Assembly: GCF_000189635.1 (NCBI RefSeq)
Contig: NW_002476174.1
Span: 1 to 64,000 of the forward strand
Direction of reading: 5' to 3'
Length of the DNA: 64,000 nucleotides
Source of the DNA: Tetrahymena thermophila SB210
Lineage: Eukaryota; Ciliophora; Oligohymenophorea; Hymenostomatida; Tetrahymenidae
The translations under genes were made by a program, and so were the position numbers. The notes under the pieces were generated by a model. That model was given only the letters and a program-made list of their open reading frames with translations. It was not told the origin of the DNA and ran no database searches. Positions 1-64,000 of the stretch are shown in pieces; within the stretch, counting starts at the first letter, position 1; every line of letters begins with the position of its first letter.

Positions 1-317
1 TCTTATTTAAAAAAAATAAATTTACTTTAGACAAAAAAAATTTATTTTAGATAAATTGAAAACGAATTCTATAAAATGTTATTAACATCAAATAACATTG
101 CTTTAAAGCAATATATAAATAATCTAACTTTTAATTATCACACAATATAAGAGATGTATTTATTACATTATTTGAACATGAAAAAACTCTTCAGAAAATA
201 AATAATTAAATATTAATAAAATTATAATAAATGAAAATTAAAACACAGTAAATATTTAAATCCTAATCAATGGCTTTAACAGTGGTCATTCTTATTTTCA
301 AAAATTAATAAATAGTA

Positions 318-1030
318 TGAAAACTCACAATTTAAAATAAAACTAAGTTCTTAATATAATTGCTTGAATTAAACTATCAGTATTTAAATTTATCTAAAAT
401 AGTTTTAAAATTCTTAGTTAAAAAATATATTATTTGAAAATATAAATTAAAAACTTATTTTATATGTATTGTAAATTAATGAGAAAGAAATTGCCATAAA
501 TATCTAATAATATTTTATTTATTATTGGATCAAACATCATCTAAATTTTCAGAAAAAAAAATAATTAAATATTATAAAATTATATTATTTCAAAAATAAA
601 AAACACTAAGTAATACCTTAAATCTTCTAGAGTGTACCAATCTGTGTAAGGGAAACTATTTTTTAGGACTTGTTACCAATTTACACAATTTTAAAAGCAT
701 TATGAATTTCTCACATTTGTATGAATAGAGAAATTATGCTATTTATATCTAATCAAAGACTTTAAAAATTTTTAATTTCATTGTCAAATATAAATAAAAA
801 ATTGAAAACTCACAATCTAAAAATAATTAATACAATTTTAATGATAGCTAAGCTCTTAAAATAATAAATTGAGTTAAAAAAACCATATTTTTTTAATCTA
901 AAGTATGTAATTTTATTTTTCAAAACATAAAAAATAGATTTGTGCAAATAAACATAAATTAAATTTTTTTAAATGTATTGTAAATGAATGATAAAGAAAA
1001 TATGATTAATATCCAATAATATTTTTTTAA
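318..1030 (+). repeat. Diverged direct repeat, period about 485-510 bp
   Basis: Two copies, about 318-520 and 803-1030, share ordered short matches. The string tgaaaactcacaa occurs at 318 and 803, and tgtattgtaaat at 465 and 974. Each second match is followed by a related AAAGAAA...ATATC(T/C)AATAATATTTT block. The offset drifts from 485 to 509, so the copies differ by indels and are heavily diverged. The copies are non-coding as far as I can see. It could be an old tandem duplication or a fragment of a dispersed element. Alignment was by eye only. Confidence 0.45.
615..740 (-). pseudogene. Exon-like fragment, gene unknown
   Basis: On the minus strand one frame reads NWQQVLKNSFPYTDWYTLED, followed by a GT-A donor (GTATTAC). 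This composition is far less A/T-biased than the flanks and looks like protein. No start, partner exon or stop could be joined in phase, so it may be one exon of an unresolved gene or a relic. Competing frames over the same bases are also open, which lowers confidence. Confidence 0.2.
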
Positions 1031-1229
1031 ATCAATATGTAAATATACTAATTTTATATGTTTAATATCACATTTGAAGAAAAAGATAATTATTATCAAA
1101 TTATCAATAAGAAGGAAATTTAATATTTTTAAAAAATTGCCAAAGAAAAAATATTAATTTGATTTCAATAATTTAATTTTATTTACTCTACTAAGAATAT
1201 ATACCAGTTAAATGATACCTATAAAAGTG

Positions 1230-1352
1230 TGAGTGTATGTATGATCAACTAAACTGATCTTATTTTTTTTAAAATCCCCTTTCAAATCTTTAATTTGCAA
1301 TAAACCCTCACAATGTGCTAAGTAATCCAGACATTCCGCTATCAATCTATTA
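1230..1352 (-). pseudogene. Exon-like fragment, gene unknown
   Basis: Minus-strand reading after a TTAATAG acceptor gives LIAECLDYLAHCEGLLQIKD and then a lysine-rich stretch ending THTFI before a GTATCA donor. Codon content is protein-like against a very AT-rich background. I could not connect it in phase to the segment at 615-740 or to any start codon. I do not recognise the family. It may belong to an unresolved gene whose other exons are short, or be a decayed copy. Confidence 0.25.
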
Positions 1353-2731
1353 AGAAAAGTAAAAAGTATGAAATATTATTTTGCATTTTGATAGAAAACT
1401 TGCTTTCTTGAATTACTATTTAGAAGAATTATTATTACAGTGAATTTATTTTGGATATATTTTTTGTTGTAAAAATATACATTAAAAAGTATTTAAAAAT
1501 GTAAATTGATTTTATAATGATTCTATTAATAATACTCTAGCTTAAATAATAATAGCCATGAGGTCTAGTATATATTACAAAAAATGTAAGTAAAATTAAA
1601 TTATTTGCTATAACTTGTAGGTTTCGAATCAATAGGATAAAGAATTTGGGTTATACTTGTTGACTAAAAAACATGACTAAATGATTATTTATCTTTCAGT
1701 ATTTTTTAGTATCGACTATCTATATTTTTGTTTGATTATTTGATTCAATATTAATTATTAAAAGTAAATTTGATCTATTATTTTCTTGAGTAAATTATAA
1801 TTGCAAGGTATATGAAATGGTTCTATAAAGTATTAGTTTTTAAAAATCATATTTGGAATATAAGTATATTAGAGTTTAGCTCGATATAAATTAGGATCTC
1901 AAAATATAATTTAAATAGTATATAATATGAATCTAATCTCAAACTACCAGATTAGGTTGTAAAATATCAATATTTCATACGTATTGTATAACTATTAATT
2001 ATTTAATTTTAAGCTTTCTGTATTCGAAAGAATATTTTTCTCTAGTTGTTAAGCAGAAATATGATTGATTGATTTACTTTAAATCATTAATTTATAAAAT
2101 TGTTTGCCCACTGTATTGTTTTAGTTATGTTCATTGTCTGAAGGAAGTTAAAAAATAAATAAATGAATATATTTAAATGAGTCAATAATTCAATAATTAA
2201 TCTTTTGTTACAGATTTAAAAATTTAAAAGTAGATATTTGGACTAATAGATGGAATTATTCAAATTGAAAGTTAAAAAAAAGTAGTTAGTTTAAATAAAA
2301 TTCAAGGTTTTTATTTATATCAAATATACGATAGATATATATGTAAGGTAATATAAATTTTAAGAGTTTATAATTTTAAAGATAATTTTTAAGAGTCACA
2401 CAAAAAGATGTCGTGAAAAAGAATTTGTTAAAATTAATTGGTTAATAATATGGAGATTTTTTAATATAGGTACTGTTTCACTTTATATGAGTTTTAAGAT
2501 TTTCCTTATATATAGTTAGAGTTTTTTATTGAAAGAATTAAGTAATTAGTAAGTTAGGTAATTATATAGATAATTTATTGCTTAGCTAGCTAGCTAGTTT
2601 GGTTGTCTGTTTATTTCTTTGCATATTAGTCAGTTATTCAGTTAGCCACCAAAATTATAGAAATAAATGGCTCATTCATTCACCCAATTATCAAGTTAGT
2701 TAGTTAGTCAGTTTGTTATTTTTTTATTTTT

Positions 2732-4609
2732 TCAATCTGAGTCATATCCACTATTTGATTTGTCCTTTGATTTATCGTGGTCGCGTAAGAATACTAAATA
2801 ATCTAAATTTTGATGACAAATCTGTAAGAATTTAATGATAATTCTCAAATCGTCTTTATTTTTAGATTTTGATTCTTCAAGCCATTTATCAGAGTGAAAT
2901 TCTAGGAAATCATTAAAGAGCTTTCCGTAGAGTTTGTTTCTTAGAACAATCTTTAATGTATTGTTATTATATTGCTTTCCGTTGAAAAATTTTTTGAACT
3001 TACGATAAAATCCTTCTAAGTCTTTTTTTGTTGGGTTGTCAATACGAATAATAGGCATTTCTCTGCAAACTTTGTAATAATACTAATTTTCATTAATTTG
3101 ATAATTATAAATATATTCGTGATCTTGAAGGGCAAATTTTTTGTAAGCTTTAAGGAATGCCTTGGCAGAATTTTACTTGCTAATTTGTTAAATTTAACTC
3201 AGTAATTCCTTTTGAGCGGGAGTGGCATTCTCTAGGAGTTTCTCCTTGATGAGCTTATTTTGAAGAGTTTATTATATTGATTGATCATTCTTAGCCTTAC
3301 TTTTTTATTATACCTATTGTTAGAAGGAATCTTAGCTTTTTTGTTGTGATTAGTCATTTATTGAAATCTCTTCTTCGCTCATGGCATTTCCTTTAATCTC
3401 AGAGCTTAAAAAATCATTGTATTTTTCATCTTGATTTTAAATGAAATTTTATTGTTTGCATGCTAGAAAAACTTTGGAATTATTAAATTATTAATTACTA
3501 GCAAATTCGGTGTCAATATTTTCTTTCACATCAGATTAATTTACTATTTAATTTGATTCAAAATTTTCACTCTAATTAAAACTCAATTTATTTTTTCTTT
3601 ACTTTTGTTTTTTAGAAGATTTTGAAGATTAGTCTTAAGGAGTATTTAATTATTTTGATTTTATGTTTTATGCTTTAGTAGGGTAAGACAAAGAAATAGC
3701 AGTAGTTGTCTCGCCTTAATCACTCTTTGTAATGAAATTAGCTTAGTTATTTAAAAAATTATTCTAATTATTGCTCGATAGCTCTTCATTGTCATTTTCA
3801 GAAAAGCTAATGGGAAGGTTATTTATTGTATTTTAATTATTAATATTAACTGTTGTTGAAACTGAGTGATTTTTTATCAGCTTAAAGGAGATGTTTTCTT
3901 CATTAACTTGTTGGATTTAGCATAAGTAGGTGCTCTCAATTTTAGCTTGATCTTTATTGCTACTGTTTTGATTTGATTTGTTTGAAACAGTACTTTTTAC
4001 GCTCAAAGCTTGCGAATCTGAAAGTTTCATCAACGAAGCCGCTTTATTACTGTGCTTTTCATCAAATTTATTAGGAGAATTATTGATTTATTAATGATTA
4101 GAAGGTAGAACAGTCTCAGTTTAAAACAATTAAGATTTTTATTCGTTATTTTATAAAGTGTTACTATTCTAATCGTTGCTTAAATTAAATTAGGTTTACT
4201 AATTCAATGAGGTCTGGCTTTGACTTTGAATAAATATATTTTATGATATTTGTGGATTATTTTGCATTTAAATCATTCCATTTTAACCCGTTATTTAGTA
4301 ATTTTAAACAGCATAAAAAGGAACTCCTTAATATCCTTAGACGTTTACAAAAGTAGGGTAGCACAAAACAGCGCATCCGCTATTTTAACTATTTAAAGGA
4401 TTCATGGGTTATTAAACTATTTGGGGGACTAAAGGTTGAGTTTAGATAATCTGGTTTTGTTAAACTTAGTTTTAGATAGGAAGTTATTAAACAGGTTATT
4501 GAGGAGCATAAACCATATAGCCATATTAATGATGTGGCAGCATTTGAGCCTATTGCATATTAGTGCTTAGATAGTAATTCTATGGATGACTAATCATTGA
4601 GGGATTCAT
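2732..4609 (-). CDS. Q/N/P-rich protein with conserved-looking C terminus, unknown function
   Basis: Single open frame of 625 codons ending in TGA, with many in-frame TAA/TAG read as Gln. The start is the first ATG after an upstream in-frame TGA at 4631-4633. Residues 1-150 are rich in Gln, Pro, Tyr and Asn (for example HHQYGYMVYAPQQPVQQLP) and resemble low-complexity, prion-like regions. The middle is Ser/Asn/Gln/Lys-rich and probably disordered. The last 200 residues are different: a helical, charged region with LLENATPAQKELLSQIQQ, then a block of Lys, Phe and Leu (YRKFKKFFNGKQ, KLFNDFLEFHSDKWLEES). That block is the part most likely to fold. The tail is acidic (SGYDSD). No family was recognised; RNA- or chromatin-associated roles would be guesses. 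No intron is needed. Confidence 0.75.
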
Positions 4610-5867
4610 ATTTAAAGGTTTAAATGAGAGTCAGAATATTATTTTTTGGGATTTTTGTACTGATTAAAAGATAATTTATTTGGTCAGGGCTTCTGTATTT
4701 AGAAAATTTATTGACTCTTTTGGAGGACAATCAATGAAATTTTATTAATTTTTTTCTTTATTTTGTGAATTGATGTTTGTTATGTTTAAATTTATTATAT
4801 TTGATTTAATAATTATTGATTTTAAATTTAGGGAAATTTTTTCTATGAAAATTAATCCAAATTTGTTAATAAAATTAGTTAAAAGCATACATTTCAAAAA
4901 GTAATAGTGTCACAAGTTAACAAATAAAAAGTTTTGATATTTAATCACCTAGTAAGTGCAAAAAATTAATTAATTACCTTTCAAATTAATTTGAATAGAT
5001 TATAATAAGAAGTCAATTACATACACACATATTCTCACATACAGCCAGTTATCTTCAAAAAATATAAAGCTAATTCCCTTTTTTTAATATTACTATCTGT
5101 TTAAAAAACAAAAATTTTAAATAGTGAATAACTAATCTTTTCCACTACCCCATGACACTACACCTTTTTAATCAAATAAAACATATTCAGTATTTCAATT
5201 CTAATATTTTCTAAAACCTATATTTGGATTTTAATCATAAAAACTTTTTTATAATTCTATTTTAAGTGTATTTTTTATGATACATATCTGTTTATTTTTT
5301 ATTTTAAGTCTTGAAAAATATTTCTTTTTCTGAATTTTGAAAAAATGGGTAAATGCTTGTAAATAATTTTCCCAATTTTTAAAAATATTGATTATTAAAA
5401 ACTTAATAAATTATTTACTTCAAGGTTTGTTTTTTGTTTTTTATTTTCAAAATTAAATATGAGAGTTAGCTACCAATGAAAATTAAAAACTATTTGCTCA
5501 GCACTCCTAATGCCTAAATTGTTGCTAGGTGAATAAATACATAGAGCATATAAGTTCATATCTCAATACAGCAAGCTTATTGGATCAAATAATGAGTATT
5601 CATTTAACAAAGCTCAAATAATATTATTAATTTAAGTAGACTCTCAGATTGAAATTTATTGTACTATTAACCAATTTTCTCAATAATGTAATATATGCAA
5701 CCTTATATTATTCAAAGATATTCATAACTAAATATTAATTCATCTACTGATATAAATTAATGAAAATATAAATAGATAAATATCTTATTTATTCATTTCA
5801 AGAAGTCAAAAAATAATACTTTATGACATTTATGCAACATTATTTTGGAGAAGCAAGCTGTGGCTTT
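4610..5867. other. Spacer, no gene supported
   Basis: AT-rich. A minus-strand frame at about 4660-4730 reads protein-like (DCPPKESINFLNTEALTKQ) but ends in TGA and does not splice in phase into the gene downstream. A short minus-strand phrase near 5125-5165 (GVVSWGSGKD) looks like a fragment of an RCC1-type repeat, but is too short to call. Confidence 0.4.
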
Positions 5868-6194
5868 TCAGCTGAATTAAATCTTTGTAAATTTATTTTT
5901 TAAGCTTAGAAATGGTTTGTTTTACGAAAATATTAATATTTTCCCTTTTGTTTTGTTACTCTTTAAAGTGTAAGATTTCAAGATAAAAATCTTTGTTATT
6001 ATAATTATTCTTATTTATTTATTCCTTTTCACGTCGTCTATTGTAAATTTTACTTCCCTCTCATCATTAAATAATTTACTTTTGTAATAATCCACACTCA
6101 CGACCTATTTATCTGTTGGGATTGTTTAAAATTAAAGCAAGCTCGAAAGAGTTTATAATAATTCACGATATAAATTCCAAGTGTTGCTTGACAT
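5868..6194 (-). CDS. Small LYR-motif protein (possible mitochondrial assembly factor)
   Basis: Open frame of 108 codons with a TGA stop and internal TAA/TAG as Gln. The N terminus is MSSNTWNLYRELLQTLSSLL. The LYREL motif close to the start of a short basic helical protein is what defines LYR-motif proteins, including FMC1 and complex I/II assembly factors that bind mitochondrial acyl carrier protein. About 60 residues look well formed; the second half is Lys/Ile-rich and may instead be intron, with a GTAAAA donor after NDERE. The exact 3' structure is therefore uncertain. Assignment rests on one motif and the size. Confidence 0.4.
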
Positions 6195-7515
6195 TTTCTA
6201 CAAATCAAAAATAAAAAGTTTTCCTTTTTCAACTGTCAACGAGATTTCTATTTTATCCTAAGAAACTTAAGCTGTAAAAATTGGCTATTTAGTTTTACTT
6301 TTTTTGAATAGTATTTAAAGGTAAATAAATATTTTGAGTACTAAGCCTTGTATTTATCATTTGTTAATTTATTTAAATATCTGAGTTAGATATTTACATT
6401 GTTTTTGAAGTATATTTACAATAATTATCTAAATGAGTTGAACGAATTAAAAAATTAAATAATTTGTTTAAAAGTTGAAAATTTATATGGTTTTATTAAT
6501 ATTGTTCTTTAGTAAGTGTTAAAAAATCCATGAAAATAATTCTTAGAATTAGAAAACTACAAATAATATTAAGTATAACTTTGGATGTATTCAAAATATA
6601 TAGTAAAATTATTGTTTATTTGCTTTATAGTTTTAACAAAAATTCTTAAAATAAACATATATTATTCTTTTCTATTTACAGTTACCTAAGTAACCACGAA
6701 TTTCTAATTTATTAAATTGTTAGCCAGTTTAGATAACTAAATTAATTAATCTTTGAGATAAATAAAATATAGGCTTACTAAATTTAATGTTAGTTAAATT
6801 AATTTTTAGCTAGTTACATGTCTTGTAGTAAACAAACTAAAACGGTTATTTATAATTACTAGTATTGGTTGAATATAAAGTACATAAATAAGACAAATAA
6901 AAGTTTGGAAAGTTTCGATTAATTTTTCAAGTCTTTAGTTTATATAAATTTTTGTAAGCATATTTCAGTTTTATTCTTAAAAATATAAAAATTTTTTTTT
7001 TTTACTGCATAGATTTGATTTAAAGAGTTTAATATAAATATTTTCTATAATTTTTTTTTTAGATTGCTTAAAATATAACAAAAAATAAGCATTTTAATAT
7101 TTAAAGTATTATTTTCTTTCATGTATTTTTAAATATATGCTTTTTGCTTGTTTTTAGCTAATTAGTAAGAAAAATAACATTCTTCTTCTATAATCTCAAA
7201 TACTAATAAAATAAAGTTAGTTTAATATTTGCATAATTATTTTTTTTAGTCAAACCAACAATAATAATAATAATAAAAACATTTACGTAAGGAATAAAAA
7301 GATAATAAATCTCATAAATTTTAAATAAAATAATTTTTAAATATCCCACAATTAAAATATGTAGGTCTTTTTCCCATTTAAATATACAAGCATCTAGATA
7401 TCATATAAAGATAAATAAATAGCTTTTAGAAAGTCAAACTAAAAAATACTTATACTAATTATAATTAAACTGTCTAAGAAGATATTGTTTTTAAGTTAGA
7501 GAGGAAAAACTAAAA
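6195..7515. other. Spacer, no gene supported
   Basis: Very AT-rich with poly-T tracts and an AATAAT run near 7258-7277. I see no exon-like reading on either strand. It contains the upstream regions of the divergently transcribed LYR-motif gene and the TAF7 gene; no promoter motif can be named. Confidence 0.5.
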
Positions 7516-8232
7516 ATGTCAAAAATTTATGAAAAGGAAAGCCAATATATAGTGAGATTTCCATTAGAAATAGCGAAAAAGTTGCATTAGTATTTTGATG
7601 TACAAAAGAAAAATGCTCTTCTGACAAAACTTTAAACAGATTCAACGAATCCGCAAACAAATTAAGCAAATACCAACCAACCTCCCAATTAGCTTCCATA
7701 ATTGGTCACTGTACCAGAATCTACAGAGAAGTAAAAAGATCCTGTAGCTGATTCTAATACTCCGCAAGTAAGTTTTTTACCTAAAGTGGTAAAAGATGCT
7801 GAAACGGGTCTAGAAAAACTATAATTTGATGTTTAAGTAGATGATTTTAGATCAAAAGCCACATTAATTGACCTACCATGTATACTAGAAACATATAAAA
7901 CAGAGGATACAATAAATATATTCAAATCAAATGATACTAAATAAATGATTTATGTTCACAAACCAGAAGAAGATGATGTTCCTTCAGATTTTGCTTAAAA
8001 AAAATAAGTCATAGATAGAGATACAAACGAAAAAGTATTAAAATATGAATCCCATCATGGAATAACCCCTCCAACTTACTATATAAAGAAAAGATTTTAC
8101 CGCAAAAAGCCTATACTAGATAAGGCAGAAGTATAGGAAGTTGAAAAAATAATGGTAAAGATTTAAAAAGAAATTACTAAAAATGATAAAGAGCCTGAAA
8201 GAACTAAGAGAAAGTATAAGAAAAGATACTGA
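7516..8232 (+). CDS. TAF7: TAF7, TFIID subunit (TAFII55 N-terminal family)
   Basis: Single exon, 238 residues, TGA stop. TAF7 is a subunit of TFIID that contacts TAF1 and modulates its activity during transcription initiation in the nucleus. The TAFII55 N-terminal domain is visible in order: YIVRFPLEIAKKLHQYF near residue 11, ATLIDLPCILETYKT near residue 117, IFKSNDTKQMIYVH, and YESHHGITPPTYYIKKRFYR. The blocks VDLPCI.ES.KT and EHG.TPP...RKRRF are the family signature. A Gln/Asn/Pro/Thr-rich linker of about 40 residues follows the first strand, and the C terminus is basic (RTKRKYKKRY). At 238 residues it is shorter than animal TAF7 and lacks the long acidic tail. The start is the first ATG, preceded by A-rich sequence typical of ciliate starts. 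Confidence 0.88.
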
Positions 8233-10658
8233 AAAAGGTTCAGGATAACTATCAATATAACTATTATAAATATATATATATATAAATATTAATATATAAT
8301 TAATTATCAAAATTAATGAAGATTTAATGCATTAATGAAAAAATTGAATTAATATCTGTTTGCCAACTTCTTTATTTTAATCAGAAATGAGCAGGTTTAT
8401 ACTTTTTTTAATAAGTGTTTAACATGAATATATGATTAAATGAAAAGAAGGCAAAATTTAGTTTTTATTTGGAATACTAAAAGCTATAAAAATCAATATA
8501 CTAATGAATACGTTAACACATATTATCAAATCATTAAATTTAGAGGATGAAAATCAAAAATATAAAAAAAATCAATTTGTTTATTTATTTATTTTGATCA
8601 AAAGTTAATTAATTTTATTTACTTTTGCGTGTGTAAATTAATTAGAATTTCTTTTCCTTTAATTTATTATATTACTCTTAAAACCCTTATTTATTTATAT
8701 TTACTTAACAATCAGAAATTATTCATATTTTAACCCATTACATTAATTTTCTCCATCATTCACTCATAAAATTTAATTTCTAAAATTTTACATTTTGACT
8801 GCAATAGAAAAGATATATTAACCTACTATTATCTATTTAATAGTTTTGCACGAATCTTACAATTTTACCATAACATAATCAGGACAGTGTTTGAGTAAAT
8901 ATTTTAAATCAATAAAAGTTTCTATTACGCAACTGAATAATATTCAGAAAGTTTTTTTGGCAAAACTAATATCATCTTTCTTTTTATTTCATAAAGTTAT
9001 CTAAGTAAATTTGAATAAAATTGAAGTAAAATTAATGTAGAAAGCATGAATGAAAAACATAACAAATGATTATTTAAAAAATAAAAAAATTTTAATAATT
9101 TTAAAACAATACATTAACTATCTGTTATATAACTTTGAATCTTTTATTATTATACTATATTGAGCATGTAATATAAAATAAATATAATGTTTTTGATTTT
9201 ATTTCATATAATAAAAATACTTTATAACTCATTTTTTGTTTGAAATATAATGTTTAAAAAATTTTTTTAAATTGAAGTCTGTTATGAAATAAAATCAACA
9301 ATTTTACTCTAAAACCTAAACCAAATTCATAATTAAGTGCTAAAATGAAAAGAATATGAAACCTTGTTAAGTGAGAAAACTGAAACCTTTTATTAGTAAA
9401 GAAGTTTCCTTATATTTTTTTATATCGCATGTATAAGTTACTATCATCTTTTTCTATTCAAGTGCCTAAAAATAAGGCTGATAGTTTTTTCGAAAAGCAA
9501 ATATACAATTAATATGTAATATAAGCCGAACATGAGAGTAAATAAATTTAATCTAAGACAAATTTGGGTATTAATAAAATTTATGTAAGTCGACAGATTG
9601 TGAAATTTACCATGGTTATTACAAAGAAACGACACATGTTTTAGACCTATTTTTATTTATGCTTTATATTTTGAAGATAGGTTTTAATTAGTTAAAAAAC
9701 AAGTAAATACAATTAATTTTACAGATGTTTTATTGATAAATAATTTTATAGTCTCTAAATGATAAAAGTAATTTTTCCAATATGTTTTTTTTACACTTAT
9801 TTTTCATAAAAAAATGAAATTATTATTTGCAAAATAAAATAAAATTTATTTTTTAGGTTAAATTTCCTTAGTATGACAAATTAAATTCAGAATGAATTAT
9901 TGTATTCTTAAATTAAAAAATACAAACATATAGTTTAAGAATAGAAAAAATTTTTGCAAAATTTCACTCACTTATCTGTTCGTGAGTTAGTTATTAAGTA
10001 GATCAAATGGATTTTAAAATGTTTATGACAAATTCTTAAGAAAAATATAATTTACAGATTTTGATATTTTGTGTAATATACTTAAAATAAAATCAAAATA
10101 GAATTAAAAATACTCTAATCTGGTGTGTCCTTACTTTTGCTATTTATTAAGTAAATATGTGTAATAAGTTTTAAATTAATCCAAATTAATGTAAATTCAC
10201 ATATCTTTTCAGTGTTTCATGGTGTCTGAAAAAGATGAATTTTTTATTTTGTAACCAGTTTTTTGTAATAGCTTGCTTGATCTTATTCTAAGTCAAAATC
10301 TAATTAGATTATATCGGTTCAAAAAAAAATAAAGTAACTAGCTGATTTTCAATTAAAAATGCTTTAATCTAATACGAAATAATAATTTCTTTAATCAATT
10401 ATTTGCATCTGTAAAATAGAAATTTCATCGATTCTGTTAAAATATTTTTGAATTTCAATTAATTCTTTGTTTACAAAAATATTTTTACTTTTACAAATAA
10501 ATAAGATAAAAAATAATAACTGGATACCCAAAGGAAATAATTTTATATTCATAATAAATTAATAAAAAGAACTTATTCCAAAATTTCAAACACAAAAAAT
10601 CACTTTACAGTCTTTATATTAATTAACTTAAGTAATTTGCAATTGTTAATTAAATAAA
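8233..10658. other. Spacer with one possible small ORF
   Basis: AT-rich, including TA dinucleotide runs just after the TAF7 stop (about 8265-8300). Apart from the weak small ORF at 9444-9635, listed separately, no coding signal was seen on either strand. Confidence 0.5.
9444..9635 (-). CDS. Possible small membrane protein
   Basis: 63 codons with a proper TGA stop and no in-frame TAA or TAG. It starts MSFLCNNHGKFHNLST and contains one strongly hydrophobic stretch (TLMFGLYYILIVYLLF) that could span a membrane, then a basic tail (RHLNRKR). The lack of Gln codons is unlike neighbouring genes, and an ORF of this size can arise by chance in such sequence. No family recognised. Confidence 0.2.
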   Translation of the reverse strand: MSFLCNNHGKFHNLSTYINFINTQICLRLNLFTLMFGLYYILIVYLLFEKTISLIFRHLNRKR

Positions 10659-10937
10659 TCAATATATGTTGCAAATATTTTCTTATTATTCATCTATTAT
10701 TTCACCTTCTTATTATTTATCCTGTGTTCCTATTTTTGATTTTTTTTGCTTTTATCTATCAGAAGCAAAAGAATTATTTGCTTGATCTTATTCCTAATCA
10801 CTACCTTCGTTCAGAGTGTCTTCCATAATTGGCTGGCTTCTTTCATAATACTCTTTAAGTTTAAAGGAATAATTAAAAAATAGATTACGTTATTAAAAAA
10901 ATATTTTTGTACTTTGATGAGTATTTAGAGGATTCAT
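10659..10937 (-). CDS. Small acidic two-exon protein, unknown
   Basis: Predicted exons 10889-10937 and 10659-10852, with a 36-nt GT..AG intron between them; phases agree and give 80 residues ending in TGA. The N terminus is MNPLNTHQSTKIFFQQQ and the body is acidic and Gln-rich (MEDTLNEGSDQEQDQANN, then a Lys-rich patch KQKKSKIGTQ and EGEIIDEQQEN). The composition suggests a disordered polypeptide or the tail of a larger protein. Another frame upstream (about 10940-11010) also reads protein-like, so the 5' end may be longer. No function is suggested. Confidence 0.4.
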
Positions 10938-11571
10938 ATTTATACGATCTGATTTTTTGATAATAATCTATTTGCGCACAGGACTTTGTTCTCTAGAATT
11001 TATAGTCTATTACTAAAAAAGTATTAATTGAATATTATTTCACATAAGAGATAAATTTTTTTAAAAATTTTAATTTACAATTATTATCCTTATTTTTATA
11101 AAAATTACATTCAAATATTAAATGTTAAAAGACTCTGTAACAATCTAATGTTTCTAAATTATAAACTTTATCCCGTATGCTGCGATTTATTTATTTATTT
11201 AGTGTATTAATTGAATATTTATTTTCGTATTTTTAAAAATATTTGGAGTAGATAAATCTAATAAGAATCTATGTTTGTGTTTATTATTAGATGGGTGGGT
11301 GGATAGTTAGATAAGTTTTTTTTGCTCTTTTCTAATTTCTTTTAAATAATTTTTACCACTTGTTAAGATAAATTTTATCTTTATAAAAAAATCACCCATT
11401 CATATATGCTTTATTTTCAATATATTTCTAACTTTTTTTAATTGAATATCTAAAACATTTTCATTTTTACAGAGCAAATAATTTATTTTCATACTTTTTT
11501 AATGATTTTAGAAATTTCTATTTAGGAGTTATTGATGTAAACATAGAAAGATATATTTATTTTAAGGTAAT
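10938..11571. other. Spacer, nothing recognised
   Basis: AT-rich region between the small acidic gene and the 3' end of the giant MORN gene, both on the minus strand. A minus-strand frame at about 10940-11010 (DYYQKIRSYKYESSKYSSK) may be an extra 5' exon of the small gene. Nothing else stands out. Confidence 0.4.
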
Positions 11572-14500
11572 TCAAATGTATACCAAATATTGTGAGGCCT
11601 GGGAATCGAGAAGTGATTTGTTCAAATTGTTAAAACTGCTATTGTGGAAACTATCATCGTTATGAGTAGGTTCGTTATAAGTGTAAGTATTTTAGATGGC
11701 TCTAACTAAGGATATAGCACCTTCTGTTCCTGGAGTATGCACCACAGTGACATTAGTTTTTTTTGTTAAAGAAACAGATCCTCTCGAAGTATCTGATTAA
11801 GGTGATGCAAAACGATTCAGATTCTAAGTAGAGGCAAGTTGGCTAGCTATCTTTTAAGATTAAGGAGAGTTGAATTAAGAAATTTTTTATTATGATTATT
11901 ATGATTCACCACTCTTAATTAAACCATTTACCTAATTTAATTAGCCTTATTTATTAAGTTTGTCAAGAGTATTTCTTTGTTATTTAGATTTCTCATCAGT
12001 GAATGAGCTATTCAAAAAATTATTGAAATTTGTTCCAGCTGTAATTGTGTCTTTAGGTGCACCAGAAAATGAGTTATTTAAGTTGCTGAAAGAATTATTC
12101 AATATATAGTTATTATTACCTGCAGCTACAGAAGTAGGGTTTGGTATTTTTGGATTATTTTATGAAAAAGAATTGTTATTAAGGAAAAATGATGAATCTT
12201 TGCTATTATTATTGGAATTACTGCGAATTACAGGAAGATGTGTTTCCTTTATCACCTATGGAGATGGCTGTATTTTTATTTTTTTCTTGTAACCGATAAA
12301 GCCTGCAGAAGAATTTAGCGTATTGTTTCCGAGCTTTGAAGCACTATCTTAGTTGTTGCTGCGCTTTGGATCTTCTTCGATGACATCACTCGTTATTGAT
12401 AAGCGTTTATTATATTTCTAATCTGAAGTTTCAATACTACTGGGATTACCAATTACAACTTATCTGCTACTTGGGACTAGGGCTGAAGTGGTGATCTTGT
12501 AGGAATTTAATTCTTGAGTTCTGGGCGAAATCAGAGCAGAAGCACCAGTAGTAAGTGGAATGTAAGCATCGACTCCAGTTAAAGAAGAAGTAGTGTAAGA
12601 ACCTTGGTTAATATTACCAATATTTATTGAAGGTTTTTAATTAGAAACATAAGTAGTAGGATTGCTTTTAAGGGCACCAGCAGTAAGTTAATCGCTTGCT
12701 GGAATGATATTTTGTTTTTAATAGAGGGCTTACTTATACTCGTTAGAGACTGCTCCTGATGATCTTACAGATGATTGTTTATCTTTTTCTCCTTAGTTGA
12801 ACGAATTGTTTGGTAATTTACTAAAAGAAGTGCTCATCAATATTGATGGTGTGTATGTTGGTAGTCCTGACAAAATTTAATCCTTATTAGTACCAGGAAC
12901 TGAAGATTTTAATGGATTACTTCCCAAAATCTTTTCATTACCAAAAGAAACAAACAAGGTTTAGTTGGCACTATTTTAATTAGTTTATGGCTGAGAGTTT
13001 TTGTTTTACTATGAAACTGGTAAGCCCAAAAATGCAGCTGTTCCTCCACTCGAGTTCAAGCTTACTGGATTAGTCCAAGATGAATAGGGTTAAATTGGAA
13101 TTCCGCTAACTGATGCAGTATATGTGTTTCCAGGGTAACTAATAGGCTCTCTTTTGATTGAGCTGATTGAAGAGCGGGTATCAAAATTAGCAGTTGGCTA
13201 AGGAGCAAAAGGTTCACTCAAAATACTGTCTACTATTTGCTCACTAACTGGATTCTATTAAGAATTTGCATTCTGTTTTTTATTATCGTTTTTGTTATCT
13301 AAACGATTGAGTAATCCTTCACCCTATACAGTATTTTATTAAATACTTTGGGTTAATGGCATATAAGAAGTAACAGAAGGAAGAGCACTAAATGTAACAC
13401 TAGATGGTAATTAGTATTAATTATTTTTCTCCAAAGGCTATTTATTAGCACTGTTATTATTAGTCAAAGCAGAAGGTTCTATTTTTTGGAAAATAGGATT
13501 GCTTGGAGTACTGCTTACTTAAGATTAGTATTGGTAGGATGTGTAGTCACTTACACCTTAAACCTTATTTTGCTATTAGTTCTAGCTACTAAAATCTCCA
13601 AAGCTTGATTTATTTTGGTTTTTAGAATTAGGGGAGACTATTGAATTTACCCCTTCAATGCTTTTAAATAGATCGCTTCTTATTTGGTTTTGAGTAGATT
13701 TTTCTAAGTTATTTAACAATAAACTACCTCTAAAATCATCTGATGTTGGTATGTAGCTACTATTCTTTTATTCTTGAGTAGTTTTTGTTTATATTGGTTA
13801 TACAGAATTTATTGGAGTAGGTAACGCAGATATTACTGATTCACTAGATTTAGATTAGTTCTATATTTGATTTACTCTATTTTATAAATCTAGATCAGTC
13901 TAAGCCTAATTCTTTATTTCTGTTGATGGAGTTTACTAAGTAACTTATGAGCCAGTGAACCTGTTAAGTCTATCTAGAGAATCTCCAAAGTTATTTTTAT
14001 CTTATTGTAAATATAAATCATAAATGATTTAGTATTTTATTAAATAACAAATTTTAATTTGGAAAAATAGAAAGATCTATGAAAAATACATATGAAATTT
14101 CCTATTTCTATTTTGTAATTTTCAGATGTAGTTTCACTAGATCGAAATTAAATAAGACGTCTACTAAATATGTAAAATTTTATATTTCCTTAAAACTTTT
14201 TTTATTAACTTTTAGTTCATGGAACTATTAAGTAACTGTGAAATTATCAATATGGAGGATTGATAAGCAATGAAAAAAAATAATATTTTAATTTTTTAAA
14301 GTAATTGAGTGTAATATTTAAAATTAAAAATTTTCATTTCTATGTGAATCATGTCCACAATTTAAATTTTGATTTATTAAATTCTTCCAAATTAATTAAT
14401 AAGTAATTAAAATAATAAAAATGGTAAATGTTTTTTAAATTAGTTCAAACATCCAATCAATAAAATTCTTATTTGAGAAATTTTCAAAATTTTTTTATTT

Positions 14501-17500
14501 TATTGTTTAACAAAATTATTTTTTTTTACAAAATTCAAAATAATATTGAAGAAATGGAATTGGAATTAGAAGAAGTTTTAATAAATTCAAATAATATTTA
14601 CTGTTGTTAGTGCCTATAGGTGAAGTGGAGGCAGATTGAGAAGCTGAACGCACTATTTTGTCAATTTGGTTAAATAAATCGATATTTTTTTACTGAGAGT
14701 AACTCTCAAGAATGTCTTTTTAGGGCTGAGATTCTTATTACAAATTAGTATTTGTTATAGGATATTATGTAGTGGTTGGTTAATGTGTCGATCTTTTCAC
14801 AGCCTCTGCACTTTCTGAGTTCTTAATTGAAATATCTTAATAAGGATTTACAATTTATCCTATCTTATCAACTTACTAGACAGATTAGGCTATTGATTGC
14901 TTTAAGCGAGCTTGGGATTCCCTAATCATAGTTTCGATATCTGAGCGATTTGTATTAATAGGTGAACTGCTTGCGCTTTGGTTTGTCTTGAAAAGAAGAT
15001 TAGAACTATCTTTATTTTCTAAAGTGCTGGGATTATTTAAGATTACTTATGTTGAAGGAGGAATATCAAGAGAAGATTAACGAGGTGATATGTAACCTCT
15101 TCTAGATTCTATTTCCTTAGTGAATACATCTACTTTTTTAAAATAATTATCTCTTTTTTCTTATTCTTCTATCTTTCTACGCTCTTCTTGTTCTTTTTGC
15201 TAGCGAGCTAACTCCATAGCAATTTTCTCTCTTTCCATTTAAGCAAGAAGTTCTTTTTACTTTTAGACTTCTTCTTTTTCTTTTTGTATTTGCTCTTGTT
15301 GGAAACGAAGCTGTTATTCAGCATCTCTTTTTTTTTATTCTTGTTCTAGTTCTAATAATAGTTTTTACTATTTTAAACGTTCTTCTTATTATTTTGCTGC
15401 TTGTTCAAGTTCAATTTGCTTTTATTTTTATTGTTCCTGAATTATTTTTTATTTTTCTATTTCGGTTTTTTCTCTAAGCATCTATTCTTGCTATTCTTTA
15501 AACTGCTATTCTAATTTAAGTTGTGTTTCTCGCTGTTACTATTCTAAAAATAGTTACTTTTACTTCAAGGCATTCTGTAACTCAATAACCTCTTTCTCCT
15601 TTTCATGCTGCTTTTGCTTTTCATATTCCTATTACTAGCGCTCTCTCTCTAATTGTTCTTTCTCTCTCTTAATTTACTCTTACTGCTCACGAAGTTTAAT
15701 TTCAATTTACTTCTATTATTCTAATTTTTCTAAATCAACTTAATTTTTTAATTAAACAGTTGCTGAATCTTCTAACTACTTCTTCAAAATCGTTTCCTAT
15801 AAAATACGCTCAGCTTCTAATCTCTTTTCTTCTTCTTCTTTTAATTTTTAACGGAGGCGCTCTTACTCTATAATCAGATCTTATTTTTAGAATTCAATTT
15901 ATTATTTTTAACGCTGAAGCTCTTCCTATTGTGCATTTATAGATTCTTGTCTCACTCTTGCTTATATTTCTTAATCTCTTTATATTTACTAGTCTTTTTC
16001 ATTCTCTATTTTACTCAATTACTCCTATAGATTTTTTTCAACATCCTTCAACTTTGCATCATCGAGATCTGACTTCTTCTTTAAACGGTCTTATTCTAAA
16101 ATGAGATCGAGCTTTTAACTCTCTAGTTATTACTTTTAGCGTTATAATTCTTCTTATTAGGCTAAGAAAGACTAATTTTATTAGCGAATCTATTATTCTA
16201 GTTCCTATTCCTTTGATTGTAAAATAGCAAGTCTTTACTATTCGTTAATGAAAGATTCTTCGTTTCTCTATTTTTGTAAAATCTCTAACTCTTCACGCTC
16301 ACGTTGAATTCTAAGCTATTCCTGCTACAAAGCATATTGTTACTCATTAATTTATTTCTACTATTCAAGTATGTCTTATTATTAAATAATATCTTGTTAA
16401 CGTTGTGAATTTTCTTTAAGTAATTTTTATGAATTTAATTCATCTAAGATTTCCTATTATTTTCTTTGATCTTCTGCATATTTTAACTACAGTTAATGCA
16501 TTTTTACTCTTTCTTCTTCACTCCTGCTTTGGTTATTCTTTATCTCTTCATTTAGCGAAGCAGACTATATCTTTAATTATTCCAATTTTTCTTCCTCCTT
16601 CTTTCTTAGCTCTTCTTCCATTTTTAATTACATATCTCTTACTTTTTTATTTTCTAACTCTTAAGCCTAAAGCCTGGCCTATTCTTATTAAAGCTAAGAC
16701 AGTTTTACCTATTCATCTTGCAATCTATCTAGAATTTCTTATTCTTTATCAAAGAGAGCTTTCTAGCGCTTTCTGTGCTCTTCATCTTCTAATTTTTTGC
16801 GTTGTAAATCATCTTCTATCTATTGGCGCACCATTTCTTGCATATCACGTAGTTACTTCAATCTCTCTTCTTCTTCTATGATTCTTTAGTTTTTTTATTT
16901 CTCAAGAGCCTCTATTTCCTTAAGCTAGCGAGTCTTTTCTTCTTCATGGCGTTTACGCTATTCTTCTCCTTATTAAATGATTAATGCTTGCTACTTTTAA
17001 AGCTTTTCTAAATACTCAGCCTATTATTTTTGTATTTCAAGTTGTTGCTTAATAAATTCTTCTTACTACTTTTTAAGTTCTTATATTTCTTTCTATTATT
17101 ATTAAGTTAAGAGTGTGTGATTTTGAGTTAAAGCTAATTGATTTTGCAGATGTTGCTGCTAGATTTCATACTCCTTTCTAGCCTTTTCAGCAGCTGCGGT
17201 AACATCTAATGCAGTTTTTGCAGCAGTAGCTGCTAATTCTTCTTCTTATTTTCTTCTTTGCAAAGAGGGAGTAATATCATCTCCTTAAAATGTGTAATGT
17301 TTAATATCTGTGTTCTTTTATTATTCAATATAAATAAAATCAATGATGAATTTTAGAAGAAAATACTTAAAAATATTTTAAGTACAATTAAAATATACAA
17401 AAAATGATGAAATAATGCAAAAAAATTATTCAAAATAAGAATTTAAATAGCAAATATGAGCTAAAGTCATGTTTTAATGGGTAAAATAAAGATCATGCAT

Positions 17501-20500
17501 GATCGATGTGAAAATTCAAATTTTTCAATAATTTATAAGTTTACATTAGATGCATTCAAAGGTGAAGTAACATTAGAGATGTTTTATTCTAGAATTATCT
17601 AAAGGTCATCAGCTACGTTCATCTGCTTCAAAGTTTTTATGTCTTATTCAAGCTATTCAAGTTGTTCAGGACTTAAGTCCTTTAGTATATTTTATCTTTG
17701 AACAATACTCTAATAAAACTCCATTGGTGTTATATTTTAGAATAATTCAGGATTTTTTTGCTTCCATTATTAATTAACGGCTTACACTATTCTATTTTGG
17801 GTCCTATCAGAATAAATTTTATTTTAATTTGCAGGTTGTTAACCTTACTGATTAGAATTTCCTCCTCCTATTATAGACTGTAATTATCCTAGTACTTGTT
17901 AGGGTAGTAATTACTGTGAAATAATCTGGCTATTAAATTTGCCAGGGCTGTTATTTTATAGGGCATTTTAATTTTATTTAGTTAAAGGAGAGTTAGATTA
18001 GCTTGACGGACGAGAACGAACGGGTGAAATAATTTTGGTTGTGACGATTGGCTGTATTGTTTTAGTAACAACAGTAGATTAAATTGCATTATCACTTAGC
18101 TTTTTCTAATAAATAGTAGTTTGTTAAGTTGGGGGGAGTATTTCTTTGACAACTTAAATAACTTAGCCAGCTGTAATTTGACTTGAATTCAAGGAATTAC
18201 TTTGGGGGCTGATTGATCTTTGTTGAATTTAATTTATTGGAGATTGACTATTTGGTGATGCAGCTACTGAATGGTTTTTTATGTTTTATTAAGATTAACC
18301 TTATTAATTTTATTAATTAATTTATGCTGCTTGAGTTTTTTGATTTTAGTTTTACTCATCTATTTTCTAAGATGCTAAAAATTCTTACTATCCTTATGCG
18401 CTAAGTCTCATTTATTCGTTTTATTATCTCTGATAAGATTGAATTTAGTTTAATCTTTGTTAATTTGTGTTGCCATCAAGCATTTAATTGAGTTTTTCTG
18501 CTTATAAAATAGAATCTTATATTTATTTCTCTTAAATATCATGCATTTCTGAATCTCTTTCTAGCTTTGATCTTACAACTCTATCTTCACGACCGGCTCT
18601 TTGATCATCGATTTGAATCTCCTCATTAATGTCACCAACTTGCACACTTTCTTCATTTATAAAGTTTTCTCCTCTCTCATTTTCACTTACTTTTGTTTGT
18701 TTATTGGTTTAATCTCCTTAGAATGCCAGATTTTGTTCAATCTTTTAGGCTATCTGGTTAGCCTCCTCCTCAGTATAATATTTATAACTTCTGCTGTTTT
18801 CTACTCTGCTATGATTGGTGCTTCTACCTCTGCCCTGACTATTTTCTTTGTTAATATAAATAAAGATATATTTTGTTTAAATTATGATATAACCTATAAT
18901 AACAATAATTTTAAAAAATTTTTTCTTAAATACCTCTTTCATAAACTAGACTGTCTTTTTTGAAAGGAGATTCAAAATTTTCGATAGGATTTTGAGGGGA
19001 TATATCTTAGTTTAAGGAATCATCTTTTAAGATGTGGTTTTCATCATTCGGAATATTAAAATTAGGGGCTATATTATACTTTATAAAAAATAATTAGATT
19101 TTATATATTTGAACAATTTTATTAAATTTTTAAAATGGTTGGATTATTTACTTTAAAGTTTGATGCTGCAGGAGTGGTAACTTCTCTTTGCTTGTTTTCT
19201 AAATGATTCAATTGATGAATCATTTACTGCTTTATCTACTTTATTGAGTCTAAAACATGTTCTGATTCTTCAAGATCTAGCTCCTCTTCTTATTAATATT
19301 ATATTTTAGGATTAGGTAGACTAGTTAGAATGGGGCTTTATTAGAAGTTTGGGGATTAGCTTGGTAGATGTTTAGGAGTAACTATAGATTATGGAGTACG
19401 AGGATGTGAAGTTTCTCTAGATGTGTCTTTTTTCCCTTACTTTGATTTTTTGCTTCTTTATGGTAAATCTTATTATGCTATTTGCTCATAGTTGGCTATT
19501 TCGTTTCGGATATTTTCTAATTCTAAAATTGAGTTGCTCTTTTTTGATTAATACATTTTTTGAATGTCTCTATTTTATGCTAGGTGTTATAAATCCTCTA
19601 ATTTTTTGCTTATTGGAGTGTCATTATCTTTTTCAATTTGGTTAAATCCTTGCTTATCAGAAATAATTTATTCATTTTTTTAAATTTGAATAGGCTTATT
19701 TTTTTAATTTTGAATAGTGATAAACTAATTGTGTGGTGTTGAATCTGCACCCTTTCTTGATTGCTCACCTACATGGCTATTTTAATTTGACTAGTCATCA
19801 ACATTTATTATATCTTTAATTTTTATATGCCCATATTCTTCATCTTAATCGTTATTTTTCTTATCATGAGCTCTCTCAATTTTACTCTCAACTTCTTCTT
19901 TTGACAATCTTTCTGCTTCCAAAAACTATTTATTTTCTTCTTCTTCCAAGCTCTCTCTTAAATCCTATTCATTTTTATACGATTTACCTCCAGAACTAAC
20001 TTGATCATCTCTAGAGCCAAAATAATCTCTATTTGTACTTTTTCTAAAAAGCAAAAAATTAATTTAGAATTTAAGTAAAATAAATAAAAAATATTTACTA
20101 GCTTTCAACAAATCTATTTGCAGGAGTACCAGAGTATGATCTCATTCTCTCTTCTTCCTTTATTATAGCAATCTATTTTCTACCAGATGTAGGAGGAGCT
20201 GTCTATTTTCTAACAACTCTATCACTGCTATATGAACTAAAGCTTGAGTCAGAATCGCTTTGCTCATTGTTTGTTCCTGATTTATCATCTTTTTGCTTAT
20301 TTTAGACTTATTTAGCTTATTTAGGAGCACTTGAAGACTTTTTGCCGAATATATTAGGTTTAATAATCCCTGTAAAATCACCCTAATTAGCAACTCCACT
20401 TCTATTATTGTCTTTGTAAACTCCTGAAGTGTCACTTTATCCTATGCCTGAAATTTTAGACACATTTCCAATTTCATGAATGTTTTACTGCTTGACAGAA

Positions 20501-23143
20501 GAAGCTTAGGATGATTTCTTAGAATTAAATACTGCCATTGATTTAGATTTTTAGTAGGGAAACTATTTTGGTTCATCAATCTCTTCACTACCTATAATTT
20601 ATGCTAAACTCTTTTATTATTTAAACTCTCTTTATTAAATCTACTATGATTTAGGGCTACTTTCAGTATTAAATACTTCATCAAAATTTATATTCTACCC
20701 TTAAGATTATGATATATTAATTTAACCTTCTTAATGCTAGCTCATTAACTTCACCATATTGTCATAGTCATGAATACTTTGTTAATCTATCTCCTTTTAT
20801 ATAAAAATATTTTGCAAAAATTCATAAAAATGCTAAACAAATTTTTTATCAATCGTTTTAGTTTAAACTATTTTTTGCTTAAAATAGCTTTAATCTTAAT
20901 AAGAATAAAATGAATTTCCTTATAATAACTAAAATTAATTTTGGAATTAAGGTTTCGAAAAAGTGGCTTTTATTCTAAATTTTACAATTAATTACTAAAA
21001 TACTTTTTTTATTTATTTTAAATAACTCTAAAATTTAATTTTAATTTTAAATAAATTATTAATTTTTTTTACTTATTTCTCGTTTTAAATTTTTGAGACA
21101 GATGACTATCTGGACCTTTGCTTGTTAGAGTTAGAGGAATTTTGTTTAGCTTTTTTTAAGTTGCTTTTTTTGGCTGAAGATTGATTTGACTATTATTACT
21201 GAGCACCTAATCTACCTTATCTTGGAGGGGGAGAAACTAAATTTTATTTTTTAGGAACTTCTTTCTTAGAATTTGACTTTTTATCTTGTTATTGCTATTA
21301 TGACTACTTTAAATCTTATCCCTATGATGATTAAGAGACGAATATTTTAGGGTTTTATTACTAAGCTTGCATAGTTTGTGATTTACCTATTGATTTGCTT
21401 GATTATCTATCTTTTTTGAGGTTTTAGTTATCTTATCTATTTGCTGAACTCACTAATGATGATGAAACAGAAGGAGTTTTCAAAGGAACTTACTAAGTTT
21501 TACCTTTTGATTAACTTCTTTTCTAAGGAGGTGATTGGTAGTCAGATGAAGTGAGATCTTTAGGCAAAACCTTTTTCATAGGTAATTACTCAGGTATTTT
21601 TTATTAAGATCCACCATTATTAGAAAGATTTGCTTGGTTAGTAATACTTAAATCTAAGTAAAAATTATGCTTTTCAGGACCTATTGGGATGTGATTGTAC
21701 ATAGGAGCAAAATAAACGTCTAAAGGAGTAATCTTGTCAATATATTTTTTAGCTTTTCTATGATTCTCAGATCTGAATTTTTCTGTTAAACAATTTAAAT
21801 AAAATTAAGTAAACTAAACACAATTTAATCTATTTACCTATTATTTCAATTGGAAAAGCTCCCTATCCTTTTTTAAGAATATTGACACATTTATTGTTTT
21901 CAAAGTTTCCATATATCCATGAGCAGCTTTATTTTTAAAAGAAAACACCAATACCATTGAATAATCCTTTCTATAAAAATCCATCAAAAACATCTCCATT
22001 ATGCAAATTCAATCTTCCTAATCCATCAAGACTGCCATCTTTATAGTATCCAACGTCGTATTTGCCATCAGAATATTTAAAGATACCTAAACTTGTTGGC
22101 ATGCTATTTTTAATTAATCCTAAATACTATCCTCCATCGTTAAAATTAATAGCTTCTATTTTAAGACCATCTTATTAGAATGTGTCGTCTTGGTGCTTAA
22201 CTGCTATATCTGAAGTTGAAGTTATGTAGTTAAATACATCTATTTTTAAAATATATTTTTATTTTTCATTCAAATTAGTAGCTTATTTTTTATTTATTGC
22301 TAATTAAAATTTGAAAAACTAGATATTTTTAGTCCTAGTTGTTGTAGCTGACTGCTACAAACTTATAAAAATAAATGCTATACTAATCTTAAAATTTATA
22401 AATATTGTATTCTAATATTTTTTGATAGATATGCATCTTGGCAGCTTATTTTATAATCTTAAAATCTTAAAATTATTATTTTACATGAAGGAGGTTGACC
22501 ATCGCCTTTTGAAATTATTTTTTTGAATTCGCCATTCTTATAATCAGAGAGAATCCATCTCTCTTCGTCACAAAAATATTTGTAACAATTGCCTTCTAAT
22601 TTACCATTTCTCCAGAAGCCTTCATAAATATCTCCATTTGAAAATTTGAAAAATGCAGCTCCATTTAGCTTATTTTTCATAAAGAATCCATGGATAAAAC
22701 CTCCAAATGGAAAGAAGAGAATACCTTCTCCATCTAACATATCATGCTTCCATTCTCCAAAATAAACTTCACCACTATCCCATGTGTATATACCTAAATT
22801 AGTTCTATCCTCATTAGGGTGTATCATACCTTAGTATATACCATTTCTATATTCAATGAGCTTGATTCTTTTTTCTAAATTCCCACTTTCTTATTCTTTC
22901 ATTTATAATTTAAAAACAATAAATCTAAACTGCAAAAATCCAATAAAGTATGCTAATATGAAGATATATAAACTGAAAAAAACTTATACTAGTGTGTTAC
23001 AAACCATTTTAATAATGCATAAAACAAAAAATATCTATACTTTTTCTAATTGTATTGGCTGATGAAATCGATGAAAGAGAAGGAGGTGATATATTTTAAA
23101 AAACTTTAACTTTAGAATCTCTGTCCATTCTAGTTTAACGCAT
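11572..23143 (-). CDS. Giant MORN-repeat and coiled-coil protein (about 3,311 residues)
   Basis: Ten exons fit in phase: 23041-23143, 22485-22895, 21838-22239, 21073-21782, 20099-20928, 19152-20043, 18934-19078, 17545-18845, 14602-17314 and 11572-14000. They sum to 3,312 codons with one TGA. Residues about 35-300 hold seven or eight MORN repeats (YFGEWKHDMLDGEGILFF, IYEGFWRNGKLEGN, YDVGYYKDGSLDGLGRL), which usually bind membranes or cytoskeleton. Residues about 300-1600 are Ser/Gln/Lys-rich linkers. Residues about 1610-2330 form a nearly continuous Glu/Lys/Gln coiled coil (RKQEEELAATAAKTALDV, then EALEKQKNQRIIEEEERLK). The last 800 residues are Ser/Asn/Thr-rich with repeated N-F/S-F-N-N patterns. 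A scaffold of the cortex or cilium is a reasonable inference, not shown. The first exon and the 22240-22484 intron are the least certain; a second ATG at 23128 is possible. Confidence 0.75.
14001..14601 (-). other. 601-nt intron of the giant MORN gene, open in frame
   Basis: The longest intron in the window. It has a GTAAATATT donor and a CAATAAG acceptor, and the flanking exons agree in phase (1/2). Reading straight through from the coiled-coil exon stays open for 194 codons to a TGA at 14018-14020, nearly the whole intron. Retention would swap the 800-residue tail for a different one of about 194 residues. That could be chance, since only TGA stops. Confidence 0.5.
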
Positions 23144-24254
23144 CTTCTTTTAAATCTAATGAACTATAAATGAATGTATTTTCGAAAAGTTTGAGCTTTT
23201 TGAAGTGCTTAAATTGCTATTTTAGGGGATGAAATAGAGCTAGAAAATATATTGGTCTGTAAATTCTATCTATATATACTTTATTTTAGAAGTTTACTTA
23301 TTTTTCTAAATATAAAAGTTATCTACAATAATAATAATTAATTAATATTTGTAATGCAATCAATTCATTCAAGACTTTTGAATTTATAATTAGTTATTTT
23401 TATTATTATTAATTCATAAATACAAACAAGAAAGCAAGCAATTAAGCAAATAAGCAAAAAAGCAAAATAATATGTGAATCATAATACATTCATAAATAGA
23501 TAGATATATTAGTTAATATTCAAAATTAATTTCAAAATTATTAATTGACTAATACAATTAATCTCTTAATCGATATTTTATTTACCTATTTATTTACTTC
23601 AATATCTTAAGTATACTTTTTAATTAGCTCTTTGAATTTTCTTAAGCTTGCTTTTTGTTAGCCAAATCAAAAGACTAATTTTCTCACTGACTTTTATTGT
23701 CAATTCAAGAAATTATGAACCATTATTTCAAATAAATTAAAGATATTTTTCAAAAATAAAAATTTATATTGATAAAATTCTCTTTTGAATATTTACTGAA
23801 TTTAATATATTTTCGCCTAAGAATTTTAAAAATATTTCAAACTATTTTTGTTCCAGATTCTAGAAAAGACCATTTTAGTTTATAAATACCTTACAATATT
23901 CTTTTTGTAATACAATAAATTTTTATTTTCTCAAAAATTTGTGCCAGTAAATATCGTTAATCAGCCAACTAACAAATTGCTTCATTTTTTGAATTATTTG
24001 TCAATAATATCTACTTCAGTTTAAAGAAAAAAATAATAAATAGGTAGATATTAAATTAAATTTGCTTTTAATTTAACAATTATGAACTACTTTTATAAAA
24101 TTCATACTTTATATAAAACAAAAATTGATTAATGACTAAAAATTTGTTTCCTAAATTACTAATTTAGCTAAAATTTAGCAAGATTTTGTTTAAACTAATA
24201 ATTTAGAAAATAGTTTACTCTGTGAGAAATTATTAAAATAAATTTTAGATTTTA
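23144..24254. other. Spacer with an AAGCAA-rich tract
   Basis: Non-coding as far as I can see. A short imperfect run of AAGCAA-like units lies at about 23427-23470. It separates the start of the giant MORN gene from the 3' end of the next minus-strand gene. No gene recognised on either strand. Confidence 0.5.
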
Positions 24255-26784
24255 TCAATCAGAATCTCCATCATCATCTGAAATATATTCTTTTTTAAAA
24301 TCATCAACTTCTTCGAATTCAACTTCTTCCTTATTATCAGCTTTACGTAATGTCTCTAAAAATTCTAAAATCTCTTAAGTTTATTCTGATTCTATACCTT
24401 CAACCTTTCCTTAGTCATCGACTTAAAATTCTAATTCTCCTGCAGCTTAAAATCCCATTTCTTCTAATTATTCCAAAGATTTCCCTTTAACATCAAATGG
24501 AATTTTCTCTGGGTTTTCACCTAATACCAACATTTATTCATGGAAATTCTCAAACAATTCTTTAAAGCTTTCAATTTTTTCTTCTTCTTAATCAAATCCT
24601 ACTTCTTTGTCTTAATTTTATTACTCTATTCTTTTAGCAGCTATTTGTTCTATGCTCATGACATTAGTCAAATTTTATAACCTCAATTTCTTTTCATTAT
24701 TAACTTATTCCTCAACTGCATCAAGTTTTTACTCAATCTATTTAAGAATCTGATATTTACGCAAATTCACTAAATATGGTAAAAATTATTTATGAGTTTA
24801 AGGAAACTTGACAATACAACCTAAAGTATGATTTGCTTCAATAATTAGTTGATTGAATATTTTTACATTTTCTTGAGTTTTTTTACCTTCAAAATACTCT
24901 TTTAAGTGAGAAATTTAATCTGATTGAGAAATTCCTGATTATTCCCTCTATTTAAGTAAACCTATCATAGTTTTCAATAGCACTGTTTCTACAATTCTAT
25001 CTCTCTTTTCTCTATTTAACTAACCTGTCACAAACTCGTAATTATAATTTTAAGGCTTTTCTTCTAATCTCTTTACAGACTAAGAAAATTACTCTAAATT
25101 TGGCCTCCATTCTAACTCATATTCGCCTATGCGCTTAATTTAGAAATTTTATAATTTATGTAATTCTAAAGCATATTTCGAGTTATATTTTTCATATTTT
25201 TATAGAATCTAATCAACAGCTTCTTTCCCTTTACCATATTTTTCTTTAAATAAGCCATGGAATATAGTGGTATTAAAAGGATTAATTCCTGATTCTAAAT
25301 AAAATAAAGTTGATTTTTCCAGCAAGTGGTTAATTATAACATATTTTTCTAGAATTTCATCTGCCTTTCATATAAAAAAGTTAGTGATTAATCGTATAAA
25401 AAAAATATTATACATCAATTTGCTGCTCTTTAATTAGTTCAAACAAGGGTCTCTCCTTAGAGTAGTAGTCATATTTTGATGATTACTTTTCTGCTGCCTT
25501 CATAATGTGTTCATAGTCAGGATCCTCTTTAAAGTACCTCTTAATATTCCTAAAAGAACGAGAGTACTTTTTTGAGGTAAATTTGTCAGCTGTAAAATAG
25601 CCTTAATCCTTCTCATTATCAATGTAAGCTCTAAAAATCTAATTCCATTCAGGTGCCATTGGTTCTAATGTTTATACTGCAACTTATTTAGTAATCTCAT
25701 TAGGAACAATTATTGCTGATTTTTTAAAAGTTCTTGCAGTCTTTTTGAAGATAGATGCAGTATAAAGGATTGACTTATTTAATAATAAGTCACTATAAAT
25801 CTCTCTTACTTTGATTCTAAACATATCATATATTCTCTCATTTTCAAAATAAGGATATCTCTAATCATGATTTTGCTATAAGCTATTATTTTTATTTACA
25901 CAAACAATTTAACCTCATAATTTACTTAAAAAATATTATGTTTACTCTTCTTACACAACTTATATAACATGATAGAATACATCTTGCAACTACTTTAAAC
26001 TTAAACGTAAAGCTAAATCTTCAAAAACTAAATTTATATCAGGTTTTCCAAAAATTAAATGTCTATTAGGTTTTTCATAAAGATGAAATCCGCATGAAAG
26101 ATGATCCTATAGGAAATTAAAAGTATAAATAATTGAACAAATCCAACTCCTCTTTTAAACTTACTTACTTCCATAATTGCTTATCTTGTAGATTTAATAA
26201 CTCTATAAACACATTAGTCTCCTTCTTAGTAGAACCAGCTATTTCCAAACTCTAAATCTTCTTAGAAAAAATGAGTTAATATTTCTTTAGCTGGCAAATC
26301 TTCTTCATTATTCTATATCACAGGCTCATTTTCGTATATTTTCTTACCAATTTGATACTCTTTCAATTGTAGTCTATTTAAACCTCCTAAAACAACTGAC
26401 TATAAATTAATTGATTATCTATTATATTATAATTTTTCATCATAAATTTTACCTTTGGATCAAATTAACCAACCATAGCTAACACAAAATTAGGACTTCT
26501 AGCATCTTGTTAAGATCCAATAACTATTTATTCCTAACCATAAAGCTAAACCCTTTAAATTTCAGGATTGTAAACATCGTTTTATAAGAAGCTTATATAA
26601 ATGTATAATTAATTAAACTTAATATTCTACAATTATAAATTTACTGATAGTTTTCTGTTTAATGTTTTAATGATTGAGCTCTTTTTTGTAAATGCCTATT
26701 TAAAAGAATTTCTGTTTTTTTCTAATTTCTTGCAAGAGTTCCTCCTGACCTTGAGAAAGTGTATTTGCTTATAAAATTTAACAT
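24255..26784 (-). CDS. Predicted mitochondrial protein of 749 residues, unknown family
   Basis: Six exons join in phase: 26645-26784, 26453-26591, 26169-26399, 25946-26106, 25414-25882 and 24255-25364, with introns of 49-63 nt. The N terminus MLNFISKYTFSRSGGTLARN is basic, amphipathic and free of acidic residues, as expected for a mitochondrial targeting sequence. The body is a folded, mostly helical protein (SQQDARSPNFVLAMVGQFDP; WRPNLEQFSQSVKRLEEKP; KQLQDVFYHVIQVV), and the C terminus is very acidic (EFEEVDD...SDDDGDSD). The even composition, unlike the Q/N-rich neighbours, suggests a conserved core function. I do not recognise the family. A ciliate-specific mitochondrial ribosome or respiratory subunit is one possibility, purely as inference. 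The 25883-25945 intron was chosen because it avoids an in-frame TGA and keeps phase. Confidence 0.75.
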
Positions 26785-28616
26785 TTCTAAAAATATCTTT
26801 CAAAGATGCTTTCAAAAACTTATTAAAATTCCAAAAATTAAATAAATTTATCAATTTATTATAAAAACTCATGGTATAAATAAATAAAGCAATTTATAAG
26901 ATATTTTTGTTCCAATTAATTAACATTATTTGGAAATAGAACTTTTCAGAAAAAATTTGAAAAGCTAATACAATTAAAATACTTAACTAAATTATTAACT
27001 TCTACAATTCTATTAATGGTATTAAATTAAATTATGCTATTTCTATATAAATTAATATTTTTTATTAATTGTATATCATGACAATTATAATTTTTTATTA
27101 TTTATCAAAATTAAACTAAAATATTTGTTATAATTTTAATTATCTGAAACATAATTCATGTTTTAAAATTATATTTTTTACTTGAAAAGGAAGATTAAGT
27201 TTTAGAATTTTAGATATTTTTCAAACTACTTAAGCAATTCAAAAAGCAAAACAAAATCTATATTTGCTATTTGAAGATGGATTCAAATTCAATTTTTTTC
27301 AGATCAAACCCTAATTCATCTTAAAAATAATAAAGATGTATGTATTTACATTTAACCAAAATATATTAAACCATAGAGTTTTTTTAAAACTAATTGAGAT
27401 ATTTTTTTACACTAATAAGCTTTTTTCTTTATTATTAGTACTAATTTATTTTTTTATTAAAAAACTTCTAGTAATTCAGAAAAATTAGTATTTAGAATAT
27501 AAAAACAAAAACACAAAACTATTTAAAGAAAGTACTAATTACTTTACTTAGTTAATGTAGTATTTGATAATATAAATAGATTTAAAAATATGATACTTCA
27601 TATTTAGCTCATCTAGTCTCCTTATTTGGTAATCTAATAAATTTTACAAACAAAAAAAGAGTATCTTTAAAAGAAGACTTAATTTTATTAAAGTTTATTA
27701 AATGAAGGGCTATAAATTTTTTTGAAGTTAAGGTTCTGTTTATCATTTTATATAATTTTTAAAACTTTAATTTATCATTTTTACCATAAAATTAAAAGAA
27801 TGATTTCTATTTATTTATTAATTTAAACTCAAAATCTTTCATTTGTTAATCTTATAAGTTTTTTTGTTTTTTTACTTCCTCTTTTTTTATATTTTACTTA
27901 TGAGGGTTTTATTTGGATTTCCTTTGAATCTCCTAATTCTGAATTTATTTTCCTTCTAATTTATTGAGTAACTTAAACTAAAGTTAATATTTGATTTTAT
28001 CTGCAATATAATTAAATGAATAGCTGATAGCAATTTTTTAATCAGATTTAATTAATTTTAAATATTTTACAATAAATCTAAATTTAATATAAAATAAAAT
28101 TGTAAAGTCAAATATTATACAGATTTATCTTATAAAATACCTTGTTTTGATTTATTTATCAATTATATAAAATATATTTAAAAATAATTTAAAATTAAAA
28201 TTGATTTTATTTGATTTAGATTTTTAGAATTATATTAATATATGAAATAAATAAATATTTAATTAATTTTATTTTAAAGTCCTTAGAAAAAGAGAGAGCA
28301 TTGAATTAGTCGTGGCTCTCAACCAAAAATAAAATCTGGTAGGTGGTTAGGCCTTAATTAATAGTATGTAAAGGATAAAGAAAAGAATATGATTTTAGAA
28401 TTAATAATATTTATTTGAGGAGATTATAAAATGCATTTATATACTTTATAAAAATGTATTTATTTTGTTATAGTAAATATTTATTTAGTATAAGTAAGTA
28501 GTTTTTATTTATTTAGTTAGTTATTTAATTTTTTCAAAAATAGTCAATAAAAAAGTGATTTCAAAGCTAAAAGAGCCAACCATAAATAGGGTAAGTAGAG
28601 ATTGATGCAAATACTT
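26785..28616. other. Spacer, nothing recognised
   Basis: About 1.8 kb of A/T-dominated sequence with homopolymer tracts. No exon-like reading was found on either strand. The region includes the presumed promoter of the mitochondrial-protein gene and the 3' flank of the second MORN gene. Confidence 0.5.
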
Positions 28617-29540
28617 TCAAACGAGAGGCTTATTGCTTATTAATTCCTAAAAGTAGTTTAGCTCTCTGCTGAAATTAGGTAAAAATGACTACCAATTTTG
28701 AGGGAATTAGATTTCTTCTTCAGGTAGCTCTTATATTAGTTTATCTTGTTTAAAGATTCCGCATCTAACTAGTTTACCCTCAAATGAAAATATTTTTCCA
28801 TGGCCTTCGTATTTATCTTCTTTCCAAAAACCAATGTAATATTTTTATTGATAGCAGTAGCACCCAAATCCTTAATAAAGCGAGTTTTTGAAATACCCAT
28901 AATAAAATTAGAATAATTTTTCATTTTATACAAAGAAGAATTTTCCTAAGCCTGATTAATCATTATTTTACCACTAGCCAGAGTAGATATTTCCATTAGC
29001 AAAGTAGAAGACACCTTAACCATCTCTTCCGTTATCTTTTATTCCACCCATATATATACTGCCTGATGGATAAAAATAGATGCCTTAGCCGAAGAGTTAA
29101 CCATCTTTAAATGTTCCCTCATACCTATTATTATTCGTTTTACCAGTCTAAGTAACTTCATATTATTTAGAGTTTGAGGGAGAATTTGAAACTCTTTGAG
29201 TAAAGAATTTCACTTTGTACTCTAAATTAGCAAATTCAGGAGATAAATTCAATTTTTTTTTGTTTATTTCCATCTTGTCGTCTTCATTTACTTCATCTGT
29301 TTATTAAAATGATAAATAATATAAATGTAGAAGTTTGATGTCATTTTTGATAATAGCCTTAAAATTTTTAATGAACTAATAATAATAATGACAAATTTTA
29401 CCTAAAATTAGTCCTGAAGCTATTTTATTGTCAAGATCATTCCAACTGGCATTAGAAGTTATCTGTTTATAGAAGTTTGGAGAAGATGAACCACTACTAC
29501 TTTGTCTGATTGGCTTATTTAATGTTTCTGTGTTTCCCAT
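28617..29540 (-). CDS. MORN-repeat protein, 272 residues, possible N-myristoylation
   Basis: Two exons, 29402-29540 and 28617-29296, split by a 105-nt intron; phases agree and the frame ends in TGA. The protein starts MGNTETLNKPIRQSSS. A glycine at position 2 with small polar residues after it is the usual setting for N-myristoylation, which would tether it to a membrane. From about residue 105 there are five to six MORN-type repeats (RYEGTFKDGQLFGQGIYF, IYMGGIKDNGRDGQGVFYF, IYSGQWQNNDQSGLGKFFF, YYIGFWKEDKYEGHGKIF). The protein is compact and lacks the large coiled coil of the other MORN protein here. MORN proteins with such starts usually act at membranes or the cortex; the specific partner is unknown. 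Confidence 0.85.
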
Positions 29541-31527
29541 CTTGAAATTCCAAAAATGAATCTAAAATAAATTCTTGTTTTTCCTTAGTTGTTTTATAAA
29601 TATCAAATAATATTCTTTCCTGACAGCTCCAGTTAAAGATGGTTATTAGCTTTAGGCTTATGAGTTAGTTTTATGTAAATTCTCTTTTATCTGGTGTATA
29701 ATTTTAAATTTTTTATATTTTTTTTATTTATTATTTGTTATTCCTTCCCTTAATTTAATCAATAGTTCTATCAACTTAGATTGATAAGTGTTTTTTCTAA
29801 TAATCAACCAGTTAATTAACTAAATAAATAACAAACAAAGAAACCAGAAACCTAAAACCCTATGTTAAAAACTTATTTTCTGCTAAATAGTCCTACTTAG
29901 TAATAGATGTATTTAAGAGTGAAATATATAGTACATAACTTTAAGATAATAAAAAGTTTTTATGACTAACATTTTTACTACATATTTAACATTCATTCAA
30001 ACTATTTTGTGGCAAAAACAAATTTAAAATATTCCAACCACTCAAATTAGAAATAAAGTAAGAAAAAAAAACAATAACACGGCTGCTACTAATAAAAAGT
30101 AATTTAGGTATTAATAAAGTAACGACTTGCATTTTTTATAAATTCTCAAAATTGATCTTAGCTGATTTAAGAAATTTGATAGCATCGTTAAAAGCAAAAC
30201 AAGTCAAATATTATGATCATAAATCACAAATAAAGTACTACTTGATTCATAAATAATCAATTGTTTATTCAAGTTATTTTTCCTTTCTTCTTCTACGATA
30301 CTTTGAATTAACAAAATATAAATGACTTCCATCGCATATTAATAATATTACTAACATATGAAAGAGTTAATATTCTTGCATAGAAGAGGAGAAGGATATT
30401 CATCTTTTATAAAATTAAGTCTTAAAATGAAGGTGTTAATGCGTGTGCTTGTCTTGCTTATTTAACCATTAATTTTTTAAACTTATAAATTTGCCTAGAC
30501 TAAAGTTTAAATATAAAATAAAATCCACTATAAAAATATAATATCAAAAAAACCAATATGTAAAATAATTACAACCAAGATTCAACTAATAATAAATAAA
30601 CATTTTATATTTGTATCATTAAACATGTTTAGAATTTATTTTCAAAGATTCTTGGGTGATTAAATTTGCTTAAAGAATATTTTTTGTGGTTAATTGTTAA
30701 CTTCATAATCTTAAAAGAAATTTTAGCCAGTCTTTGATAAACAAAAATGAATTGATTGATTTTAAAAGTAATGGAAAAATAAATAATAAATTTAATTAAT
30801 ATTTTAAGAAATATATTGAATTATTCTATAATAATGTTAAACTATTATTTATTAATCTATACTATATTATTAATTTTTAAGTTTTTATTTAAATCTATAA
30901 TTGTCATAGGATTCTCAGATTTATAATTTATTTGAATATGAATTGGTTATTTAGAAAAATAATTTAAATCTAGGTGTTAATATAAATTATAAAATCAAAT
31001 GAATTATTCAAAGAGTAAAATTTTAAGAAAATAAACAACATTAAACCAAATAAAAGTAAGAATTTTACTTTTTTTTATATAAAATGGATTTATAGCTTTT
31101 AATAGTAAATTTTTTGCAAAAATTGTTAAAATAATTTTTTTAAATCTAAATTTAATTTTTACCACAATAATTGATCTTATTTAATAAGCTTTTTCAATCA
31201 GTAAAACTTGAAGTTAAATATATGTATTAAAATAAATAAATAAATAATTTATTTTTTAAACTTAACATAAATAACTATAAAATGAAAGAGATATAATTAA
31301 TGAATAAATAAATACATATCCATTCATTCACTCTTCAAAAATCTAGTAAATTCTTTTTTTTCTAATTATCATTTTTTAATTGAATTTATTTGCTTTCAGA
31401 TATTTAAAGCTTAGAATGCATTTATCTTTTAATATTAAATTTGATATTTATTAAAGACCAATAGTAAAATATCAAAGAAACAATATTTATTTACTTTATA
31501 AAATTTGCCCAAATAATTCAATTATAA
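29541..31527. other. Spacer, one weak secreted-peptide-like ORF
   Basis: Mostly A/T-rich. The only item of note is the plus-strand ORF at 30427-30750, listed separately. A 43-codon minus-strand ORF over part of the same area (starting MNILLLFYARIL) is also open and equally uncertain. Confidence 0.45.
30427..30750 (+). CDS. Weak ORF with signal-peptide-like start
   Basis: 107 codons ending in TGA. The start, MKVLMRVLVLLIQPLIFQTY, has a basic residue, a hydrophobic core and then polar residues, like a signal peptide. The rest is Ile/Lys/Asn-rich, close to what AT-rich non-coding DNA gives. No family, no introns and no independent support, so it may be spurious. Confidence 0.15.
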
Positions 31528-32609
31528 ATGATTAGCTAGATATTGAAAAAGAACTTTAAAGTTTAGTTAGCCAACAAATCACTTTTTTTAAAAAGTTGCT
31601 TAGATATGCATTACAATCAGAAAAGTATTTTGCCTTACAATGCTTAAGATTTCTTTTAGGTTGTTTATGAAGTAGAAAATTATCATAGATTTCTTCCATG
31701 GTGCTCTAATAGCATAATTCATAAGCGGTAATCTTTTTTTTGAATGAAAAATAGTAACTAAATAGAATATCTAATAGAAAAGGATTTTAATATTTTGAAG
31801 CAGAGCTTTTTGTAAATTTTAAAGTTTACTAAGATTCATATATATCTAAAGTATCATCAGATGTCACAAAAGATAATTACCAGATTATTTCATTATCTAA
31901 TAACATATCAGCTTTTAAGCATCTTTAGAGCACTTGGAAAATAAAACCACTTTCAGAAAAATCATGCTAAATAGATTATGACATTGAATTCGAATTTAAA
32001 AATATTCTTTACTAGACAGTGGCATAAATGTTTTTAGATAATGTAATAAAAAAAATAAATTAGTCTTTTGAAGAGAGAACTTATTAACTCACAAAACAAA
32101 ATTACTTTTAATAAAATAAGCTTTCTGTATTTGTAGATTTAAATAAATAGTAAGAAGTATAAAAGTAGGTAAATGAATAAGTTGTTTCTTAACAATTCAA
32201 ATAGGTTAACTAAATGAACTTATAATTATAGGATACGAATTCATAAATAAATAGCAATAAAAATTAGGACGAAACATTTGAATAAACCAGCAAATCATAG
32301 CTAATACTAGAAAATTAATAAATTAATACATAGAATACTTATATGAGTAATAAATAAAGTATAATTATAGAGCATGATTTGATCTAATAAATAGAATAGC
32401 ATATAAAGTAGATGGTTTAAAAGAATATAGCCAAAGAAGATGAAGCTTCAATATTTTTAAAAATCTTCTTAAAGAGTCCAGAATAATAAGAATTAATAAC
32501 TAATGCATATAAATTTTTTATAATAAATAAAGGTCTTATTAATATGAATGAAGATCAAGCTAATTGGAAATTTTTATCAGTTCTTAGATCTTCTACTTTA
32601 TATAAATGA
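31528..32609 (+). CDS. COQ10: COQ10-type START-domain protein with C-terminal extension
   Basis: Exons 31528-31727 and 31766-32609 with a 38-nt intron; 347 residues. COQ10 binds coenzyme Q in mitochondria and is needed for its use in respiration. The N terminus, MISQILKKNFKVQLANKSLF, is basic and amphipathic, fitting import. The family core is clear: FFQVVYEVENYHRFLPWCSN near residue 45 (the Y-x-F-x-PWC signature), ISNRKGFQYFEAELFVNFKV, STWKIKP, and the final helix block FEFKNILYQTVAQMFLDNVI with INQSFEER. The usual protein ends soon after that helix. Here about 170 more residues follow: a Gln/Asn/Ser-rich linker and then a compact-looking segment (EASIFLKILLKSPEQQELI, INKGLINMNEDQANWKFL). 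The splice acceptor was chosen to keep the START domain in frame. Confidence 0.9.
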
Positions 32610-33807
32610 TATTCATTATTTAAATCATTTCATTTTTGAAATTCGACTGATTATTAAGAAAAAAATTATAATTTGTAAAATAAACTTAATCTCATACAGG
32701 CTTATTATGATAAATGAATGGATGCTATATTTCTTAGAATGAAGTATAAATAATTAACTCTGTTTTTTATTTATAAAGTTAAAAATACAACTAAAAAACA
32801 ATACAAATAGAAGCTTTTTCATCAAAAATAAATTCTACTAATTATTTTTAAATTAAGTAGTTTTATTTCATTTAATTTTTACTATATAATTTGGCAAACA
32901 TTAAACTAGTTAAAAAAATATAAATCATAACTTATTTAATATGTTTATATATTATCTATTTATTTATATGTAAATTTATAAAGTTATAACCATTTATTTT
33001 TAAGTGCATTTTTCCAATTTACTATTTATGATAATCTTTAATATACTCTAAATCCTCATTAATTAAGGGCACCCCCACCTCCATCTTTGAAGCCTACTCT
33101 GAGGCCCATTCCATTATTGGCCATTATTATTATTATTATTTTTAGGTATGAAATAGAAGAAATTACATTACATTATCTCCAATTGAAAAATTATATTTTA
33201 AGTTACTGTAATTAATTATGCTATCAAATAAATTAATAAATAAAGATCTTCTCAATTACTAAAGTGTCTACTTGAAATGAATCACTTTCAGTTTGAGGTG
33301 ATTAAAAATTAACAAAAAATTTAAAATAAAAACTTGAGTACCATAGACAATAAATAATTCGTTTAATAAATTATTTTTTAAATAATTGATAAGCTTATTT
33401 AAATATTATCTTGTTAAATAAATATGATTTTACCATTTAAAAATTTTTTTCAATCTAGATATTAATATTGTTGATAATCTTTTTTTTGTATTTTCATTTA
33501 TTAAATTCATTTTATTTAACCATTTTTAAAATGAAAAATTAGTATCTATAATTGTGTTGTTTTTTATTTTGGAAGAATATATTATAAAAGTTAAGTAAAA
33601 ATTTTAATAAATTCTGATTCAAGAAAAAAAATTCTTCTCCTTTATTCTGATTTAGATAATTTATTAAATCAAATCAACAATTTTCTACAATAATCTTATC
33701 TTATTTAAGATATCAATATCTTAAAAACTAAATCCAATTTGTTTGTTATTATTAATAATAATAAATTAAAATAAAATTGATTTAATTAAAAAAAGTAGGA
33801 ATTTGTA
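32610..33807. other. Spacer with a small GC-richer island
   Basis: A/T-rich apart from a conspicuous island at about 33066-33135, which is listed as a tiny ORF and as a finding. No larger gene was found. The region lies between two plus-strand genes, COQ10 and the LRR-like gene. Confidence 0.5.
33067..33135 (-). CDS. Tiny Gly-rich ORF in a GC-richer island
   Basis: Minus strand, after an AATAATAATAAT leader: a 22-codon frame MANNGMGLRVGFKDGGGG ending with TAA(Gln) and TGA. Base composition here is far richer in G and C than the flanks. A second overlapping frame (MEWASEQASKMEVGVPLINE, continuing EDLEYIKDYHK before a GTAAAT donor) is also protein-like. Either could be a micro-gene or an isolated exon; I cannot choose. 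No match to a known family comes to mind. Confidence 0.25.
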
Positions 33808-35634
33808 ATGCAATAGTAGGAGATATAAGAAGACCCATTTTACAAAACAATTAACTTTAAGAATAGAAAGACAGAAATAAGCTATCATCATTTGAAGCAG
33901 GAATATGCTACTATTGAAAGAAATTATGGGAAGCTTTCTAGTTTAATTATTGATTTTTCATTTTGTTAGATTAAATAAACTACAATAGATAGAGTTATGA
34001 AAGATTTATTTATGATATATGAGATTGACGATGATAGGTTTTAACATAAATTCTTTTTTTTAGAGGATCTTACAATAAAGTCTTATTAAAATCTCTTCTA
34101 AAACTTAGATTTTATCTCTTACTTTTTTATTTACAAGAATATTAAAACAATAAAAGTCGAATGTGATGCTACTTAGGCATATTCGTTTTTCAATGCAACA
34201 AAGTCATCTAAAAAGGTAGAGAAGATAACTTGTGAAGAATACTTCTAAAAATTTTACAGTGTCTATGAAATTGACTCCAACTCTTTCATCACTCAAATAG
34301 ATCTCAGTGGAGTCGAGGATCAAATTTAACATTTAAATATCATGATAGAGTCTAATAATTTAGATAAACATATGCAACTTTTCAGTAAAGCCTCCACACT
34401 ATAGTATCTTAACATGACAATTATTAATCTGTAAGATTTCAAGAAAGATTTCAAACAAATTATTAAAAATCTACAGCAAAATGCTCCTTTACTTAATAAA
34501 TTGCATATTCTATTATACACGGATGATCTTATTCCTCCAATTAAAAAAGATAAATTCTAAAGTCATCTCTCTATTGAAGTTAGCTATAGATTTCCTTTAA
34601 ATTGCTATGACTATAAGAGCTTACTAAGAAAGGTATATAAATTTGCAGATTAGAATGATAGCTTAACAATAAACCCAACAGTATAGTATAATAATTTTAC
34701 ACTTAAATTAGATTTTAGTAAATAGACGCTCTCATAAGATGATTTAAGTGAATTTTTTAAGTTTATTTCAAAGTGTAATAACAAGCTTTTATCTATTTAA
34801 ATATCTTTCCATAAAAACTAAGAAATAACTAACAGATAATGGGTAAATATAATAAATTATCTAGGTTCTTACGAGGAGCTAAAAACTGTTATTATAAATG
34901 GAACAAATGTAAGTGTATCAGTAGTTGCATTAAGTGTTGCTAAATTAATGAAATGTAGAAAAAATAATATAAATATTAATGGCTAAACCTTACTAAATAA
35001 TAGCTTATCCTTAAATCTATTCTAACTCAGTGACTATACATTAGATGTTATCTGCTTAAATATATTTGACGAGAAAGCTCCAAGAGTATCTTGTCTAAGC
35101 ATAACAGCACACCAGGTGATGGGAGATTTATAACCTTTTAGTAATTATTTATCAAGATCAAAACACTTGATGAACTAGTTAAAGATTAGAATAACCTCAT
35201 AAAATGACATAATGAATTTATTTTATGGAATTCTTAATGATATTTATAACATCAAACGATTCGTCAATAGTATTTCCTTTACCTAAGACAATGGATGCTC
35301 ATTTAATGCTAGCAGTATTGTAACATAAATCAAAATAGAATAAGGAAATAATCTATATAGTTTTAGAAGTGTTAACAATGAAGTATTAACGGAATAGATA
35401 TCTCAATTAGTACGTCCTATTATAATGCCTCTTGAAAGTTAATAAATTTTAAACAATGAAGGCTTTGATGCCTATGCAAAAAGATTTTAATTATTTATGG
35501 AGTTCAGAAAAGTCTTAGAAATATACAGATATAAAAAATCATAGCCATCTGTAATGCTAGCATTTTATACTTTGATTGGTCCTGAGCTAATGAACAATCC
35601 TTATCAAATTTACACTGATTTATATTATGATTGA
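33808..35634 (+). CDS. Leucine-rich-repeat-like protein, 608 residues, no introns
   Basis: One open frame from ATG to TGA, with many TAA/TAG codons read as Gln. The sequence shows irregular Leu/Ile/Asn-patterned units of the kind found in large ciliate LRR families: LQYLNMTIINLQDFKKDF, LLNKLHILLYTDDLIPPIKK, LLSIQISFHKNQEITN and LKTVIINGTNVSVSVVALS. There is no signal peptide, membrane span or catalytic domain. Such proteins are usually protein-interaction scaffolds; the partner is unknown. The absence of introns sets it apart from most neighbours. Spacing of the repeats is not regular enough to define a subclass by eye, so the LRR call is moderate, though the CDS itself is firm. Confidence 0.75.
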
Positions 35635-36954
35635 TAGTATTTATATACAAAAAATATTTATTTGTAACTTTAATTTCCAAACAATAATTTGAAATATTTT
35701 AAATCAAAAATGTTTTCAAAAAAATAAAAATTGTTTCATGATTTTATTATAATTTGTAGTTTCGTTTGAAATATTATTTTTAATTTATTGCGAAATATTG
35801 AAAAAATATTTATTTTATTTACAAAAAAGAATTAAATTTATTTAAACTATCTTTTAAGAATAGTAAAAATTTATGAAAAACTCTTTTTATCATTTATATT
35901 TTATTTAATTTGTATTAAAATTTAAAAATATTTTAAAATAGAAACAACATAATTCTGACTTCAATAATAACTGCATTTTGATATTAGATTTAGTTGATAA
36001 AATTTACTTTTTTTGCTTACTTTTATATTTTAAAATTAAAAAAATACCTTTAACATTTACTTTAAAAATTTTAAAAATATTTTGGTTTGTTTTTAATTTC
36101 AAATAAAATAATTTTAAAATTAATGTATTTATTTTTTAATATTTTGTTTGAGGATTGATTATATTTTTATATGGTGATAATATGCTTAAAAATCTTAATA
36201 ATATTTTTAAATTTGAATTTAGTAACTTATTTCGTATCTAATGTTGGTAATTATATCAAGTATTTATACATTTTATTATTATTTCGATGATAGTATACTT
36301 GCAAGCTGTGTAGAGTGCTAACAAGAATCCATCTTTGTATAAAAAATTATAGGTGAAATGAATGAATATATTTATAAATTTTGTGGAATTCTGAAGAAAT
36401 AAATAAACAGCGTATCCTTTTTAATTTGAATGCAAAATTTTAATGCTAATATCTTCTATCAAACATTCCTTTGACATAAGGAGAAATTGAATGAGCAGCA
36501 ATAATAATAAAGTTATATATCAAAAGATTGATTGACAGACAGAATATTGTTAAATACGCTAGGAGGAAACTATAAATTAGATTTTTAATTGAAGAGGGAT
36601 TTGAGAAGAATTAAAATGAGTAGTATAATACAGGATTAGAAAAGGAAGGATATATACGTTTCATATGAAGATAATATATGAAGTTTGCCATCTTATAATA
36701 AATATTTATTTACTAATTTACAGCTAACAAATTATTTTTAAAGATTGATAAATAGGTTAAGCTTAATAGCAAGTATCATCTGATAAAGAAGTCATTTGCC
36801 TTATTTACTATATTATTATATTTAAAATAGCCCTATATATATTCCCCTTCTGTATGCGTATCCTCCAAATTCAATCATCACGATAAATTATGTTTGTTAT
36901 AATTTTTGAATCTTTTTTAATTATTGATTCAAAGATCACACACATGTAATTCTC
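35635..36954. other. Spacer, nothing firm
   Basis: AT-rich. A short plus-strand frame at about 36550-36680 (KMSSIIQDQKRKDIYVSYED) looks slightly protein-like but lacks a usable start and length. The rest shows no coding or RNA signal. It separates the convergent LRR-like and small Tim genes. Confidence 0.4.
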
Positions 36955-37369
36955 TCAATTAGGCTTGGTGAGATTGGGATTTTTCAAATAAATGTCGTTA
37001 GTGAACTCAAAAGTTTGACGGATCTTTTCAGCGCAAACTCCTTTTAATTTATACATTAAATAAAGTTTAATATTATTGCAGAGTTTATTTTCTATTATAA
37101 TTTTGCAAAAGCTTTTTTGAAATAATCATGATTCAAGAATAATCTTGTATGACTGCTATTCTGATTTAATCTCAAATGTTTTAATTGACAAGGCTCTTGT
37201 AATAACTAATATTTTTGTAATTTGCTAATAACATACTTAAACACTATTCTTCAGTATCAGTAATTTTATCATCGTGACCCTTCAAGACGTCGCACTTTTA
37301 AGCGCAAAGGGTAGAATAGTTGATCAAAGCAATGATACCTTCGTGTTGGATCTTTCTTTTATCGCTCAT
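36955..37369 (-). CDS. Small Tim chaperone (Tim8/9/10/13 family), twin CX3C
   Basis: Exons 37237-37369 and 36955-37040 with a 196-nt intron; 72 residues ending in TGA. Small Tim proteins are hexameric chaperones of the mitochondrial intermembrane space that guide membrane proteins to the inner and outer membranes. The defining twin CX3C pair is present: CAQKC at residues 22-26 and CLRVC at 43-47, separated by 16 residues, within the family range. The Gln in the first motif is encoded by TAA, and the second motif is completed across the splice junction, which supports both the ciliate code and the intron. Length is at the short end for the family. Which of the four subtypes it is cannot be decided by eye. 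Confidence 0.82.
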
Positions 37370-38449
37370 TGATTTTTATTTGAATCTTTTCTTCTTTTTT
37401 TTCTTATTTTTGTTCTAAATATAATAAATTATTTCTTTATTTATTGTATTTTTATTTTCTAAAAATATGTGCAAAAATCATGCAGCAATTAAACAAGCAA
37501 AAAAAGAAAGTTGGATTATACAATATCAAATAGCAATTAATAAACAGAGTTATTATATCCTATCAAATACTCAAAACAAATTAAAAACTATGCATTCTTA
37601 ATCTTCTATTAACTTTTTTTATGCCTAAAATAAATTTTTTATATGCTAAATGAATTCTTTTCTTGATTTATTTATAAAATATTAAAAATAAAAGCATTTT
37701 TCTAGTAATCAGTTAATCGTTTTTTATCTATAAAATTTTTTCCTTAAATCATTTTATCATAAATCTTAAAATGATTAAACTTTTATTTTTATTAATAATT
37801 TAATATATCTTTACCAATTCTTTTTTTGCTTTTTATTAAAATATAATTTTTTATTGAAAATATTGTCATAATTTTAATTCTAAACATCTTATTTTTGATG
37901 GTTTCCTGCTGAATTATATTAAATGGATAATTCTATTAAAACCTTTTAAAAAGATGAAGATTTAATAAAAAACATATAAAAATTTTATTATTAGTTTAAT
38001 TTATAATAAAAAAGATTGAAATATTATATTTTTAAATAAATTTTTATTAAATTTAAATTATTATCAAAAACTTATATGCTTTCTATGAATATTATAGAAA
38101 AGAAGATTTGAACCTTCCATAATATTAAAAATTCCACTAGAATATTTAGTAATTTTTTTAGTTATTTAAATTAAAATGAGTGAATAAAAAAGTTTTTCTA
38201 ATTTTATTTTCAATCAAATAAAAAAGAATTAAAAAGTAATTTTTCTAATTAATAAATAAGTAGAAATTATAAAGATTTAAAAAAATGTAAAATTACACTA
38301 GAAAAAGTATATTTTTTATTTTAATAGCTTATTTTTTGAATTGAATAAACCAAAATTAATTGTTTTTTTAATTGATGATTAAAAGTTAGATTAAATTTTT
38401 TTAAATTAAGTATTAGACTACTTTAGCAAAATGAAAACTACTTATTTAA
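37370..38449. other. Spacer, nothing recognised
   Basis: About 1.1 kb of A/T-rich sequence between the small Tim gene start and the RMC1 homologue stop, both on the minus strand. No exon-like reading, RNA gene or repeat was found. Confidence 0.5.
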
Positions 38450-41400
38450 TCATATTAAGTCAACTTGATTATACATTTATTAATATTTATTTTATTATTG
38501 TTAAAAGCTAAGTTCGTCTAAGAAATCTTGATAAGTAAAACCAAATTTTTCATTTCCTCTACTTTTACTAATAATCTTTAAAAATATTTATTTATTAAAT
38601 TTCAGCTTAATGATTAAATAAATTTATTACTTCTCTAAAATATTCTATAATTGATTATATTTTCATGTCTCCGTTTTAACTAAGCAAGATTTTTATCATC
38701 TCTTTTAAATTTATTTTATTGACTGTGTTTTTTCTCATAAAATCAAGAGCTTGCTAAAACTATAAAAAATATTTGAAAAATAAATACTTAAAGCAATAAT
38801 ATTTATTTACGAGTCCTCTCCTCAGTAATATATTAATTATGATGTAATATTTTTTGAGTCTGTAAAGCATATCAAGCCCAAGTTAGAATCCTTGCTTAAA
38901 AACAGTATCTAAACAAACAAAAGGCTTATAAATACTAATTTTTTAAATATTTTAATTTATTTACTTGAATTCATACTAATAAGTATTTGTGCAAGATCCT
39001 CGTTATCTGTGATAATACGATATTAAACAAAGAATAAAAAAGTATTAAATTTTTGTTGTTCAATAAGAAGTTTTGCCAATAAATTCTAAAATTTAGATTC
39101 AACTGGGATTTCAAGCTCTAATTTATTATATAAATTAAAACAATTTAAAAAATGAATAATAAATAATTTTACCTGTTGACTGCTTAATGTATTCTGATAA
39201 AATATCAGTTAAATAACTTTTATTTGTCTATTAGTTAGTGTATAAATGTAAAAAGAATAAATAATATAAATCACCAGTATCAATAACTTCGTAGGGCTTA
39301 TTCTCTGTTTAAAATTAAATAGATTTTTTAATAGTTTTTTTGATATCAATTAGTGATATACTTGTCTTTGAACTATATTTCTTTTTATAATTTGATAAAA
39401 TTTAGTTAAATACTTATCCAAAATATCTAATATCTTTATTTTTCAAAAATAGCTGTCTTAGATGTTAAAGTCCATATTATTTGCTATTTGCTCTTCTAAT
39501 AATTACATTAAATCCTTCAATCTTTTATATTTTTTATATTAAATAAATACTATTTATTTAATATTTAATCAATTACTTCATCGGTTGCCAGCTTCTCAAT
39601 TCTATTTATATCCACTAAAATAGTGCAGAATTTTCTTTCTTTACAATTTATTATGAGCTCATCTTCTGTAAAGACATTCTTATCTAATTAATCTATAATT
39701 ATTTTATTTAAATATATGATGCAGTTTGGTTTATTAAAATTTTACAGATTTATCCCTTGTTTTCGATTTTTAAATAATTTTCAGGCTTTTCTGTTAATTC
39801 TACATAGTCCTATTCGCTATAAATTTAATCAGGTTGCTGAGAAGATATTATTTAAGATTACACCATCTTACTTTGAATATTTTAATTTGAATGATCATCA
39901 TCTAGCAAGTCTATAGGATTATTATTTTATGATTGTTACCCTATAGACTCAGTTCCTGTTTAATCAAATATGTTATAGTTGCTTTACTTGTATTTAGGAT
40001 CAGCTTGCACTAAAGAATCCCATACTTTTTCAGTTTATTCATTTGTAGTTTATAAATTAGTTGTATTGAAATTTAGTAAATCTAAATCCTTCTCAAAGGT
40101 ATCATTTTCATTTTGCTACTGATTTTTTGAATTGCTTTCATTGTTTAAATTTTAATTTGAAATATAAGAAATTTCTCTTGACTAATCAATAAAATTAAAT
40201 TGATTAGTTTGGTATTATTACTAAGCTTAATTTGTTTATTCATCCTATGCAGCTATGTCCTCCTCAAGAAGAAGTGACTATTTTTTTCTTTAAGGTGATA
40301 AATTAAAATGAGATTCGTCATTTATATTGTTTAAAGCAGAAATATCTTTTGATTCTTAATCTAAAATATTAACTTCAACACTCTTATTCATCAAATCGTT
40401 TTATTGTGGTTATTTTATGTCATCAAAAATATTTGTGCTAGTGCTATCTTAAGTTTAATATGAAATATAATCATTATTTTATTGTGTCTTTTAGTTAATT
40501 TTGTTGCTTTGAATAGATTCTTAATTACTTGTTTATTTGCTTAAATCAGGATGCTTAACCGCTCTTACAGCTGCAGATTATTTTCTACCACTTTTGTTAC
40601 TATTATTACTGTGATGATGGTGATGCTATTGCTGATTATGTTGGTTGTTGTAATGTTCATTATGATGACTATTTTGGCTCAATAGTTGTGGATTTTCAGT
40701 TTGTCTGTAAACTTTTCCTGTTAACTGATTTCCTTGCTAATTGTTGATTTGTTCACTTAATCTGGGATCTTCTTTTACAGATTACGCATATCTTTCATTT
40801 TCTACTGTTTATTCTTCTTCATCTTCTTCATCATCTTCTTATTCATTTCTGCTTTTAAGCATAGCTAAAACGATTGTATTTTTTCTAGAAAAATTACGAT
40901 CTTGCCTGATTTCTAAGCACTAAGGTGGACCTATTTAATAAACAGATGTTCTACTGCGAACATCATACACTAAAGATAAATTTTCTGTTGTTGAATGAAT
41001 AATTAAAAGATTGTCAGCAACACTAAAACGGATTCCTGTTTCGGATGGAGAAACTAAATTAAATTCGCATAGAGTAACTTTTTCATAGCTTAACTAATAA
41101 AGAAAAATCTTATTGTAATAGGGATTCAAGTATGCTAAAAATGTTTTTCCATATAAAACTACTAAAGATATCTTATGACATACGTCAGGATCACGTGGAA
41201 TCAAAGTAAGCTCTTTATTTCTATTGTCCCCGATTGTAACAAAGTTTACAATATCGAATTTCGACTGTAATTTATTTAATTGCTTAGTAAAGAAATTAAT
41301 GACCGAAGAAGATTGGGATTTAGTTTTTTCAACTCCTTAGTCTTTTTTGCTTGATTCAACTTTGAAATCAACTCCTCTATATTTAAAACTTTATCTTTTT

Positions 41401-42396
41401 TCATTGAAATAAAAAGGATAAATCTTTCCATCTTCGTAATTATTAGCACAACACAAAACTTCATTAAATGGATCGAACCAGCATGCACTGATATCTAAAT
41501 TAATTATTTTCTATTCCTTTAATTAGTGCTTATCGTGGTCAAGCTTATAAAGAACAACCCCGCTTTGCTTACATAAAACAAAATCCACATTCCTTTAACT
41601 TCCATATATCCACTCAAAATGGATTATAGGATCCATCTTATCATCTTTGCTTGTTTTTAGCTTATTTTCTTTGCCTTCCTATCCTTTCAAGTGAACAATG
41701 CTCTATTTTTAATATTTAAAGAAAGAAATATAATTAAACCATCTTTCCTTTTTTAAATATTTTAAATCTAATTAAAAAACAAACATATGTTTCATCTATT
41801 ATAAACTTAAATTATTTCTTAATGCTCTCCTAACTAATTTTGCATTCATATCAATCTAAATTAATTTTTTAATAAAACTTATAATTCTTCTTGCTTACTT
41901 GATGTAAAAACGTTAAATCTCATTTTCATTTATTAAATGACTATTAATTTAAAAAATTAATGAGATATAACTCAATTCTACTATAGAATCTTAGATATAT
42001 TTTTCCGTTTTTAAAAATGTAAAGAATTGATTATTTTATTTATATATTTATTAATGAATTACTAGAAGATTATGAGCAATAGAATAAGCCATATATCTTT
42101 CTTTTTTGTGAATCTACAAATCATATATTGGTCCCCTATTATTTAGAATTTAAAATTTTAGATAAAAATAAGAAGGCTTTCTAGAGAGTAATTAATTATT
42201 TTAATTACTCATAAGGTATATTCATTTTGCTGATGTTCTGATTGTCAATAGATATCTAAAAGACTGTCTTTTTCTATCTGAATATCATGCACCGAGTACC
42301 TTTGTTGTAAAATATTTGAAAGAAGTCCTTCTTTGGAAAATATTCTTCAAAGAGCGGCTATTCTTTGCAATATATTGCTCCATTTATTGAATCCAT
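38450..42396 (-). CDS. RMC1: RMC1/Mic1 homologue (Mon1-Ccz1 regulator)
   Basis: Nine exons in phase: 42209-42396, 41899-42135, 39746-41700, 39577-39692, 39173-39521, 38965-39117, 38811-38908, 38631-38759 and 38450-38575; 1,116 residues. In animals RMC1 is a subunit of the Mon1-Ccz1 Rab7 exchange factor on late endosomes and lysosomes. The N-terminal beta-propeller shows FEWIYGSQRNVDFVL, SLVVLYGKTFLAYLN and FSVADNLLIIHSTTENLSLV, which follow the animal order of blades. The helical C terminus shows FFVQYRIITDNEDLAQILIS, QLGLDMLYRL and QALDFMRKNTVNKINL, the usual Mic1 blocks. Between them sits about 350 residues of Gln/Asn/Ser-rich sequence with a His run and an acidic run (EEDDEEDEEE type) that animals lack. 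The last intron (38576-38630) is less certain, because reading through it also reaches a TGA. Confidence 0.85.
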
Positions 42397-43152
42397 TACT
42401 ACTTAAAATATTTGGCTTTTATTTATATTTATATACAAATGTTTAGTAAAATCAGTATATTTATTTATTAAATAATTAATTTTTTGTATTCTTTTTAATA
42501 AATTATCAAAATATTATTAGTAATGACTATTTTTTTAATTATAAAAAATTAATTGAATACTATTAATGATTATCATCATTCCAAATAAGATACATACATA
42601 TATACATACTTAATTATATTATTACTATTATGAACTTTGAAAATAATTATTTATCTATTTATACCTACCTATAAAATGTAAAGCTTGATAATAGCGAATC
42701 TTTCTGACAAATTTAAAATTAAAATAGTAAAAAATCAAAAATCAAACATTTTTGATGAAATAAACTAGATATTAACTGATTGTCTGTAAATCCTTTCAGT
42801 TTTACAAGATTTATATAAAATATATTTAGAATAAATGTTAATTAATTTATGTATTTAAACATTAATAAAATAATCTGCATTTTAATATAACTAGTAATCA
42901 TAATATTTATTATATAAGTGCCATATTAATTACTTATTATTGAGGATGATTGTATAAAATATTTCAATTTTAATACAAGTTTTTGTTAAATTTTTAAAAT
43001 TTATTACAAAAGTAAATACAAAATTATTAAACATTAATTTTGAGATCAATTGGTTATTTGATAATAATTTTTTAATTTTATGGTAAAGTATTTTATCTCT
43101 GTAACTTATCTATATATTAAATTTATTAGATTTTTATTATGATTAAATTGAC
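42397..43152. other. Spacer, nothing recognised
   Basis: A/T-rich, about 750 bp, between the RMC1 homologue start and the Sec14-like gene stop on the same strand. No coding or RNA signal seen. Confidence 0.5.
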
Positions 43153-45577
43153 TCAACAGCAGAAAAATCTTTTACTTAATTGTTCATCTTTTTCCTTTTA
43201 ATCTTATTTCACATTAGATTCTGTGAAACTCTCTTTTCCATAACGTTCTCCAGCCCTAGATTTTTTAGAATTGTTTTCTATTTTGCTGTTTAAGTTTTCA
43301 CTTGAAATGGAATTTTCTTTAGCTGCTGACTCTCTCTCTTTTGTTTCTACTGTTTTTTTACTTTAACGAGACTCATTAGTACTTCTTGGATTATTTTCTG
43401 ATAACTGATTTGAAGAATTTTATATTGAGATATTTTTTTCTTATTATTCGTTTGTATCTTATATATTAGCCTTGTGTTAAGATTTATTACTAGCCTTTTA
43501 GGATATTCTTTATTTATCTTCAACTTTATGTGTGCTTGAATTGTTATTTGTTTTTTATGCTTCTTAGCCAATAACACTCCATTTTTACCATTATTTTTTT
43601 TCTTCAGCTTATTCTTAAATTTAATTTTCATTGAAACTATGGAACGAATAAAAAGCATCTCCATCTTCTTCTTAAATATCATCAGGCAATTAATTTTCTA
43701 CATCTTTAAAACTGCTAAAAGCACTCTTATAAATAGTTCTATTTGAGGGTCTACTATAGCCACTCAACATAGATATTCTATCACCACCTTGTTAGTCATA
43801 CAGTTGCTAAACAGATGGTCTTATGGAGTAATAGCTAGATGTGGGTACTATACTTTTTTTCATCAATTAATCCTCTAAGGGATTTTCTATTTTTGTCTTT
43901 TCAGGTTTAGTCTTTAAAACTGAAATTCTGCCATCCTTTATAAGTTAAATTTTGCATTTAATTAAGGAATATAACAAAAAAATAATTTATTTAATTTACT
44001 ATATTTTTAGAGAAATCCTTAAGCACCTCAAGTTATGATTACTTGATGTCTAATTAATTTTCTGGCTTTTTGCGCATAAATTCATCTTCGCATTCAAGAA
44101 CTGAGGGATCAGTTACTTTAATGATTGTGTTTTTTGGTGGCCTTCAATTAGAAAAAATAAAAATTTAACAAAAAATTTTCCTTTAAATTTTTTAAATTAC
44201 CAGAAATTTTATGTAAGATCTTCTAAATAACCTCCATACTTTTTTTCTAGCTGATTTAATTCTACTTTTTAGTGTAATTTATTTATTTCTTTTTTACTAC
44301 TTATAAATGAAATTTTTTCCTTTTAGGCACTGTCGATGAAGCCCGAAGCTCCACCCCATACTACATTAAATGATGTTGATGGGTTCAAGATAAATAGATG
44401 CTCTAAAGTTGCATTAAAATTCACAGAGAGTGTTTAAATGATCATCTTTAAAATCTTTCATATTTATTTGAATTAGATTTGTTAAATTTAAATTATTTTT
44501 AATTTATTTTAATTAATAATTTTGCTTAAAAAATAAAATAAAGATTTTTTGATAATTTAATTTTTTTGTGGGAGTTTGTTTTTGTAAAATTAAAAAAATA
44601 AATAATCAAATCTTTTGTGAAAGAATTAATTGTTAATTTTTACTCCTATAGGAAACTTGAAGAAGCTCATTTTGTTAGTTTCAAGAATGATTATCCAATT
44701 TTCAATCTTTCCAGGATAAAACATGTAACTTTGTATTTTTTTTAAAAAGTAACATAAAGCCTCAAGTGTGTGCTTTTCGGAGTTCTAATTATTTAATTTA
44801 TAATTTTTAATTAATGCATTTAGAATATTTTTATGAAGTTGAAAATAGTTCAGTCAGGCTTACATGGTTTGGATCTATTTTATGGATGTTAATTATAACT
44901 ACAGGTCTGTACTAGTTATCTCTGCCATACTAATAGAATACACCTGATTCCTATTTTAATTAAAAAAGGCATTAAACTAAAATACTTATATTAATATTAA
45001 GCCAATAATTTTATCAAAAATACCAGTAACATAAAAGCCTCTTTTGAAATAGTTTCTTTCATAGAGTTTCTCCAATTTAAGTTTTTGGTTAATGCCTTTA
45101 TCATATTGAAATAATTAATTAATTTATTATTTCCACTTATAATTTTATTATCTTACTTCTAAGCTTTTCTTATCATCGAATTTTCCAGTGTACACAAACT
45201 TTAAATAATCGCTATCATCAAAACTATAATTAAATGATTAAATATTTCAGTTATGCTTTAAAATTTTATTTACTTTTATGGTAATGCAACCTTATTAGAG
45301 CTTACTAGCAGCTTTAATTATTAAATAGCTTGCTTTTCCTTTTGGTTGTATTCGGTATTCTTAAATATTTTCCTAAAAGGTTTTTTGTCTTTTCCATATC
45401 CTTAAATGTAATCCTCTATGATAATATGAATAAATATTTAAATTAATTTGACTAGACTTAAATAAAATATCTCAGTTTTCAGTTTTTTGAATTCTAAAAA
45501 TTACATGGATGATTGATAGTCTATAAAATTGAGTGTGGTAGTTTTAAATAATCTAGATTTGCATTATCTATGCTCAT
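43153..45577 (-). CDS. Sec14/CRAL-TRIO lipid-binding protein ending in Cys-Cys
   Basis: Nine exons in phase: 45505-45577, 45274-45415, 45157-45223, 45024-45095, 44864-44950, 44644-44784, 44201-44445, 44000-44141 and 43153-43935; 583 residues. Sec14-type proteins carry phosphoinositides or other lipids between membranes. The N-terminal helix block reads FVYTGKFDDKKSLEALTKNL then NWR. The lipid-binding domain follows: GVFYQYGRDNQYRPVVIIN, GKIENWIIILETNKMSFF, LEHLFILNPSTSFNVVWGG, FIDSAQKEKISFISSKKEI and LEKKYGGYLEDL (the usual K/P-x-x-YGG end). About 300 further residues are Ser/Gln/Asn/Lys-rich and disordered. The protein ends RFFCC, so the last two residues are cysteines, as in doubly prenylated or palmitoylated proteins. 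Membrane anchoring is an inference from that tail. Confidence 0.87.
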
Positions 45578-46921
45578 GGTAAGTAAATAAATTATTTAGT
45601 ATTTATTATATTCTATTAAAGATAATGAATCTCTATAATCTTATTTTGATAATTAAAAAATGATTGGATTTTTTATTTATTAACAATCCTTATAATTTTA
45701 TAAATTTTGACTAATAAGATTTATGGATAATTTATATCTATCTAATCAATGTTATATATAGATATTAGATCTTAAAATACATTAACTTCTTAATGAATGA
45801 ATCTTGATACCTTATTAAATATTCTTTTATAAAACATTTACATCCTACTCACAAGTAACTTCTGGCTATTTATAGATTATTTTAAATAGTAAAATTATAG
45901 GAGAAAAATAAATATATTTAAAAATAACTGAAAAAATAACATCATATTAAGTTTAGATTATTAAAAAAAATGTAAAGTTATTATTAATTTTATCAAATAA
46001 AGTAAAATTATTTAAAAAAATAGAATATTTATTATTCATATCAATATTGATATTGATCCAATAAATAAGAGTTTTTAATTTTTGGCAGAATACTATGACA
46101 AGGCTTTTTTATTTTTTTTGTTAAAATCTAAATCTTTCATACAAAAAAATAAAAATCAATAAAGAAAATTAATTCTATTTTATTTAAAGAGAAATTGAGA
46201 GAAAAAAATAGCGTCATATTAAATTATATTCTAAATTAATTTACTGCTTACTAATATATATATATATCTAAATGACTTTCTTAAGTTTAGTGAAGTGATA
46301 TCCCTATTTTTAGAAAAACCTTTATTTTTTAATAATTTTTTAATTGAATAAAATTAGAAAATTCATTTATTGTTTTGATAATTTATTTTGCATTTAGTAA
46401 GGTATATATTGTAAAATTTGCAGACAAAAAAATATGAAAAGAATTATTTATTTTTTTATAAAAATTTAGATCTATCTTTTGTTAAAAATAATTAGAGAAA
46501 ATTGAATTTATTTTATTTTATTGAAAAGGAAATTGAAAAAGAAATTAGCATCATATTAATTTATTTTTATTTTTTATTATTTATAAACTATGAAAACTTT
46601 TTATTTTATTAAGTAGAATTAAAATAATTAAACAAAGTGAAACATCGATTTATTATATATATTAAGTATTGACAAATTTCGAGTTAATAAAGGAGAATTT
46701 ATAAAATTTATCATATGCATGCAGGCAGAAAAAGTGTGAAAAGGTTTATTTAGTTAATGTTTAGAGCTTTTAAACCAATAAATGAATTGAATTACTCTGT
46801 TTTGAACTTAGAGGTATTTATTATTTATTTATTTATATTTATTTCATCTCAAATTTTATAAAAATTTAGCTAAAAACAATCGATTTTAAATATTATACAT
46901 TAAATTTTAATTTGAGTAAAT
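45578..46921. other. Spacer, nothing recognised
   Basis: About 1.3 kb of A/T-rich sequence, including a TA run near 46253-46266. It lies between the Sec14-like gene start and the casein kinase stop. No exon-like reading was found. Confidence 0.5.
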
Positions 46922-49158
46922 TCATTTTTTAGGATTCGCTTATTATTTTTAGATATCTCCAATAGCTCTCGAAAACATACTATTAGTTGCAAGCTATTTA
47001 GGCTTGTCTACTGCTTTATTAGAATTAGTTACATTATTATTCATAGGACTATTTACATTTGAGTTATTTCCGCTATTTACCTTGTTCATGTTTATTTTGT
47101 TAGGATTAGTATTATTAATTTACTTTGGTTAATTCATTTTCGCAACAGGATTTTATTTTACTTGGTTTAATTTATTATTAGGAGTACCAACTCCATTATT
47201 ATTAGATAATTTATTGCTTTAAATCACATTATTGTGTTAAGGAGGAATTTTATTGGTACTTGGTATCATTTGGTTACTTTTATAAATTTAATTAGCCTAT
47301 TGAGGAATATTATTCGAAGATTCACCCTTAATGTCGTTTCCTGTGTTATCTTCTGTTTGATCTTTTTCTTATTCTATTTCTTTCTTTTTATGCACATTAT
47401 TCTATGTATTAATTTAAACAATAATATAACTACTTAAATCTATTTGCTTATTTGTTGAAAATAATTAATTTTTAAGAAAATTTAATTACTGAATTTAACT
47501 TAGACCAATCGAAAATATTATCGTTATTATATTCTAATTTATAAAAAAGAGCTCTAAACGATTACTTAATCTGATTATAATCAGGCTTCTCATCAAATTT
47601 TAAATCTCTTGTATATTTTATATATTGAGCAAATTCATCTATTTTTAAATTATTGAAAAAATAAATAGTTTAATTTTGTAAATAACCTTTTTTTATTCAA
47701 ATTCCTTGAATAATTCTTAAATTTATTAAAATATTTATTCATTAAAATTATTTGAATATTTGCTAAAATCTTTGAACTTTTTAAAATTACCTGGAAAACC
47801 TTTACATAATTCCTCTACAGGAGTATTCATTTTAATTTCACCTATCTTATCATACTTATCCTTTTTATTGTCAGCTTTAACTCCTTACCAAGGAAGAGAT
47901 CCCCTTAAGAAATATAAGAGAATGTATCCTATAGCCTCCAGATCATCTCTTCTACTTTATTCTTTTATTAAAGAATACAAATTAAATATTAAAAATATTT
48001 TAAATTTAAGAAAGCTAACTAACTAATTAATTTTTTTTGATTTAATTTTATCCTCTTATTCTATCGGTAAAGGTGTTCTTAATTAAATTAAAGGATTATT
48101 ACCTTTTCCAAGATGTGTATTTATAGAAGAATATCTAACAGTTCCTATAAAGGACTTCCCTTCCTTTTACTCTATATGCTAGCCTGTTTTAGCATCTCTG
48201 TATCTTTTTGCTAGACCGAAGTCAATCAAATAAATGTGATCAGCTTTTTATTTAGTTCCAATTAAGAAATTATCTGGTTTTATATCTCTATATATGAAAT
48301 TTTTTGCGTGTATCTATTCTATCCTAGAAATAATCTGCTCAACTATCATCAATACTGTCTTTAAAGAAAACTTCTTATTGCATAACTAAAAGAGATCTTC
48401 GAGAGATGGTCCCAATAAATCTAAGATAAGTATATTATAATCGCCATCTCTGCCATACCAGTGCTGATTAGGAATTCCAACTAACATTTTACATAATAAA
48501 CGAATTAAAATAATAAACATTTCTATGTCATTTTTATTAAAATTGTTTTTTAAGTTATTTAATGGTTTTCCTAAATGCATAATTTTGTGCAATAAATATT
48601 TATATTTGTAGCTCCTAAGAAAAATTGATAGTAAACTTGCTTTAAATAAATAAAGAAATATTCTAATAAAAAAATGGTTTTTACATTGTCCTTGCAATAT
48701 TTTATAAATTTTGTATTCCCATTAAAGCTATGGAAACTTTGTCTTTACTGACTCCTTTTTATTTATAATTTTTTGTTAGAATCATTTTTAAGATTTACTT
48801 AATAGCTAAATGGAAAGCTTTAAAAAATAAAAATATACAAGCTTAATCGCAACTTCTTCTTCTGTTTGGATGTTTGTGCCTAATGAATTTTTAAAAATAG
48901 TAAATTAAATGTGGAATCGAAATAACTTATTCATTTAAAAGCTTGTTGTAGAACGAAATATGAAAGTAAAAATATTGATTTATTGTTAATTTTAGTAGAA
49001 GAAAATATATAAAATCGCTTTAGATATCAGCAAAAAACTAGCGTAATGCAACATAATTAGATTTTAAACATTGATTTAGTACCTAAATATATTTCTCCAA
49101 AAGAGCCTGCTCCTATTTTTCTTCCTACTCTAAATTTTCCTCCGACCCTAACTTCCAT
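46922..49158 (-). CDS. Casein kinase 1 family protein kinase
   Basis: Seven exons in phase: 49083-49158, 48839-48879, 48685-48754, 48103-48480, 47791-47961, 47490-47638 and 46922-47383; 448 residues. All kinase landmarks of the CK1 group are present: glycine loop [12 protein letters not shown], lysine in EVAIKL, catalytic [20 protein letters not shown], the CK1-specific YSSINTHLG in place of APE, and [19 protein letters not shown] with GSLPWQG. Reaction: ATP-dependent phosphorylation of Ser/Thr, usually in acidic or primed sites. After the kinase core, the last exon encodes about 150 residues rich in Asn, Gln and Lys ([15 protein letters not shown]), a common regulatory-type tail. Small exons of 41 and 70 nt interrupt the N lobe. 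CK1 paralogues are numerous in ciliates, so no subtype is named. Confidence 0.92.
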
Positions 49159-49948
49159 TTATTTAAATTCTTTATATTCGCAATATGTGTATATTTTTTT
49201 AGATTTAAGAAATTCTAAGTTTTATATTTAATAGTCTCTTTTTATTTTATATATGTTATTTATCACTAATCAATATAACTAAATTAATTTGAGAAATAAG
49301 CTTATTCAAAATAATTCATCATATAAATTGAAAAAAAAACTATGCTTTATTTAACCTAAAAAAATATTTAAAAAATTTCTAAAAAATTGCATGATATTCG
49401 ATTTTTCAAAAAAAAAATTTGGTTCCATCTCTTACAAATAATGAACAAACTTTCCATAAAATAAAGTATCTACTACAACTCTATTATCTATAACAGATAT
49501 TTTTTATCATATTTAGAGAATAAAATACTTTTAAAAATAATTTGAGAAATTAATTTGCAAACTTGATTTTTGTTCTCAATTAAAAAAAAAAATTGTTTTT
49601 AAAAAAGAAAAATATTTCTTCAAAAAATTTGTTTTTTATAACAATTTTTATAATTTCTTAATGTTTTTTTATCAGTTAAATTAAATTAAAGCATAAAGAT
49701 ACAATCTATAAATGTAATTAAATTGAAATTTATTGTTTCTGAGGTAGATATTAGGCTAATTTTTAGATAAAACCTCACTTTCAATTTAATATTTAAAGAA
49801 TACTTTAAAATTTATTCTCTATTATAAATTTTAAATAGAAAATATAATAAAAAATTTAAAGATTTTTTTTGGATATTTAACAAACCAAATTTCATTTAGA
49901 ATACTCACTTTACTTATGAATAAATACAATTTAATTTAATTTAATTTA
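49159..49948. other. Spacer, nothing recognised
   Basis: A/T-rich, about 790 bp, between the casein kinase start and the p47-like gene stop on the same strand. Contains long A and T tracts and no coding signal on either strand. Confidence 0.5.
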
Positions 49949-51129
49949 TCAATGAACTATTTTTTAAGTAACTCTTGAATCTAACAAATCAGCTTCTTAA
50001 ATAGTTTGGTTAAATTAGGTGAGAGGTCTAGGAGGGAAACCGCTAATTAATTCAAAACTTCCATCAACAGGAGCGATTCTAATTATAATTTAATTTTAAT
50101 GTTGTTAAATACATATTTTTAAATCGAAATAAATATTTAATTACTAAGTAACATAGTCATAAAGAACGCTCACTTTGCTAGAAGTGTTAATTTTGATCTT
50201 AACTGTTTTACCATTATGCAATCTAATTTAAATATTGGTGACGGGCTTAGTTTCATCAACTATAATTTCTCCGTTCTTCAAGTTAACCTCTAAGGCTTGA
50301 GATTATGTGCTTGCTCCGCCAAGAGATTAACCTTATCCTGAAAATGCTACATATTTGGGTGGAGTTGGTGGTCTATATGCTTCAGACCTAAATTTTTAAT
50401 AAAATAAATTTAAAATTTGTATTTCAGCTTATTTAATTTTTTACCTTTTATCCTCTAGACTTACTGAAAGTCCTCCTTGGGGATACTTCTTTCTAAGTTC
50501 CATTGGGACAATCCTATAATTTACAAAATATAGTTAAAATTTTTAAATTCATTCATAAATTTATATTTTAGATTCAATGAATTTTGCTTTATAAAAAATC
50601 TATTACTATTAATTAAGTTCTTTCATAAATTGCTTATTTTCAGGGGCATTATAGTCTCTGAATTCTCCATCATCAATACAAAAACCATTTTGGTAGAGAG
50701 TAATTTTGCATTTCACTTCATCGTTTCTGCTTTTACCTCCTTTACCTTCATCTGAAGTTGTATTTCTGATTATTTAAAATATATTTATCTAAACCTGTTA
50801 ATTTTTGCTTTAAGTTACTTTTCAGCCTTTTCAATAATACCATTAATGTCATCTGGATTTTCAACTGCAAGTCCACTTTTTTTCATTTTATTAAATTATT
50901 TTTTTTATTGTTAGCTATTTTACTCATTTGAATTTTATTTACCTTTTTTCACCTCCTGCATATGAATTAGTTTTTTTATTATCTTTCTTATCGTCTTTCT
51001 TTCCTTTACATAAAATAACATTTTTTGTTCATCTTAGACTTATTACTCATTTCGCTTAAGAAAAAGCAAATTATTTATAATTTAATTTTGTTATTAAGTA
51101 CCTTTTAAATCGTCAAGAGTTTTGAACAT
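49949..51129 (-). CDS. p47/Shp1-type SEP-UBX cofactor of Cdc48/p97
   Basis: Seven exons in phase from the ATG at 51129: 51102-51129, 50943-51003, 50795-50875, 50607-50765, 50445-50513, 50145-50387 and 49949-50078; 256 residues. Shp1/p47 proteins bind the AAA ATPase Cdc48/p97 and steer it to membrane fusion, phosphatase regulation or degradation. Domains in order: FKTLDDLKGKK and SYAGGEKSGLAVENPDD; SEP domain ITLYQNGFCIDDGEFRDYN, VPMELRKKYPQGGLSVSLED and EAYRPPTPPKYVAFSGQGQS; then a UBX domain TNIQIRLHNGKTVKIKIN, ISGFPPRPL and TIQEADLLDS. The FP-R loop that docks on Cdc48 is present. No UBA domain is seen. One intron is only 29 nt (50766-50794). The frame stays open upstream to about 51345 with coiled-coil-like sequence, so the true start may lie further 5'. 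Confidence 0.87.
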
Positions 51130-51652
51130 TTCTACTAAACTTTTTTTTTTATTTTGTAAGATTTGATTTATTATTTAAAATTTTAATATAAAAAGTATCA
51201 ATATATCTTTTAAATAGTAAGAAAATTTTACTTGAGCTTCCTGCTCTGAAACAAAAGAGAGTTAGCTTTCTAATTTTTTATTAAGTAATTCTAACTATTT
51301 TACTGATATTCTATCAGAATAGACGCGTAGATGTGTACTCAATTAAAATAGAAAATTAAAATTTTATCCAAAATATTATTTCAATTTCAATATGCAAATA
51401 AATGAATAAATTCTAAATAAAAATTAAAATAATTTTTTATTAATTATATAAAGTAAATAAATTTAATTACGAAATATTAATTTTTGTTTTTATAAATAAA
51501 AATATGTAAAAATTTATTTATTTATTTGAGCATTAATTGAAATTTTTTTCTCAAATTTACAAGCTACTTATTTATTTTTACTCTTTAAAATTTGATAAAT
51601 ATCTCATTTATTTTAAGCAAAATAATTCAAAAATTCATTCATCATACTCAAC
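51130..51652 (-). other. Possible N-terminal extension of the p47-like gene, then spacer
   Basis: In frame with the p47-like gene, 51130-51345 reads without TGA and contains coiled-coil-like sequence (RISVKQLELLNKKLESQLSF). No ATG was found for it, so it is either an upstream exon joined to an unseen start or untranslated. From 51345 to 51652 the sequence is A/T-rich spacer up to the stop of the next minus-strand gene. Confidence 0.35.
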
Positions 51653-54600
51653 TCAGCTGAAAATGATTTTAGAAATGTGTATAGACTCAGGATTTATGAA
51701 CATGTTTATGTCTTCGAAAACTAAATGATTTTGATTAAATCCAATATTGCAATTAACAAGTGTTGAAAAATTTGAAAAGAGTTGCTACTTTTGTTTTTTA
51801 TTTAACTTCCCTAATTCTATTTTCTGCTATTATGTCATATGAGGATTAAGATCATCAATAGATTCACTTTTTAGCAATATTAAAAAGTAGCTCTTGTTTT
51901 ATAAAGTTATATGGCATTCACCTTAAACAAGTTAAATGTCTCCATTATCGTCATTTAATCTTAATGAAAAGAATTATTTCTTGACGATTACTTCTTTTGC
52001 CTATATATATTTTTAGATAAATAATTTAATATATTTAAATATGAAAATTCTATCTTTATTTTATTATATTATTTATATAAATTTCTTTATTTACTTAATT
52101 GCTTTTTAGCTACTTGAAGTTTTTTTATATTTTTAAAGCTGCTACTTATTGATCTTCAGTAAATTCTTACTTCTTCTCAACTAACTTAGATTCAATTAAC
52201 TCTTAATTTGATAAATCTAAGTTTTTACTTTACTCTTTTGTCCCTTTGTCCTCCACACTTTCAAACGAATAATCAGCATTTTGCTCTTCTTCTATTTTAT
52301 CTTGTTTCTTTAAATTTTATGGACTTGATAAAACTTCTTCATCTTTAAAATCTTCATCATAATATTCATCCTTGTCTTCTTGTTATTGCTATTTTGATTT
52401 GTCTTCTTTCTCTTTTTGCAAATCAGATTAATTTTATTTTTCAAGATTTTGCTAAGTTTAAACTTTTTAAGCATTAGCAGATAAATTTTATTTTTATTTT
52501 TCAGAAAAAACTTCAGATTGGTTTAGTGATTCTAAATAAGAGTTTTCAGATAAAGTTTTATCTTTTACATTTAATTCTTCTTTCTGATTTTTTTGGTCAA
52601 AAGAAAATTAACTTTGATTTTACATCGATTATTTATTATTTATGTCATTTTAACTATCTTCTTTTTTGATAAAATCTTTATTTTCTAATTATTATTTTTA
52701 TTAATTTTGCTAAAAGAAAATTTTTCCTTTTTCTTCATTGAGATAAATTAGTTGCTCAAAAAATGGATTTTCAGATTGCATTACTTTTTCAATAAAATCT
52801 TTTTCTACTTCCTATTGATCATTAATTTTAGGTAATTTTAATTACTTAGGATTGAGAGAATCAACTTAAATTATATATTTTTCAGGTGTAATTTATCTGT
52901 AACACTGTAAAAAAAGCTTATGACTTCCAAATTAGACAATCCTATTTTATAATTATTATTTGAACTCTTAAGTAGCTTTGATCATATCTTCTTTAGCTTT
53001 ATCTTTAACTTTCTTATCTCTGAATGCACCTTAAATAAATTTAACTTTCTCTACTGTAAGCTCATCTTCTGGGATACCTTATTCTTCTTGTTTTTATTGT
53101 GTTTATATCTGCTGCTAATGCAATTACTACTATTGAAGTTTTAATTGTTAATCTAAAATAATAATTAAAATATAATTAAATTTAATTCAGTTAAAATAAT
53201 ATTAATAATACCATTTAAACTATTATTTTTATCCTCTTTGTGCTAATTTTCCTATTAGCAAACATAATCAATAGCTTTAGTAATTGAAAAATTTAAAGAT
53301 TTTTAAACTACAGAAGTAATTAAAGGTATATTATCTTTATTATCTAATTCTACATAATAAAAATTTTAACTATCTTTTCTTATATTGCATTCAAATGTTT
53401 TTTAATCAATTATTGTTGACCATCCTATTAATTTTAATTAATTAATTAATTAAAATTTCAACTTTTTAATTAAAAAAATAAATTTAATTTTTTACTTTTT
53501 GCAAACTTAATTTTTCTTTTTTCAGAGTTGATTGAAAATGAAATTTAAATTTGTTAAATTAAAGAAATTGCCACATTATCTTTAATTTTTCCCTCACTAA
53601 TATTAGACAAATTTATTATCCTTCTTAAATGAGGGTGTTTTTCATCTATCCAAATAGGAATGGCATGTACAATAACTTAATCTAGCACATTTGATTAGAT
53701 ACCTAGATTGTAGTGTTCGCTTACTCTTTTTATTATTTGACACTAAAAGTTAGGTTAATACTTTTGCTTTTCTTATTCTTTTTATTCATGTTATTATGAC
53801 TATTCTTTATCAATCAACTCATTATTTTAACTGGTATTTTATTATTATTTTATTTTTTCTTATTCTTCTAATTGTTGCTTTTCTAGTTCAATTTATCTTT
53901 GTCTTTCAATTTCTAATTATTTTTACTTTTCTGCTTCAAGTTTTTACTTTTCAAGTTCTTCTTATCTTTTTTTTTCAAGTTCAATTTATTTTTATTTTTC
54001 AAGTTCAATTTATTTTTATTTTTCAAGTTCAATTTATTTTTATTTTTCTAGTTCAATCTATCTTTGTTTTTCAAGTTCAATTTATTTTTATTTTTCAAGC
54101 TCCTGCTATCTTTGATTTTCTAACTCAATTTATTTCTACTTTTCAATTTCTTCTAAACGTTTTTTTTCAAGTTCAACTTACTTTTACTTTTTAAGTTCTT
54201 CTTATTTTTAGAGCTCTTATTAATCTAATTAATCCTAATGTGAATTATCTTAATTCTTATTAAATTGATTTTCTTAGTCATTAGAAATAATTGTTTATTA
54301 GTTTGTCTTTTAAACTTAAAACTACTTTTAATTTTAAAGTTTCTAAATTTCTTCAAGTAATTTATCTTTCTCTTACTTGAGCAGCAAATTTTCATTAACT
54401 ATTCTTTTTTATTCTTCTTACTCCTTTTTGACTTTTTCATACTCTTATTAGAGCCTTTCTTTTTCTGCTTTTTCTAACTGTAATTTTTTGAGTATTTCTT
54501 CTTTTTCTCTCTTAATTCTTTCTTCCTCCTCAAATTTAGCATTTTAATTATTATTAAGGTTAGTTTTATTAGTATCCTCATTACCTATGCTCTCTTTTAA

Positions 54601-57600
54601 TTTTTTCAACCTGTTTTCTTCTTCATTCTTAATATTTTCAAGCTCTTAAAGCTTTTTTTATCTTAAAATAAACATTAAATTAAATTTTCATATAAATATA
54701 ATTTTACTTTTCTTCTTCTTCTCTAGCTCTTTGCAATCTCAGTTTTTCAATTTCTTCCTCTTATTACTTCTTAATTTCTTTTAGCTTGGCTATTCTTTCT
54801 AACTCTTCCTCTTTTTACTTTTTATATTCATTTTATATCCTTTCTAATTCTTATTACTCTTTTTTCTTTTTATTTTATAACTCTTCTATCCTCTTTTTCT
54901 CTGTTTCTTCTTCAAGAATTAAATTTTATTTTATTCTAGCTGCATCTTCTTCTTCTTTTTTTTTCTGTTCTTAAAGTCTTTGCTATCTCTATTTTGATTC
55001 TTCCTCTTCATCTTACTTTAGCTTTTAAATACGCTCTTTCAATTCTGCCTCCTCTTACTATAATTTCTGAATTTATGTTTCAGCTTCACTCTTTATACTT
55101 TTTAAGAAGTCTTTTTAGTTATCTAAAACTTTTTTGTTTGTTCCTCCTGAAGCACTAGAGTTTGTGGGAGAGTCAACCCAATCATAAATATTCTAATTAC
55201 CATCTTCTTTGTCTTTAGAAGAATCTCTAGTTTATTTTTTATTTTTATTTTAAGGCCTGCTTAAATTTGATTTAACTGGAGCCTTATTTTAGCTGAAAGC
55301 AATCTAATTGCTTTTAGTAGTTTGAGCTGAAAATGGTCTACTAAGACCCCCTGATTATGAATTAATTTTTGGAGTTAAAGAATTAGCAAAGAATCCACCA
55401 TTTGGTGTGTTTTAAAATTTTGCACTCAAAGGACGGCTAATTTGATGAAAATTTTATTTAATTTCAGGATAGATGCTTTTAGAGCTGTTTGGCCTACTCA
55501 TTTTAGAAGCATTTATTTTATTTGCTGAAGACCTTTTTTAATTTATATTTTAAAACTTTACCTTAATAATTGTTGATAAAATTAACTATTTTACGTTCTT
55601 GTTTATTATTAGGAATTATTGGTATTTTTGTAATAAACAATTTTGCCATGTTGAGTAAAGTCTGTAGGCTTAACCCCATAAGAAAGCCTATAAGGATTAA
55701 CTTTACTTTGAATAAATTAAGTATTCTTTTAATCTTTTTCTCCTCCATTATTCTCATTGCTATACGAAGATACGTTTTGAAAGCTTCTATTCTTTGCTAG
55801 CATATTTTTTTGAGATGATGAAGGTCTTATAAGTTTCCTGTGATTTTTTGGCACTAAAGCTGACTTTTTCTCTGATTTAACTAATTTCTAATTTAAATAT
55901 TTCCAGTTATTAAATTTTATTTAATCAAAACTTTCAAGTAAGTTCATTTAATACAAAATAATTTTTTTAAGAATAAATTATCAAATAAATGCATGAAATG
56001 AATTAATTCTTTAAATAAAATAACTTACTTCATTAAATTTTTAAAATAGCTCTTTAAAGCGACGAGTTAATCTATGATTAGATCCTAAATTATCTTCGCA
56101 TACTTCACAAGCCTTACCATAATTTATCAAACTGACTTCGAAGTTTTAGAAAAATTCTTATTCTACTCCTACATTGTAAAAAGCAATTGCAAGAGCTTGG
56201 CAAATATCTACAAATTCTTAGTCTTTTATGGCTTCTTGATAATTCTTTCTATTTAAATAGTTTTAGTAATCCTTATGAATTTCAATTACTGCTTTTTTGG
56301 CGTTTTCTAATGAAGCATAATGTCTATTATTTTTAAAATAATATTAAAATATTCAATTACATTTATTTTATTTTATATTTTATGAAGTTTAATTTTTTTT
56401 TTTCCCAAAAAATTGTTTATTTATTTATCATATGAATAAACTGTATCATATTTACATGTGTTTATCTTATAAAAACAAACTAAATTTTATCGTTCTCCTG
56501 TAAAAATTTCTAAATTAATTAAATTGAAACAGTTATTTTTTATTAAGAAATTACTCATTCATCTGTGAAAGTACAGCTGATATGTTAAGATATGTCATAC
56601 CTAGATAATCCCTAGATTTAATAGAGTTTAAGAATCGTAGGGCTTATTCTAAATAGCCTAGAGCTTTTGGTAGCTGTTAAAGTCTTCGATAGTAACATCC
56701 AAAATTATTAAATGTTAAAGCACGAATTGAAGGGGGATTTTTGATAATACTGAGCTCTGTTAACTCTTTACTTTTAATTAAAATGAATAGAGACTTTTCA
56801 AATTAGTTTTAATTCAAGCTGTTAACAGCTTCATTATTCAAAAACTTTAATATTTGCTAAAAGAGTCTCATAAAGGAAGCAGGCCCTCTAACTTTTTGTT
56901 GATTAATGATCACTTTTTTTTATTATATAAAAATTTTTGAATAATTTATATTTTTACTGGCAAATTTAGTTAAATTATAAAAGATTAGTTGTAGGTTTCA
57001 GTTTTAGAGACTACTAAGTTTTTTTTTATATAATTAAACTAAAAAACCATTAATTTAAAATTTAGAGTTTACTTTATTCGCAAACATCCAAAGCTTCATT
57101 TACTCTATCCTCTTTGAAATCTTTTTGCAAATCTTCATAGCCCTCGAATGGCTAATTATCATTTATATCAGAAGCAAGGGAATCGTCTGGAGATACAATA
57201 TCATCTCGTTTATTTCCATCTGAGTACATGTCATTGTAGTAAATTTAGTTTTGTTTATTATTTGAAATCGGATTCATTTAATTTTACTAATTCATTTATG
57301 TTTGATTATAAAATTAACCTGAGGGGTTGTTGCTTTAATCAAAGTAGCCATCTGTATGCTCATCCTAAAAAAAATTTTAATGCTATTGCTACATCTAATT
57401 CGAATTTTTATAATAATTCTAAATCTGTGCTTATTAATATTCCTTTTGCTATTAGGCTTAATACTAATCTCCTGTATAATTATTTACATTTGAAGAATCA
57501 TAAGATTCTTCTTCTATTTGAGGTTGCTATGAAGGGTGATAATTTTCATATTGATTCATAGCAGCATTCATATTTTATTATTGAAAATTCTAAGCTTTAT

Positions 57601-57727
57601 TACTGTATTATAGTTATTAACCCTAGAATTGTTAGTTTTGATAAACTTATCCTTACTACTATTGTCTTTATCCACTATATTATTAATAATAAGGATTGTT
57701 TTGCTATCCCTAATAAGCCTAATCCAT
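51653..57727 (-). CDS. Large TPR and coiled-coil protein with IQ-like motif (1,747 residues)
   Basis: Nine exons in phase: 57073-57727, 56555-56912, 56029-56323, 55562-55887, 54708-55532, 53496-54661, 53212-53424, 52095-53152 and 51653-52000. Residues 1-210 are Gln/Asn/Tyr-rich (MDQAYQGQQNNPYYQQYSGQ), prion-like. Residues about 220-435 are TPR-type helical pairs (ALTFNNFGCYYRRLQQLPKA, ALGYLEQALRFLN, NYQEAIKDQEFVDICQAL). A Ser-rich linker leads to a coiled coil from about 650 to 1100 containing tandem ELEKQKQI octads. Then comes a globular-looking region (VIVHAIPIWIDEKHPHLRR; FYYVELDNKDNIPLITSVV), an acidic Gln-rich linker, an IQ-like segment QVAALKIQKNFKQLKSN near 1620, and a final beta-rich module (KKQFFSLRLNDDNGDIQLV). 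One intron is 29 nt (55533-55561). I do not recognise the whole; a basal-body or cilium scaffold is an inference from TPR, coiled coil and IQ. Confidence 0.75.
53976..54095 (-). repeat. Five tandem 24-bp units coding ELEKQKQI octads
   Basis: Units start at 53976, 54000, 54024, 54048 and 54072, exactly 24 bp apart; the plus-strand unit is caagttcaatttatttttat plus tttt. Three are almost identical and two carry substitutions. They lie inside the coiled coil of the 1,747-residue protein and each encodes eight residues, roughly ELEKQKQI. Degenerate versions continue on both sides. An eight-residue period does not match the usual seven-residue heptad, so the coil may be locally underwound. Recent slippage or unequal crossing-over likely made it. 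Confidence 0.85.
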
Positions 57728-58811
57728 AAAGTGCAACAATAATTTCTTTTTGTATTATTCGTATTTAAAAAGAGTTTTATAAATATTTAATTATAATTTT
57801 TTTTGCAAGTAAAAATACACTATTTGCGTAGGCCCTTAAATTTATATAAAGAAATTATTTAATTAAATTATACAATAATCGAATAGTATCTTTCAAACCT
57901 TCTATTCCTTCAAATTTAAGTTTAATTTTCCATTTATATAAATCAATGTTTTACTTTACTAAATTAATTTCAAAACTGTATTTTATAATTCATGCAAAAA
58001 CTATAAAAAAATGCACTATCACGCAATTTATTTTATTGTTTAATATAAAAAAAATAACTCTATAAAATTTTTTAAACATTATACAATTCTTCTAAAGTTA
58101 TTAATATTATATGCTGAAAGAGAGTTTTTCGATTTTAAATTCATTAAAAAATAATTTTTTTAATACTGATTTCAAAACTGTATTTTATTATTCAATCAAG
58201 AGCAGAAAAGTGAATTCATTTTTTTATCGTTTAGTATAAATCAATCAATCTCTTAAAAGCTAAAATTTATTAATTATGAGATTCATGTAAAAATAATAGT
58301 TTTATATTCTAAAAGAGAGCTTTCGAATATTAGATTCTTTAAAAAATCAGCTTGATTTTATTTAAAAAAATATTTTTTATAGAATCAATTTTAATATTTA
58401 AGTTTTTAATTTTTTATAAACTTAATTAATTAATATATATTAAAGAAATAATTGAATGATAGAATTATGATGATTATTGTAGATTTTATGTAAGGATATA
58501 CTAGAATTTACTTGCTAAAATTAATTAATTATATTTAAAATAGATTGAAAGATTTAAGTTACAAATAACATTTAATGAAAAATTATATTTTAAAATATTT
58601 ATAAAAAATATTTTATATTTTATTTCAGCGAAAAATAAAAATGTAGATTGATAAACTTTTAGCTGAGATTTATGGCTTAAAATAATGTAATTTTGCAAAA
58701 ACACTGAATGATTTTGATATCTAATAAAAACACTTAATAATTTATATTATTCATTTAAAATTGAATAATAATAGTTAAAGTTGTAAGTTTCTTAAATTAC
58801 AAATATAAATC
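57728..58811. other. Shared divergent spacer between two large genes
   Basis: About 1.1 kb of A/T-rich sequence between the starts of the minus-strand 1,747-residue gene and the plus-strand 1,588-residue gene. It presumably holds both promoters. Loose internal similarity exists: segments starting ATTTCAAAACTGTATTTTAT recur near 57968 and 58169, with an AAAGAGAG(T/C)TTT motif near 58119 and 58313. No gene recognised. Confidence 0.5.
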
Positions 58812-61800
58812 ATGAGTAAATCAATAATAAAGACTAGGAAATTGGATTATAAAAAAGTTTATAAGTCTCTAGAGGATTAGCAATTTGATGATAAAATAAC
58901 CTAAAATGACAAATAAACTAGCAGCAGAGCTAGTGAAAACATTCCATAATACATTGAAAGCAACTCAAGTGATAAAATATCAGCCAATATAGATTATTAA
59001 AATTCACAATTAAATGAATTAAACAGTAAACTGATAAAATCAAAATATTAAACGAATACTCAATTTATTTAGAACAGCAGTTATTAACTAAATCCTCCTT
59101 CTAAATAGGGAAAACCTAGTAACATTTAGAAATAAAATAATTCAGCTTTCTATCAAAGTAAAGATAAATCTAGCAGATAATAATCCTATAAAAATCTACA
59201 CTAAACTAAAACGGCAGAATTTGAAAAATAAAATGACTAATTTTCAGGTGATACTACATTTCATACAGCAATTTAAATATTAAAAAAGAATATTTCTAAG
59301 GGTCATCAAGTTGAAGTCCTTGAAAAATGTAAATGCCATTTTTCTTTTTTATGAAAACAAAAAATATTAATTTTAAAATGATAATTTATTTTAATTTTAA
59401 AAGTTATAAGAGGGGAAGATGATTTGGATAATTTCGAAGAAGTGATAAGAGCTTTGAATGAAGCTGCAAAAGAGTATTTATTAAATAAAGATAAGTAGAA
59501 AGCAATGCAAATTATAAATTTTTCTTATGAAACTTGCATCATAGAGAAGGTTTAAATCGAGCTTTAAGCAGAAACTATGCTAAATTATTGCTAAATAGCT
59601 AAAAAAAATAAAGAGTATAATAGTTCGATTTAAATAATACATAAATGCATAAATTTATATCAAGACCATCCATTGCTAATAAATATAGGAGTAGCTTATA
59701 ATATTTACAGTTAAATTCTCAGAAAACAAAATAAGTAATGATATTATTTAAAAGTATAACTTTTAGTAACAATTAACTTTTTATTTACTAAATTAAATTA
59801 AAAAATGATTATTTTCTATATATAAAGAATTTTAACTCAAAGTTATTTATAAATAATAGATTAAGAGAAGCTTTAGAGATGGCTAAAAAGGCCATATTTT
59901 ATAGTGAATAAAAATGCAAACTTCTTGCAAAGAGAAATGGGAATAGTGATATTTAGGATGAGTATGCTTAGAACTTAGAAAATGAATTATAAATTCAAAT
60001 AGCAGCTGCTTATTATAATTAAGCTTTATGTGAAGCTACTTTATTGAATAAAAAAAATGCTATTGCTTTAATTTAGTCAGCTATTGTTAAGGTAAGCTAA
60101 ATTTTAGGATAATCTAACCCTATTACAATAAAGTATGCTTAAAAGCTAAAATAAATTTCTTCTAATCAATAAAATAATTAAGAAAGAGAAGAAAGGACTT
60201 TTTCTGGTTATTAAAGTGAAACAATATATAGTAATACTAGCAGTTTTAATAAAAAAAATAACTCAAATTAAGTTATAGGAGTGACATTTAATGAGAATAT
60301 AAATGATGAGTATAATAGCATCCTTTACAACAAGAGTAATAAATCTATAAATTAACACTTGTCATAGAATAATGATTTGGAAGAAACAAGAAACTTAAAT
60401 AATATTAGACAAAGACCTGGTTCATCAAGTGGAATTAGCTAAACTCTGCGGATCTAAACACAATAGTAAAGACCATAGTCTGGTAAATCTAATTTAGGCA
60501 AAAAATTATTTATTAGTAAGAGGTCTTTATTGAAAAATAAAACAAATGATCAAATATCAACTTTAAAAAATTTACTTAAATAGGACTAATTACATAATGA
60601 AACTAAGCCTTTCATGTATTAAGATTTTAGTTATATTTCTCCAACTATGGTGCAAAAAAATAATTTAATGACCAGTAAATCTATTGAAGCTGAATTCTTT
60701 TAAGAATCTAAAGAAAGCTAGTATGTTGATAAAATAAGATTTTTATCAGAAACTGTAAAAAGTTTGTAGTAAGATATTGAAAAATTAAAAAGATAAAATG
60801 GATACCTTCAAATCAAGATATTTGACCATGAAAATTCTAACTCAAAAGTAATTCAAACTAATAAACAAGTAAATCATTTAAATATTCAAATTGAGGATAT
60901 GTAAAAAAGATTTAATGAACTCAAAGAAAAGAATGAAAAATGTGAAAAAGAGCATTTTGGAGAAATAGATAAGCTGCAAAGTGCTCTTAGAGATAGATCG
61001 GAAGTTCTCAAAAAGGTTTTAGAAAATAGTCAATAAGAAGTTTAAAAATACGAGGAAAGAATTTAAAAATTAATGACTGAGCAGGAAAAAAAGCAAAGAT
61101 AAGTCAATGACCAGATTTGTACTTTCGAGTTAACAAATTCTAAAAATTAACTGTAAATAAATACTTTGAAAAGTTAAATTTAAGAAATGATAGAAAGCCA
61201 TGCTGTTGCATAATAGAATAAAGATAAAGAAATTTAGAAATTGAATTCTTCACTGCAGTAGTAAGAAGAGCATTACTCAAGTGAATTATAAAAATACTAA
61301 AAAAATTAATAAGAAATATCGGAATAAGTAAAAAAAACCAACTAATTAGAATTAGAGCTAAAAAAATTAAAAGAAGAAAAGGAGTTAGTTGATTAAGCTC
61401 TCTTCAGGTACCGCAATTAAACAACTGATTTAACAGAAGAAACTAGCTCATTACAATAAAAATTATCTGAAGCTAACACAGAGTCAAAAAGTAAAGACGT
61501 AGTTATAGAGCAACTTCAAGAAAAATTAAAAGTTTTTTAAAATCTTAAGGAGTAGTTGACAGACAATTCGAAAGCGAATGATGAGCTACAGAAAGAGAAG
61601 AAAGACTTAAACTCACAGCTAAATAGAATATAAGAAGAAAATAAAAGGCTTTAAAATTTACTATAAGATGCTTAAAAAGATAACGATGAAAAAGAAAAAC
61701 TTTTGGAAATTTAAAAAAATATCAATAAAACTTCTGAAATCAATCAAGAAGAGACGTTGAAATAAGAAAATAATAAATTGAAAGAAAAACTTTCAATATT

Positions 61801-63955
61801 AACGAATGAAAATGAATAGCTAAAAGCTTAATTGTAAGGAGCTATCATAGATAGAAATTAAGATAAAATTTTGATAGCTCAATTACAATTAGATATTAAA
61901 GAAACGGAAGAAAAATATAGGGATTTAGAATAAAATGTAAATTTGATGAAAAAAAATAATGCTACCTTCAATGATATTAGAACAAAATAAATATACTCAG
62001 ATGAAGATGATGAGTCCCACAATGATTTATAAATACGTAAGAGTATAAATAATTTACCTCAAGAGTAAAGTAATATCAATGAATAAGAAAAAAATTTAGA
62101 TGATAGCATTGCCAACATTTAAAATAGCCTGAATGTCAATAAAAATAAAAAAATTCTCATATTGCAATAATTTGATAATGGGTTCAATGCTTTGATTGAC
62201 TTTTCATTTCATTGTCAAAATCATATTCTTAGTGTGGAAAAAAAGGGTGAACATCTCATAACAATAAATATTCACCAAGACATACTTTAAGTTTTTTACA
62301 CATCAAAAAATTTTTTCATTTTCTCAAAGATACTTCGTAGGTTTGCAGCTAATTTTTTGTAAAATAGCAATGGATAAATTGCTGAAGAGTTTATTTTTGA
62401 CGTGGATGAGATGACTTTTAAGTATGCACATAACTAAATAAAATATGAGAATTCTTATATTAAACATATGATTCAATAACTACCAGAATAAGTAATAAAA
62501 ATTTTCTCTGAATATTCATTCTTTAGCAATGAGGCGTCTGATTAAAAGCTAATTGAATTATCACAAAAAAAAATTACTGAATCTGAAGTGAAAGAAAAAA
62601 AAACAATTAGTTTTGGTGAAGCTATGGTTAATTGCGATCAACTTTAAGAAAAAGTACCAGTAAAATTTATTTACGATGTAAAAAAACAAGTGCTAAATAT
62701 TTAGCCAGCTAACCCTTAAATCTAAGGTATGAGAGTTTCTATTAAAAAAGAAGATACACAGCAATGGATTGTGCAAAATAAAGTAAATAAATAAATAAGA
62801 TTGAAACATTTTTGATACAAAAAATAAGTTATTTTTTTTTAATTTTTATAATTTCTAATAAAAAAGCTCATCTCCCTAGACAAATAAATAAGAGCTATTA
62901 AAATGGAGCATGTTAGATTCTTAAAATCAAGTATTAAGAGATATCATTTAGTCAATAGAGTATTCTCAACATACATAAGTTTGAGCCAATATGATCAGAA
63001 AGTTCACGGAATCCTTACCATATTCAAGGGAATTTAAAATTCATTTGTTTATATTAAAACTCTTCATAAAGAATAAAATTATAAAAGCTTTTATCAAATC
63101 TCAATGAATGATAAATCTTTTGAAAAACTGAAAGAAATATCAAAACAATATATCATTGATTAATGTTAATTTAACTATTCTAAAGGCATAATTTGGATGA
63201 AAAAGGATTTAGGTATTATCAATATCTATCCTAATTTAACAAATGTCATTCATACAGATTTAATCAAAATAACTCAAGAAGAAATATTTATAATCAGACA
63301 AAAAAAAGGTCTTAAAGATGAAAACTTTATTAGAGATGAATCTAGTGATACTCAATATGATACTATTTAAATTGTTGTTAAAATTGTTGATAATTAATTA
63401 ATTGTTTAACCTCTTTGGGATCTTCCAATAGCTCCTTTGCATAAAAAAGTTGAACCGACATAAAATGAAGAATAAATTAAGGAGTTATCAAAAATTTTAG
63501 TTCAAAAGGTAATTTTACTTATTAATTTAATTGGAAATTCATTAAAATAAATTAATAAAAAAAATAAGATAAAAGTAGATTACGATACATAAAAAAATTA
63601 ATTATGTTTGATTCTAAATGATCAAATAAATAATTCAGAGTGTTCGAAACAAAAACCAAGTAATATTTACAAATTAGATTGTTTGAATAAAACACTAAGA
63701 AAAACAAGAAATAATATAAATACTGCTCATTTAGCTTATATTGATGTTATCGAAGTGCCTGATCACACAGCAAAATCAACATGTAAACTCTAGATTCTGC
63801 TTAATACAAGAACAAATGAGTATCTAATTCGCTCATATCTCAAATAAGTGCATGAAATAAAGATACCAGCTCATAATCTATCTAAAGAGAAGCTTCTAAA
63901 TCTTTATTATGTAATAAATTAATTTTATTTTTACAAATTAAAGATTATTTTTTGA
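58812..63955 (+). CDS. Large TPR and coiled-coil protein (about 1,588 residues), partner of the divergent gene
   Basis: Exons 58812-59328, 59404-59734, 59860-62782, 62867-63508, 63569-63910 and 63944-63955 join in phase. Residues 1-150 are disordered and Ser/Gln/Lys-rich. Residues about 160-345 are TPR-type helices (FEEVIRALNEAAKEYLLNKD, LREALEMAKKAIFYSEQK, YNQALCEATLLNKKNAIALI). After an Asn/Ser-rich linker, a coiled coil runs from about 570 to 1000 (RFLSETVKSLQQDIEKLKRQ). A globular region follows (NALIDFSFHCQNHILSVEKK), then IRAIKMEHVRFLKSSIKRYH, which resembles an IQ segment, and a beta-rich tail. If the 62783-62866 intron is not used, the protein ends at 62815 (1,267 residues) and a separate gene could start at 62903. 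I prefer the joined form because the donor is good and the layout then matches the divergent gene. The last 33-nt intron keeps frame whether spliced or not. Function unknown. Confidence 0.7.
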
Positions 63956-64000
63956 TAATAGTTTTATTATGAATAAAACACAATTAAATATCTGAGAAAA

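Follow-up and report, generated by a model that had tools for sequence, protein, structure and literature searches.

Kinesin light chain is a TPR protein that also possesses a coiled coil, and TTC29 is likewise a TPR protein. In Tetrahymena, passages of PMC6564038 place TPR among the seven top domains of species-specific genes, where much tandem duplication is also described. A further point of reference is the CDKL5/LF5 kinase, for which an RPx[ST]-small consensus is given in parts of PMC6293279, PMC6293278 and PMC12711092, and whose LF5/CDKL5 subfamily is present in Tetrahymena according to a passage of PMC6682161. Here we describe two neighbouring genes, A and B, in a window of 64,000 nucleotides (the whole stretch of DNA analysed). 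Genetic code, GC content, genome size and intron lengths point to a Tetrahymena-like ciliate. The best explanation, to which as a whole we give even chances, is that both are members of a dispersed ciliate TPR-linker-coiled-coil family, perhaps ciliary, CDKL-regulated scaffolds, with B being very diverged.

The divergent gene pair and its family

Reading of these genes requires genetic code 6, because the standard code yields two ORFs of at least 100 aa between 51 and 64 kb, versus 30 ORFs of at least 150 aa with table 6. Two divergent genes were predicted, starting from ATGs at 57727 (minus strand) and 58812 (plus strand), which confirms the head-to-head pair of the original prediction; the spacer between them lacks a coding signal in all six frames. 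Gene A was predicted by a codon-model Viterbi path in which two splice sites were hand-corrected before the model was recomputed, while for gene B the path was overruled at a long intron (59474-59865) and at two C-terminal introns. The training set of the codon model included some A and B exons. Long coiled-coil regions were judged by composition of the translation.

51653-57727, minus strand: gene A, predicted spliced model, 9 exons, 1736 aa
57727-57073, 56912-56555, 56323-56029, 55887-55595, 55532-54708, minus strand: gene A exons 1-5
54661-53496, 53424-53212, 53152-52095, 52000-51653, minus strand: gene A exons 6-9
56029-56874, minus strand: A TPR domain, aa 232-436, split by a phase-2 intron (56554-56324)
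55142-55887, minus strand: A Ser/Asn-rich linker, aa 437-664, containing four RPx[ST][AGPS] sites
53827-55141, minus strand: A long Q/E/K coiled-coil region, aa 665-1087
53339-53763, minus strand: A globular stretch, aa 1109-1226, spanning intron 53495-53425
52710-53048, minus strand: A IQ-like helix and beta-rich unit, aa 1304-1416, similar to units in the paralogues L029 and L032
51656-52151, minus strand: A C-terminal stretch with ALKIQKNFKQLKS, aa 1603-1736
57728-58811: spacer between the A and B ATGs, 1084 bp, 16% GC
58812-63955, plus strand: gene B, predicted spliced model, 4 exons, 1616 aa
58812-59328, 59413-59734, 59860-62782, 62867-63955, plus strand: gene B exons
59415-60154, plus strand: B TPR domain, aa 174-378, split by a phase-2 intron (59735-59859)
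60155-60550, plus strand: B Ser/Asn-rich linker, aa 379-510, containing two RPx[ST][AGPS] sites
60701-61957, plus strand: B long coiled-coil region, aa 561-979
62141-62782, plus strand: B C-terminal globular region 1, aa 1041-1254
62867-63952, plus strand: B C-terminal globular region 2, aa 1255-1616, in exon 4

Fourteen further family genes were counted on 12 other contigs, giving 16 members with A and B. A very probably belongs to the TPR-linker-coiled-coil family, and membership of B is judged only slightly less probable. The family count includes L044, which was admitted on a 60-aa match and is absent from the tree and HMM, and L042, which was included in the tree only; three loci judged by eye to be kinesin-light-chain-like (L040, L043 and L045) were excluded and used as background. 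Several paralogue Viterbi models extend into neighbouring genes. The order of parts claimed for the two genes is shared as far as N-terminus, TPR, Ser/Asn linker, coiled coil and C-terminal region, whereas the proposed IQ and beta match was not confirmed. This layout, which had looked unique, is broadly that of a family. No description of the family was found in the PMC literature searched, though its undescribed status is unproven.

An RPx[ST][AGPS] motif in the linkers

The linkers of A and B carry a short motif, RPx[ST][AGPS], which was spotted by eye and whose last place, initially [AS], was widened to [AGPS] after literature reading. The sites in the two genes are as follows.

55827-55813, minus strand: A linker site RPSSS
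55495-55481, minus strand: A linker site RPNSS
55435-55421, minus strand: A linker site RPLSA
55339-55325, minus strand: A linker site RPFSA
60413-60427, plus strand: B linker site RPGSS
60470-60484, plus strand: B linker site RPQSG

Across the family we identified 19 sites, compared with a mean of 0.63 and a maximum of 5 among 200 shuffles. The sites are carried by 9/16 members, and a strict site is missing in 7/16. For these counts L030, L033, L036, L037, L038, L039, L042 and L044 were cut at by-eye lengths. Background sequences, part of which are tails of the same rough paralogue models, contained two sites in 36 segments (21,225 aa; versus 0.31) and none in a further 16 segments (4,536 aa). 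Enrichment tests returned p-values of 3.4e-4 for the rate and 1.2e-4 for members versus segments, computed on related proteins that are non-independent draws. A mild excess was also seen for the variant RQx[ST][AGPS] (6 versus 2.00, equal to the shuffle maximum). Nine of the 19 sites end in Ser, a residue outside the consensus in the passages of PMC6293279.

The excess of RPx[ST][AGPS] is a new point and, on the predicted sequences, a testable lead toward a cilium-length kinase, not a proven function. With the balance lying about midway, it may instead be a signature that the linkers have inherited and that serves some other purpose, for example docking or phosphorylation by a different kinase; motif counts cannot reveal function and the members share descent, whereas the linkers appeared otherwise unalignable, and CDKL5 prefers Arg, Pro and a small residue in the last place in the peptide tests given in part of PMC6293279.

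Under the reading as CDKL5/LF5-type sites, the TPR domain would dock a partner, the coiled coil would form oligomers, and the C-terminal domains, which in A and some paralogues include an IQ-like helix of calmodulin/centrin type, would bind cytoskeletal partners. A CDKL5/LF5-type kinase might then mark the linkers and thereby, at cilia, basal bodies or the cortex, tune how the proteins assemble or localise. Such a kinase-regulated cytoskeletal role of the A/B family is a tentative and rather doubtful proposal. Still more speculative is the suggestion that disordered linkers of ciliate scaffolds could be multi-site platforms for CDKL5/LF5-type kinases, tying cilium-length signalling to cortical or basal-body scaffolds, with A (four sites) and B (two) as neighbouring examples. 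If true, ciliates would supply ready CDKL5/LF5 target candidates in the form of named serines in A and B. The value is smaller if the family part alone holds: a seemingly unique layout would be that of one of many members, and the family would show the extent to which TPR paralogues may diverge while intron positions persist.

Relationship between A and B

In sequence identity, A is closer to all nine aligned paralogues (28-41%) than to B (17%), the nearest being L029 on C283 (41%); identity to L028 on C31 is 36%. The best identity of B in the tree alignment is 24%, also to L029, and its terminal branch is 4.44. A tree forced to contain an A+B clade was 4.71 log units worse (p-AU 0.136), which neither rejects nor favours the clade. 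The claim of A and B as mutual duplicates did not gain support, and an inverted duplication of the two is neither shown nor rejected by these sequences.

Introns around the TPR region are of phases 1 (before), 2 (inside) and 0 (at the end) in A and of phases 1 and 2 in B, with the phase-2 intron of both genes falling at an identical aligned residue. Among the 14 paralogue models, the phase-1 intron before the domain occurs in three (L029, L032 and L035), that of phase 2, at the matching residue, in two (L029 and L039), and the phase-0 intron in six (L029, L032, L035, L037, L038 and L042). The three-intron set is not general in the family, with L028, L031 and L034 possessing a TPR region without introns.

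An origin of A and B in one local inverted duplication, after which B diverged much faster and the shared spacer may co-express both genes, is possible but in our estimation falls short of probable. The genes adjoin, share a layout and two introns of equal phase, and the p-AU of their clade is compatible with such an event. Also, a second adjacent pair of family members was identified on C300, arranged head to tail (L042 at 237865-242480 and L035, starting near 243008). For a family of 16 in a genome of about 26,000 genes, ~0.009 adjacent pairs would be expected by chance, a figure that is biased because B was found through its position beside A, and that may be affected by more diverged members having been missed. 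Conversely, A lies nearer to every aligned paralogue than to B, and C-terminal similarity between A and B was not found. Under the family reading, the two head-to-head genes would be family members placed side by side locally, a placement that may go back to an old inverted duplication.

The TPR domains of A and B are related on the basis of profile comparisons, a relationship demonstrable only through the family. A family TPR HMM, constructed from 10 paralogues and excluding A and B, scored A at 194.8 bits and B at 29.1 bits (top of 400 shuffles, 5.4). Similarly, hhalign of a nine-paralogue profile lacking A and B against the B TPR gave a probability of 97.6% (E 2.7e-12) spanning B 4-207, while controls against the family profile including A reached 0.4% for reversed B and 0.0-0.1% for five shuffled B sequences. 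In Pfam, A matched TPR_10 (5.7e-9) and B matched TPR_12 at 8.6e-6, below Pfam's cut-off. The similarity of the TPR regions anticipated for the pair is therefore borne out as common descent through the family profile and the two same-phase introns, one exactly aligned.

We consider it improbable that the B TPR is a generic repeat outside the family, its likeness to A being due to convergent composition and layout. Alone, the A and B TPR regions gave no convincing alignment (hhalign 2.1%), direct blastp between the two genes found low complexity only (best E 0.049), and genome searches with B recovered B alone. Furthermore, the unrelated, kinesin-light-chain-like TPR of L040 scored 21.1 bits with the family HMM and 94.4% (E 9.2e-8; partial, 153 columns) against the family profile including A; by sequence, B is therefore only slightly above a generic TPR, and its membership claim rests on the introns and the full-length alignment. 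Against a generic repeat, the profile alignment covers the B TPR over its full length, the phase-2 intron lies at the exact aligned residue with the phase-1 intron just upstream of the domain, and the B linker carries motif sites.

C-terminal regions and comparison with known systems

Gene B probably continues beyond the TGA at 62813-62815, as judged from its open frames. It is hardly likely that the gene stops at 62815, with 62867-63955 being a separate gene or noncoding, for although that TGA is present in the unspliced frame and the codon score of exon 4 is weak (0.065 per codon versus 0.048 and 0.043 in the other frames), two open frames are joined by a GT-AG intron (62783-62866), the spliced frame of exon 4 (62867-63952) contains no TGA in 362 codons (the remaining frames contain 6 and 16), and the next ATG, at 62903, would leave an intergenic gap of only ~87 bp.

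The proposed match between IQ-like helices and beta-rich ends of the two proteins was not upheld: AIKMEHVRFLKSS of B is without the IQ glutamine, and Pfam, hhalign and blastp lent no support. Specifically, the Pfam IQ family (PF00612) was absent from the scanned C-terminal pieces of A and B, while a piece of paralogue L032 passed its cut-off (21.1 bits); hhalign of two A pieces against three B pieces gave probabilities of at most 0.2% in 6/6 comparisons; and blastp among C-terminal pieces returned nothing significant between A and B. Searches by phmmer of these pieces against the first 13 paralogue models gave nothing useful, and an NCBIfam search gave no match. No relative was found for B globular region 1 (aa 1041-1254) in Pfam, PDB or its own genome, nor for region 2 (aa 1255-1616) in the searches made; likewise, Pfam scans of the two exon pieces of A aa 1109-1226 gave no match, and an own-genome search with A aa 1603-1736 found no relative at E <= 0.01.

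Three definitions of a C-terminal unit were tried, one of which (IQ-beta) gave a match, in one A segment. With an HMM of 11 such units, of which only four exceeded all shuffles in a jackknife, A aa 1304-1416 scored 15.1 bits, equalled by 0/200 shuffles (top 12.0), suggesting that one C-terminal unit of A resembles units in L029 and L032. The A end (aa 1603-1736) scored 0.5 bits, matched by 60/200 shuffles. A by-eye impression that B carries the unit was dropped, its score being reached by 126/200 shuffles. In a second round with the A segment added, the A end scored 2.1 (33/200) and B -1.8 (158/200). The other two definitions were rejected: a first hand-made unit (seven pieces) gave 1.6 bits for A and -0.3 for B (shuffle tops 5.9 and 5.4), and a longer unit from five paralogues gave 1.9 for A (reached by 6/300 shuffles) and 0.5 for B (43/300), with jackknife scores of 20.2, 18.8, 11.2, 8.3 and 3.0 bits.

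In relation to described systems, the passages of PMC6564038 on expanded Tetrahymena TPR genes do not describe a TPR-linker-coiled-coil-IQ family. The CDKL5/LF5 substrates MAP1S, CEP131, EB2, ARHGEF2 and IFT74 likewise carry RPx[S/T] with a mostly small next residue, and are microtubule, centrosome or cilium proteins according to parts of PMC6293279, PMC6293278 and PMC12711092; sequence kinship with A and B, whose own sites are predicted from the motif, is not claimed. When compared with PDB, the family profile found kinesin light chain and OGT among its best natural matches. The kinesin light chain match spans at most about positions 5-104 of the 200 in the profile, and a whole-domain TPR of this type was not found; unlike kinesin light chain, A and B possess a long coiled coil downstream of the TPR, followed by a further C-terminal region. 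TTC29 gives a partial match to the profile (1.6e-8, positions 12-123 of 200), with a chain of about 475 aa versus 1616 in B and 1736 in A.

Gene models and family extent

The genome searched comprised 101,022,631 bases in 445 contigs, the window being C318:1-64000, and GC content along the window ranged over ~18-32% in 2-kb steps. Read in the standard code, the interval 51-64 kb held two ORFs of at least 100 aa; long ORFs appeared there once TAA and TAG were read as Gln. Gene models were built by a small Viterbi search under a codon model, whose training set of long window ORFs included parts of A and B, and were then corrected by hand. The main predicted models and other genes observed were:

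57727-51653, minus strand: gene A, 1736 aa from nine exons
58812-63955, plus strand: gene B, 1616 aa from four exons
46922-48697, minus strand: casein-kinase-1-like kinase by eye, with a Q/N-rich tail
22270-23328 and 28617-29996, minus strand: MORN-like repeat proteins by eye (YEGFWRNGKLEG; YEGTFKDGQLFGQGIYFY)
14018-17500, minus strand: a further very long Q/E/K coiled-coil ORF, adjoined by S/N/Q-rich ORFs at 11572-14091 and 17467-19116

As originally predicted, A and B share a layout of low-complexity N-terminus, TPR domain (~200 aa in each), Ser/Asn-rich linker, long coiled-coil region and C-terminal region. At E <= 0.001, searching the genome with the TPR piece of A returned 19 matches, 17 of them outside A (some being exons of one gene), and B was absent from these matches. 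Two further searches with paralogue pieces added extra places; counts of this kind are lower bounds. Thirteen loci and then four more were modelled, and three were dropped as kinesin-light-chain-like. Besides A and B, the family thus comprises at least 14 genes (L028-L039, L042 and L044, the last included on a short match) on 12 other contigs. Genome searches with the TPR and C-terminal pieces of B, and with the last piece of A, yielded self-matches only. In an 11-row alignment, A had 41% identity with the paralogue L029, 28-36% with eight other paralogues and 17% with B. A and B are probably members of a dispersed family rather than a pair.

Membership of gene B and the duplication question

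An HMM built from 10 paralogues, leaving out A and B, scored A at 194.8 bits and B at 29.1 bits, with a top score of 5.4 among 400 shuffles; L040, a generic TPR protein, scored 21.1 bits. Using hhalign, nine paralogues matched B over the whole domain (probability 97.6%, E 2.7e-12), A alone matched B with a probability of 2.1%, and the family including A matched L040 over 153 columns (probability 94.4%, E 9.2e-8). Because L040 also scores by both methods, sequence by itself is only moderately specific for the membership of B. Intron positions were also compared. Gene A has a phase-1 intron before the TPR domain, a phase-2 intron inside it (LSQMN^E) and a phase-0 intron at its end, and B has a phase-1 intron before the domain and a phase-2 intron inside it (LRKQN^K), the latter falling on the residue aligned with the A site. 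This phase-2 site is common to L029 (LNQIG^D) and L039 (LSRLN^K); a nearby intron of L038 is in phase 1. L029, L032 and L035 also carry the phase-1 intron before the domain, and six paralogue models carry the phase-0 intron; the TPR domains of L028, L031 and L034 lack introns in their gene models. Counted on models, the phase-1 intron of B lies ~8-10 residues closer to the TPR domain than those of A and its relatives do, and therefore matches only in phase and rough place. We infer that B belongs to the TPR family, the introns adding to the moderately specific sequence match.

A tree of 15 TPR domains had low resolution, one of its 12 inner branches being starred; the end branch of B was 4.44, and its best identity was 24%, with L029. 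A tree constrained to hold A and B as a clade was 4.71 log units worse (p-AU 0.136), and their origin from an old inverted duplication, as first suggested, is possible. Elsewhere, contig C300 carries L042 and L035 as head-to-tail neighbours (~238-250 kb; L042 model 237865-242480, L035 from ~243008), and one joint Viterbi model fused them; local duplication may well take place among the family's members.

C-terminal regions

The original prediction also matched an IQ-like helix and beta-rich end between A and B, a likeness that the comparisons did not support. Comparison by hhalign of two A with three B C-terminal pieces, the A IQ-beta piece not among them, gave probabilities of 0.0-0.2%, and blastp with that piece found no significant match. 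The C-terminal unit was defined three ways, the third using five units of L029 and six of L032. Against this third HMM, an A segment (~aa 1304-1416) scored 15.1 bits, reached by none of 200 shuffles (top 12.0), whereas the scores of the A end and of B were reached by 60 and 126 of 200 shuffles, respectively. In a jackknife of the set, only 4 of 11 units beat all 50 shuffles. One IQ-beta unit is thus probably common to A and these two paralogues.

In L029 and L032, several successive IQ-helix and beta-rich units lie downstream of the TPR domain and linker, possibly as an undescribed repeat domain. A piece of L032 scores above the Pfam cut-off for IQ. The C-terminal half of L031 (C91:1349200-1359199) carries a tandem array of at least 14 closely similar IQ motifs.

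Linker motif, putative function and known relatives

An RPxS motif was spotted by eye in the family linkers. RP.[ST] occurs 25 times in the 16 members; shuffling of whole proteins predicts 2.24, and shuffling within 60-residue windows gives a mean of 3.04 (maximum 8). Literature searches on such motifs led to the kinase CDKL5, for which passages of published work give the consensus RPX[S/T][A/G/P] (PMC6293279) or RPXS (PMC6293278), and report R-P-x-[S/T]-P in Chlamydomonas alongside a quoted mammalian consensus of R-P-x-[S/T]-[A/G/P/S] (PMC12711092). RPx[ST][AGPS] was found 19 times in the 16 members (200 shuffles: mean 0.63, maximum 5), ending in A, G or P at 10 sites and in S at nine. Six of seven control patterns were flat, and RQx[ST][AGPS] was slightly raised (6 vs 2.00). 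Background sequence held two sites in 21,225 aa (36 segments; 0.31 expected) and none in a further 4,536 aa (16 segments). The family differed from background in a rate test (p 3.4e-4) and by members (p 1.2e-4), both values being over-optimistic because family members are related. All sites of A and B fall within the linker downstream of the TPR domain, and some sites of some paralogues lie outside it. At 49951-50548 (minus strand), a small ORF contains RPx[ST] twice, once in the form RPx[ST][AGPS].

RPx[ST][AGPS] sites per family member
Member: sites
A: 4
B: 2
L028: 3
L029: 3
L032: 1
L034: 1
L035: 2
L036: 1
L042: 2
Remaining seven: 0

Peptide docking is an established role of TPR domains, as oligomerisation is of coiled coils; their combination with phosphosite-like linkers in one large protein would suit a scaffold. 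As a tentative and rather doubtful proposal, the family proteins are putative CDKL-regulated cytoskeletal scaffolds, because CDKL5/LF5 is described, in sections of two reports, as controlling cilium length in Chlamydomonas (PMC6293279, PMC6682161), with subfamily members present in Tetrahymena (PMC6682161).

No account of a TPR-linker-coiled-coil family was found in the literature searched, and TPR is listed, in part of one study, among the top domains of Tetrahymena species-specific genes (PMC6564038). Searching the PDB with the family profile (B included) recovered, among the best 60 of 76 matches, only generic TPR proteins with partial domain coverage: designed TPRs, OGT, kinesin light chain, TTC29 and others.
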